NCBI RefSeq assembly: GCF_032854445.1
Contig: NC_088303.1
Location: 18,609,501 to 18,673,500, forward strand
From: Liolophura sinensis
Taxonomy: Eukaryota > Mollusca > Polyplacophora > Chitonida > Chitonidae
Direction: 5' to 3'
Length of the DNA stretch: 64,000 nt
Below the pieces are notes generated by a model. The model saw only the letters and a program-made list of their open reading frames with translations, did not search any database and was not told where the DNA came from. Each line of letters starts with the position of its first letter. The first letter of the stretch is position 1. Shown here piece after piece: positions 1-64,000 of the stretch. A program made the translations under genes and the position numbers.

Positions 1-560
1 GTTGCAAAATATTGACTTAATGAATCAATAGTTTTAATATATTTCACAGCCGCTACTTCTGCTTTTTAGTAGAAATCTTTGGCAAGTAGGGAATTAAATA
101 ATTTCTTTTGAATATGCTGTATACACTTGTTCTATTCAATCCAGTGGTAACAGACTGCTAACATAGACAACAAACTATTGACAGAAACCAAGTGCTAACA
201 GCAGGCCAGATAATGTGAATTATACATCCACACCCTCTAAGTTTCAATATGAACAGCTTAATACCAATATTAATAAAATGTTACAGAATTTTGACTATTT
301 TCAGTCCAAGGGAAAAAACATCTCTGACCAATTTTCACCTGTTACTTTTGGCAAATCTTCAAAAGACCGATTCCTCCAAAACTTAAGATAAATATATCAA
401 TGATTAATTTCTTGCAGGGATTTTTCCACATGACAGATTTTGCCTAACCTATTATTCGCTCTGCCAAGGTAGATTCTGCATAAGCGACACAACAAACTAT
501 ATAAAGACAGGTATAAATAAAGTAGCAAAAATATAGTTTGGGGCCAGAAGAGAGCCATAC

Positions 561-3500
561 CTGACATTTGAGCTCATCAAAGGGCACCATTATGCCCTTT
601 TCCCAGTTATGAGTGACCTCCTGCGTCTTCTCATTGAGCATGCCCAGACTGTGGAGGGTGGGCACTCGTAAGGGGCGACCGCACTGGGCACATCGCTCGA
701 GCACCTTCAGGGAGGCTGCCTGCTGCTCCTTACACTGAAAAGTAGATACAGTTAGTGCATTTATTTGATTCTTATTCTATGCCACAATTAGAATCTTTCA
801 CATTTAGTGGTCAGTTTACAGCAGGAGGAAACCAGTGTTGCTGGGTAAAACCACCACCTTTTCACAAGTTACTGTTGAGCTTTCATAAGAGTGATGTACA
901 AAAATGTACATGTACATCTTATCAGTGGTCCTTCAGAAAAATTAGACTGTGACACATAGGCCTCAATGAGAAATCATTGTCATCAAAGCCCTGCTTAAAT
1001 TTCATGGTAGGCTTGATGGTCCATATTGATAATGCTGGGATGCCAGCAATCTTTTACTGAGCTTTTGTACTTTAATTTTATCCTAAAAAACAATTTTGGA
1101 TTGAATAGGTAATTTTGGATTTTATTTTCAATGGTCTTTCCACTGATGCTTACATATTTTGGGGGGAAATTCTTTAACTTTAACGGTAGCTATATTCACT
1201 TACAGCCTTCACGATTGCCTCATTAGCAGCCATGGCTGCAATGTTCTGTTCTACAACAGCTGGTCTGTAACACAAAACACAACATTTAAATTCTTGATCA
1301 CCACTGTACCTCAAATAAAATATCTGGGAAATGTGACACCGGTCACAAGAAATATAACAACTTGCAGGAAGCTCTAGATAAGATACCTGCATCAGTCTTG
1401 GCTTTTTACATAATTTGGCAAATGTTTCCACAAAACTAAGACAATTTCTTCCCAGTGTGTTGATGTATAAAATAATGGTCGTTGTTCCTCGTTGGATGAT
1501 GTAATTTTTTTTATAAATGAATCTCAGCAATAAAAATTAATTTCAAATTTAATATTATGCATTTATAAAAGTAGAAAAAAAAACAAGAAAACACAAAATC
1601 GTATAAACAAATTTGCAAACACTGACTTGCACTTGTACAGTTTTGCGAAGGATAAATACTTTCTGCACACGTTCTATAACTTTTGTACACCTCTAATCTC
1701 AACCTTACTTTGGCAAGATTTATCCCCCTTTAGTCCCTTTCACAATAATTTTAGTTGCAGCAACATAAACTGGAACATCATTCAGATAAATGTACTCTTA
1801 ACCGATCATAATTATTTTACTAATAGAGCGAATTCATTAAACAAAGCACATACCCTTGGAAAAAGCCAGTTTTGGCAACTTTTGCAGGAAAACTGTCTCT
1901 GACTATCGACTTCAGACTCCTGAAATACAAAACAATAACATCACTTTGAAATGAGCAAGCAGACAAGAATTTTCACATTTCATCTATTCTTAATTGATGA
2001 AAATCTTGAGCCTTACATACAGAACACGTCTATCTTCGATACTATGGGTCACTAATTCAGGCATAAAGGAACTCTGTGTCTCAATAAATTGCTTCATGTA
2101 CCTTTCTGTCATCAACAGAATGACACTTTATAAAATACTGATTACTCACATTATTAATGATTATCAATAAAACTAGAATGATATGACAAATCATACGTAT
2201 TACTTTATAGATTTTTAATTATAAACAGCTTGAAAATGTTCAAAACAAAACAAATGAAATGTTTCAAATAAAACAAGCAAAATGCTTCAAACAAAACAAA
2301 CGAAATATTTCAAACAGACCAAATGTTTCAAACAAAACTAACCAAACTGATAATGATGTGTAAAGGCATAACTCTGCAGTATCATGTATCAACATTGAAG
2401 GTTTATGACAATACAGCTACAATACAGCAAGGTTTAGCATAGCTTTTTACAAACCATCTGTGGTACAGCTGTATGGCAAACAGAGCTTCGTCCGACAGTC
2501 CATCTATTCCATCAACGGCAGACTTTTTCAGTTCATAGTCTCCACCCACGCAGATCCTCATCAGCTCAGACAGCAGTGACTGAACCAAAGGTAAAGGCAC
2601 TCTGCAAACCATCAAAACACAGCATAACATAGGCACACTTGTCAAATAAACACAAAAGAACTTCACTCATTCCTCAACTGTTTCGCATTTAAAAGAGTAT
2701 CTTTCACTGCGATTTATGTACATTTTTAATTTGACTTTTGAGACAAAACTACACTGGTTGGATTGGTCATTTTCAGAGCTTCACAAAAAGTATAATTTTA
2801 TCAGTCAACACAGGTTAATGCCTTCAGAGTATGCTTGCACAAATGCCTTCCAAGCATGTGCAAAAGTTGAGGAAATACAGCATATCATTAAGTACAAATA
2901 CCTATATCAAAATCTACATAAAATATTTAAACATTATAAATCTACAAAGTGTTTTATATCAGAAAAAGGTATATACATTTAACAATCTTGCCTGTATGTG
3001 ATTCAGGTACATGAGCATTGATTTTTGTACATGTAGCTGAAACAAAACCTAAACATTAATTGTCAAGAACCTTCAGAAAGCATGTTCCCATCAAGTACTC
3101 AATATGAAACCACCTATGTGTAAAGTCATCATACAGAAAACATATTAAAATGACACTCAAGCCCATCTGTTAATGTCTGTGTGTTTGTTATGCACATCCA
3201 AACATGCTGTTACATCTTACCCATTTTCTAAGTATGATAAATCCCATTTCAAGTAAGCAGCTACCTTCAGCGCCAAGATCCGTAACGCTTGGATCTTCTT
3301 GTTTTCTTTAACCTGCTGTTTATTATCAACTGTAAGCGAGAAAAAAAAAATTATGGCCACTATAACAACCATTTCTGACTTAAAAAAGATGTTCATTCCT
3401 GCAGAAACCAAGAACAGCCTATAAGTCAATGCCACTTAGGCAATGTTGTCGCTATACCAAGTTAAACATAACATGAACATAACATGAAGGCTGCAAAGTT

Positions 3501-5801
3501 TCCTGCATATTTTTCCAATATCTTTGAAGATTTTTGACTGAAACTTTGCACATGGGAATAGTGTTATTTAAGTTACAGCTTGTGTTGATTTAAGAATGAT
3601 TTCTGATTTTCTTAAGTGTTTTGCTGATTTTTTTTTTTTTTTTCATTTTCTTGGGAGGAGGGGGGAGGCATTTTTTTGGACATGCCAATTTTACTTATTT
3701 CACAGTTTTCCACACTTTTTATGTTATGTGTTAACGTATTTCATTGAAAATTGGTGTACATGTACTTCTTTATTATGATATTACACATAACGAATGTAAG
3801 TTGGGTGTGGATTTATTATTGTAAAGCTTTTGTCGAATTATACTGTAACAAAAACCGATGTAGTGTTTCCCTTGAGGATCATACTCTGGACAATTTTCTA
3901 TAACTGAAGTTGTAAGCATACATGTTCGTATGAATTTGTCACATGTTTTAGTTAGGGTAGAAAGTACAGTAACCTGTATTCTATCATTTGGAATGTTCCA
4001 TATTTTTCTCTTAAGGATGATCAGGAACTGATTCAAAACTGTGGACGTATTGTGCAAAATGTTGGTTTTCTTCTGTTTTGAATGACTTACACAAGCAATC
4101 AGTTTACTTTTCTATATGTGCATATATGGCATACTACATGTAGAGTGTATCAACCTGGCTGTAAGCACATAAACTAGTGAGTCATTCAATCCATGGTCCA
4201 GACAACCCAATGACCCCTGACCTATGTTGTGATCTCAGCAGTAAGGTGTCCCTATAGGCTAGTAAATGTATACATATATATTATACATGGCTACTTTGCC
4301 TTATCATAATATCCAAGCACAAGAAATGGCCATGCAGAGTTACAAAGAGCAGCTAATTCTAATCCTTCAATCTCTTAATCCCTCTTTCATACCTTTAATT
4401 AGGATAATCCCCTTACTGTAGATCACATGGATTATGAGCTTCAGCAAGCATTATTCAGTAGCCCACACAAAGACTGTCCCACAATATTCTCTTACAAGTT
4501 ATGCTGGGCTTTTTTGACTACCAAAAAGTGGCCCCAAAAAGTACAATGACAGCTGATACATATTAACTGGTACATGTAGCTGGATGATGACAGAGAAATG
4601 GAAAAAAATATCAACTTACATGCATATCTACATGTATCAAATACCAACCATCTTTGATTGCGATGAAAAGGCAGTCAATTATGATACTGTTATAATCAGC
4701 CATCTTTTATACTGACATTTGATCTTACCCAAACTCGCCTCTGGTTTCCAGTCTGAGAAACCATTATTTGGCTGCCCATTCCCCGAGTACAGGTTAGCCA
4801 CATGGACATCTGCTTGCTGAATGAATTGAACTATCAACTGTGAAGCTGTGGGATCTGAAAGTACAAAGTACAGCAGCAAATGCATGTAGTAAATAAATAG
4901 TAGAAATTAATGAGCAATCAGAAATAAAGTGATTAATATTGAAATATGTACACACACTTCCAAATGAGCTGGTCTCAATATATTTACAAGTCAAAATGTA
5001 AACTGATAAAACAGCAATGACCAAAATAACCAAGAATACAGCATTTTATTGAGTATAAAGTACTTTATTGAGAAATATGTGATTGCCAAGTTACTGTTTT
5101 TGTTTTCAGTTGCTAGTGGAAATCCATCATGCACTTGTCACCAGTTTGCTTTGAATACAGGCCTAGAAGTCACACACAGCCTGGATGAACAAGTGAAAAC
5201 TACAATTAAAATCAGAAGTTACGAATGACTTGATTTGTGGGAACATTGTTTTTGGTCGAACATCCCAACATCACATCTCAGGGTACTGGAATGCCATAGA
5301 GTCATGAGTCAGGAGAATGCACCAAACCATTATAGTTATAATACACTATACTGTATGTTGTGGCAACTAGCACCAGATGACTGCTGTGCTTGAAGGTCCT
5401 TCACCCAACTTTTTAACTTGAGGCTCAAGTTGTTCCTACCTTTTCTTCTCAACACGTTGTCACGTGAAGTTTGTCTGGATATTTCTATATAAAGGTTATC
5501 AGAAAACGCAGGGAAGTATCATTTACCAGACACCATAACAAATGCGTTGTATTTAATTATTCATTGGTGTTGCCGTGCCTCTTCCCATAACTAAAAATCA
5601 ACACTACTCTGCATGGGACAGGATAGCCTGGAAAATGGACTGTCGTCGTGCTACACTTCCCTGACAGTTTGTCAGCTTACCACTGGATTCGTCGGATAAG
5701 TGGTTTTCCAAAAGGTTTTCGTTCAGGAGAAATTCAAACCAAGAAACTGCAGGCATATGAGCAGGGCCGCTAGCATTCAGACGGGGGAAAGTCTCCGACA
5801 T
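561..5801 (-). CDS. INTS8: Integrator complex subunit 8, N-terminal part (7 coding exons, runs off left edge)
   Basis: INTS8 is a helical-repeat subunit of the nuclear Integrator complex, which cleaves nascent RNA at snRNA genes and paused Pol II genes. It helps tether the PP2A phosphatase module. Coding exons on the minus strand are 5681-5801, 4729-4854, 3221-3329, 2455-2601, 1854-1919, 1204-1264 and 561-734. All have AG/GT borders and the phases agree, giving 268 codons. Residues 21-24 are WFEF, followed by LLNENLLENHL, close to the human WFEFLLEESLLEKHL. Further matching blocks are QLIVQFIQQA, RILALKVAAYLKWDL, LYHRWSLKSIVRDSFP and, in the last exon, DELKCQ before the exon border. I chose the ATG at 5801 because it leaves a short leader before WFEF, as in human. 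Exon 4 ends at the GTTTGT donor because only that keeps the phase. The remaining exons lie left of base 1. Identification is from remembered family sequence. Confidence 0.95.
2230..2345. repeat. Degenerate short tandem repeat, about 20-25 bp unit
   Basis: Repeated CAAACAAAACAAACGAAAT-like units alternate with TGTTTCAAA in the INTS8 intron between exons 4 and 5. Units are diverged. No coding signal is seen in this intron. Confidence 0.7.
5681..5801 (-). other. INTS8: INTS8 coding exon 1 with the PP2A-docking WFEF motif
   Basis: This exon encodes 40 codons plus one base and ends in a GTAAGC donor. The WFEF motif at residues 21-24 is the N-terminal INTS8 element that published Integrator work links to PP2A recruitment (established knowledge). 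Its exact preservation suggests the phosphatase module is conserved here (inference). A second in-frame ATG at residue 16 could also serve as start without losing the motif. Confidence 0.9.
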
Positions 5802-6307
5802 GGTTGAGCATTCTTTCAGGTCCGATGTTCGTTGTCTTGGGACACTTTCAGCCTTTCCGCCGAGTGCGGCAACATACACCACAGTCACAGGCGCCTCTAA
5901 TACCACGAGCTGCGCATATCACTCAACACGGGCACGCGTGTCGCAGGGAAATTTAGCTCGTAAGAATAAGGTAACACTAAAGAGTTCCACTTCCGCTTGT
6001 GTTTATGGCAAATGGCCAGACGAAATGTCTGTGTGCATGTTACTTGTCAAAAGTATGGCAACTCTCATCAATGTCAGCTGTAAACTGCGAACCCGCAAGT
6101 AGTTTTGTAGCCCACAATGCCCGAGTGATGGCTGGACAGTTGTTATCGTTGCAAACTGTTCCGTGCAGTCAGTGTACATTTGGGTCTTAAAACATGTAGA
6201 TGTTCGATGTTGAAGTCGAAGTAAATGACTGCAAACAGTTTTCAGTTTTAGATAAGATCAGTCAAGTCTGTGCAGTGATGTGTTGTTAAGTGGACGAGAT
6301 TCACAGC
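5802..6307. promoter_or_regulatory. Shared divergent promoter region between INTS8 and morgue
   Basis: The start codons of INTS8 (5801, minus) and morgue (6308, plus) are 506 bp apart, head to head, and no repeat lies between. The stretch has more CpG than its AT-rich surroundings, especially 5800-5960. It contains CCACTTCCGC at 5987-5996, which on the other strand reads GCGGAAGTGG, an ETS/GABP-type site common in bidirectional promoters. CCCACAATGC near 6111-6120 loosely resembles a ZNF143/STAF element. No TATA box at a sensible position was recognised. Transcription start sites cannot be placed from sequence alone. Confidence 0.6.
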
Positions 6308-9300
6308 ATGGCTGCCATGAAGCCCGAAGCGTCCACTTCAGTGTCCTCATCGCGGATACTGACCAAAGCTGTTGTCAAGAGTAACAGGGATGACAAGAGT
6401 AGTGTGGATCTCACCGAATTTCTCTCCTCAGAGGTAGAAAACAGCACACACACTTTCTAACTTTCTGTAGGTTGCGCTGTATCAGCATCAATTCATAATC
6501 TCATAAATAAACCCATCTCATATATAGGCCTAAGTAATGTTAAAATCTGACTCCATACAAGCAGTGGAGTAGTGAGAGTTATTGTGGTTATGGTGAAAAA
6601 GGCCCAAAATGTGTCAGATATACCATAAGAAACATCCGCTGTTTACACATGTATTAAAACTTCCCTAGCATGAAATGGTATCAACTGAGTGGTCTCAGTA
6701 ATTAACTAACCTCTTTCTTACCATATTAACTCTCACAGTAGCATTGCCCACTGTGCAGCTAGCTTGTTTATTGTATGGCTCCTTTTTCAAAAGATATTCT
6801 ATAGTTTTTCTGTATAACAGCTGCAAAAGGTTGCCATTAGATGGAAAACCATTTCAGGTAGAATAGGCCTACCCTACAGATCTGTCCTGCTACAGGTTTT
6901 GCACCACTTCTGACTAAATTAACTGTTTTTGTTAAATCTTGTTTCCATTTTAAGTACGAGAGCTGCATGATGTGTCAGGGATTTTACGGGCGTAGTTTTG
7001 GTCAACCAGTCTGCAGCACTTGTCACATCTTTCTTTTCATCACTGACATCAACAAAGATGAGGAAGGTGAAGGTGGAGAGGAATATAAAGAGGTAAACAT
7101 ACATCAAAGGAAATTTTTCCGTGAGGGTTAAATGCCATACATATTGACTCAGATATAAAGAGGTTGAATATATAGAAGTAACCCGTGTGGCATGAATCAT
7201 CATGCTGAATTATCTTAATTCACTTTTCACCAAAGCCATCTTAATGGTATTCACACTTGACTATGTGTTCTAGTTGATAGCCGTATTGACAGTGGACAAT
7301 TGAAGAAAAGTAATCAGGTGTCAGTCAGAATGAATTTTAAAGGTATTAAATTTAGTTCTTATACAAATGGAAAATTGCGTTGTGACAAAATTTTGCACCG
7401 GCGGTGTGAGGCTAAAGTGAACAAAAGAGAAATGACAGGAAGTTATGCAGAAAGGTCTTCCAGCAACCTAAAGATGGTTGTGGGTTTCTCCCTGTCTCTG
7501 CCCGGTTTCCTCCAACCATAATGCTTGCTGTTGTCGTACAAGTTAAATATTTTGAGTAAGGCATAAAACACCATTCAAATAAATAAATCCTAAGCTCAAA
7601 GAATGAGTGAGTGCTTGGAGTTTAACTTCGCACTTAACAATTTTTCAATCATATGACGACGATATTCCTTGTTGCAGGACAGATTTCCACTACTCTTTTA
7701 TCTAATGCTGCTTCTCTGGAGTGCCTCACCGAAGGCAAGTAAGCTGACCCGCCCGAGCCATTAGACTGATACGGGTCGTTGCACTATCCCCTCTCATGCT
7801 GAACGCCAAGCAAGGAAGTTACAACTTCCTCTTTTAAGGTCTTAGGTGTGACTCAACCCAGGATTGACCCTGGTTCTACCGCTCCTGTAGCAGATGCTCT
7901 ACCAACTGTGCTATCAGGGTTTAAGCTCAAACCGGTTTAAGCTCAAAGAGAATTTTGGGAGCTACCACTGAGTAAATGACATCAGTAGAGGAATAGTTTA
8001 GAATTTATAATTTCATGGTTGAAGAAAACTCAACCCTATGTGAGAATCTGGCCAAACATCTGAATCTGAATATTATCTCTTCCATCCATCCATGGTCGCC
8101 GTACATTGATCATCGCTACAGCTTACATGTACAGCTGTCAGTGGCCTTTTACCGTATTTTTGAACGTGGCTCAGTTGGTTAGCGTGCTAGCTCAGTGTAA
8201 TGACCCAGGAGCCTATCACCAATGTGGTTGCTACGAGCAAGTCCAGCTCATCCTGACCTCCTCTCCGACCGTACTTGGGGAGGTCTGCCAGCAGCCTGCA
8301 AATGGTTGTGGGGTTCTGCGGGCTCTGCCAGGTTTCTTCCCACCATAATGCTAGCTGTAAAATACCAATCAAATAAATAAAATGTATTTTTGAAAGATCC
8401 TTCCCCTTTACACATAGAATGTGCTTGAATTCCAACAAAATCATGTACCTCCAGGTCTGGGTTAGCAGAAAGCTGTTTCTGACCACTCAGGTACACGCCA
8501 GTAGGAGATCCAGATCATTGATCCTATGTGAAGGATGTATTGGAAGGATTGAAGCACACAGTACTGTTGAATTTACAATGTAATATTTCATGTACCTTCA
8601 GATTTGAGTTTGTGTTTACAGAAAGCTGATTCTGACGACTCGGGTAATGAGGAGCCTGACATGGCTGCAGATTTCTACATGAAGCCTGAGAGTCGCTCCA
8701 AGGTCCTTCGTTCCGGCTCTCACAAGATGGACAAGCTGGCAGAAAGGATAAGCTCCCTGACCATTCCCAGAGACACGGAAAAAGAAGCAGTACCCGAGGG
8801 TCTGGTGGACTCGCTACCCCCTGAAGGTATAGATGTATATGATATTCACACATGCACAGTACTAATCAAGCTTAGAGGGACATACCGCCAAAAGAAATTC
8901 AGAATATTGGCCTCCCAATATTTGCTGAAAAATGTCAGTTATGAGAATTATAAGGGGAAATCCACTGTCAGCCCGATGAGATAACACGCCAATGAGGCAG
9001 CGCCAAGATTCTTACAATGCAGCGTTCGCTCGTAGATCGCACATGTAATTAATATGATAGAGTGAAAGCTAATTATAAGTGTAGTAAACCAAATACGAAA
9101 TAACTTCATATCTGGCTTGATTAAAACAAAACATTGTCTTGGTCATTTTATAGCAACTGTTCTCTGCGTGCATCAAACAGCGATTACTTTGCGACTACCC
9201 AAGCATTTTTAGTGCGATCATATTTTTAGTGCGCGCATACAAGCTGTGATTACACTGCATGTATTTTCATGGTCCTTTGTTGTCTGAATGTCTAGACTAT

Positions 9301-12300
9301 GTAGTATGAGATTCACTAGAGTCCATCAGCGATTGTATAATGTAAGGAGGTCCATTCTTGTATGTGTATGGCATCTTTATAAAGGATGATAGCAACGAAA
9401 ACGCTCAGAGCATGACAAAATACTTACCAGACACAGTAATAATCTAAATATGTATGATCACTGGGTGGTCTCTGTGTGTTTGAAAATTATAAACAAATAC
9501 ACGTAAGCCAAATCGGGCCTATGATTTCAAGTTTCTGAAAACCAAGATTATCTGAGCTTTTTTCAGTTTCTTCCATGGATGAATGAAGACTGGGATTAAC
9601 TTGCGGGATGTGTGCTGAATTTTTATCCCCAGTGTGAAAGTTGAAGCCATTCTCATGCATAATCCAGCAACAGTTGTGTACGTTGTTATAATTGGTCAAT
9701 ACAAACAAACCAATTTTTATTGGTCAATACAAACAAACCAATTATAATTGGTCAATGCAAACAAACCAATCATTATGAAATTGCACGCAAGAAATGCGCA
9801 AGGGTTTTTTTTTTTGTTGTAACCTTTATGGGCGGATGAGAAGGGTGGGTTTGCTTAAAGAACAGGAAAGAGCTACACGTGTATATGTATATAAGATAGC
9901 TGAGCTTCCTATACATATATCTGCCATCTGCACTCATTGCCTGTCATTGCATCACATCAAATAACCGAACTGTGTGTCAAATTTGACTCATGCCCTTTAT
10001 TTTCTTCTTTACAGCATCACATACATGCTGGTAATAGCATTGTTCTGGGAATGTGGGCTGCACTCTAATTATACTCTGTACATGTGCATGTATGTACATA
10101 GAACTTTTCTGCAGGTGTCTGGGTTAAATCGCTTTGGTGACCTAATGGTTAGAACATCCGTCTCAAAGCTGGAAGACCTTGGATCAAACCCAGGTCTAGT
10201 CATACCAAAGACTTTAAAAATGGTACTTGTTGATCCTTTGCTCGGTGCTCAGCACTTACAGCTCAGGGCCAGGAAACAGGATTGAGTTGGGAGACATGAG
10301 ACATGACCATGCCCTTCCATAAGTAGAGATAGTGAGTCAGTGTTTGGGGTTTAACATCGTACTTAACAATTTTTCAGTCATATGACGACGAAGGAATCCC
10401 TAGAGTGGATGTAATGTGCCTCCTTGTTGCAGGACGGATTTCCATTGCTCTTTTATCTAGTGCTGCTTCACTGAGACTACTTACCGAAGACAAGTAAGCC
10501 GCCCTGCCCGAGCCATTATACTGATACAGGTCAACCAGTTGTTGCACTTCATGCTGAAAGCCAAGCGAGGAAGTTACAACTTCCCCTGTAAAGGTCTTAG
10601 GTGTGACTCGACCCAGGATTGACCCTGGATCTACTGCTCTCAAAGCGAATGCCATAAGAAGACAAAGTAAAGTACACACACCTAATGACTCCTCGTCATC
10701 ACATTTTTCACTTGAAATTTAACAAGTGACGTATGAAACATACAAACCTACTCCACCCAAAACCTGAATTGCTGCAGAACTGAAGGAGTTAGATTCTTGA
10801 TTAGGATGTTAAACACCAACCAAATAAATACATGATGTGTCTGTTGTAGTGCTACTGGTAGTGTTCAATTACCTGGATGATATCTCACTATGGACAGCTG
10901 GAAATGTCTGCCAAAGATGGAGGCAGATCTTGGAAGGGGAGACAACTGAGGATCAGTGGAAACACTTCATCTGTCTTAGATGGCCCCTTTTCCGACCTCA
11001 GTACAGAGTCAGATGCTGGAGGACTGTCTATGCTAAACTGTAAGTCATGATGATCAAGCACGCATTCATGGGGTATTTGATTGTATTGTTGAGAAAATGG
11101 ACTGAAATTCACAATTTGTTGTAGTAATGCTATTTTCTGTCGTCTACCCTTCAAATGGCAGATTACCACTCTGCTTGTAAGTTGTAACGTATGAAAAGAC
11201 ATTTAGAGAGCTGTCAGTTAGTAAATTAATTAGGGTGAGCAAGTTTCTATGTCATATGTTGGAAAGTTTGTCAAAAAGTAGTTGGTTTAAGCCTAAGTAC
11301 TCCGGTTTGTTCCAACCATGAAACTGACTACCATTCTACAAGTAATATGTTCTTGAGTACAGCTTTAAGCAACAATCAAATAAGTAAATATGTTAACAGA
11401 AAGCTCATCATGAAAGTAAATATAAATCATAATTGAAGCTAGTATTATTTGTAGTTTTGTAGCTCAGATTCTGAAGGCTCTTTCTCATAGTGTGAGATAT
11501 TGTTGAAAGAAAAGACAGCACTAAATCAAATGTGTATATACAGTATCCCACATACATGTATCCCAGCAGTCCAATTTTTATTTTTGTGATCTTCTTGTGT
11601 CATAGAAATATGGAAGCGTACATTATATTAAGTGAAATCAAGCACATTGAGAAAAACGAAAGTGCTGCCATATTATGAATTTTAACCAATCTGCCACTTG
11701 TTACTTCTATAACCCAAGATCACAGCTGTTCCCTCTGATGTCAGCTGAACCCTGTTTTAGATGTTAACCACATGAGCATGTGGTATGACTGATGCAGCAT
11801 TGTGTTAACCGTTTCTCAAACATGGTGTATCCCAAGTTTCGGGAAATCATTGTTTTTATTAATCATATTTTATGGTGTCAGAGTCTTCATATGATCCTTC
11901 TCTGTTGCAGACTTGAGAGCTCCCCGTGTAGGTACTGTTTGGAGAGCATGATGTTACAGGTAAAGAAGCATTACAGAGGCTCACTGCTACTTGTATTTAT
12001 CCCATAAACGTGACTGAGAACATGTAATAAAGGGGTGGGATAGATACTATATAGCCTCTTTCATGGACAGTGTGGAGAGCTACTTGATAGGCTCACACCG
12101 ATTCATTGCTAAAAATCAGTCAAACAAAAACTGGACACGTGCCAGACTACTTTCGTTTACTGTGTGACGTTGTCGTCTGCATTGTCATTGAGTGCAAGCA
12201 TCAGCAGATATGTTGACTCATATCATAGATACACGTACTGTGGGAAAATACTTTGGGAAAATACTTTATCCATTTCAATTCTTGTATATATTAAAGTGGT

Positions 12301-13461
12301 AAACATTTTTATCAGCTGCACATATTGACTTGCATGCTATGCACTCGTGTCGTTGGGGCTGATTTTCCCTTTGACTCCCCGCGGTCATCCTTTGTCTGAT
12401 GAACATTGTCGTAAACTCTTTGCAAAATATTAACGACTACTTAGTGTTACTTATATTAATGATAATGTCAGAATTCCAGTCAAACTTGTGTCACTAAATG
12501 AAAATCTGGTGTTCTGTGTAGGGTATATTTTATCCTATAATATCGTTATAATTTGTTTAGCAGCGTGGGAATGATGCATATCTTTAACTTTTTGCGTATC
12601 ATGTTATAAAGAGCACACCCCCTATAGAGGAGAACTCCTGGCGACATCGAAGACTGAGGAGTGAACTTAAGACTCTGCGGACTGACCCCCCAGAGGGCAT
12701 CCAAGCCACGCCCCTTGACAGGCACTGCTGCCACTGGCAGGCATCAATCACTGGCCCTCAGGGAAGCCCTTACCAAGGAGGACTCTTCTTACTTTACCTG
12801 CAGATTCCAGAGAGGTACGTGTAACATCAGAAAAATTCATGTTTCTCTTTGTTTTAATAATGTATGGAATGTGTTATCTTTTTGTTTATTTGAGTAATGT
12901 TTTACTCTGGAATAAATTAGTACTTAGGGACATAGCGACCATCAAGGAAACTGGACAGGTATGGTCAAAAGGTACCCTCCTGGTAGACGTTCTGAGGCCA
13001 TTGGGATTTCTGACTAGTTGTTTGATGCTATAACTTGCATTTTGAAGTAACGTTTAGCTCTTGTTCACTGTAATATTTTCATCAAAGATATTCTGTAGGA
13101 ATATAAAGTTTAGGTATTATTATTAATATTATTTTTCATTTCTGATTTTAGTTATCCTATGAGGCCTCCCAAAGTGAGATTCATCACAAAAATCTTCCAC
13201 CCCAATATCAGTCGTCACGGTGATGTAGGGCTGGACTCCATTCACCATAACTGGAGCTTGGCATTAACGATATCCAAAGTTCTGATCAGCATACAGTCTC
13301 TGTTAACGGACCCCTACTGTAAAGTGTGCATGGAGCCCTCAATAGGCCAGCTTTTCACAAAACACCGTGCAGAGTTTGACAGGATTGCGCGCTTGTGGAC
13401 ATGGAAGTATGCCATGCATGACTATCTACCACCTTGTGATATTAACCTCACCTGGCTCTAG
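6308..13461 (+). CDS. morgue: Morgue-like protein: zinc finger, F-box and E2 (UBC) domain without the catalytic cysteine (7 exons, complete)
   Basis: Coding exons are 6308-6433, 6955-7092, 8622-8826, 10850-11039, 11911-11959, about 12612-12814 and 13152-13461, all with GT-AG introns and matching phases. They give about 406 residues. Domain order: a C-x2-C-x12-C-x2-C zinc finger at residues 46-65; an F-box from about 150 (SLPPEVLLVVFNYLDD, then QRWRQIL); a UBC domain from about 245 to the C-terminus. The UBC fold is clear from SPYQGGLFLL, YPMRPPKVRFITKIFHPNI, NWSLALTISKVL and SLLTDP. Where active E2s have Cys in ICLDIL this protein has VGLDSI, so Gly replaces Cys at about residue 330. Drosophila Morgue has the same three domains and the same substitution; there it binds DIAP1 and promotes cell death. 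Exon 6 may instead start at 12630 (in phase, six residues shorter). The likely role is substrate receptor of an SCF-type ligase. Confidence 0.93.
6955..7092 (+). other. morgue: morgue exon 2: N-terminal four-cysteine zinc finger and acidic stretch
   Basis: This 46-codon exon is phase 0 at both ends. It carries CMMC, then VCSTCH, giving four spaced cysteines, with a neighbouring histidine as a possible alternative ligand. A DEEGEGGEE acidic segment follows. The finger matches the N-terminal zinc finger of fly Morgue in position, ahead of the F-box, but its ligand is unknown to me. Confidence 0.85.
7454..7589 (+). repeat. SINE family A, 3' portion (morgue intron 2)
   Basis: This stretch runs from GGTCTTCCAGCAACC through GCCCGGTTTCCTCCAACCATAA to a GGCATAAAACACC and AAATAAATAAA tail. 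The tRNA-like head is missing, as expected of 5' truncation. The same tail occurs more than ten times in the window. Confidence 0.85.
7604..7918 (-). repeat. SINE family B, near full length, tRNA-like head at the 7918 end
   Basis: On the minus strand it starts with a tRNA-like head (TAGCACAGTTGGTAGAGC as box A; GGTCAATCCTGGGTTGAGTC around box B), then GTCTTAGGTGTG and a body with CTCGGGCGGG. It ends in CCAAGCACTCACTC at 7604. Related copies lie at 10332-10654 and 55309-55635, so this is a second dispersed family. Confidence 0.85.
8163..8383 (+). repeat. SINE family A, near full-length copy (morgue intron 2)
   Basis: The head GTTGGTTAGCGTGCTAGC resembles a tRNA box A, and CGAGCAAGTCCAGCTC sits where box B would be. 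CTCCTCTCCGACCGTAC, the CCACCATAATGCTAGC segment and an AATAAATAAA tail follow. This is the clearest head-to-tail copy in the window. It sits about 240 bp upstream of morgue exon 3. Confidence 0.88.
8469..8490 (+). pseudogene. Decayed duplicate of the start of morgue exon 3 (pseudo-exon)
   Basis: About 150 bp upstream of exon 3 the intron carries a diverged copy of its acceptor and first codons. AAAGCTGTTTCTGACCACTC follows a TTAGCAG acceptor-like site and is followed by CAG/GTACAC. The true exon begins AAAGCTGATTCTGACGACTC at 8622. Similarity extends upstream: CATGTACCTCCAG near 8442 compares with CATGTACCTTCAG near 8589. It looks like a local tandem duplication of the intron-exon junction that has since drifted. 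Confidence 0.5.
9684..9774. repeat. Three tandem 32-33 bp units with paired CCAAT/ATTGG motifs
   Basis: Units of ATTGGTCAATACAAACAAACCAAT repeat about three times in morgue intron 3. Junctions form palindromes such as CCAATTATAATTGG. Apart from its effect on local secondary structure I can assign no role. Confidence 0.8.
10130..10310 (+). repeat. Third tRNA-derived SINE type (family C)
   Basis: CCTAATGGTTAGAACATCCG fits a tRNA box A region and GGATCAAACCCAGGTC fits box B at normal tRNA spacing. A non-tRNA body (TGCTCGGTGCTCAGCAC, then GGGCCAGGAAACAGG) follows. Only one copy was noticed here, so family status rests on the tRNA-like head. Confidence 0.65.
10332..10654 (-). repeat. SINE family B copy (morgue intron 3), head degraded
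   Basis: It shares GTTTAACATCGTACTTAAC, TCATATGACGACGAAGGA, TGTTGCAGGACGGATTTCC and CAGGATTGACCCTGG with the copies at 7604-7918 and 55309-55635. The tRNA-like head end is rearranged near 10640. A short family A tail fragment lies at 10801-10831, just before exon 4. Confidence 0.85.
11302..11390 (+). repeat. Diverged SINE family A tail (morgue intron 4)
   Basis: CCGGTTTGTTCCAACCATGA, TTCTTGAGTACAGC and CAATCAAATAAGTAAATA follow the family A tail order but are clearly diverged. Confidence 0.55.
13152..13461 (+). other. morgue: morgue last coding exon: E2 core with HPN motif and Cys-to-Gly change
   Basis: The exon completes a serine codon split across the intron and ends in TAG at 13459-13461. 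It holds the HPN motif (FHPNIS) of E2 enzymes and the tryptophan and LTISKVL region downstream. The position normally holding the thioester cysteine, seven residues after the N of HPN-I, lies in GDVGLDSI and is Gly. RIARLWTWKYAM matches the C-terminal helix of UBE2D-type E2s (RIAREWTQKYAM). Confidence 0.92.
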
Positions 13462-13546
13462 CTGATCCAAGAGAGTTTCAGCTGGTAGAATATAATCAGA
13501 CTTCTGTTTTACAACGTGAAATATTCTGTAAATTCTACGTTGTGTA

Positions 13547-13979
13547 ATTAAACTCTTTATATGTTGGATGATGAATGACGTCGATCTGATTTAACTGACA
13601 AGGTGGGATGTGGAGAGAGAGCTTTATATCCACTTCCAGAGTTGGTAAAGGGGAGATAAGTAGTCTGGCTAGATAACAGCTTTGGAGGAGTTATTTCCCC
13701 TAGTGCTCCTGGACCCAGAATTCAGTCCCTCTTGCCAGAGTGTGTCCGACCTTGAGGAAAATTTGCTGCCATACCTATTTTCCCCAATCAAACACCAAAC
13801 GGTATGATTGCATTTTTACAACATTTAATCACTCTCAGCTTTATTTAAGTGATATAGCTGTCATTTGTAACATGTTCATAATTTCTATTTTTGTGACCTT
13901 GACACTTAGAAGGCCACAGCTTATTAGGAGGTGTGTAAGAGGAGAGCATCAATGAAATATGAATTTACGATGGAATAAA
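13547..13979 (+). terminator. Candidate poly(A) signals for morgue
   Basis: An ATTAAA lies at 13547-13552, 86 bp after the stop codon, and an AATAAA at 13974-13979. Either could end the transcript; the first gives a short 3' UTR. The motif is short and common in AT-rich DNA, so this is only a position-based suggestion. Confidence 0.35.
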
Positions 13980-14568
13980 TAAACAGGAACATGACACAAA
14001 GTAAGGAATATGATCAAAATCATTGTAGCGAATGAAAGTGTTTGGCTACCCATAGTCTTTACATCATCTGTCATTATTGCCATTAACAATTTTTCGGGTT
14101 TGTCGGTGTGGTGGGGGGGGAGTGGAGGGGGTATGTGGTAGAGTATTAATAACATGCCTCCTTTGCATGTCATGATGCAGACAATTCGTTTCATGCATTG
14201 GTTAGTTTTGTCAGAATGAATTGGAAAAGTCTTCAGATGTCTCATGATACTACTATTCATCCTAAAATCCATTTATAGTTCTGGACATTCATTTTTACAC
14301 TCAGTGGAGTCCATTACGGAAAATATGGTGCAAGTTTGAAACTACTCCATGTTCTTCAACTACATGAATTTATGACACTCAGACTCATTTCTTATGTTAT
14401 ATTTTCTGACAATTCAAGTTGAGCCTTAAAGACTAATTTATGAACTAACTGTCGTTAATTAAACAACATTTAAAAGTGTTCCAATTCTTTTAACTTGTTG
14501 TCTGCCAGAATTCTGATGGTACTATCATGTTTAAAAAACAAGATGTGGCCCATTTTTCAATGATATAG

Positions 14569-14695
14569 GGGCCTCCGTGGCCAAGGGAGTTAGCATGTCA
14601 ATAAGGAGCAATGACCCAGTAGTCTCCCACCAGTGTTGTTGCTGTGAGTTCTAGTCTAGCTCATGCTGGCCTCCTCTCTGGCATTATGTTATACA
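14569..14695 (+). repeat. SINE family A head fragment
   Basis: GGCCTCCGTGGCCAAGG and GAGTTAGCATG with ATGACCCAGTAG match the family A head, ending after the CTCATGCTGGCCTCCTCTCT block. The tail is missing. Confidence 0.75.
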
Positions 14696-15039
14696 AGACA
14701 GATCCGTACCTGTATTATGAAAAGGTACATGTATAGAGCCCATCTAAAATGAAATACAGCTTTCTATGTAAACAGTGTTGTAAGTAATGCTGTACACATG
14801 TTGTGCTTAAGTTTCACTTTTAAAGATTTATTATTAATACTGAAATGAAATGAGAGTGTAAAGCTTGCTTGATGCATGTATCTTGAGCTGATATTGAACC
14901 ATCCATTTATCATGTATGTATATGTATATTCTGATGAAAAGCTGTAAATAGACTTTGTATAGAATCTTTAAAAGCATGTCTTTGTTCATTGCCTATTGTC
15001 ATTGGAGTCTGTAACATAAAAAATTAAGGTATTATCCAG

Positions 15040-15105
15040 GAGCAAATTCAAACCTCAGCCTTGGACAGGGAATCTGTAGATTCGTCTGAGCTACCTGTTA
15101 ATGGA
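15040..15105 (-). repeat. tRNA-like fragment, probable SINE head
   Basis: On the minus strand GGTAGCTCAGACGAATC (box A-like) is followed at tRNA spacing by GAGGTTTGAATTTGCTCC (box B-like). The acceptor stem does not pair well, so a SINE head is likelier than a working tRNA gene. Confidence 0.45.
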
Positions 15106-17394
15106 GCTCATGGTTAAGCATTCTTATCATTTGTTGGAGACTACCATTCTTCTACCCATATGGCGTCACTGTTCATATGTATGTCTGTGGTGGGGAAATT
15201 TTGTCAGAAGCCACCAAAGATCTGTAGCTTTTGTACGGCACCCAGCTTTCTTCCAGGCATCAAATTACCGGTTATTACCTAACAATGAAATAAATAAGTA
15301 AATACGTGTATTATCCGGAATAATTCATGGCGCTATCTATATATTCCAAGCATCTGTGAGAAGAGTTAACTTCATTGTCAAGGCATGTAAACGCATTACC
15401 ATCCAGTCCTTGTTATATACAACAGTATTAAGTTATCTCTAAAGACATGGCAATAATCTGAAGTAATGTGCTAAAACCTATATACCTATTAATATTAATG
15501 TAATACAGATGATCTACATTATTCTGATAATGCTGGATAAGTCTTTTGTTATTTGTGCACGAATGCCACTACAGCAGACTCCCCGAGGAATTCTAGATAA
15601 GGCTATTACAAATGCCCAAATGTGTTATGAATGCTACTGCTCTGTAATAACTGGGATGTATCCCAGATTTGCTGCGTTTCTGTTCTGGGTTCATGCAAAG
15701 AAGCCAGCATGATTTACTAGTCCTGTCCACGCCTCGGGGTACTTTGTTATATATAGCTCTTTGAGTTATGCTATCATGCTTAGTGCATTGTTCTTTCCTT
15801 CAGTGACATATGTACATATATATCCTCCATGACAGAGCGGAGAAAATACACTCAAACAATTATTAATCTGTTAATTTTAATAATTGATGCTAGAATGTAT
15901 TCTGATAAATATAACACATTTTCTATAAATTCAACAACAGGATTGTATTAGACTAACAGGGGTGTGGTGGATAAAACACGAGTAACTGTTGATTCGTTTG
16001 ATAATCCATATTACGAGATTCTCATCATATACAGTGCCACTGTTATCTCGAGGATTTATCAAAGCGTAACTTGGGAGGGCTAAAACACCACAAAATCAAG
16101 CGTAAAAGGGTTTACGCCTACAGTACAAATATAAAAACAATCCGGAACGGTGCGTCATTCGCTTGTTTCAACTTTATAACCAACACTGGTTAGAAGTTTT
16201 AGCTTTGTCATGATTTCTCAGTCGGTTGGGAGGCCGTTTTGTGGCTGGGAGTCTTGGTTCATGCCAAAGTCGAGTAATGTCTGCCCTCAAAAACGGCCAG
16301 CATTTTATCTGTGGCCACTAGAAAAACCTTCTGGGGACATCTGGTATTCCAAACAACGTATAGGAATCAACCAATTAACTGCAACTATTGGGAGACTTCG
16401 TGCAGAAGCTGGAATAGGCGGGTATCCAACCACTCGCTGAGGGCAACAGCTGTGACGCGACTGTACACCGCATGCGCAGCAGTCCTGTCCGCGAGTACAT
16501 GTACAAACGCTCAAGCGAAACTTAGAGAAATGCTGCCAACGATATTATTTGTGATCACTCTTTCAGCCAGAGGAGCAGTCCATGAAAAAAAAAAAATCCA
16601 ACACAAATGCAAATGTAAAGTTTAAGAGATGAGGATACTTTGATCTTCAAAAATGTGCTTTCCAGTGATGACGGTTATACATGTTGCTCTACTCAGTTAT
16701 ATGTTACTAGATTTACATACGGAAATACATATATGGTTGGAAGGCTTTCTTTTTTATTGGCTTTCCGGCTTAATACTTGTACGGGTAGGCCTAATATAGA
16801 ATCTGTGGATTCAAGTGATTCAATTTTTACTGTGAACTTACCGAATTTCTGAAATGGTTCCTAACTTATGTAGGATTTGTTGAAGGAACCTGCCATACAT
16901 TTTATGTCCATGATTTCACGTGGTACCGTAGTAAACAGTTGAAATATTCAGCCGATTTTGTTCTTTGTCTGAGCGATATTAACTTGTAGAGTTAGTCGTA
17001 AAGTTTTTCAAATTTACCTCATTTTAGTTGTTTTTATTATTATTTTTTCGATCTCTGAGCTTCACTGCATACACAAACCGTTTATCTGCAGGTTATTCGT
17101 TCCGGCAATCGGCCTGGCTAAAATATTAGATGAGGCCTTAAAAGATGCTTTTAATTTAGCATTTTCTTTCTGATTTCATATGGAAATATAGCCTACGCGT
17201 GTATGTATCTACCTTTGTCAATCTGCAAACAATATCTTTATGTATTATTCAACAAATCTCGTCTGGGCATCCTTTGGGACGGGTGATATTTCTAAAGGCG
17301 AGCTTGTACGTAAGCAGTTGGCCAGACTACCCGCACGTTTGTGTTCTGCTATGGTTAACATTGTAGTCCCTTAATTATCAGGATTGCATAGCCT

Positions 17395-17470
17395 GTCTCA
17401 GCAGCTTGTCGGATAGTTGGCGGCGTGCCAAACAACAGTAAATGGGTTCGAATCACCAATGAGGCGTTTG
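17395..17470 (+). repeat. tRNA-like fragment with a box B motif
   Basis: GGGTTCGAATCACC at about 17436-17449 is a good box B, with a weak box A-like GGATAGTTGGCGGCGTG about 35 bp upstream. No complete cloverleaf is apparent, so I treat it as a relic. Confidence 0.35.
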
Positions 17471-18727
17471 TGGGACAATAGGTTAAGTATAGCCTATAAC
17501 AGCTAAATGCTACCAACAAACAATATGTTACGCAACAGAACTTCCAAGTGTGGATTCGTGAAAAAAAATCCGCAGTCACAACAATCGTGTGACGTCACAA
17601 AATAGTTTAAATTATGTTGAACATGTCGGAATATTATGGTATAATAACAGAATACACTGAAGCATCACTCAGACTTTCTGTTAAAATTAACTGAAGTATG
17701 CTACCCGAAAATCTAAAAATGCGGAGTAATTGCCAAAATTTGTAAAATCGCCGAAATTGGTAAAAAAAAATAACTGAATATGTAAAATACGTGTTGCCTG
17801 AAAAGGTAAAAGATACACACCCAAGATTGTAAAGGAGCAAACTTAACAAGATTTGTAAAATGACCACGCGTATATGCAAAACTTGACTGCAGATAAAGTG
17901 TGTAGTAGTAATTGTTTCCTGTAAGTTACATTATACATCAACTAAAACTGAGGGTACCATATGTATGTTACTGAATGAGATGGGAAAACTTTTGCAGTTT
18001 TGGTTAACATGATCACAAAGCCACAGCTATTATGATGTGTAAAATTGGAAAAAGTGTTGGTACACATCAAGTGTGAAATTTGATGAGGTAATACGTATAA
18101 TGCATTCACACTGTGTCATATCAAATAAAGCCAGAAGTATATCAGATAATGATTTGGGCGGGGAAGGTTTTACATTTTACATCACGATTTTCCCCGCCAC
18201 AACCGTTTTTAGTATCACAAACGAAAAGAATTTTTTAACTCACATGCATTTGTTTACAACTATTTGTATCAGAATTTATATCTTGGATTCGGTTTAACGC
18301 CGTACTCAGGAATTGTCATTTGTACGATGGCATCCATTTTCATGAACCGAGGAAAATGGAGTGCTCGTCGTAAACCACCGACCTTGTGAACTTTTCAACA
18401 TTTAAAGTACAGATATGTACATCATATTGGAGGTAGACAGGTCTTCGATTTCTGGTTATTGTGTGGTCCTGGTGCATGGCAATGGTAGGCCTACTTTCTC
18501 CACATTGACCACAATGACCACAACCATAAGTCGTACACAAGCATGCCTTCATTTCCGTTGCGGTATATATTTCTTTTATTAGTTTATAGAGGCTATACAG
18601 GAGATTTGTGAAAACAAATACATAGTGAACTAATCAACTTACATTATTATTATATATTCTGTATAAATGCATTGTAACAGGGTGATATATAAGCGCTATG
18701 GATCTTCTTCCGGGATGGACGGAATTT

Positions 18728-18805
18728 CCTGTTAGGCTAGTGGTATAGTAGCGTGGATTCCAAACCCATAAATCGCTGGTTCTAGTCCCCAACTGGTTAG
18801 CTTCA
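18728..18805 (+). repeat. tRNA-like sequence with box A and box B
   Basis: GGCTAGTGGTATAGTAGCG resembles box A and GGTTCTAGTCCCC resembles box B. GATTCCAAACCC between them could form an anticodon loop with CCA (Trp). End pairing is imperfect; a tRNA pseudogene or SINE head is more likely than a functional tRNA. Confidence 0.4.
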
Positions 18806-18906
18806 TCATACTGTAATATCTTACCGGTACATTATTGCCTGTCAGTAATTATCACTGTCGTTCCTGTGCCGTTTACAGTGTTAAAATTATTCTAAAGTTT
18901 TAAAAA

Positions 18907-20606
18907 GTGACGCGAGCCGCTTTATAAATTTTAGAAATGTTTTTACCGATTTTGAACGGTAAGATGTGCACAGACGAGGCTGATATTTTGTGAAAGGAAA
19001 TTATTTGGGCTGTTCCAGTATAATATGAAAAATTCGGCTGGATTTGCGCTGATCGAGTTCTAGCCAAAAGTCTCCGGTAGGCCTATTGCCTCTTTAATAT
19101 TCAAGAAAAGTTCACTTATATGACGGCAATGAGATTAACGCGACAAAACCAAGGTGAGACCACGCCTTTCACCATGCAGCTACCCAGTAAACCTTCTGAC
19201 AAGCTACTCCTCGCAGCACATACGCCGCTCTGTGAGTTTGTGTTAGATCACTGTCACTACTGGCACACTTATAGGATATGGCCGCTCTCTACGTTCGCTT
19301 TACATCACTTACATCATAGCAAACCTTGTGAACAAATCTTGAACAACGCCGAGGTCACTGAGGCCAAGGTGATGAGGCAGGATATGAAGTCAGATAACAG
19401 CAAAAACTCTTTCTCAACGTTTGTTTCTAATAGTACGTTGACTTTGTGCACACACATCCTCTTCATTTAAAGTGTATACAGCATGATTTTAAGCAACACT
19501 TGAAACTCAACATTTGGAAGGTCAAACTTCAGTGAGGAAGGTCAGTGAAGTAAACCGAGTGTAGAGACTCGTGCAGGTGCTCTAAGGAGTATGACTTTTT
19601 ACAGAAATCTTGTCAATCTTGAAATGAAGTCAGAAAATACAAAAACTACGTCTCACCTTTTAGTTTCCAATATCATTTTATATACATGCATTCTCTTTAC
19701 TTATGTGTATTGATATTGATGAGAGCTGGTTAAACAGTTCCGCGCGAGGACACCAGTTGTGAGACTAACGGGAAGGTCAAAGGTCAAGCCTGTTTAGTGG
19801 AGGCCGTGTTGTATGAGAACAAGCTGATGAGGAACCAGCGAGAGCTGAATGAATTTCGTGCGACCTCACTGGTAACCCAGTAAGGGTCAAATAACATTTA
19901 TCTCATCGAGTAGAGAAGGTTAAGATTGAATTTCAAATTATTCACTAGATGGCACAAGGCTATTACTCATTTGCCTACGTACATTTACATGTATATCACT
20001 TTACTTAAGAAATAAAAACTGATCTGGCCATTAATTATTAATCGTTTCCATGACCTATAGGCCAAGACTTTTTTCTTCTAATCTTCTAAGGTTTTGTATG
20101 ATGAACTTTTCGTTAGCTTCGAATATAAAAACAATACGTTTTCAGAACAGTACACGAATTGAGGATGTCATCAATAAAACAACGTTTCAGACAGCAGGTT
20201 TTACACAAGAATTACGCAAAAAGCGCTAAAGCCCTAATTCGATCATCTTTTTTCACTTCTAAGAGCTGTCTATATTTACATATAGGTCCAATTCCTCTGT
20301 CAGCGTCCGACCCAGCCAAAACCACAAGCTTCCGGATACGCCTTCAGACTGCCCGAGTCCCTCCACACGCTTTGTCGCGTTAATCTCATTGCCGTCGTAT
20401 AAGTGAACTTTAATATTAAAGAGGCTATAGGCCTACCAGAGATCTTTGGCTAGAACTCGATCAGCACAAATCCAGCCAAATTTTTCATATTATATTGGAA
20501 CAGCCCAAATAATTTCCTTTCACAAAATATCAGCCTCGTCTGTGCACATCTTACAGTTCTAAATCGGTAAAAACATTTCTAAAATTTATAAAGCGGCTCG
20601 CGTCAC
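18907..20606. mobile_element. Foldback-type element with terminal inverted repeats of about 240 bp
   Basis: The left arm 18907-19146 and right arm 20371-20606 are near-perfect inverted copies. Both have outer end GTGACGCGAGCCGC and inner end ATTAACGCGACAAA. One arm has a few extra bases near AATATTCAAGAAAAGTTCAC. The 1.2 kb between shows no transposase; it has an imperfect internal repeat (AATGAAGTCAGA-type blocks near 19380 and 19620). No clear target-site duplication is visible. It is probably a non-autonomous DNA transposon or foldback element. Confidence 0.8.
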
Positions 20607-21539
20607 CCAAAGCCGGTCACTATGTCTCCTTCCTTCTTTTAACCACTGTTGTTAAGTTGTGCATGTAGTTTTTTGTTTGCGAATGTAATGCCACAAACTT
20701 TACGATAAACTGGAAACTACATGCATAGATTATTGCATAGTATAGCTTTAAGTGTACAGTGTTGAGGTTTGTACACTACATCCGACAATATTTATCAGCA
20801 CAAACGCAACCTGATGCCAGGAAAATAGTTTAATTTATCTTTTTTAGAATTTTTCCTAACCAAGTAAACTTTTAAAAGATCAGATTCTACGGTGGCCTGT
20901 TGTGACCCAGAGGGTATTAACTACGGCACATCCATACCTTTTGCCTGAAATAATTTCTTTCAAGGTCAAATTGACGAATGCATTCACAAATCTATGTGGA
21001 TATGCATTTAGAATGATGAAATGTAGCCGTCTGTGTGTGAAGTAACAAATAACTTATGTTACGTCACTGGTAGCATCGTGGCCAGAAAATGTCACCATAG
21101 AATAAAATATTCAAATGCGTTTCAGTAGATTAACCAAATTGTAAAAAAACATAAATCCAGCTATTTTCCTGGGCAGTTTTTAATGGTATTTCATCTAATA
21201 CATACTTCAGGTTAGTTTTTTCTTTGCTTTTAAACCACTGAAACCAACCGCCTTAGCTTAAGTTAGTCTTTCATAAATTATACACCAACCTGATTTCTCT
21301 CGAGCCAGCATGGTGAGAGAGCGCATTCAAAAGAAAAGACAAAAGGTAATATAACTTATTGAGGAAGAGGAGTGAAAACAGGCCTAAATGGCGTGATTGG
21401 CATATCTGTGAGGAACTACAACTTACATTTTTCAAATTCCTGATGAATAATCGCACAATCAAGTAGACGGACCTATAGCTACGGAAGTATATTCCATATA
21501 TGTTGATGGAGAGACAAATGATATTCCATGACAGTCTTT

Positions 21540-21640
21540 ACAGCTTATTTATATGCCGCTTTTTACGATCGCTTTACGTCACTGCCACCATGACAAGCTT
21601 GACCCTTGAAGCCTGTTTGGACTTAGCCTCACTGGTTTCC
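21540..21640. repeat. Detached piece related to the interior of the foldback element
   Basis: ATATGCCGCTTTTTACGATCGC followed by TTTACGTCACTGCC resembles ATATGGCCGCTCTCTACG and TTTACATCACTTACATC at about 19278-19320 inside the foldback element. It may be an older related insertion. The rest of 20607-22269 holds only a SINE fragment. Confidence 0.4.
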
Positions 21641-21803
21641 TCGTGGAGCTATTTTATTAGCATTCATCATTAAAACTGTTTCAGGTGTTGGTTAGAATCA
21701 CGTTAGATGAAGATAATTCTTGTGTATAAGGTATTATTGGAAACAAAGGTTGAGACAGAGTGTTTGTGGTTTTCAAGACGCCAGTGACTTCAGCGTTGTT
21801 TAG

Positions 21804-21952
21804 GGACCTCCGTTCTCGAGGTGGTTAAACCGCCGGCATGGCGAAATGACCCAAGAGCCTCTCACCAAAGCTGTTTCTGTGAGCCCAACTCACCCAGCTC
21901 ATACTGTCTTCCTCTCCGACCGTGCGTGGGGAGGTCTCCCAACAACCTGCGG
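21804..21952 (+). repeat. SINE family A head and middle
   Basis: GACCTCCGTTCTCGAGGTGG, ATGACCCAAGAGCCTCTCACC and CGACCGTGCGTGGGGAGG match family A. It stops after CAACCTGCGG, so the tail is missing. Confidence 0.8.
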
Positions 21953-22269
21953 AAGTGAACGTTGAAAGCGACGCATGCGCTCCATTGAGTATGACGCAAT
22001 GAACGTTAATTGCGCAAGCGGCCTAGCCAGCGCCACCTATTGTCACCAAGGACCTCAAGCAACGTGGGCGAGCAAATCTACATGTGTTCATCTGTGTTCA
22101 ACAAGTATAAACATATTTTTATTTGCTAAACGGCGAACAATAACAAAGAACAATAATAGGTTAATGATACATAACTCAATGTACATGTATGTTACACGCA
22201 TCAAAATGTACTGGCTTGCAAAAATTTTATTTAACGAGCATGATAAACAGCTAAGAGCTGAGTGACACT

Positions 22270-25200
22270 CCTAAATCTTTCTAGATCCGACGCTTTACAG
22301 ACCCAACAGGCTTGATTATACCCTTAGCTAATCATCCCCAGATCCAACACTTTATCTACCCAATAGCTTTGATTGTACCTTTACCTAATCCTCTCCAGAT
22401 CCCATACTTTGCAGACCGAATGGCCTTGATTGTACCTTTACATAATCTTCCCCAGATCCGTCACTTTAAAGACCCAATAGTCCTGATTGTACCTTTACCT
22501 AATCTTCCCAGATCCGTCACTTTAAAGATCCAATAGTCCTGATTGTACCTTTACCTAATCCTCCGAAGATCCGTCATTTAAAAGACCCAATAGTCCTGAT
22601 TGTACCTTTACCTAATCTTCCCCAGATCCGTCACTTTAAAGATCCAATAATCCTGATTGTACCTTTACCTAATCTTCCCAGATCCGTCACTTTACAGACC
22701 GAATAGCCTTGATTATATCTTTACCTAATCCTCCGAAAATTCGTCACTTTAAGAACCCAATAGTCCCTGATTGTACCTTTACCTAATCTTCCCCAGATCC
22801 GTCACTTTATAGACCGAACAGCCTTGATTGTACCTTTACCTAGTCCTCCGAAGATCCTTCACTTTAAAAACCCAATAGTCCTGATTGTTCCTTTACCTAA
22901 TCCTCCCCAGATCCGACGCTTTACAGGCCCTGTAGCTATGACTGTATCTTTACCTAATTTTTCCCAGATCTGACACTTTATAGACCTATTAGTCCTGATT
23001 GTACTGCCCAGATCCGACACTTTACCAATCCCAATCCTGCCCAGATCCCAAGCTTTACATATCCTGTAGCTTTGACTGCACCTTTACCTAATCTTCCCCA
23101 GATCCGTCACTTTAAAGTTCCAATAGCCCTGATTGTACCTTTACCTAATCTTCCCAGATCCGTCACTTTATAGACCGAATAGCCTTGATTGTACCTTTAC
23201 CTAATCCTCCGAAGATCCGTCACTTTAAAAACCCAATAGTCCTGATTGTACCTTTACCTAATCTTCCCCAGATCCGTCACTTTAAAGACCCAATAGTTCT
23301 GATTGTTCCTTTACCTAATCTTCCCCAGATCCGTCACTTTAAAGATCCAATAGTCCTGATTGTACCTTTACCTAATCTTCCCAGATCTGTCACTTTATAG
23401 ACCGAATAGCCTTGATTGTACCTTTACCTAGTCCTCCGAAGATCCGTCACTTTAAAAACCCAATAGTCCTGATTGTACCTTTACCTAATCTTCCCAGATC
23501 CGTCACTTTATAGACCGAATAGCCTTGATTGTACCTTTACCTAGTCCTCCGAAGATCCGTCACTTTAAAAACCCAATAGTCCTGATTGTACCTTTACCTA
23601 ATCTTCCCCAGATCCGTCACTTTAAAGACCCAATAGTTCTGATTGTTCCTTTACCTAATCTTCCCCAGATCCGTCACTTTAAAGATCCAATAGTCCTGAT
23701 TGTACCTTTACCTAATCTTCCCAGATCTGTCACTTTATAGACCGAATAGCCTTGATTGTACCTTTACCTAGTCCTCCGAAGATCCGTCACTTTAAAAACC
23801 CAATAGTCCTGATTGTACCTTTACCTAATCTTCCCAGATCCGTCACTTTATAGACCGAATAGCCTTGATTGTACCTTTACCTAGTCCTCCGAAGATCCGT
23901 CACTTTAAAAACCCAATAGTCCTGATTGTAACTTTACCTAATCTTCCCAGATCCGTCACTTTATAGACCGAATAGCCTTGATTGTACCTTTACCTAGTCC
24001 TCCGAAGATCCTTCACTTTAAAAACCCAATAGTCCTGATTGTACCTTTACCTAATCTTCCCAGATCCGTCACTTTATAGACCGAATAGCCTTGATTGTAC
24101 CTTTACCTAGTCCTCCGAAGATCCGTCACTTTAAAAACCCAATAATCCTGATTGTACCTTTACCTAATCTTCCCAGATCCGTCACTTTAAAAACCCAGTA
24201 GTCCTGATTGTACCTTTATCTAATCTTCCCCAGATCCGTCACTTTAAAGACCCAATAGTTCTGATTGTGCCTTTACCTAGTCCTCCGAAGATCCGTCACT
24301 TTATAGACCGAATAGCCTTGATTGTACCTTTACCTAGTCCTCCGAAGATCCGTCACTTTAAAAACCCAATAGTCCTGATTGTACCTTTACCTAATCTTCC
24401 GCTGATCCGTCACTTTAAAGATCCAATAGTCCTGATTGTACCTTTGCCTAATCTTCCCAGATCCGTCACTTTATAGACCGAATAGCCTTGATTGTACCTT
24501 TACCTAGTCCTCCGAAGATCCGTCACTTTAAAAACCCAATAGTCCTGATTGTACCTTTACCTAATCTTCCCAGATCCGTCACTTTATAGACCGAATAGCC
24601 TTGATTGTACCTTTACCTAGTCCTCCGAAGATCCGTCACTTTAAAAAGCCCAATAATCCTGATTGTACCTTTACCTAATCTTCCCAGATCCGTCACTTTA
24701 AAAACCCAATAGTCCTGATTGTACCTTTACCTAATCTTCCCAGATCCGTCACTTTATAGACCGAATAGCCTTGATTGTACCTTTACCTAGTCCTCCGAAG
24801 ATCCGTCACTTTAAAAACCCAATAATCCTGATTGTACCTTTACCTAATCTTCCCCTGATCCGTGACTTTAAAGATCCAATAGTCCTGATTGTACCTTTGC
24901 CTAATCTTCCCAGATCCGTCACTTTAAAGACCCAATAGTCCTGATTGTACCTTTACCAAATCCTCTCCAGATCCGACACTTTAAAGACGGAATGGCCTTG
25001 ATTGTACCTTTACCTAATCATCAGAAGATCCGACACTTTTTAGACCAAATAGCCTTGATTGTACCTTTACCTAATCTTCCCCAGATCCGTCACTTTAAAA
25101 ACCCAGTAGTCCTGATTGTACCTTTACATAATCTTCCCCAGATCCGTCACTTTAAAACCCAATAGTCCTGATTGTGCCTTTACCTAATCTTCCCAGATCC

Positions 25201-26245
25201 GTCACTTTATAGACCGAATAGCCTTGATTGTACCTTTACCTAGTCCTCCGAAGATCCGTCACTTTAAAAACCCAATAGTCCTGATTGTACCTTTACCTAA
25301 TCTTCCCCTGATCCGTCACTTTAAAGATCCAATAGTCCTGATTGTACCTTTGCCTAATCTTCCCAGATCCGTCACTTTAAAGACCCAATAGTCCTGATTG
25401 TACCTTTACCAAATCCTCTCCAGATCCGACACTTTAAAGACGGAATGGCCTTGATTGTACCTTTACCTAATCATTAGAAGATCCGACACTTTTTAGACCA
25501 AATAGCCTTGATTGTACCTTTACCTAATCTTCCCCAGATCCGTCACTTTAAAAACCCAGTAGTCCTGATTGTACCTTTACATAATCTTCCCCAGATCCGT
25601 CACTTTAAAGACCCAATAGTCCTGATTGTACCTTTACCTAATCCTCCCCAGATCTGACACTTTATAGACCGATTAGTCCTGATTGTACCTTTACCTAATC
25701 CTCCCCAGATCCGACGCTTTACAGACCCTGTAGCTATGACTGTATCTTTACCTAATTCTTCCCAGATCTGACACTTTATAGACCTATTAGTCCTGATTGT
25801 ACTGCCCAGATCCGACACTTTACCAATCCCAATCCTGCTCAGATCCCACGCTTTACATATCCTGTAGCTTTGATTGTACCTTTACTTAATCTTTCCCAGA
25901 TCCGTCACTTTAAAGATCCAATAGTCCTGATTGTTCCGTTACCTAATCCTCCCCAGATCCGACGCTTTACAGACCCCGTAGCTATGACTGTACCTTTACC
26001 TAATTCTTCTCAGATCTGACACTTTATAGACTTATTAGTCCTGATTGCACCTTTACCCAATTCTGCCCAGATCCGACGCATTACAGATCCTGTAGCTTTG
26101 ACTGTACGTTTACCTAATCCTACCCAGGTCCGTCACTTTACAGACCCAATAGCATTGATTGTACCTTTACGCTGTGTTCCAATCCATCTCATATCCGTCA
26201 CTTAACAGATCCAGTAGTCTTAATTGTACTTTTACCCTGCATCTG
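22270..26245. repeat. 4-kb minisatellite of 57-bp units, about 70 copies, with higher-order repeats
   Basis: The unit contains AGATCCGTCACTTTAAAGAC, CCAATAGTCCTGATTGTACC and TTTACCTAATCTTCCCC. Two main variants (CCAATAGTCCTG with TTCCCC, and CGAATAGCCTTG with CCTCCGAAG) often alternate as a dimer of about 113 bp. Longer blocks recur: 23185-23400 again at 23525-23740 (offset about 340), 24952-25130 again near 25404-25580 (offset about 450), and 22905-23060 again near 25700-25860. Because 57 is a multiple of 3, open frames of a 19-residue peptide repeat appear; I regard them as non-coding. Confidence 0.95.
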
Positions 26246-27676
26246 TTGACACGCCACATACAGATCGAATACAAAACCTGCTCTTTTCCCTAAAACATAT
26301 CGAGTGGGCATAAAAAAAAATGGGCCGTACTTTGACGCTGCATTGCTCCATTATTATTTGTTTAAACCCTTTCAAAACCCTAAAGATTCAAAGGGCATGA
26401 TTGTGTTAATATACTGACCAATTTTCAAGGTCATACCTTGAGTAGTCTGTACACAGGGTTAAAAGGAAAACAAAGCCACAAAAATGCACGTTCCGGTGAC
26501 CCACAATGCATCACCTGTCAGGTGTCATGAGTAGAGCGCGCGCTGCACCTGACACGCGTCAAACAAGTGTCTTTTGGAAAAATTGTCTGGGTCTAGTGTC
26601 CGAGAAACCCTTCTGCCAGATAGGCACAAGTTTTGCTGAATCAAGATGGGTCTCTCTGCGGCGGACAAGTAATTGATCACCTTTTCAAGGAAAACAAGGT
26701 AGACCATCATTTTTACATGTCCGGAACATGCGTTTTTGACTCTATTTTGATTTTGGTCCCATGAACAGAAGGGTGAAATTGAAATTTTGTCTGTATACTA
26801 TAGACGTAATGGCTTTTGAGTGTGTAAAATTTTAGAAGCTGACGAAAGAGGGTTTCGGAGATATTGAGTGTCAAAGTAAGGCCCATGTTTTATGCCCACC
26901 CGATGTAAGTAGCATGTGACTCGTTGTTTAGGCGTTGTGACATTGTTGTATGCTCCAAGTAGCTAATACTAAAAATCGCGTGCGAAAGTCAGTACAGAAG
27001 ATTGTGACAGTTATTAATTAATTAATTAAGAGTTACCATATTCAGCTATACAGGCGTGCAGTCTTTTAGGCTACATCAGGTTTAACATAGGTTTAATTTG
27101 TGGATTTATTCAATCCACTGCAGACAGTCATTCCAACGACACATCGTTTCTTTGACCAGTCTCGACCGGCTTGTATACAACTTCGTTAATATTTTTTCGT
27201 AGATTTTGTCGCAAAGTACGGGAAAATTATGTCATAGGAAAATGGATATACATGCAGTGTTTGGTGAATGTTCTTTAATGGGACATCTTTTCGGGCAAAA
27301 ATGGCGAGTCGGGTCCATTCCGGGCTGACCCTCGCTTTTTGATAAGAGATGGCTTCCAACTTAGTAACCAGTTTGCCCATAATTTGTCATGCCAAAGCCA
27401 GGAATGAACAACATACTTCACAGCTTGTGTCAGAACTACATCAGGTCGGAAAGGGTTCTCACTGCGCGGGACTAGAAATGTACTAACAAACTTCAAGTCT
27501 GAATGTCTGAAATCTGTACGTCAATTCAAAAATTGGTATATCAGCCGTCAACCAATACGGGCGTTCCACATCAATAATTGCATGGTGAATTTTTTATCCC
27601 CGTACTGTGTGTTGGCTGTACATATAGAAAAGACTACACAGGTATGCTTGGTTAGAAGACTGGATGAAAGGGCTCA
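26246..27676. other. Intergenic DNA between the minisatellite and the NWD1-like gene 3' end
   Basis: No gene recognised. Short open frames on the minus strand (26525-26710, 27186-27496) have no familiar features. Most of the 27105-27676 part is probably 3' UTR or downstream flank of the NWD1-like gene. Confidence 0.4.
27105..27110 (-). terminator. Candidate poly(A) signal of the NWD1-like gene
   Basis: TTTATT on the plus strand reads AATAAA on the minus strand, about 570 bp after the stop codon at 27677. I saw no AATAAA closer to the stop. Low confidence, since the hexamer is common by chance here. Confidence 0.25.
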
Positions 27677-30600
27677 TCACCTCAGGCTTAAATCTAAAGA
27701 CACCTCTACACTTGTGTTATCATTGTCCCCATCATAACCAGTTTTCGCATCAATAGTGTCGTCTAATATGTCTAAGGCGCTGTCCGACTCCTCCGGAAAT
27801 TCCGGCTCGTCACTGATCTCATCCACGTCCGTGTCCGGATCTGTCAGATCATCCGGACAATCTTCAGGTTCGTCCAGTTTTAAGATCAGGTTCAACTGTT
27901 CTCCTTTGAAGTCCATGGGTCCTGGCTTGGGGTTAGGGGCCACCTGACCGCACCCTTCCAGGGTCCAGCTGACAACCTCACGGGTCGTCGTGTCCCCTCC
28001 CAGTATCAGGTCACCGTGGGGCAGCAGTTGTATATGGGATACCTACATGCGAGAGGAGAGGCAAATGAACAGCTAGAATAAGTCATTAAATATTTACAGT
28101 CGACATGGACAGTTTACCCCATTGCAATTGTTATGGATGTTTTACAATAAAAACCCCTGTAAAAGCACAGATTTCTTATGTATAGGATAATTAGTTTTTA
28201 GAAAGACAAGAAATAGTATAAGTTGGTTGTACTTTGGAAGATGTCACCGAATGAATGGAGTTTACATGAGGATAAACTACTTCTAGGCGATTCTGCTGAC
28301 TTTATCTTATATCCACCTCATTGTCACCCTTGAAGCTAGCCACACACTGGAAAGTTTGAGCATCCCACAACCGAAAAGCGCCGTCTTGTTTGTTCGAGCT
28401 ATGGCTGACAAACTTGGTCCCTTGTGCGCACACTGATAGACTGGTGACCCCCTGGGTATGACCGCGCAGGCGCCGAAGCAGCTGACCTGGAAAAAAGTTT
28501 TGATTTGATATCGTTAAGCGCTGAACAATGGCTGTGGATTTTAGTGGCCCCTATACGGTCTTTCCGTTGTCAGACACAATTAGGCTTAATACATGGACAC
28601 CATTACATCGGAGTAAAGCTTTGCTTATAAGAAAGATGAGGCCTCCGTGGCCGAGGTGGTTAGCACACTAGCGCGGCGCTGTGATCCAGGAACCTCTTCA
28701 GGAGTGAATTCAAGTCAAACTCATGCTAGCCCTCTCTCTGGCTGTACGTGGGAAAGCCTGACAGCAACCTGCGTATATATGGTCGTGGGTTTCATCCGGA
28801 AGATATAAAAGATATGAAATCATTTTCTTTGTTAATCGTGGAACTTAGATTGTAAAAGGTGCCCTTTAAAGTTCCGTTGTCTTCTCACTGCGTAATCAGA
28901 CTGCCATTACCTTCAGGAAGTGTCAGGTATGGTAGGTGACAAAATGAAGATGTCCACATCAATCTCTGGTCGTTTCCTTTCAACCATAAACGTGACTGTC
29001 CTGATTTAATATCAAACCTTGACTAACACTAAAAATTCCAATCCCACAAAATTTTATTTATTTATTTGATTGGTGGTTTACCCCTGTACTCAAGAATATT
29101 TCACTTACACGTCGGCGGGCAGCTTTATATTGTGGGAGGAAAAGATCAATCCAATAAAAAACACAGTATAGGTTCAGAAATTCGCCGTTAGCTTTCTGTC
29201 CAGAGATAAACAGGAAAAATCGACCCATTTAATGCCATGTGCAGTCACATACTGCGACGCTAGAGTATTTGAAAAATGCACTCACATTCAAGGAGAAGAA
29301 GAAGAACAACAATGCCGTATAGCTGCTCATCGGTAGAAGGAATAATGCCAATGAAATGTAAGAGAGAATCACTAGTAAAGTCATCTAATCATGGACATAG
29401 ACATTCCTATTAATATTCAAATATTATTATTATTATTCATATTAAACTTAAAACCTGTAAAATTTAATTACATGTGATATGATCTGTCGCATTTATTCGG
29501 CAAAACTGAAATAAATTTCGAACCAGAAAAACAGTGTTACGAAACAAAAAACTGACCAGTAGATTCTATCTAGATCATGCAGGTTATCTTGCCCTTCGAT
29601 GGAGTTTCACGATGACAGTGAACAATATGGATACATACTGGCAATGCTCGGTTCCACAGAGCGATGAACGAGAAGGATGCGGGAGCTCATTTACAGTGAG
29701 CAAATTTGAAACCCTAAAAAGTTAGATTTGCCAAATGGAAATAAAGGAGGAAAAAATGGAAATGCAGCATTGGTGTCGTTGACAACTGAATAGGGTTCCG
29801 GCAGCACTGCAGACAATGATGCCATTTAATGCAAAGCAAGAAAAATTACATCAGAGGTCGATAAATGGCACCCGTGCCTGTGGAAAACATGGCTTGAGAT
29901 GTTCAGAAACATTTTTAAAAAAACGCAGAGCGACAGGATATGATGACGAAAACATGGGTTGAAACTAACAGGAGCATTTGAAAAAACACATAAAGTGTAT
30001 AGTCGCTGTAGCAAACATGGATTGATATTTGCAGGAACATTTCAGATACACACAGTAAAGGGCGAGGTTGCAGCTGAAAACATGGGTTGAGATTTGCAGG
30101 ATCGTCTGAAATACGCATAGAAAACGCTGTGGTCGTCCTAGAAAACAGTTGATTTACAGCAACATCTGATACAGATGAGTGCAAAGCAAGAGAAATATGT
30201 GACCATCAGAAATCATGAAATGAACTTCACAGCAGCAGAACTGGAGTAGACAATGCTTTCTAGAAGGTGAAAAGATTTTAACTGAAGATTGCAAATACAT
30301 GCCTAGGTTTCTCCCTCGCGCCCTGCACGGTCACCTCCCACCATAATGCTGGCCGCCGTGGTATAAATGAAATATTCTTGAGTACGGCGTAAAACACCAA
30401 TCAAATAAATAAACAAATCAGATACATGTCCACATGTACATACTTACAGAGCTATGACTTTTAAGTCGAGCTGGAGAGGAAAAAAATGTGGCAATATGGG
30501 AACTCCTTATGGACATAGTTCAATTGCTCATTACTAATTACGTAAATAACTCACCCATGCTGAGTTCCCAGAGGCGTATGACCCCATCGTCAGATCCCAC

Positions 30601-33600
30601 CAATACTAACATCTCCCTCAAATGACATCCCGCCCCAACAGATACCCGAAAGTCGGACAGGTCATTGAGATAGTTGTTATAGTCTCGTCGATCAATCAAG
30701 TGGTGTGCAACTTTCCCTGGTGAAATATCGTGAAACATAAAATTCATTTATGTATTAAATAATTTATTTTTTGATTTGATATGACTTTTCACGACGTATT
30801 CTAGATTTATTCCACTTAAGTAACGGCTTTCAACAACATGGTAAAAACCCCTGGGGTTAGGGAGAGCCCCGCTCTTCTCCGTCACGCTTATCACAAATAT
30901 CCTGATTTGGGGCCGTACCCGAACAAGCGCGACATGATTGCCCACATGTATATCCGCCATGAAAGCGAGGCTTTCGGCCAATGAGCCAATGAGGCTCGAC
31001 GTCTACAAGATTTATGTGGTGTGTTTGCTCCCAGTAAGTGTGGGAGGAGGATGAGGAGATAATATTTGACGAAAGACGAGTTCCATTCCACACCTCAGTG
31101 ATACGTAACGTATCTGTTCTTTGGGGAAACGGCTGATGAAAAATTGCCTTAATTCTACTGTGTGCTGGACAGCTGATCAATGAATTAATCTTGACACGTT
31201 ACAGAGATTAATGTTTCATCGCCACAAACTGACACAGGTTTGACCAAGAGGTGCTGTAGGAGGCCATGGATATGAAGAGACCGGTCATCTCACTTGACCT
31301 TCGGGCATTCTCTTTTGTCTGACCTTCTAGCGGATGATGGGTTTGGGTTAAATATTTCGTCCATGCAATCTACCCAATAAACAGCATTAGACTCACGTTA
31401 ATCGGTTAACCGTTGACCGCTGTGGCCTAAACAGGGATCACTTTAGATCGGATGCAGCTTTACCTTTAACTTGATTTTAATGCTATTTAGTTGAAGTGAA
31501 TTTCGTTCAGGTAGACATCTGGGTCCACTTGTATGAATCCCACTTAACGTTACGAGCTGATAAGTACCATTGCGACGTAATGCCCCTATCTTGCTGATTG
31601 CCGTGGTAGGCTTCGTACAAGCGGGCCCAGTCCTTTGTAGGCTGGTGTCAATTCGATGAGTTTTTTTTCAACTGACTTTCTCTGCAGGGAAACTAACAGA
31701 AAGATACCTCTTATCATAGGGTCCATCAGACACTAGTGTGTCAAAATTAGATTTAAAATTATTTTCCATTGCCTTTCAATCTCAAATTGTGCTTCCCGGA
31801 TTTTACAGCATCTTGCCTCCAAATATTAATAAATCAGAACTATATCAGGTTACGCCATCCAGTAACCATTCTCCCTCTGTGACAACACGTTAAGTAGTAA
31901 CTCATTATTTCTTTTTCACCTCGAAATTCATTTGCTAGCATAATGTAAACCTTAACAGATACGGCTGACAGAATCAGAGATACGCGTAAACCGATCTCGA
32001 ATAAAGAATTACGGTTTCTGTTCGTTGAAACGATGTTTGGACCTTTTTTCAGGGTGTGTTTTACCTGTTTTAGTAGAGACAGCGATGTAATAGGACTCGG
32101 ATCCTCCTAGACCAGGGGGCACGGCCGCGACATTCAGCATCAAGAAGCCCCCACACTTTGTGAAGAAGGCGTTGTGTAGAGAGGCATAACAGCTGAGCTC
32201 CTGAGGCCCAAGGGTTTGTTTCACTACCCTGTCCTTGGCACTAAGTAGCAATAAAGGCCCTGGAAACTCTGTGCTCACCGCCACCAACTCCTCGTTCGGA
32301 CTTATCTGAAGGGGTGAAAAATACTGCAAATCTGGAGAACCTAAAGATACGTTATGCAAGTGTACTATTACAGGCGTTCTCTATTTCCACACAAGGTTAA
32401 GCGGCCTGGCTTAAGTAGTGGATAGTAGATCTAGCCATCCGAATTAGTGGGTCTTTTAAAACAGTGACTCTAAACACTAATGTTTAGCGTTTGCAATAAC
32501 TCACATAATGCTGAAATTTGACAGCTCCTGTGAAAATAAGTCCTGTGTTTTATTTTATGTAATCTTTTATCCAAATTGACTGCCCTCAGTGTTGTCACAA
32601 ATTAGAAATAAAGAAATTTTTTCTGGTAACGCACAAATTTTTATCATAGCAGATGAAATACTAGTATTGCAGTGAACGGGGGACGGACTGAGGAAAAATA
32701 CACACCATCATGGCTGACAGCTTGTTGGTAGCATCTAATCGAATCACGGCTGTCGTCAGACCCGTTTGTAGATTGTAAATCTTAATATGGCTGCGTCCTC
32801 TAGTGAAGGTAAAGGCTTCTGGAGAACGATATAAAACATGCAGAAACTGTAACATTATCAGCATCCCTCATTGCACCTGAGGCATGTGTTAAATGTCACG
32901 TAAGCTTATCCATTTACGGTTTTCCAGATTGTGTGGTAGTTTGGGGGTCAATTGTCCACTTTATTGACGATGTCTGGCTATTTGTAGCCACCAGTCTGAT
33001 CAGACGTTCGTATACCGGCCATCAACCAATATAGACGTTCAGGCTCGTTTCACCATGTGCTCTCGTGGTGTCAGGCCTAGTCTACACTTGTAAACATTTC
33101 CAAACATTTAATTACAAAAAACTGCAATAACCGAGTTAAATTTGCCAATGTTTTGCTACGAATTGGTTATACGTCCACATTAAGAATCGCGAGCAAACAG
33201 TCCAAACGATGCCAAATGAATGATGGCAATATTTTTCCAATATAAGTTTCCAATATTTTAAGAAAAGAATTGGATGGAAAACCTAGGCTATTTCCCTCCA
33301 TTTATCAAAAAGAATGGATAGCCACAGAAAGAGAGAAATTTTTGGAACCTCAGCACCACTTACTGCAATTGCTATTTAGCGTGGCAGTAGCCACCAAAGC
33401 CAACAAAAGACTAGATGGTGCACAAACAGCATGGGTTCTTAAATTTTATTTATTTATTTGATTGGTGTTCTACCCCGTACTCAAGAATATTTCACTTATA
33501 CGACGGTGGCCAGCATTATGGTGGGAGGAAACCGGGCACAGCCAGGGGGAAACTCGTGACCATCCGCAGGTTACTGGCAGGCGGGTTCTTAAAAGGAGAC

Positions 33601-36600
33601 AGTATATGGTCTATTACCGCCTTTTTGAAGAACTCACGGCTCATCCCTGTCTTTGCAATCTTTTATTGTAGTATTTGTTTTTGTAGTAAGGATATTTTTC
33701 ATAATCCTGAATTAATTTAACGGACTTCTCAAATGTCGATTCCCCTTCCTCGTTTTCAAGAAGATGCATGTTTTCAACAATATGCATGTTCAAACACCTC
33801 AACATGATAAGATCGAGAGACGCTTCTTAGGCAGTTTTTCCAAACATGAATCCGTAGCTAGAAGTGGGAATTGATCGCTGATAACTGGTAAACAATGTGC
33901 TGATGATATGGTTAGTGGTGTACTCTTCAGGTGACTCTTTGTTCTGATGCATGGTATGATACTATAACCAGAAAGCAAATGGCAGAAGATAGATCAAGAA
34001 ATCTATATTAAATAGAGTATCGGTAGGTCTTTACTCATTACTTTTTATGGAGGAAAACCAGACGACCATTCAACATTTCTTTCCAAGCCACACATTTGTT
34101 TTCCGAAACATTCGTGTAAATTTTTTTTGCAGGATAATATATCAACTTTTTTCATAATATTATGCATCATCTGTTAACATGGTCAGTTCAAGTGTTTTAA
34201 TAAAATTTTTCACGTTGATTTGAAAACAAAAGAAAACAAATGATATAACCTTAGTCATCTTAACGACCACAGAACTTTGTTCCGACGTGCTTTGGAACAT
34301 GTAACTCTATAAATCAGCTTTTAATCTGGAATTCTTGCCACTCTGTTGAACTTCTAGTGTTAGAAAAACCGTAAACACAATGTCCCGTACGAATGTATCA
34401 TATAGCTAGAAGGCAGAGCAGTCACCGCGTGACGTTTGAGGCAACAGATGCTATCCCAGTGGGTACAGAAATTGTTAGCGCCTGACTGGTTCACATTAAT
34501 AAAATAGTGGCGCTTTCGATTTTCTCAAAGTTCATTTACTTTGAACTGCGACATCTTAGTTATACAACATCATAAACATAAAGAGGTAACGTTTTAATGT
34601 GAGATACTTTCAGATGTTATCCTCTCTTTTAAGTTCAGTCTGATGATGTATGCTATGGAAATAAATTCTGCGGAAATTTCATAGTCATTTCAGCAGGACA
34701 GGGTAGATACATGCACATACCCTTCTCTTTCTTTCTGACGACCATGTCCGAGCCATACTGGGACATGGTACCCTGGAACTTCCGTGTTATCGTCATCGTC
34801 GTCAGATCTATGACGTAAGCTTTACGTATTCCCGTCGTCAGGACGACCGAGGTCGTGTCTATCAGAGTGACGTCACAAGCCGTCATAGCAGAGTCCTGAA
34901 ATCAGATTTGTAGAGCAACATTAGCTACAAATGATTTATTTATTTATTTGATGTTTTATGCTGTAATCAAGAATATTTCACTCACACGACGGCGACCAGA
35001 ATTATGGTGAGAGGAAACCGGATAGAGCCCTGGGGAAACACATGACCATCGGGAGGTTGCTCGCAGACCTTCTCACGACCGGAGAGGAAACCAGCATGAG
35101 CTGGACTTGAACTCATAGGGATCACATTGGTGAGTAGCCCATGAGCCATTGTGCAGCCTTGGCACGCTAAACACTAGGTTACTAAGGTAGACAAATGTTT
35201 TGCAATCGGGTGAAAACTATGACTATTTTTTTGGAAGTATGAGTTAGCGTCATCTGCATTATTCAAGTGTGCACTACCTTATATTAGGATGGGTGTGTAC
35301 CCTACCGATGACCATCATATATAACATATTACAAGGTGAAGTTTTATCAGTCAACAGTTCAGCCAACAATTTGCAGCGCCTCCTAGTGTTTGGTTTGGTA
35401 ACAAATGACTCCGTGAAATAGGTTTTGTCCTATTAGCAATAGTCGCGAGTCAATAATTTCCTCTATGTAAGAATTATTAATATACTCCGTGTTAAATCTT
35501 GGTAAAATAAATGCATTCCTGTCTTTGATTTTTTTAAATTGTCAACCGATGATATGACCTGAATTAAGCGTGCTCGGTAATAAGAATTGGCTATATGGCA
35601 GAACATGAAAGGCGGTCAGCGAATGTTAGCTACCTCATTAATACCTATGGAACTGTGGTCGGGGCCTAACTAACTAAAGCTCTCTAATAATCAAGGAAAC
35701 TGGACTCATCTGGATTACAGGAGCAAATCGCATTGCCAGACAGGTTGTGTTAGGTCGTAATGGATACTTAACCTACAAGACTCCTATGAAATTGAATATA
35801 CGCCTACCCGAAATATCGCTGCTCAGTATGATGGCATATTGCCAAAACTGATCATTTTCACCAGATGCGACCGTTACCCAGATAACCCAAGAATAAATCA
35901 TAAATTGCCTTTTTATGTAAGCTATGTGCAAATCAAAACATATGGTTCTATTAGTAATTTAGGATGTCATTTGTCATTTAGGATGTTTGGTCAATAGGCG
36001 TAGACCTAATACTGCCGTTCTCATTCCTCACGTTTCCGGGAAGATGGCTGGCGATACATATATGCACGCTTTACATCAGTTTAAGACAATTGGGTGTTAC
36101 TTGTCCCTTGTTCGATTTTTCACCGGAAAACTTGGAACTACTGACATACATGTAGCTCACAAAATAAAGTCATATTCGTTTCCTTTCTTACAAACCAAAT
36201 TTATTTACAGCTGTACAAAAGTCTCAGGAACGGACTTTCAAATTGTCTCTTTAAAAGTAATGAATGAAAAATCAGCATGTTTATTTTTGTGCCTACCGAC
36301 AATAACCTGGCATTGCGAACAGGGCGTCTCTTGATGACGTCATAGACTTGGAGGTTTTCGTAATTAACGTCCTCTGACTGCACTAGGGCATAGCGGAAAT
36401 TGGGAAGCGGTCGAATTTGTCTGAGGAACAGAAAAATATATTTAACTGGAATACGTGACTGTGCATACACAGATATTGTAATCATCTAAAATTTGTCTTC
36501 ATCTAAATACCGAGCAACCAATTGTCAAATGAATGACACAATAGCATTTTGCAAGAGCTGTATCCTAAACTGTATGTTGATTACAACAACCAAAACTTCC

Positions 36601-39600
36601 AAAGCAATACTACAACAAGTACGCCACTGTGAGGCACACAGTTCACGTGTGTAACGCATGTGGGCTCGTGATGCTTAGTCTCACCACTGGTGTCCTTGCG
36701 CGGACCTACAATAGCAAGCATCAATAAAACTGTGCATCAATAATTAATAGAAAGAGTAGTTGAGAATAAGATTTTGTATTTTCTAACATCACACTCTGTG
36801 TCATCTGGCGTCGTTCAAGATTTCTGTACAAACTTTGCTAGTGGTGGCTGTGATGTAAATTGCACATTACACGCTTCATTCTTTGCCATGTGCTGTGAGG
36901 AGTATGACCATACAGTTGCTGATTGCAGCTATAAATGTACCTACCTGAACATGAACTCTGTGATCGCTCGAGTTTCTTCGCCGCTGTCTGCTTTCACGGA
37001 AAGAAACGTGAGCTCTTTGACCCTCTTTCCTGTGTTCGGAATATCCAGGTCGTCTGATGTGTCGTCGCTGAAAATGTCACTATTGTCGTTAATTAAATTC
37101 CATACCCTGACAGCGTTATCACTGGAGGCGGACACGACTGTCTTCAAGTCACGCGAGATGATATCAGTCACTTTGCATGGATGAACAAGTCTGTCTTTTA
37201 GTTTACCACTGACTAGATTCACACAGGTTAGCATGGAGCCGTTTGGGAAATATAATATTCTACCATCGGCTGTGAAGTTGAACTTTTGGAAAAGATCCGT
37301 GTTTCGTCCTGAAACAATAAACACATGCATGTTTCAAAGTACTTTGGGAGATTAAACCCTTTGAGCTTATTCACAAGGTGATACTAGGAATGAGTGAATT
37401 TGTGCATTGTTTGTTTCAAGTATATGCGTGAAATGCCTATGACTGTAAAAGCTTAGTGTTTCGAAGTTGAGTACAAGGCGAGGCATGCATTCTCTTGTGA
37501 GTTTAGGTAAGACCATGGGATTGGAGCTATCATTACTGTGCTCGACTTTGCTTTGTTAAAAGGTTAAAGTGGCTTGAAACTACAAGGGTTACTAACCTAC
37601 ACCATGTACACACCAGTACATTAAACGTCTGCTTTGTGAGACTGGCTTTATTTTACATCGGGAGTTCAATTTAGAAGCGATTCGTTTTAGTTAATTAATA
37701 GCTTTATTCTCTGGTACTGATATGCAAATATTGGCTTTGGTGAGCCTGACCTCTTTAATATTACTCCAAGGACGAAGTTAAGATAAGGCAATGCTAAAAT
37801 GACTTGACCATTCTCCTAATTTTTGGGAGTGTTAATTAATTAAAAAAATTAAATAAAGTAGGTAAAGTAAGTAAATTAAATAAATTAAGTCACTAACACC
37901 TCGGCGAGGCTGATCCCCCCCGCCCACCTCCACTCACCCCCGATGACCCTGAGTGTGTTCAATGACACCAGGTCACAGATATAGATGTCATTCTCCATGG
38001 AACTCGAGAAAACAATGGTGGCCTGATCAGGGGATATGGCCAAGGCGTATATACAGACATTTTCGTGGTCTGTGGGATCCATCGGATCCAGCATGTCCCG
38101 GTTATGGAGAAACTCCCCGGATACAATGTCAGCCACCCGTAAGACTGGAGATCCGTATGTTGCGAGGGCAACCAAATGACCCTGGGCTGAAAATGAAGAG
38201 AGCTGATTTCAATCTACAGAAGGAAATAAAATACGGTTAAACTAATGTTTTAGAATCTTGGTGCATATTTTGTCCAGATCTTTTGTAAACATACCACATC
38301 AGTGCACAAAAATCAATGCAACTGTAGAGACATCAAACATTTCAATGCAGTGCTGCTATAGTCACGTGGTAGAAGATATGACGTCAATTCGCTGATTCGG
38401 ACTTTCTTATGAAGAACAGGTCAACGACAAACAAAGGCAGCATGCACCATAACTGACTTTCATTGGAACAGCGTGGCTTGTACTCTGCAAGGCCTAGATT
38501 GCTCTCCTTTGAGACTTGTGTTTGCACTTTCTTACAGGATGATGCTGGCAATTTTCTGGACTTGAATAACACATTAACAGAAGTACTGGTTGATTAAGCA
38601 TCCCCGAGCTCTGGTCCCTATTTTCGCGTTGCTGTTTACACAATGTGATGACAACACAGAGTACTTCTAGATAAGTGACTCTAATAATTGCAAGTAACAT
38701 CAATGCATTTGTTTTACCAAATTCTGCTTACCCCATTGTGCAAGGGACATGGTGATTTGCTACGCTACCTAAGCATTTACTTGAACAGATAGAATAAACC
38801 TTTAACTGAAGGGAATTGACAAGAATCTGTATTTCAGCGGTTAGTGATCCGGTCGCTGTTTTGGTTTTACTCTCCATGCTGTGTCTTTGATATTATTAAC
38901 ATTCCCAGATTTACCGACTGCATCACTCAATTAGCTAAATCTCACTTGGCCTGCAGTATAAATCTAAGAACGTGAAAATGAAAACAGATTTCACTGCAAA
39001 ACACAAGCAAAATTGTTACAACTGCAAAAGGTTTCATTTCAAAGTCATTTGTCTTCTTTTTGGCTTCCAACATTGCGACGAACTGTCAAATTTCCGACAA
39101 GAAATGCATAGCAGAATTTATGTTTTACCCATGCAATGCTGCATTTCATCGGATAGGATGGATTGCAGAATATCTGAAGTACCTCAAAGCATACAATTTG
39201 TTGCCCAGCCATGCTTTATTGCTAGAAAAATAATATCCCTTAGGAAAATGGAAATGATCACATTTATAGGGAAGGCTTTACACAGTTCAAATACAAAGCT
39301 GACTACCTGATATTGGGTCAAAGCACTGAAATTTCTCATCGCCCATAACTTGATTGTCAATCTGTAGGATTTTCTCCCCAGTCTCGGCCAGAAATACGTG
39401 GAGGGACTGGTCACATGGTACAACCAGTTTGTCTCGCAGATACCCGCAAGCCACGAAATTCTCCTGAGAGGTGTTTCCGTAGTTGTCCACGATGAAGAGC
39501 ACCTGTCCCGTGTTAATGTGCAGCCCCAGGATGCTCAAGTCGCTGTTCACGGCGACGACCCTGTCCCCCGAGCAGATGAACAGATGTTCCGGAAAATGTA

Positions 39601-42600
39601 CAACCTCCTCCGCCAACATGTGGAGAGTACCCTTATTTGCATCCCATACGCGAACTGATTCGTCATGAGATGCTGAGAACAACAACACGGATAATGGTTT
39701 GACAATGATTTGACTGACCGATTTTGATTGGTGTTTACGTTCTCACATATTTGTCATTATAAACAAAGGCTGTCATTGTAGATGGGGAGTAAAACACATG
39801 CTCCTTACGATCTTTCCCATGTGCGTGATGCACTTTTTGTGCTCAATCTGTATACAATGTTGGTGGAATGAAAATGAACTGTAACGGACTTTCTGTTAGA
39901 CCAACATCCTTATTAGCAATCTCAACCCCGCGGTGCCACAAAGGCCCCCAAATAGGATTTGGAAGAATATTGGCGATTTGAAGGCTCGATTACTATAACG
40001 CCATACTAAAGAAGTTAACTTTATAAGATAGCGTTCGTTTTCATGGTTGGAGGAAATACTGGTCAACGACTTATCAGACTTGTCAACGGGTCGCCAATCG
40101 CCTGCTGTCACCGAGGCCCCATAAGAAGAGAGAGCTGGAGAATCTAAAATTTCCCTCTTCAAAAAAAAAAAAAACAAAAAAAAAAACAAAAAAAAACCGG
40201 GATTGAACCCCTAACCTCCCTTGAATACTGTCCAACCCATTGGAAGACAACCATCTTCAAAACTTTTCCACGTGACCACCCGTGCTTTAAAAATAAATGA
40301 ACATATACATGCCCATACTAGTATTTATTTGTTTGCTTGGTGTTCTAGGTCGTACTTAAGAATATTTCACTTATGCGACGGCGGCCAGCATTATGATGGG
40401 AAGAAACTCACAACTACTAGCAATTAGCTGGAAGACCTTCCGACGTACGATATTGGTATTAGTTACGCCAAATTTTGTTTTATGACACAAAGGAGTTGTT
40501 ATCTCCAAGACATTTTTTTTACGAATGTTAATGGGCCTCTCCGGAGTTATCGATTTAATCAAGCCTATACTTACCCGTAGCCACGTAGCGTCCGTCTGAC
40601 GTCATGTCTAAACATGTCACTAACTGGGTGTGGCCAGCTAGACAATGCACTAGCTGACCACCGGGAGGAATGAGAATTTTCTTGTCTGGCATCAGGTATT
40701 TCACAGGAAGGTCACTCGGTTCACCTAAAATGATCTAATATGGTCAAATGCTTATATATATGTCATCTGTAGAGTAAAATAGAACTGCACGTATTTTTTT
40801 TTACTTTAGCTTAGTTTTACGCTGTACGCTCAAGAATATTTTACTTATACGACTGCGGCCAGCATTATGATGGGAACAAAACGGAGGACTTGAACTCACA
40901 GCGACTACATTGTTCAGTGTGTTACGCTTGAGCGCTAACCACCTCGTCAGAACTGCATGCACTATTGATCAAATCGTGAACGGTTAATGGTTACATCTGA
41001 AGTGTTTTGATTCATTTTTAGTGTATGTTCCTCATGATATGCTAGTTAATATGCTTATATTTGTCATTAGATGTTAATAGTGGAGAGAATATGAAATGAT
41101 GCACACTTCACACGAAAGGATGAAAAAAGTTATACGTATGGTTTTCAATTTTTATCTTCTCGATTTTTCTTAAAAGTGAAAAGGACATCAGAAGCTAACA
41201 TTTGTATGCTGATATTTAGGACTACATTTTGGCATAATCGATATCCAATACATTTATGCATGAATATGCTCTGAGGAAGGATGCGATGCAAGTCTAAATA
41301 TTTATTGTTGCTCAAAAGTGGTCTTTTCCCCTAACAGATATGTTTAACCAGAATTAATTAATATTTTAATACAATCAGAAACATTTTCGCGATAAAGATT
41401 TAAAGGATGGGTGTGGGTATCAATAATAAATGTACACTTATAAACTAAATAAACTTATTTCGACTTGAGCTATGCACTTTTCATAGCGTTCCATATGTTC
41501 TTTAAGTCATTTTCTTCCTCCTTTTTATTAATTGCCTTTGTTGTAACACGACCAATGTGCCAAATTTAAACAATAATTTAAAAGCAACAGTATTTTAACA
41601 CTAACGCCGTCCATGTGGAACATAAAGTATATTTCACAGGGTATCTGGAATATGCATATATCTACTTCAGGGATATGTTAGAGGAAATGAATGCTTTCGA
41701 ATGAGAAAAATAGATGATCCTGGTTTTAATTCCCCATCAATAAAACGTATGTGAAATTAAAGGAAACCCACATATCAACAGTGTACTGGTATTTCTTAGC
41801 GTCCAAATTGTGTGCCACTTTTGACAGATCTGCACTTGATGGCGCATGAATACGAGAATATCATGTATAAGCTATTAGAGACTGATCTTTATTAAGCTGG
41901 ATCCTTCTTATTAACCAGACGGTATATTGATGATCCGCTGACTTTAAATAGCCCTAATATACATGTAGCAAACGCTCTCAGAGAAACAGATCCACGCTTT
42001 TTTGTTTTAAAAGGGTCTAGAGACTGTCCAGATGGTGCATCTTACTTAGACCTGTATCTGTGCTAATACGACACCAGTTTCTTGTCACACAGCCTGTAGG
42101 ACAAGCGGGATGGTTACAATTTACTCATTGGTAATCATAATTACTTAGATAGAGTGTAATATACCAGACGATATTCCATATGGCTTGCACATATTTCGCC
42201 TTCTGGCGATCGTTAGATCTTATGTGTGATGTTATTGCAAAACTGGCGAGTCGCCCAAAATTCTTAATTTTTGTGGCATAATCCCTTATTAGTAAATATG
42301 GACGGGATGTCTAGAATCTCCATGTATAGAATAAAATTGTCACAATAGATATACATAAGGATATAGTCGAACAGCGAGTCAGATACGTGTGTTTCATTGG
42401 CGAAAACTTACAAACTAGCATAGAACATGATTCTGGATCCTGAGTAAGTCTACACGTCTAAAGGAATTCTAGCGATATTCAAGCAGCATTAAAACCGTTG
42501 ATTGCTTCCCAGGCGTCCTATTTGTTTATTTCTTTATTTGATGGTTGATACCACAAATCCTCGCTCTATGTATTATCTTAGTTTTTGATGGTTTCTCTGT

Positions 42601-45600
42601 TGGACTGTTTCTGGAAATTGCTCTTGTGATTATTGACCTGACACGGTCGTAATAGTGGACGATTGGTATACGAATATCTGTTAAAAGACCTAGGATATTG
42701 CCTTATCGGCGACATTATAGCCATGTAGTGGCCATATGAAGTAGATATGTAGGAACGAACGATTGTATGATTATGGCATATTACGCCATATATGTAGTTA
42801 TTTATTTATCTTATTGGTGTTTTACGCCGTACTGAAGAATTTTTCAGTTATAGGACTGAAATATCAAAACTGTTAAATATGTTTTCTGAGATTATGTTAT
42901 TGTTAGAAACTATTACATTATACATAACAGACTTGTTCTGTTATATGATATAACGACAGAACACTTTTGCTAGTTTAGTGGGATTATGTTGTAGCAACAT
43001 GATCTATTCTAGCATTACTAAACAATTTCCTAACTTTATATAATCGTTCCTAATGTGTATGTACAAGCAATCCATTACCTCCTTCTCCGACGGAAATCGC
43101 CCAATCAGATGGCTCGGTAGCTGATTTTCATCGTACAGCAGAGCATTCTGGGAAAGCTGGAGGGCTTCCTGTACGAGTTTAATCTCTTCATCATGGGGGA
43201 ATTTCTCCCGAGCCATGGAGAAATCTGCGAGGACGGAGCTGAAATACAAATAACAGTTGTGTGACAGGCCGTGAAATAAGAGGGATGTATCGTGTGAAAT
43301 TGTCTAGTAAGTCATTCAATGCATTGCGGTGATTCATCGGTTAACGGCATGTCTATAACAGATCTTCATCGACTTAGCACCATCTGCGACCTACAGGTTT
43401 AATCACCAGGGAAATCAATCAAGAAGATTGGGGTTTCGGTTGCCAGAATGGTATAAAATAAACGATTTATCCTCATAAAGATTTAACGACCAGACATGAA
43501 GGGACAGGGAAACTTGTTGTGGGAATATTTCAGAAACAATTTCTATATTTCATCAAATCTTTTATATGTCTATCACTATGTATGACGAATGAAGTTACTC
43601 CGAAGGTGTTTTTTTTAAAAATTAACTGAATCATTTATCTGACTTGTTTTATGGACACCAAATCATCTATTTTTGACGGCGATCAGGTTTAAGAGTTGAG
43701 GAAACCAGACAGAGTCTTGGGGGAGGTGTGGAGGTTGGTGTGTTGATCACCGCATATCGTGTCGCCAAACTTCATTCTGTTCTTAGACATAGCGCTCAGG
43801 TGTTTTCAGCATAATTACACCCCGTTATATTTTGATATTTTGGTATACAAGCCCTAATGTGCGAAGTGTACCATACAAAGTGTTGCGGAAAGCGTAATGG
43901 ATCTGATGTATTGAATATTACACATATATGTCCCAGTTTCTTTCATTATTAGAGACTGTTAACTTTATCATTCTCCAGGAAATTCTGTCTTCCCTTTAAA
44001 CTTATACATGTATATCATGTTCAGAGACTGAAAAAACTCGTCTTTTGGTAATTTGACTTTTCATGTACCCTGCTAGGTGGGTTGGGAGGGTCCGCACAGT
44101 TTCCTTCACCGATATAACCGACTGGTATCTTGCATGTGGATTATTCCTGAATATGGCGTGAATAACCAGTTTAATTAATAGGTAATTATATATTCCTTTA
44201 AGTTCGCCAACGAAACTGATCGCTATCGTATAAGTGAAAATTCTTGAGTATGGAAAGCCTTTAACGCCAAAAAAACAAATAAATAAATACCCCTAAATAA
44301 GCTTAATGCGTGGTGATGTCTTACTTGAGAGAACAAGCCTTGAGTTTGGTCAGCAGGAACTCTAGGTTTATGAGCGTGGCTTTCTTCAGGATGTCCCTCT
44401 GACCGGCGTTGATCAGGTGATACGGCAGATTATTTAATTTGCGAAGGTTGTAGGAGGAAGAAAACTTTAATGGTTGAGCGCTAACCAGTCTGTCCGCCTT
44501 ACTCGCACTGCCGGAGTCTGAGTAAGGTTTGGAAACTCCTTGGAAATCAACATAAACATTTATACTACTTTAAGGCTAGCCTGGTTAGCCGCTTACGACA
44601 TATCGTAATCACGTTTAACTACAATTTTTTAAACACTTTTAACACAAACACAGAACTCTGTTACAGGTGAAACTGCGGACGGTACAAATACACGACTAAT
44701 GTAAGCTCGTCTCAGTTCTCTAGCAGATGTTTAAGGTTTAAGCCACAAAAAATTTCATTTTATAAGACCGAAACCGCCAAGTTTTACGATTGTCACTTTG
44801 TGAAGCAATATCAAAAAAAGCAAATCGCACTGAAAGCATATGTGTTTAGCATTTATCACAAGGAATAGAGACCGGCAAAGTATCTGCTAGTAAATGACTC
44901 TGATCATACCTGCCCACGTGCCACGGAAGTATTCCGCCAGAGCCACGTGCATGTCACGTGATTTCGTCACGTGACTGCAGTAGCGCTCAAACGCTGCCTC
45001 GGAAAACTGTCTGTGAAACCATGTTATGACTCGCACCTCGTCTTCCCCTCTGACCGCTGTATAGAACAACGCATATTCCGTATAAATCATAACACTACTG
45101 TGGCTAAAGTGTGACTATATAACAAACCGATAAAATTCACAAATGGATTCATATTTCAACTATACATACTGTATATATAATTCTAAAGGAAAGTTCCTTA
45201 AGGCTCTTGTTTATTAAAAATAATGTTTCAATATATATATGGATTTATGGCATTTGTTGTGCGGGAGCATGTTTATTTCAGCATGTTCTACCTATATACG
45301 GCTCTATGTCGGCTCTCAGACGTACAAGCAGGTAAGGGGGCACCCGTCGAAGTGGCGGTGTCCAGTACTGGAACATTTCATTGAGAACACCTTCATCACA
45401 TGATAGCACATCTTCGAGCTCTGTCTCCGTCAAACCTGTCTTCGCTGAAGAAATTAGATAATGCGAACGAATAAGTTGTTACAGTTAATATGCTTGGAAT
45501 TAAAAAAAAACGAACACCTTTTTTAGCGTTACATTTACACTTGAGGTATTCAGTTTTCGATATTGTTTAAAAGTCTTCAAATCCGCAGGAGCAAATTGAG

Positions 45601-48600
45601 AATGTAGCTTTAGTTGTTAACTGGATTTATGCTTTTATGTCATACTTCTAAACAATTCAGATGATTACGCGACGAACAGCATAATGGTGAAGGAACCGAC
45701 CAGGTAATTGGAAAAACTGTTTTAAAAACACAGTTGAAGTTACCTGCGACATCTTGATTTAACTAAGCAACACAATTTGTCAAGAATTTGCGGACATTAA
45801 AGGAGCCAGACTACAAAGTATTATCCCCAATACCAGCAAGGTCATGTGTTCATCACTCAGCTTACACAAGGTCAAATATCCCAGTGTCCTTGACATGAAC
45901 AAAATCCCGTGTTTCTCCTCTAGTCGGGATAACAGAGCATTGATACTCTCCCGAACTGTAGTCTGGAGAACGGTGATCTCCGGTGGGTCATGTGACCGCC
46001 ATCGTCGCGTTTCCTCGAAGCTAAGCTTGAGAAAAAGTGGAAGCTGGCATCTTTGAAAAGCGTTCATTAAAACATGACGCTGATTCGTCGTCAAGGTTCG
46101 TTTAGCCTCTTCCAACCAATTGTCGACAATTGATTTTGCTTCTGACGTATTCAGCTCCGGAATCATCACAAACTGTTTCTCGTCTGTGATTAGCACCTAG
46201 CGGACGACAAGCATATAAAAACAAGTAAAAAAAAAAAAAACAACCGTCAGAATAAATTTGTTTACGCCGGTTTCGCAAGAGTTTAATGGAGGCCTATTAC
46301 GTGTTATGTAAAATTAGAAATTTAAACACAGAAGGCACCAATCTAGTGGGTGATATACTGGGTAAAAGTACAGAAGCATTTGGTATAAAATGTATTTGAT
46401 TACAGACATCCCATAACTCTCTCAAAAATGCCAAGGTTACATCTTCCTCCGTGTTATGTTTGCTTCGTTTTAGCTTAGTTTTCTGACGAACCCATGACAC
46501 TTGCGAAATAACCGGGTCTACAGGTATGCTAGACCCTGGCAGAGTTAATGTCCGTGGCAATATTCGTCAATTTCAAGTATGGCTGCCGCCCACGAAGATC
46601 TCAAGGAAATTTCTTTAACTATCACAGCATATGTCTCTGTTAACAACTGGCACATTTTTTTGGCACAAGAATATCGTGTATTAAATATATAATGGATATA
46701 AAATCCCATGTTTGTGCGACTGAGAGCCATTTATACATGACGCAACCATAGAGATAGTCCATTTAACATAACTTTAGAGATTTTTAGTTTTTCTTACACT
46801 GGAGCAAGTTGTACGCATTTACATGGGAACGTAAAGTTGACGACAGTTTTAAGAAAACATACCTTGAGATTGTCATAGCACTCTTCGTCTGGCAACGTCG
46901 AGACGACGACTTTGACGTGTGGTGGCAAATGGCGGGGGATCCAGTTCAGGTCTTTTGTCTCCCCACTCCAGTGAAGTTGATCCAAGGCGTCAAGGAAGAT
47001 AACAACTGGACGGTCCGCACCCGCTTCGGATAGCCGCTTCTTCAGCATCTCGACCAAAGCCTTTGTTCTTTTGTGAGACTGATAAGGTTAGAACAAAAAT
47101 GGACTTTTCGATTTGCTAATTGCTACCTGAAACATCTTTAACACCTTTTTTAAGCCTATCAACGTATTCGGAACACGCTGATCTATACGAAAAAAAACGG
47201 GGTATGTATATGGACGTATGTCTCCATGTTTATTTGAAAAAAAAAAGCGTTCAACGGAAGGCATTATCCCTAAAGAATTGTACATTGCACATGCCATACA
47301 TACTGATGAATACAAAAAGCTACTTTCACGAAGCAAATGGTGTCCATGTTGGAAAGTACAGATTAACAAAAGCAGCTTTTTGAAGACATCACCTGTTATT
47401 GCAGATTCTGTTAAGAAAACCACAGTGCGTTAAATCGTGACAGTGTGTGAAATGTTACCACATATATGGACGTTGTCTTTGTGTGACTCAGGGAACAGTT
47501 CGTAAAAGCTTTTTGTGCATGTCTTCTGTCCATTCACATGGTGTAATGGAAATATCAATATGGAAATATGAAATTCTCTATTCCATTTAATAGACTGAAA
47601 TCGACTACATTAGCATGCTGGTTCTCAAGTGACAGGTTGGTTTCACAAATGGGCACTATGTAAACAAAGACTTTAGGGTATTTCGTCACCTCATGTTCAA
47701 ATTAATGTTTATATTATGAAAAATTAAGTCTTATACTTCAAATAAAAAGAATCTAACAGGCATTAGACTGTGCTCTAAAGCTTGTGTTAATGGGCCAGAG
47801 GACACGTTTTCCAGTGCATCCCTGTGAGACTGTGTTAAATGTAAAAAAATCTGGTCCACAAAATGATCTTTTTACTTCCGATCAATAAAACAAGGAAGGC
47901 TTTCCCCTAGAGAATATCTTGCGAATTTGGGCCAGAATCTAAAAGCCTTTACCTGAGTTGGAATAGATTTAGGTCGGAACACATGGTCCATCTGCTGAAT
48001 CAAACTACGTAGGAGACTGGCCACATTTGAGCTGTCGGTTGTGGTTCCCAAACACCTGGGGGTAAAAGCAGAAGTGAATATGGAATGATGACATCAGTGA
48101 CGCACGAGTACTCCAGAAATTGCAGCTTTTAGAGCCTTGCAGATGTTCAGTTAAATTTCAGTAATCAAACTGTTGACAGAAGAGGTGATGAAGTAGTACT
48201 TGATTGTATTCTGAAAGGGCAGATAAATTGGTTAGTTCTAGGATCCTCTTTGGCGCTGAAGATAAAATGTTTCCTCATGTGGGCATCGAAAACACGGCAC
48301 GGCTCTTCAAATGTTTTACCGGTCTTCAAAAAAAAAAAATAATTTGTCGCCTACCTGATGAGAACAAAGGCTTTGGGAGTTAACCACTTTCGAGACAATT
48401 TAGCCGCCATTGCCATAATTGAACTCTTGCCACATCCTGATTCACCACATAGAACCAACGGAGATCGACTTTGACCTTGAATGTACTGTTTTATGGCCTA
48501 CAAAAAGAAATGTTCATGAATTTCGCCCGGATATTTCGAAAGAAACTGTTACTGATGTACTTACAAACAATTCACATAACAGTGACCTGAGCTGCATTAG

Positions 48601-51600
48601 CCTATTTCTTTGACAACATGTAAACAATTAAGTAACAGGACGATTATAATAAAAGCCTTTGTCAAATACAGAAATTTTTAAATGAATGTGAACAGCAGTA
48701 AAAGTTGCGTTGCTCTGAATCAATTTAACACTGTCGCTACGTGACGGAACTAATTCTGAAGGCGACGTTAAATATCATGCAAACGAACAAACAAACGTTT
48801 CAAGGAAATGAAACTTACGTCAAGAGTATGAGTTCTCCCCCTGAAACTATTACACATTGTCTGGCACAAGAAAGCATGCTGGGAGACCTCAGTGTACAAA
48901 TCGTCTTTTCTCTCCGAGGTGGGCTTCCTTTCCACTGCTGACCTAATCAACATTTTCATCGTTTGTTCGAATTCCTCACAAAGTTTGTTCATGTACTTCC
49001 GGTGATTTTCGTTGCGATCGGGGTCAATGCCTGCAAGATATTACAAGAACTGATCAACTGACGATCAATGCCTGTGAAATATTACGAGAACATGTCAACT
49101 GACCATCAATGTCTATGCGATATTACGGGAATTGATCAACTGGCAATCAATGCCTGTAAGATATTATGGGAATTGATCAACTGGTAATCAATGCCTGTGA
49201 GATATTATGGAAATTGATCAGCTGGCAATCAGTGCCTATGAGATATTACGAGAACCGATCATCTAGCAGTCAATGCCTGTGAGATATTACAATGCTAATA
49301 ATGCATATTAGATATCACAAGAACTGATCAGCTGTGTGGCAGTACCTTTAAGATATAACCAGAACTCAGCAACTGACGATCAGTGCCTACGTGATATTAC
49401 AAGAACTCATCAACAGTTTATGTGATGAGACTGCCCTTCGCAGGACGAATTCCACCCATGCTAAAATTAATATTGTAAACTCTTAATATACCTCTTATTC
49501 CGTAGACACAAATAGCCTATGCATGTATGAATTGAAAACGTTGAATTACTTCTCTTGACCGGCATTTCATGCTGTTTTTTTTTCGGTTTCAAGATGGTAG
49601 TCATTGCGTTATGGTGGAAGGGTGGATTACAACACATTAATCTGCTGGAACTGGATTTAAACATATGGCGTCATACGTCAATAGCTGATCGTCTTCCAAA
49701 AGAACAGAATAGACGGCTAAAAAATTTTCTTTACATGTACGTGTACATGTAATCATAAGGCCAGTCATGGGGATGCCTTTCAAAGGTGAGATGAAACCGT
49801 CTAACTTACCATATTCCGTCCAGGGAACCATGTATGTAAAGATGTGATCAGGAGGTAAGATCGGCTTCAGGACGTCCTCCTTAAGACGCTTGACTAGACC
49901 CCGAATCTCTCTATCCTTGACGAGATTCCCGGTATTGTCTGTGGAGGTAAATGAACAAGCGTTGGTTAGTAGTAACAAGGGTTTGACCTGTTGACTGATA
50001 TTTAAAGCATGTTTTACTTATTGACGGCGGTCATTTTCTGAGGTTGGTGCTGGGGAAAGGACGGGAGGTCCGAAGTAAACGTCAGGCCTTTTGCAACAAA
50101 GCGACGAACTTTATCAGATCTGTCACCCACAGAGTGATATCAAAGTATAAAGCATATTGGTGGGTGGCAAGTGATTTTCAACAAACTTCATGTAAGAAGG
50201 CGTCAAGCGGTGCTATGTGTACGTCTATCGCATATTATTGTCGAGCTGGTCAAGTCAGTAAACAGTTAAGGCAGACGAATCTCAAAAATTCTCTGTTTGA
50301 TACTGGGACTGAACCAAGATCTTGTATGACCGAGGATTCAAAGATAGCAAGTGAAGAGCGTATATGTGTTCCTCCTTTACTGTGGACCATGCTCCATCTT
50401 CATGGAAAGACCCGCAAGTAAAAATATTTTTTAACTCTAGGCCTCCGTCGTCCTGTTCCCTAGATGGTTTCAAGTGTACAGACGCTGAGGTGGAACAAGC
50501 TTCATAGGTCTTACATCTTCTTGGTGTTTATTTGAATATAACATGTTTGAGAAAAATACGTCCTGCATGTACAGTAAGCTTATTTATTTATTTGTTTATT
50601 TATTTATTTGGTGTTTTACGCCGTAATTCAAGAATATTTCACTTATACGACGCCGGAACGAAGCCGGGCAGAGCTCTGGGGAAACCCATGACCATCCGCA
50701 TGTTGCTGCAGGCTTTCTGACTTACGGCCAGAGAGGAACTCCACACGAGCTTGACTTGAATTCACAGCGACCCCATTGGTGAGAATTGGTTATTGGCTAT
50801 TGGGTCAACTACCTAGGCCACTGAGGAACCGTTTAAGTTATAAATGTAGTTGGCTTTAAGTGTATGTAATGTTTACTGGATGTTAGTGAACATTACCCTG
50901 TCACTCATCACTACTGTGGTGCATTTAATTTGCTTTGTACAGTAGTCGCTTTGTGATTTGGGGTTTCTTTGATTGATTGAAAATCGGACATATGTGTGTC
51001 TAAGTTTGTAGTCTTGTTAAAAGGAAGGCAATAATCATGTCTAGATTCAAAAATTCTATTTACTAGGAAGAGCTTCAACTTACTGGTAGTTATGTAGCTT
51101 GGAATATAGAAAACGTATTCTTCGGTGTATAAAATACTTTCAGTTTTAATTAAATTATGTTCACTACAATAAATTAAATTATCTTTTTATGCTATGGTTT
51201 AACACTGAATTGTTGAAATTTTTATTGCGACTATACTTATCACACACAAGGTAAACATCTTTACCTAAGAACTTGGCAAGTTCTGGTGTCTTTTCTTGGT
51301 TGTTGATGTCTCGTATGACACGATGGAACCAGACGCATCGGCTACCCATGTTACGCATTCCACCTATGGCATTCATGATTTCCTTCTCCGTGACTGTGAA
51401 ATAAAAATGACTAGTGCTGGTCAAACAAATATGGACTTGAGTACTCAAGATGTGGGTTGTGGTGTTCTCAGGGATGTGGATTGTATTGCCTTTAGGAATA
51501 TACACTGCAGTGTTGTCAGGAATGTGAATTGTGCGGTTCCCTGGGATGTGGGTTGTGGTGTTCTCAGGGATGTGGATTCTGGTGTTCTCAAGGATGTGGA

Positions 51601-54600
51601 TTGTGGTGTTTTCAGGGATGTGGACTGCAGTGTTCTCAGGGATGTGGATTGTGGTGTTCTCATGGATGTGGATTGTGGTGTTCCCTGGAATGTGAGGAAT
51701 GTGAATTGTGGTTTTTTCAGGGATGTGGATTTTGGTGTTTTCAAGGATGTGGATTAGGTGTTCTCAGGAGTGTGGGTTGTGGTATTCTCAGGGATGTGGA
51801 CTGTGGTGTTCTCAGGGATGTGGATTGTGGTGTTATTAGGGATAGGATTGTGGTGTTTTCGGGGATTTGAATTGTGGTGTTCTCTTGGATGTGGATTGTT
51901 GTGTTATCAGAGATGTAGACTGCAGTGTTCTCAGGGTTGTGGATTGTGGCATTCTCGCGGATGTGAATTATGGTGTACTCTTGGATGTGGATTGTTGTAT
52001 TTTCATGGATGTGGATTGTGGTGTTGTCAGGGATTTTGATTGTGGTGTTTTCAGGGATGTGCGTTGTGGTATTCTCAGGGATGTTGACTACAGTTTTCTT
52101 AGGGATGTGGGTTGTGGCGTTCTTCTTTGGGGGTGTGAATCGTGTTTTTCTCAGGGATTTGGACTGTGGTGTTCTCAGGGATTTGGACTGTGGTGTTCTC
52201 AGGGATGTGGATTGTAGTGTTGTCAGGGATGTGGATTGTAGTGTTGTCAGAGGTGTGGATTGTAGTGTTGTCAGGGATGTTGATTGTGGTGTGAATATAT
52301 TATTATTTCAATTGGAAAACAAACTCCAATAGGCAGGCTAATGTTCCGGGTGCACTCCACACATTCTTCCACACATATATCAGTATATGACACAATATTT
52401 CAGAGTCTTTCTGGTAAGCCTACGGTCCATATGTCTGGTCTGTCGAAGGACTCACTTGATACTCTAATCATGTCTGCCTGTGTTTTTCCCAGAAGCTGGT
52501 CTGCTCCTCTGGTAAGCGCAGCCTGTATGCCCCGGCTCTCCGAGTGCCACTTTTTCCTCGCTGCCTCCCGTGTCTCTTCCTCCTTAGACAATGTGGCCAG
52601 ATGGGTGCTTATAGGTTCCAGAATATAGCACGGTGGAACGATATTCTCGTCTTTCTTGTACCATCTATAAGGACATGTCAGAATACGGCGAATCCTTGTT
52701 TATAACAGTGTGTGCTAGACGAGAACAGTCAATTTGTACGTAAAAACATTATTTACAATCCTGAAAATGCACACATTATTAGACATCCACGACATGAAGT
52801 CAGTGATAAATCGCACTGCTTTGAAATACATTAGTGTTTTCGTCGATATGTTAGCCAGTTGAGTTTAACAACTTTGTTGTAGAAAGTCAAGGTCGGCTTT
52901 CGGCGAAGTGGGGTTTATGTAGATTTCCTAGAATTCTTGACCCTGTGTCCTTATGGGAGACTCCAGCTGGTTGTATAAGGCGATTGAAAATATATATTTT
53001 TCTAATACATTCTTATTCCCTTCCCACGTCCAGGAAGGACACAAACATGGGACACAGCCTCTGGCTAATTCGCTAAGCCTGAAAGACATCCCTTGACTTC
53101 GTGATAATAAATATTAACATTTCGCTTCGCCGTCAGATAGTTACAAAATTACAATGTTGCATCTGTGGATGAACTCAGATAGTTACACACTTACAATGTT
53201 GCATCTGTGGATGAACTCAGTTACACACTTACAACATTGCATCTATGGATGAAGTCAGACGCTAATATTTCTACTACACCATATGTCGCATAATCGATCA
53301 AACCCGCAGGAATTTGAACAGGAAGCAAGATCTGTTTACTTCATAAGGATTTGGTAATCTCTCTATTGAATCAGTAGGGTGCAGGATGAAAATAATTCAA
53401 ATCGGCAACACGGTGTAAATGGCATAGCTTGTGTGATTCTACAGATGAGAACATGCATGACGTCATCGTTGCCAAATGTTCTTTCTCATTTCTTTTCAGA
53501 TATTCGACACAGCATTTCCTCCAGTAAGCCTACCTAACACTACATCTGATACGTACAAGTCAATTTTATAGTAGGAAAAATTGATGTGCAAGTCGAATCC
53601 AGGATTTTGCACCAGTGAGGTCAATGCAGTCTGGTCAGTTTTTTCATATTTATAAGAAACCTTATTGAAGCAGTTCTGTATACACACATACGCGGACGAA
53701 AGAAAATGACGAATACAATTATATTCACGCTATATTCAGCATCTCTTAAAAATAACAAATGTAGTTTAAAATCTCGCCAAAGCAAAAATGCTTGACTTAC
53801 ATGCATGTATAAACTTACTTATGTATCATTGCTTCAATGCCGTCTTCTTCAGAGGCCAACCCTTGAACCAGGGCTTCAAACGTTTCCGCATCAATAGAAC
53901 GGGGTAATGGTCTGTAGCCGTACTTGTGAGATAAGAATGTCTGTAAAATAACCGTTATGTAGCTACATTGTGTGTATACGACATGGTGGGAAATAATAAG
54001 GCTTTGCGGAAGGACAGAATGTTTAATGATGCAATGACCCGAATTTAGGATACTTGAAAATTATAAAATGAAAAGCAAGCGAAAAGCGCCAGTTTCTGGT
54101 AAACATCTGGTAATAGTCTGTAACCATAGATGAGTGGAGAGCCACCCAATAATATGACAGGAATACGCTTTGGACTTACAACTTTGAAAAACTTACAACA
54201 AAGAAGGGTCCGGTTGAAAGTTGTTTACACTGTTCGATTTCCTTAAGACACAGCTCCGTGGCCATGTGGCTGTCTGTGGCATGGTCTCTCACTCCCCACC
54301 TCATATCCACCACCTGGAATTCGTACCCAAGCTCGTGACAAAACGTCCTCAGCCTGGGGTACGCCGTCATACATAGCCTATTCCGCTCTTGATACGTGTC
54401 TGTCAAACAAAATCAAGAAACCAGTCACCACTGTGCCTGTTATAATCTAGGACGCATGCGCATTTAAAAAGCACACCCAGTAGTAAAAGCACAACCAGTG
54501 AAAACAACAACAACAGCAACATTTCCCCCTTTTAAGCTCATCGCCTTGCAGCTAAAACAATGAAAAAATATTAGGGTTATATTAATGAGTCAGCTTGGTG

Positions 54601-57600
54601 ATGGGTGTCTTGCAGGCTTCAAGTAGACTGTCTTTCCTAGACTGTTCTGGTCTTAGTAAAACGTTTGTTAAATAAAACAGTGAAAAATAGGAATGTTTCT
54701 TGCTGAAGTTTGATACTAACACAAACATCTGCTGAGTAACACAGTGAAATACAAGGATCGTTATTCTAAGGGTGTGAGATAGGAATAAAATGAACGATCT
54801 TGATAAATCTTGTCGGCTTGTAGTGGGCCACCTTTCTTAGCCTGTTTTGTTCTGTTATGACAATATAATATTTTGAGTAATTCTAAGCAATTTCTTTGAC
54901 TTAATTCTGCTTAAGCCATGGTGCTAGATGGCATGTAATGTGCAACTATTGGATAATTTACATGAACGTTGAGAATAAAGCCGTTATTGAGCTATATTGA
55001 TCATATTCGACCGGTTACGTGCAACCATTTGCCAACTACTACAATGTGGTCGCTCCTCTGGTGTCGATTTCTGTATTTGAAGTCTTTGCATTAGTAAGTA
55101 TCCTGTTAAACATAACAAATGACCATAGAAGATTTCTTGGGTACGGTTTGATGGCGTCATAGATTCCTTAAAGAACTTAATGCCCTACTCAAGTTTTCCT
55201 TTATACAATGGCTGTCAGTTTTATGTGTGAAAGAATCAGTGTCCGAAGTAAACCACGCGGCTTTGGTAAGTTACTGACTAACCATCCCATAATTCACGTA
55301 TAAAAAGGTCGACTTCGGGAGCGGTAGATCCAGGGTCAGTCCTGGGTCGAGTCACACCTAAGACCTTAAAAGGAAGTTTTAACCTCGTCGCTTGGCGTTC
55401 AGCATGAAGTGATAGTGCAAAGACTGGTTGACCCGTATTAGTGTAATGGCTCGGGTGGGGCTGCTTACTTGCCTTCGGTAAGGCGTCTAAGTGATGCAGC
55501 ACTAGATAAAAGAGCGGTGGAAATCCGTCCTGAAACAAGGAGGCACATTACATGCACTCTAAGGATTCTCTTCGTCGTCATATGACTGAAAAATTGTTAA
55601 GTACGACCTTAAACCCCAAGCACTCACTCACTCACGTACAGAAATGAACAACGTTGACTGCTTAGCGTCATAAAAGACAAACAAGCAGTGTGAAGCGGGA
55701 AATCTGCAAATGCTCTTTCCAGTATCTACAAATGCCCCTTTGAACCCGTATCTCACACTCGCGTGTGATATTGGAACACGCATGAAACAGCTTGGTACTG
55801 TATCTTACGTTATCGCGTCATTATTAATATTATAGGAAAGATTTACATAGATATACAAGGGATCAATAACGATTAAATGAAAGCTACAGGTGACTGACTG
55901 CATGGCCTACTGTATTTCTTGTCTAACTGGTCACAATCTTAATTGTATCATCAATGGAAATCATAGGTTAATTAAAAGAGAAGTTTTAAAACGAGACGTG
56001 GTAGCAAGTTCCAATCAAATAAATAATATTCAATATTTAAGTGAAACATTATTCAAGTAAAGCTTGCGATCACGAGCAAAACAATGGTTTTAGAAAGAGT
56101 TTTAATAACACTACTTCAATAAATAAAACGTATATCAATACAGGCCTAATGCAATGTTTCGCGCAATCAGTGTTATGGTAGGTTTACAGACTGAATTTAA
56201 TACTGTTATATGTGCACTATTAATTATCCGACTACAGAACTATCAGAGTATTTATCACTTGATATCGTGAGATCTCGTGCGAGACTTACACGCTTAAAGT
56301 TTAAATAGCAAACGTTAGTCGAGAATCCCGCTGAACATTACACTGCTAACCTGCATCTTGCTGAACATTAGACTGCCAACTTACATCTGGCTCAACATTA
56401 CACTGCCAACTTACATCTGGCTCAACAATACACTGCCAACTTGCATCTGGCTCAACATTACACTGCCAACTTGCATCTGGCTCAATAGTACACTGTCAAC
56501 TTGCATCTGGCTCAACAGTAGACTGGCAACTTGCATCTGCCTCAACATTAGACTGCCGACTTGCATCTGGCTCAACATTAGACTGCCAGCTTGCATCTGG
56601 TTGCTCAATCCTAGTAACATACACCTACTCCACATTCGCAACAATGCTATGGTTTAACAAAGTACATCCCGCTTACTATAAGTTACATACTATATTAGTA
56701 CCTTGAATAATTCATTGCAATCAATGCTCCGCCTAAACATTTCGACAAACTACTGTTGTCTTTGTACTCAATTATAGATCTAAAATGTTAGGCTAGTGTG
56801 CTGAAAAAGGCTACATCCGTGTTAAACCAAGTTTGAAAAAAGCTCTCTTTGATAATATTGTTCCTCAAGTTAATCTTTAAGAGAAAATACCTACATTCAA
56901 AACGATATAGCCCTTAAGAGAGAAGAAAACAAATATAATAGTAATAAATCAGATGAAAGAGGTTGAAAATGTATTTGCAAATATGGTCTTTAATATTCTT
57001 TTCGATGTTTTCTTTCAAAGGTTATTTGAAAATATTTTTGTATGGTGGGTATTTGGGATCACTTCTTGATATATAGCATTTTTACATAATAATAATGTAA
57101 ATAAGGATCTGATGCATGTCTAATAAATTTATTTGAATGTAAATTTGTTTATATCTAAACACATTCATTCAATTTGAACAACGATAATATTTATGATTAT
57201 ATTAAAATATAAATATTGTCAAAATCCAGGTTGAACACATATTTCAGATGAAGAGACTAAACTCTGGTACAAATGTGTTTATTCAACATCTGTTACATCC
57301 TCATTATATCAAGAGGTGTCACCAATACCCACCATAAAAACATCATTTTCAAGTGTATTTTTCTTTTGAAAGAAAAAACTACTGAAGACGACTAACTAAC
57401 TAAATAATTTAACTACATTTAAACTATGCAATTTAATATTCGCACACTTTCATCTGAACCTTGCGTAATTTTTATGTTTTCTCCACCTAAAAAAAGCGAC
57501 GTATTTGTCCATGGAAATTGAGGGGTTAAATGAAGCATTTGAAAAATCGTACCGGGAATGTTTGGCGTACAGCAAGGCCAACTGGCTATGTAAAGTAAAC

Positions 57601-60600
57601 AGGATGTTGTAATAACCTAGGCTGTGTTTAGCTACCTAGTTAATCTAAATTTGCCACATTTATGTTTGAAATGGCTATTTTAAGACTATTTTGAACATCA
57701 ACATTAACAACGATTGGAAATAAATATGAAAGTACCTTTAGATTCGTGAATGAGACCAGCAGATGGAATACGTCCATTTTGGAGTTGGATTTGCAGTGAA
57801 GTCAATAGTGACGAAAATCACTTCCTACTGGTCGTGTTAAATATTCAGGAAGTATTCAGAACCATATTTCTGCTCGTTATCGCGAAGAACTGAATTTATG
57901 TGAAGAATTCTCCACGATAATCGTTTAATTTGCGGTTTTTTCCTTCTTATGTCAATTATGCAAACTGTGGGGCCATGTACTTCTCTCAGTCAATTAACAA
58001 AGAGAAATTCGCCAGAAATGACAAAATTAGATGTAGTAAAGGATGGTAATGTGAAACAGAAAGGCAAATTACTTGTGACCTCATTAAAAACGAATTTGAT
58101 CTACTGGAGGAGTCTGGCTTGTGTTTTTTTTCCGTTGTCGTGTTTTTTTTCCGTTGTCGGTTTTTAGTAATAAAGTTTAGATATAAAGTTATGTATAGTT
58201 TTCCAGGGTTAAATTGACAAATTTTAGACCCATCAAATAAAAAGATAAATAAATAAATAAATAAGCAAACAAAATTTCCAGATTTTCAGACTAACCGGAT
58301 AGGTTGACAAATATCCACCAATATCACGTTGCAAGGACATTCAACAAAAATTTCTCGTCGACGTGATCGTTTTTTTTTTTGCTACATGATTGATTTATTC
58401 TACGGAAACATTATAGTCATTGGAAGTTTGGTCTTACTTGAGCAACAGAAATGTCTCAAGACTTTCCGTTGACCTTTGAAAGGATCGATTTTGTTTCTTT
58501 TAAAAAAGGTAACGTGGCTGGAAAACAGAGGAAATTGGCCGCTGAAGATAATGGCCTGATAAATGCGCAGACGGGAACACACGGATATGAGAGTAAACAC
58601 CTTTCAAAACGGGACATTGCCCAGATGAGATCGATACAAAAATAGACCATTCTGTTTTTTCTTCTTTTTTTACAATTAAGTCGGTATTGTAAATAATATA
58701 TTTTCCGCGGATTGTCGATGGCGCTGATTTAAGAGATCATTACAAACAGGTATATGTGAAAAAAGCAAGGGGTTTCTGCAATCATAATGCTGACTGCCTT
58801 CGTATAGGTGAAATATTCTTGAGTGCGGCGTAAAATACCAATCAAATAAATACATATATAAATAAACAAAAGCAAGACACATTACAAACAAATTGCTTTG
58901 TCTGAAAATTATCGTTGAATAGATATTTGTGTTATGAAAATTCAACTTTAAACCATATTAATATATTAATCTGCTTTTAAGACACCATTGAAAACTACAT
59001 CTTTTATTTTTCTGCGGGATGACTGGGCAGTTTTAACAGGCTACCATTCTGAGAAAGCAACACATTTTATAATGTAAATTGGAATTTGTTAGCAAAATGT
59101 AAAGATCCTGAGCGGCCCTTACATGTTACATTGTCAGGAGCATCAATATATTGGATATATACCCAGATACATTTTATGTGGGCTAAATGGCCAGGCTTTT
59201 GTAACCAATACAAACATTGTCAAGCTTGATATGCGAGTAGAGTCCCGAGCCCATAACTCACCAATGTTACCCACATTTTGTGTATTCTGGGCCCCGAAAA
59301 TGTGGCATTAGGACATCCCTAAGGTTACCTTAAAGTCTTTCTGCAGAAGACATTGTCAATAGGGATAGAGTCATAAACAGCCCTGGCTTTGCTTAACCTA
59401 CTATTTTCTTCTCAACAGAATCTCATTGCCACAGTGGTGTGATCAACAGAAGAAACAGTGGTCCATAAATGTAAACCACGACACACCTTTAAGCGGCGCA
59501 TTTGACCATAAAAGTGAGGACAAAGCCATTAAATGTGGAAGATTGCTTCCGCGTTGATACAATTACCTATGATAAAAGGTATTTGCTTTTTTTAACCGGA
59601 GTTGCATCAACAACAGAAAATCGAACCTTTCGTTCGTATGTTCAAGCACGAGGACAAAGACAGAAAACAGAACTGTATTTGTGAATATTTTTATCGTAAA
59701 TTTTTTTACTACAATACTTAATTATTATATGATATCATACATGGTGTATATGGTAGGATAAAACCATAAATCTAAAAACGATCGTGGTAATGAAAACAGA
59801 ACCTAAGCAACCTTAATTGCATTTTCTGTTTATTCTGTCGGAAAACTAATGATATTAGTAAATCCCTGGAAGTGTCTTTCTTTCAACGTCAACTGTTTCT
59901 TTGAGTATTGTTTATGAATTATGATAGGGTTTTAACAAACTAGGCTAAAATTAAACTAAAACTAATTTAACTAAAATTTGCACCAACGCCTAAAATAATT
60001 ACAATTGACAACATCTCCTTAACGTTTCAAAGCCTACCATCTGTGACCCCTTGAGCTACTGCAAGTCTAGCAGTAATGAATACAAAGAAATCACGTTTGA
60101 TTTTAAAGTTAATACAGAGTGTATTGTGTAGTTTGTTTAAGAGAACAGAAGCTACAGCTTAAAGTTAAAGACAACTCAAGGGATGTTTGTCAGCACAAGT
60201 TTGCAATTGTATAGCGATTATCTCATTTCTGATATTTGTTTGTTCGGCATGGGAGTTATTAGGCCTATTGTTTTCTTTTTCTTTTTAAACTGAATTCTTG
60301 TTGACAGCGAAGAAGAACCATACAACCACCGTAAGATAAAAAAAACAAAAGATGGAGGGAACTTTACCTTTAGCCTTTTGTTTGCTGTTCCCTCGGCTTT
60401 GAATACAAACGGGTTGCCCTCGCTCAGTAATACATGTATAGAAGGGTCTTTGCCTGTCAAAGGGCGGTAATTTATTCTCTTTAAGGCCACTACATGCCCG
60501 AGTCCTCTCCATCACTCAAGTCTTGAACACGCGAGTAACACTAAAACATTTATGACAGGATGCAAACCACCCATGAATTAATCAGATAAATTATTATATA

Positions 60601-63600
60601 CTCGGCAGACCGGAAACACTACTGATATATGTTTTAATCACCAGCCATAGCTCTTTTTATATAGGATTGTACTAATTTTCTAACAGTATGATTTTAATAC
60701 TCGACTGAATTGTTCTGTAGCTCCTAATTTAGGCCCATTTTTGTCAGTTGTACAGAGACTACTTCAAAGCTCAGTTGAATTTTATACCTCTTTGAAAGTG
60801 CCAGTAATGTCTATAATATAACAGTAATTTGGCAACTTTGTGGGTGGAAAAATGATGGAGTCAGAACAGCTATTCAGAATCGGAGACTGAAAGGGTTTGA
60901 ACGATACAGTGCCATTACAGGGAATAATCAATACAAAACGCCCAGATACGAATTTTCAACCCTCAGACTAAAACAGTACAGTTTGATTTAGTGATCTCAG
61001 TTTGCTGCCGATAAAAAGAACTTTGTTCTGCATGAGTTGGTCTTTGAATTTTCATTCCTCACGCTCCTTTCTCGGTGAAGAAAACTCGGAAATAGACAGT
61101 TATTGAGAATCTATCTATTTATCTATGGGTTGATAATGTATCCCGATCACGTCGACTATTGTATGGTGCTTAAAGCGGGTGGAATCGACTAGAGACTGGC
61201 GCTCAACAACCTAAGCCATCACACGGACCGAACAAAACTGTCTTGACCAATTCATCATTGTTTGCTCGGGGCCTCCGTTTCCGGTCTGGTGCCAGCTCCT
61301 CTGTGTTGTAAACTGCTTTTGCCGGACTCACCGAAGCAGCTGGCTTGATACACAAGCAGTTAGATAAAATCTCTTGAGAGTTCGGCATAAAAATGCAACT
61401 GACATACTCAAACAAGGACATTCAGAACGTTTTTAAAATTGATAAGGAACGTGTCAAGTCATCCTGCCAGAGAGCTGACCTTACCTACCTTGTTGAATCA
61501 CCTATTGTCTGCCCATATTCGCCAATTAGACGACCATCTAACGATGGGGCGTCAGGACGGCGGAATACGACGCCTGAAGAATAACAAGTAGCTATGCCGG
61601 CAAATCGAGGGATCTTTCCTTCAGGGAATGTTACACATAATACATTCGGCTTAGATGCTAGGAGATGAATCTTCTAAATAGATTAAAGCAATGGAAATTA
61701 CTTTTCCTTGATACCGTGGGTGGTTGCAATCACCGTGTGGGAATAAATGAAATTTGATATAATCTCATACACTGATAAATCAATGCCGGTGAAACCAGAC
61801 AATCTTTACGTAGTGGCAAGGTTATTTCATATTATTGCTATTATTACTGTTTCAGATTCGTGCGTAAGTATATGCGCGGGCAATTTTCGGAATATTTCGC
61901 CAGGATTCAAGTTCAGGCTAATGCTTTTGCAACAGGGACCCATGTCCTGTTAAGTCTCAAACTCAACCAAACAATTATACAAGTAGAACACATTGGGATT
62001 TTTAAATTAGTTCAAACAATCATTAATATGTAACTAGAAGCCAGGAGTGTTCCTGGTTGAAGTTCAGCCAAACACTTTTGCAACAGGAACTCATGTACAG
62101 ATTAGCACACTTTTGGAACTAGATGCCAAGGTGCTTTGTGTTCCAAGTTCGAACAGACCTTTATGCAACTAGGACAAATGAGGTTATCAGGTTCACTGTT
62201 GCTGATAATACATAAACTGGTCAATATATAAAAGTCTAATCCTACTGTTTGACAAACATTTTCCTGTTCATGGTACATTCCTTTTAAGTCTTGAGTCTGT
62301 GTGATTGCAATTGGAACTCATAGCAAGGATATATTCATTTGGTACCTATGGTACTTACAATATAGGACAATATATAAGGACGGAAAACTACAAAAGAAAC
62401 TAATCTGTAACATCTGCGCATGAATTATACTAGTTTCTCTAGTCTTCAAAAAGCCGTTGTATAGGTAAACATATAGGCTGACATTGATCGAAGACGACTA
62501 AGCCTTTAAGTAGCTCGACAGACATCTGTCAGAAACGACGCCAACACTTTAAAGTTTTAATATTAAGTGTTGGGTGCCTAAAAATGATAGCATTTGTAGT
62601 ATTATTACGGTACATGTGCAAATTGATATACACTCCAAAAATTAAAGTGTTAATATTAACAGAAAGTCTGTTGTTTGAGTGATGATAGAATGTATTCTGT
62701 TATTTTAACGTAATAATGTGTCACATTCAACATAATTTACAGTTAGTCTAATAGAATCTTTATGATGAATTAATTCAATATGTGTGTTATATTTAACAGA
62801 ATAGTCTGTTGCAATAGCAGAATACATTCTATCATCACTCAGACAACAGACTTTATGTTAACATTAACAGATTGATTTTTTTAGTGTAGCACCAAATTCT
62901 CATCGATGCATGGTTGGTGACTCCATACCATAGATGATTACCGTAGCATGACGGAATATTTCATCTTCCAACAAGTCAAACAAGAAAAAATGTGTTTCTT
63001 TTTGAGTAGACAAGCATATAGAATCCACGTAAACTCTTATGTTGTTAAGGTGTCAGATGCATGGCGTCAGTGCAATCCAAAACAACCATCACAAAAATAT
63101 GAAAGTCCTGTGCTGAAGATTTAGTGTTACAAGATGTAATAATGCGGGTAAGTGCGTTTCACGGGATAAATTCTAACGTTTCTGTCACCACTCTTCAAAA
63201 TATAATGGAAGGGGATTAATTTCACATACATAGATACTTTCACATAAACACTCGGTACTCCTGTGCCATGTAGCGATTTACCAGAAGTAGAAAGTATAAA
63301 ACACAAAAATCATCGTGGTTGAAACCTATATTTTCGCAGCCGAAGAATCCACGATGACACGGATAAAAACTACTGACATAGAACACATGTCATAAATACA
63401 GGTGCCTTACTTTGTCGCTGGAACAAACTGTAGACATCTGTTGTATTTACATACTACTGTTTAGAAAACAAATCGTAAGTACCACTAACCAAATATAGCA
63501 AGTTGTTCTTGTCAACTTATCCGAAATCTGATAAAACTACATCACCGTATACGGTCAAAATATTCAGCCCGTATCTTAGTTATCAGAGTTCAATTTTGTG

Positions 63601-64000
63601 TTGTCAAGGTTTGAACGATCACATTTACATAAGCAAAATCAAACTTCGTGCATATTCAATTAAGCCCTAATTAAAACATTAAGACACATCTGGCTATAAC
63701 CTGCTTTCTTAAACTTTTAAGTGAGCGTTAAGTTTTAAAATTCAATTCATGTCAAATATGGCTTTGCTGAATGGACTCCACGCAGTGGCTTGTCTTTTAC
63801 AGGACCTTACCAGTAAACGTACTGCTGGTGAAAATGCGGACAATCTTCGGATCAATGCAGCAGTCAATATCAAGGTTTCCTCTCAGTGTTTCTCGCCGTT
63901 TCTCCTCTTCGCCGTATGTAGTTTTCAGGGAAACCTCCTGGAAACGGGTATTGATTTTCTTGATTTTTACTCGCACTTCACTGTCGCTTGTTTCAATATC
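27677..64000 (-). CDS. NWD1: NACHT and WD repeat domain-containing protein 1-like (27 coding exons, 5' end beyond the window)
   Basis: This is a STAND-class (NLR-like) ATPase with, in order, a DUF4062-type N-terminal domain, a NACHT domain, a helical linker and a WD40 propeller region. In vertebrates NWD1 has been linked to androgen-receptor signalling and purinosome assembly; its function in invertebrates is not known to me. Exons were chained by AG/GT borders and phase. Every junction agrees, giving 5,169 coding bases (about 1,722 residues plus stop) inside the window, against 1,564 for human NWD1. Exon coordinates are in the block entries below. The stop is TGA at 27677-27679. Key features are SSTFTDTYQERN near residue 60, Walker A GESGCGKSS at 416-424, Walker B VVIFLDALD at 505-513, LGYLTLSKTGLTETELEDVL in the winged-helix region, and WD-type strand ends VRVWD, VRVWN, IRLWE and FRLWD. 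NWD2 is the alternative; residues around the NACHT favour NWD1. Confidence 0.93.
28640..28799 (+). repeat. SINE family A head and middle (NWD1-like intron)
   Basis: GGCCTCCGTGGCCGAGGTGG followed by TTAGCACACTAGCG is the best-preserved family A head in the window. CTGGCTGTACGTGGGAAAG and GGTCGTGGGTTTCATCCGG follow. It is antisense to the host gene. Confidence 0.85.
29052..29140 (-). repeat. SINE family A tail
   Basis: TTTATTTATTTATTTGATTG followed by CTCAAGAATATTTCAC and CGTCGGCGGGCAGC, the reverse of the family A tail; same sense as the host gene. The remainder of the intron 28487-30554 shows nothing coding. Confidence 0.8.
30307..30415 (+). repeat. SINE family A tail
   Basis: CACCTCCCACCATAATGCTG, GCCGCCGTGGTATAAATG, AATATTCTTGAGTACGGCG and AAACACCAATCAAATAAAT form a well-preserved family A 3' end, 140 bp from exon 25. 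Confidence 0.85.
33444..33585 (-). repeat. SINE family A tail and middle
   Basis: TTTATTTATTTGATTGGTG, GTACTCAAGAATATTTCAC, CATTATGGTGGGAGGAAACC and GTGACCATCCGCAGG match family A. The surrounding intron 32819-34720 holds no other recognised feature. Confidence 0.85.
34934..35180 (-). repeat. SINE family A, near full length
   Basis: The tail at 34934 runs through GGAAACCGGATAGAGCCC, CATGACCATCGGGAGG and GAGCTGGACTTGAACTC (the reverse of the box B region) to CATTGTGCAGCCTTGGCACG. The rest of the intron 34896-36296 is featureless to me. Confidence 0.85.
39900..40295 (-). repeat. Probable tRNA-derived element with A/T-rich spacer
   Basis: On the minus strand, GGTTGTCTTCCAATGGG and GGGGTTCAATCCCGG (a strong box B, about 40200-40214) precede long T runs interrupted by G (40160-40196). 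A unique body down to about 39900 contains GGGGCCTCGGTGACAGCAGG. Head, box B and dispersed-looking body suggest another SINE type; only one copy is seen. Confidence 0.45.
40322..40412 (-). repeat. SINE family A tail
   Basis: TATTTATTTGTTTGCTTGG, TACTTAAGAATATTTCAC and CGACGGCGGCCAGCATTATG match the family A 3' end in reverse. Confidence 0.8.
40812..40950 (-). repeat. SINE family A with internal deletion
   Basis: TTTTACGCTGTACGCTC, CGGCCAGCATTATGATGGG, then directly GAGGACTTGAACTCACAGCG and GCGCTAACCACCTCG. The tail joins the head with the middle lost. It follows the WD exon 40575-40724. Confidence 0.8.
42412..42439 (-). other. NWD1: Candidate 28-nt microexon of the NWD1-like gene
   Basis: The exon ending at 43079 stops in phase 0 while the exon 40575-40724 needs one carried base, so an exon of length 3n+1 is missing. 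In the intervening 2.3 kb, 42412-42439 has a CTTACTCAG acceptor and a GTAAGT donor around exactly 28 nt with no stop. It encodes DPESCSMLV and leaves T to complete a Cys codon, giving SMLVCEPSDLPVKYLMP before IPPGGQL. It is the best candidate I found; another small exon with weaker sites is possible. Confidence 0.55.
42798..42856 (-). repeat. SINE family A tail fragment
   Basis: TTATTTATTTATCTTATTGG, TTTTACGCCGTACTGAAG and TTCAGTTATAGGAC match the family A 3' end. Intron 40725-43078 otherwise contains only the proposed microexon. Confidence 0.7.
43079..45056 (-). other. NWD1: NWD1-like exons 13-15: helical linker between NACHT and WD repeats
   Basis: Exons: 44910-45056, 44325-44538 and 43079-43238. 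They encode ITWFHRQFSEAAFERY, YNLRKLNNLPYHLINAG and QLPSHLIGRF, matching the alpha-helical stretch that follows the winged helix in NWD1 proteins. Phases run 1-1, 1-2 and 2-0. The last exon ends at a GTAATG donor, and the next WD exon needs phase 1, so a small exon must lie between them (see 42412-42439). Confidence 0.88.
44225..44288 (+). repeat. SINE family A tail fragment
   Basis: TCGTATAAGTGAAAATTCTT, GAGTATGG and AAACAAATAAATAAATAC match the family A tail, about 40 bp downstream (transcript sense) of the exon 14 donor. Confidence 0.7.
45292..48497 (-). other. NWD1: NWD1-like exons 8-12: NACHT ATPase and winged-helix region
   Basis: Exons: 48355-48497, 47953-48055, 46863-47078, 45866-46196 and 45292-45444. 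Exon 8 holds the P-loop GESGCGKSS, which binds ATP phosphates. Exon 10 holds the Walker B strand FLDALDQL with two acidic residues, then VKVVVSTLPDEE, resembling the sensor-1 strand of STAND ATPases. Exon 11 has LPLFLKLSFEETRRWRSHDPP and RLEEKHG. Exon 11 ends at a GTAAGC donor (45861-45865), so that LGYLTLS joins KTGLTETELEDVLS. Intact Walker A and B motifs argue for a working ATP switch rather than a decayed copy. Confidence 0.92.
49029..49410. repeat. 41-bp tandem repeat that includes the exon 7 splice acceptor
   Basis: Units of GCCTGTGAGATATTACGAGA plus ACTGATCAACTGACGATCAA and T start at 49029, 49070, 49111, 49152, 49193, 49234 and 49275, then decay. On the minus strand each unit reads TAATATCTTACAGGCATTGA, which copies the true acceptor and first bases of the NWD1-like exon ending at 49030. 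The array therefore lays down a ladder of acceptor-like sites directly upstream of a coding exon. Confidence 0.9.
50579..50829 (-). repeat. SINE family A, near full length
   Basis: TTATTTATTTGGTGTTTTAC, CAAGAATATTTCACTTATAC, CATGACCATCCGCATG, CCACACGAGCTTGACTTG and CTAGGCCACTGAGGAACC give the whole element in reverse. The middle is slightly shortened. Confidence 0.88.
51438..52295. repeat. 24-bp minisatellite, about 35 units, in an NWD1-like intron
   Basis: Units resemble GTGTTCTCAGGGATGTGGAT plus TGTG, with many substitutions and a few unit-length changes. It fills most of the intron between exons 4 and 5, ending 160 bp from exon 4 and starting about 45 bp from exon 5. Because 24 is a multiple of 3, long open frames with an 8-residue repeat (CGVLRDVD-like) appear in several frames; no start or splice context supports expression. 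Confidence 0.93.
53126..53262. repeat. Three tandem units of 36-42 bp
   Basis: ACTTACAATGTTGCATCTGT with GGATGAACTCAGATAGTTAC repeats three times in the intron between exons 3 and 4. The third unit lacks the GATA portion. Confidence 0.8.
55309..55635 (+). repeat. SINE family B, near full-length copy
   Basis: From the head end: GGTAGATCCAGGGTCAGTCC, TGGGTCGAGTCACACC, GGCTCGGGTGGGGCTG, GGTGGAAATCCGTCCTG and CGTCGTCATATGACTG, then the tail CACTCACTCACTCACG. It matches the copies in morgue introns in reverse, and lies in the first visible NWD1-like intron. Confidence 0.88.
56341..56600. repeat. 30-bp minisatellite, about 8.5 units
   Basis: Units resemble CTGCCAACTTGCATCTGGCT plus CAACATTACA, with few differences. 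It lies in the first visible intron of the NWD1-like gene. The period is a multiple of 3, giving spurious frames on both strands. Confidence 0.93.
58770..58856 (+). repeat. SINE family A tail
   Basis: ATCATAATGCTGACTGCC, AATATTCTTGAGTGCGGCG and ATACCAATCAAATAAATAC match the family A 3' end. It lies in the first visible NWD1-like intron and is antisense to that gene. Confidence 0.8.
62630..62887. mobile_element. Palindromic MITE of about 260 bp with inverted repeats of about 80 bp
   Basis: The left arm has TGTTAATATTAACAGAAAGT, CTGTTGTTTGAGTGATGATA and GAATGTATTCTGTTATT. The right arm carries the inverse, with CAGAATACATTCTATCATCA, CTCAGACAACAGAC and TGTTAACATTAACAGATTG. Ends read TACACTCCAAAAA and TTTTTTTAGTGTA, a form common among short non-autonomous elements. 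No coding capacity; AT-rich throughout. Confidence 0.82.

What the first reader, a model, noticed from the sequence alone, without database searches (positions are those of the whole stretch)
13192..13236. E2-like domain of the Morgue homologue has Gly in place of the catalytic Cys
Seen: the HPN motif and flanks of a UBE2D-type E2 are intact, but the thioester cysteine position reads VGLDSI. Known: Drosophila Morgue has the same zinc finger, F-box and UBC order with the same Cys-to-Gly change. Inference: the substitution is ancestral to the family and kept by selection. The domain probably binds ubiquitin, an E2 or an E3 rather than carrying ubiquitin. The protein could join SCF substrate selection to non-catalytic E2 surface chemistry outside arthropods.
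Basis: partly seen in the sequence, partly recalled or inferred. Interest (0 to 1): 0.75.

Follow-up and report, generated by a model that had tools for sequence, protein, structure and literature searches.

The report
Invertebrate Morgue gene with non-catalytic E2
This is an ordinary copy, in an unidentified invertebrate, of the already described animal gene Morgue, whose ubiquitin-enzyme-like domain has a glycine where working enzymes have their catalytic cysteine.

Summary
Codon 13228-13230 (GGG) is Gly at the thioester-cysteine column of a UBC domain (Pfam UQ_con, E 2.4e-41; nearest solved relative UBE2D2, 72 of 144 residues identical). I rebuilt a seven-exon gene (6308-13461, +; 406 aa; six introns, all GT-AG with consistent phases). 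It carries the published sequence hallmarks of Morgue: N-terminal CX2CX12CX2C finger, F-box with five Trp, C-terminal UBC with Gly (PMC3787007, Introduction). No second Morgue was found in this genome. Of 28 own-genome UBC exons read at the active-site column, only this one has Gly (25 Cys, 2 Ser, recount). The Gly variant and its presence outside arthropods, Lophotrochozoa included, are already in print. The Drosophila protein binds SkpA and K48 polyubiquitin; Gly421 to Ala, Cys or Ser left its main overexpression effects in place. New but small: more of the active site than the Cys has changed (D117V, P95L); the UBC intron coincides with a UBE2T intron; microRNA markers suggest a lophotrochozoan but not clearly a mollusc. 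Verdict: new member of a known kind, low interest.

The parts
6308..6433 (+). exon 1, aa 1-42, proposed start Met
   Evidence: ATG at 6308, donor GTAGAA, phase 0; the start itself is inferred
6955..7092 (+). exon 2, aa 43-88, CX2CX12CX2C zinc finger (starts at aa 46)
   Evidence: motif; no Pfam match at E up to 10
8622..8826 (+). exon 3, aa 89-157, acidic linker and start of the F-box (LPPE)
   Evidence: phase 0 in, 1 out
10850..11039 (+). exon 4, aa 157-220, F-box with five Trp
   Evidence: Pfam F-box-like E 1.9e-9, F-box 6.6e-7, aa 151-184
11911..11959 (+). exon 5, aa 220-236, short exon with one CxxC pair
   Evidence: phases fit (2 in, 0 out); 49 nt, inferred, no transcript
12612..12814 (+). 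exon 6, aa 237-304, N-terminal half of the UBC domain
13152..13461 (+). exon 7, aa 304-406 and stop, C-terminal half of the UBC domain
13228..13230 (+). GGG, Gly330 at the catalytic-cysteine column (UBE2D2 Cys85)
12815..13151 (+). the only intron inside the UBC domain, phase 2, directly before the Tyr of YPMRPPKV; same codon and phase as a UBE2T intron of this genome

Best explanation
The gene is the orthologue of Morgue, an F-box protein with a ubiquitin E2-variant (UEV) domain. Shown here: a coherent gene model, the three-domain order, Gly at the Cys column, and no second copy found in this genome. Shown by others in Drosophila: association with SkpA and with K48 polyubiquitin, with both the N-terminal half and the UEV half contributing to the latter. 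Inferred for this protein: the F-box docks on Skp1-Cul1, and the finger and the dead E2 fold act as a non-covalent ubiquitin reader. The UBC domain has no cysteine to carry a ubiquitin thioester at its active site. Identity as Morgue about 0.95; this mechanism about 0.45.
For: Domains in order. Match to the three published signatures: CX2CX12CX2C, five Trp in the F-box, Gly. UBE2D-type chains head the list of solved relatives (best 60 of 313 shown). Asn77 of HPN is kept; PMC3787007 calls Asn77 critical for ubiquitin interaction. No second copy. Cys is lost together with Asp117 and with Pro95 of the E3-binding loop (roles of these two residues recalled). Fly biochemistry: SkpA and K48 polyubiquitin.
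Against: No transcript confirms that the exons are joined. In flies the F-box matters little for the overexpression effects: the abstract says its loss did not alter them, while a Results passage reports some reduction of lethality; SCF action may not be the main role. Ser22 of the E2 backside ubiquitin site is Gln here (role recalled), so ubiquitin binding may need another surface. My two structure models were of low confidence and say nothing. No other Morgue sequence was on hand to align.
Confidence: 0.8

Rival explanations
1. The UBC domain acts as a decoy or scaffold: it occupies an E3 or pairs with an active E2, as MMS2 pairs with UBC13, and so inhibits or redirects ubiquitin transfer rather than reading ubiquitin.
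For: 94-112 is well kept, and of nine E3-face positions looked at Arg5, Ser94, Ala96 and Lys101 are unchanged (roles recalled). PMC3787007 mentions UEVs that act with, or may negatively regulate, active E2s.
Against: The other five of the nine differ, among them Pro95 to Leu and Phe62 to Met. The fly pull-down identified SkpA and a ubiquitin multimer, with no E2 or RING protein named in the parts I read.
Confidence: 0.3
2. The F-box and UBC exons belong to two neighbouring genes and the fusion is a prediction error.
For: No RNA evidence was available; exon 5 is 49 nt and placed only by splice sites and phase.
Against: Seven exons on one strand with GT-AG sites and consistent phases give one open 406-aa frame. 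The order equals the published Morgue order. At E up to 1 no other place in this 609-Mb genome matched the finger exon or the linker exon (a search that scores only the best candidates).
Confidence: 0.03
3. The Gly is a decayed allele or assembly error in a gene that normally has Cys.
For: None found.
Against: Two base changes separate GGG from a Cys codon, the frame is otherwise open, and Gly is the published family state.
Confidence: 0.01

Closest known systems
Drosophila Morgue (F-box/UEV protein; PMC3787007)
   Same: Domain order, CX2CX12CX2C finger, five F-box Trp, Gly at the active-site column
   Different: This genome is probably a lophotrochozoan, to judge from two microRNA markers. 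The fly sequence was not on hand, so identity was not measured.
UBE2D (UbcH5) ubiquitin-conjugating enzymes
   Same: Head the list of solved relatives; 72 of 144 residues identical without gaps to chain 6ttu_D; HPN kept
   Different: Cys85, Asp117 and Pro95 replaced; fused to a finger and an F-box; lacks the introns seen in own-genome UBE2D genes at PPK|V and ISK|
UEV proteins (MMS2/UBE2V, TSG101)
   Same: E2-like domain without catalytic Cys
   Different: The best 60 of 313 solved matches are E2 enzymes, mostly UBE2D, none labelled as a UEV. PMC3787007 says no other UEV has Gly there.
UBE2T
   Same: An intron at the same codon and phase inside the UBC domain
   Different: 55 of 143 residues identical to own-genome UBE2T, fewer than to UBE2D; catalytic Cys present

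Membership tests
Morgue | N-terminal C4 finger CX2CX12CX2C | tested here: met
   motif search on the joined protein, aa 46; definition from PMC3787007
Morgue | central F-box with typically five conserved Trp | tested here: met
   Pfam F-box-like E 1.9e-9; five W counted in the F-box region; whether they are the same five columns was not checked
Morgue | C-terminal UBC domain with Gly in place of Cys | tested here: met
   UQ_con aa 250-386, E 2.4e-41; Gly330
Morgue | the three domains in one transcript | not testable with these tools
   splice sites and phases agree; no RNA data
Morgue | binds Skp1 and K48 polyubiquitin | not testable with these tools
   shown for the fly protein only
Catalytic UBE2D E2 | active-site Cys | tested here: not met
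   C85G
Catalytic UBE2D E2 | Asn77 of HPN and Asp117 of the active-site gate (roles recalled) | tested here: not met
   N77 kept, D117V
UEV | E2-like domain lacking the catalytic Cys | tested here: met
   by sequence only; structure models uninformative

The most novel reading that the evidence does not exclude
The non-catalytic UBC module of Morgue entered the gene from a UBE2T-type gene, or from an E2 ancestor that carried the UBE2T intron. It then kept or converged on UBE2D-like surfaces while losing the catalytic set (Cys85, Asp117), so that Morgue is a purpose-built ubiquitin reader and not a UBE2D with one swapped residue.
Probability: 0.15. Interest if true: 0.4.

Novelty: new member of a known kind. 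Interest (0 to 1): 0.15.

Why it matters
It adds a clean seven-exon gene model for a little-studied fusion of an F-box protein with a dead E2. It also shows that in this animal the change goes beyond Cys to Gly. If the fly protein shares the loss of Asp117 (not checked), that would be one possible reason why putting Cys back into it had little effect. For the wider field it is confirmation rather than discovery.

Tried and rejected
Structure: the UBC domain lies on two exons and is not one contiguous reading of the window, so I did not hand in the joined domain. I folded exon 2 and exon 7 alone: mean pLDDT 59.3 and 39.0. Both were set aside and no fold search was run.

Finger: no Pfam match at E up to 10 for three query pieces, two of them the finger. 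The solved-structure search gave 15 weak hits (best E 0.076, a lectin; a dedicator-of-cytokinesis protein 0.72; GATA-type fingers 0.77-1.6; retinoic acid receptor 1.9-3.5). No relationship is claimed.

UBE2T origin of the UBC module: the shared intron suggests it, but identity is 55 of 143 for UBE2T against 67-68 of 140-141 for three own-genome UBE2D genes, and UBE2N also has more (56 of 137). The tree of 13 own-genome E2 sequences left MORGUE on a long branch; no inner branch reached the tool's support mark (0 of 10). Left open.

Literature: the 2009 survey of Morgue across animals (PMC2766937) is not held. I know it from how PMC3787007 cites it and from recall of its abstract. In the rows listed by the other searches (one search showed 20 of 67 papers, one search showed 10 of 32) I saw no later work on Morgue in lophotrochozoans. 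Of PMC2789323 (fly circadian screen) I saw passages only; it reports that morgue overexpression disturbs light responses of the clock.

Species: not identified. miR-1992 (searched with up to 1 mismatch) and miR-1994 (up to 2) are present exactly; miR-1990 (up to 1), miR-1984 and miR-1985 (up to 2) gave no match. PMC7328434 (passages) calls miR-1984 exclusive to molluscs in one place but lists it among miRNAs conserved in metazoans in another, and its miR-1990-3p is matched to an annelid sequence. So the absences are weak evidence against a mollusc.

Corrections made on checking: the automatic count (23 Cys, 3 Ser, 1 Gly in 28 rows) mis-assigned one row (L027) and missed one (L016); both show Cys.

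Full report
What is there. The region 6308-13461 on the + strand holds a seven-exon gene. I chose exon borders by reading frame and GT-AG sites; the joined frame is 1221 nt, 406 aa and a stop, with phases that agree at all six introns. Pfam finds an F-box (F-box-like E 1.9e-9, aa 151-184) and a ubiquitin-conjugating domain (UQ_con E 2.4e-41, aa 250-386). A CX2CX12CX2C motif lies at aa 46 and the F-box region has five Trp. The codon at 13228-13230 is GGG, Gly330.

The active-site column. The best solved relatives are UBE2D2 chains. Over 144 ungapped residues of chain 6ttu_D 72 are identical, and Gly330 falls on Cys85. As a control I looked at own-genome UBC exons. One search lists 57 exon matches, two of them the exons of this gene. 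I fetched 36 others; by their profile ranges the 19 left out end before the active-site column or begin after it. Nine of the 36 do not reach the column (L010, L019, L023, L025, L029, L031, L034, L035, L036), so with the window exon 28 were read. 25 have Cys, one has Gly (this gene) and two have Ser: a UBE2D-like exon at C1:9737481-9737585 and a UEV-like exon at C9:13420346-13420549 (label recalled). The script mis-assigned one row and missed one; both show Cys, and the count above is corrected. Most E2 names are my recall; UBE2T was checked.

More than the Cys is changed. Asn77 of HPN, Leu86, Asp87, Ser94, Ala96 and Lys101 are kept, but Asp117 is Val, Pro118 is Cys, Pro95 is Leu, Phe62 is Met and Ser22 is Gln. 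The roles of these residues, apart from Asn77, are recalled. Identity is 15 of 19 in 94-112 but 3 of 18 in 113-130. So the stretch that holds Asp117 has diverged while the one before it has not.

Comparison with what is known. Of PMC3787007 I read the abstract and outline, Introduction, the Gly421 and in vitro binding sections, the Discussion, passages, and the first part of the reference list. It states that Morgue has a finger with an essentially invariant CX2CX12CX2C, an F-box with typically five conserved Trp, and a UEV domain with Gly for Cys; that all but one examined species share this organization; that it occurs in Lophotrochozoa, Platyzoa and Ecdysozoa; and that no other UEV has Gly. 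This gene fits each sequence point. The paper also reports association with SkpA and K48 polyubiquitin, and that G421A, G421C and G421S keep lethality and cell-death enhancement on overexpression; it adds that this differs from effects in the eye and may not reflect native roles. Its account of the F-box is mixed: no effect of its loss in the abstract, some reduction of lethality in a Results passage. The older survey it cites was not held.

Copy number and surroundings. The full protein gives 48 matches in the 609-Mb assembly: seven are its own exons, 37 fall on the UBC part and four are weak ones (E 0.06-0.79) on or around the F-box part; none is a second Morgue (which scores only the best candidates). 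Upstream, on the - strand, lies the start of Integrator complex subunit 8 (exons joined by eye match 7cun_H, E 1.2e-20; Pfam alone gave nothing above cut-off); the two genes are head to head.

Which animal. miR-1992 and miR-1994 mature sequences are present exactly; that they mark lophotrochozoans is recalled. miR-1984 and miR-1985 were not found with up to 2 mismatches, nor miR-1990 with up to 1. PMC7328434 (passages) calls miR-1984 exclusive to molluscs but elsewhere lists it as conserved in metazoans.

Origin of the UBC module. Its single internal intron falls in phase 2 directly before the Tyr of YPMRPPKV. The own-genome UBE2T gene has an intron at the same codon and phase. Own-genome UBE2D genes instead have introns at PPK|V and ISK|. 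Sequence does not follow the intron: identity is higher to UBE2D than to UBE2T, and the tree has no supported place for Morgue. The shared intron is an open lead.

Mechanism. Most likely an SCF-linked, non-catalytic ubiquitin reader. Skp1 docking and K48-chain binding are shown for the fly protein only; for this protein they are inferred. Pseudo-E2 pairing or E3 decoy action remains possible.

Verdict. New member of a known kind.

Noticed in passing
L038 (G000:C1:9735001-9741500), match C1:9737481-9737585 (-): A UBE2D-like exon on the same contig stretch as other UBE2D genes reads VVSLGILKDRWSPAISIS, with Ser at the catalytic-Cys column and splice-like borders; an upstream exon was found, the last exon was not. 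A second non-Cys E2 in this genome, or a decaying copy.
   Followed up: partly
window 2403-5918 (-): Start of an Integrator complex subunit 8 gene, head to head with the Morgue gene.
   Followed up: partly
window 22283-26170: Large tandem array of a 57-base unit, about 3.9 kb.
   Followed up: no
window 51449-52292: 24-base tandem repeat that is open in frames of both strands and gives long low-complexity ORFs.
   Followed up: no
window 36941-37333 and 39287-39742 (-): Weak WD40-like stretches on the - strand, below the Pfam cut-off.
   Followed up: no
window 12815-13151 and L039: Intron at the same codon and phase in the Morgue UBC domain and in UBE2T.
   Followed up: partly
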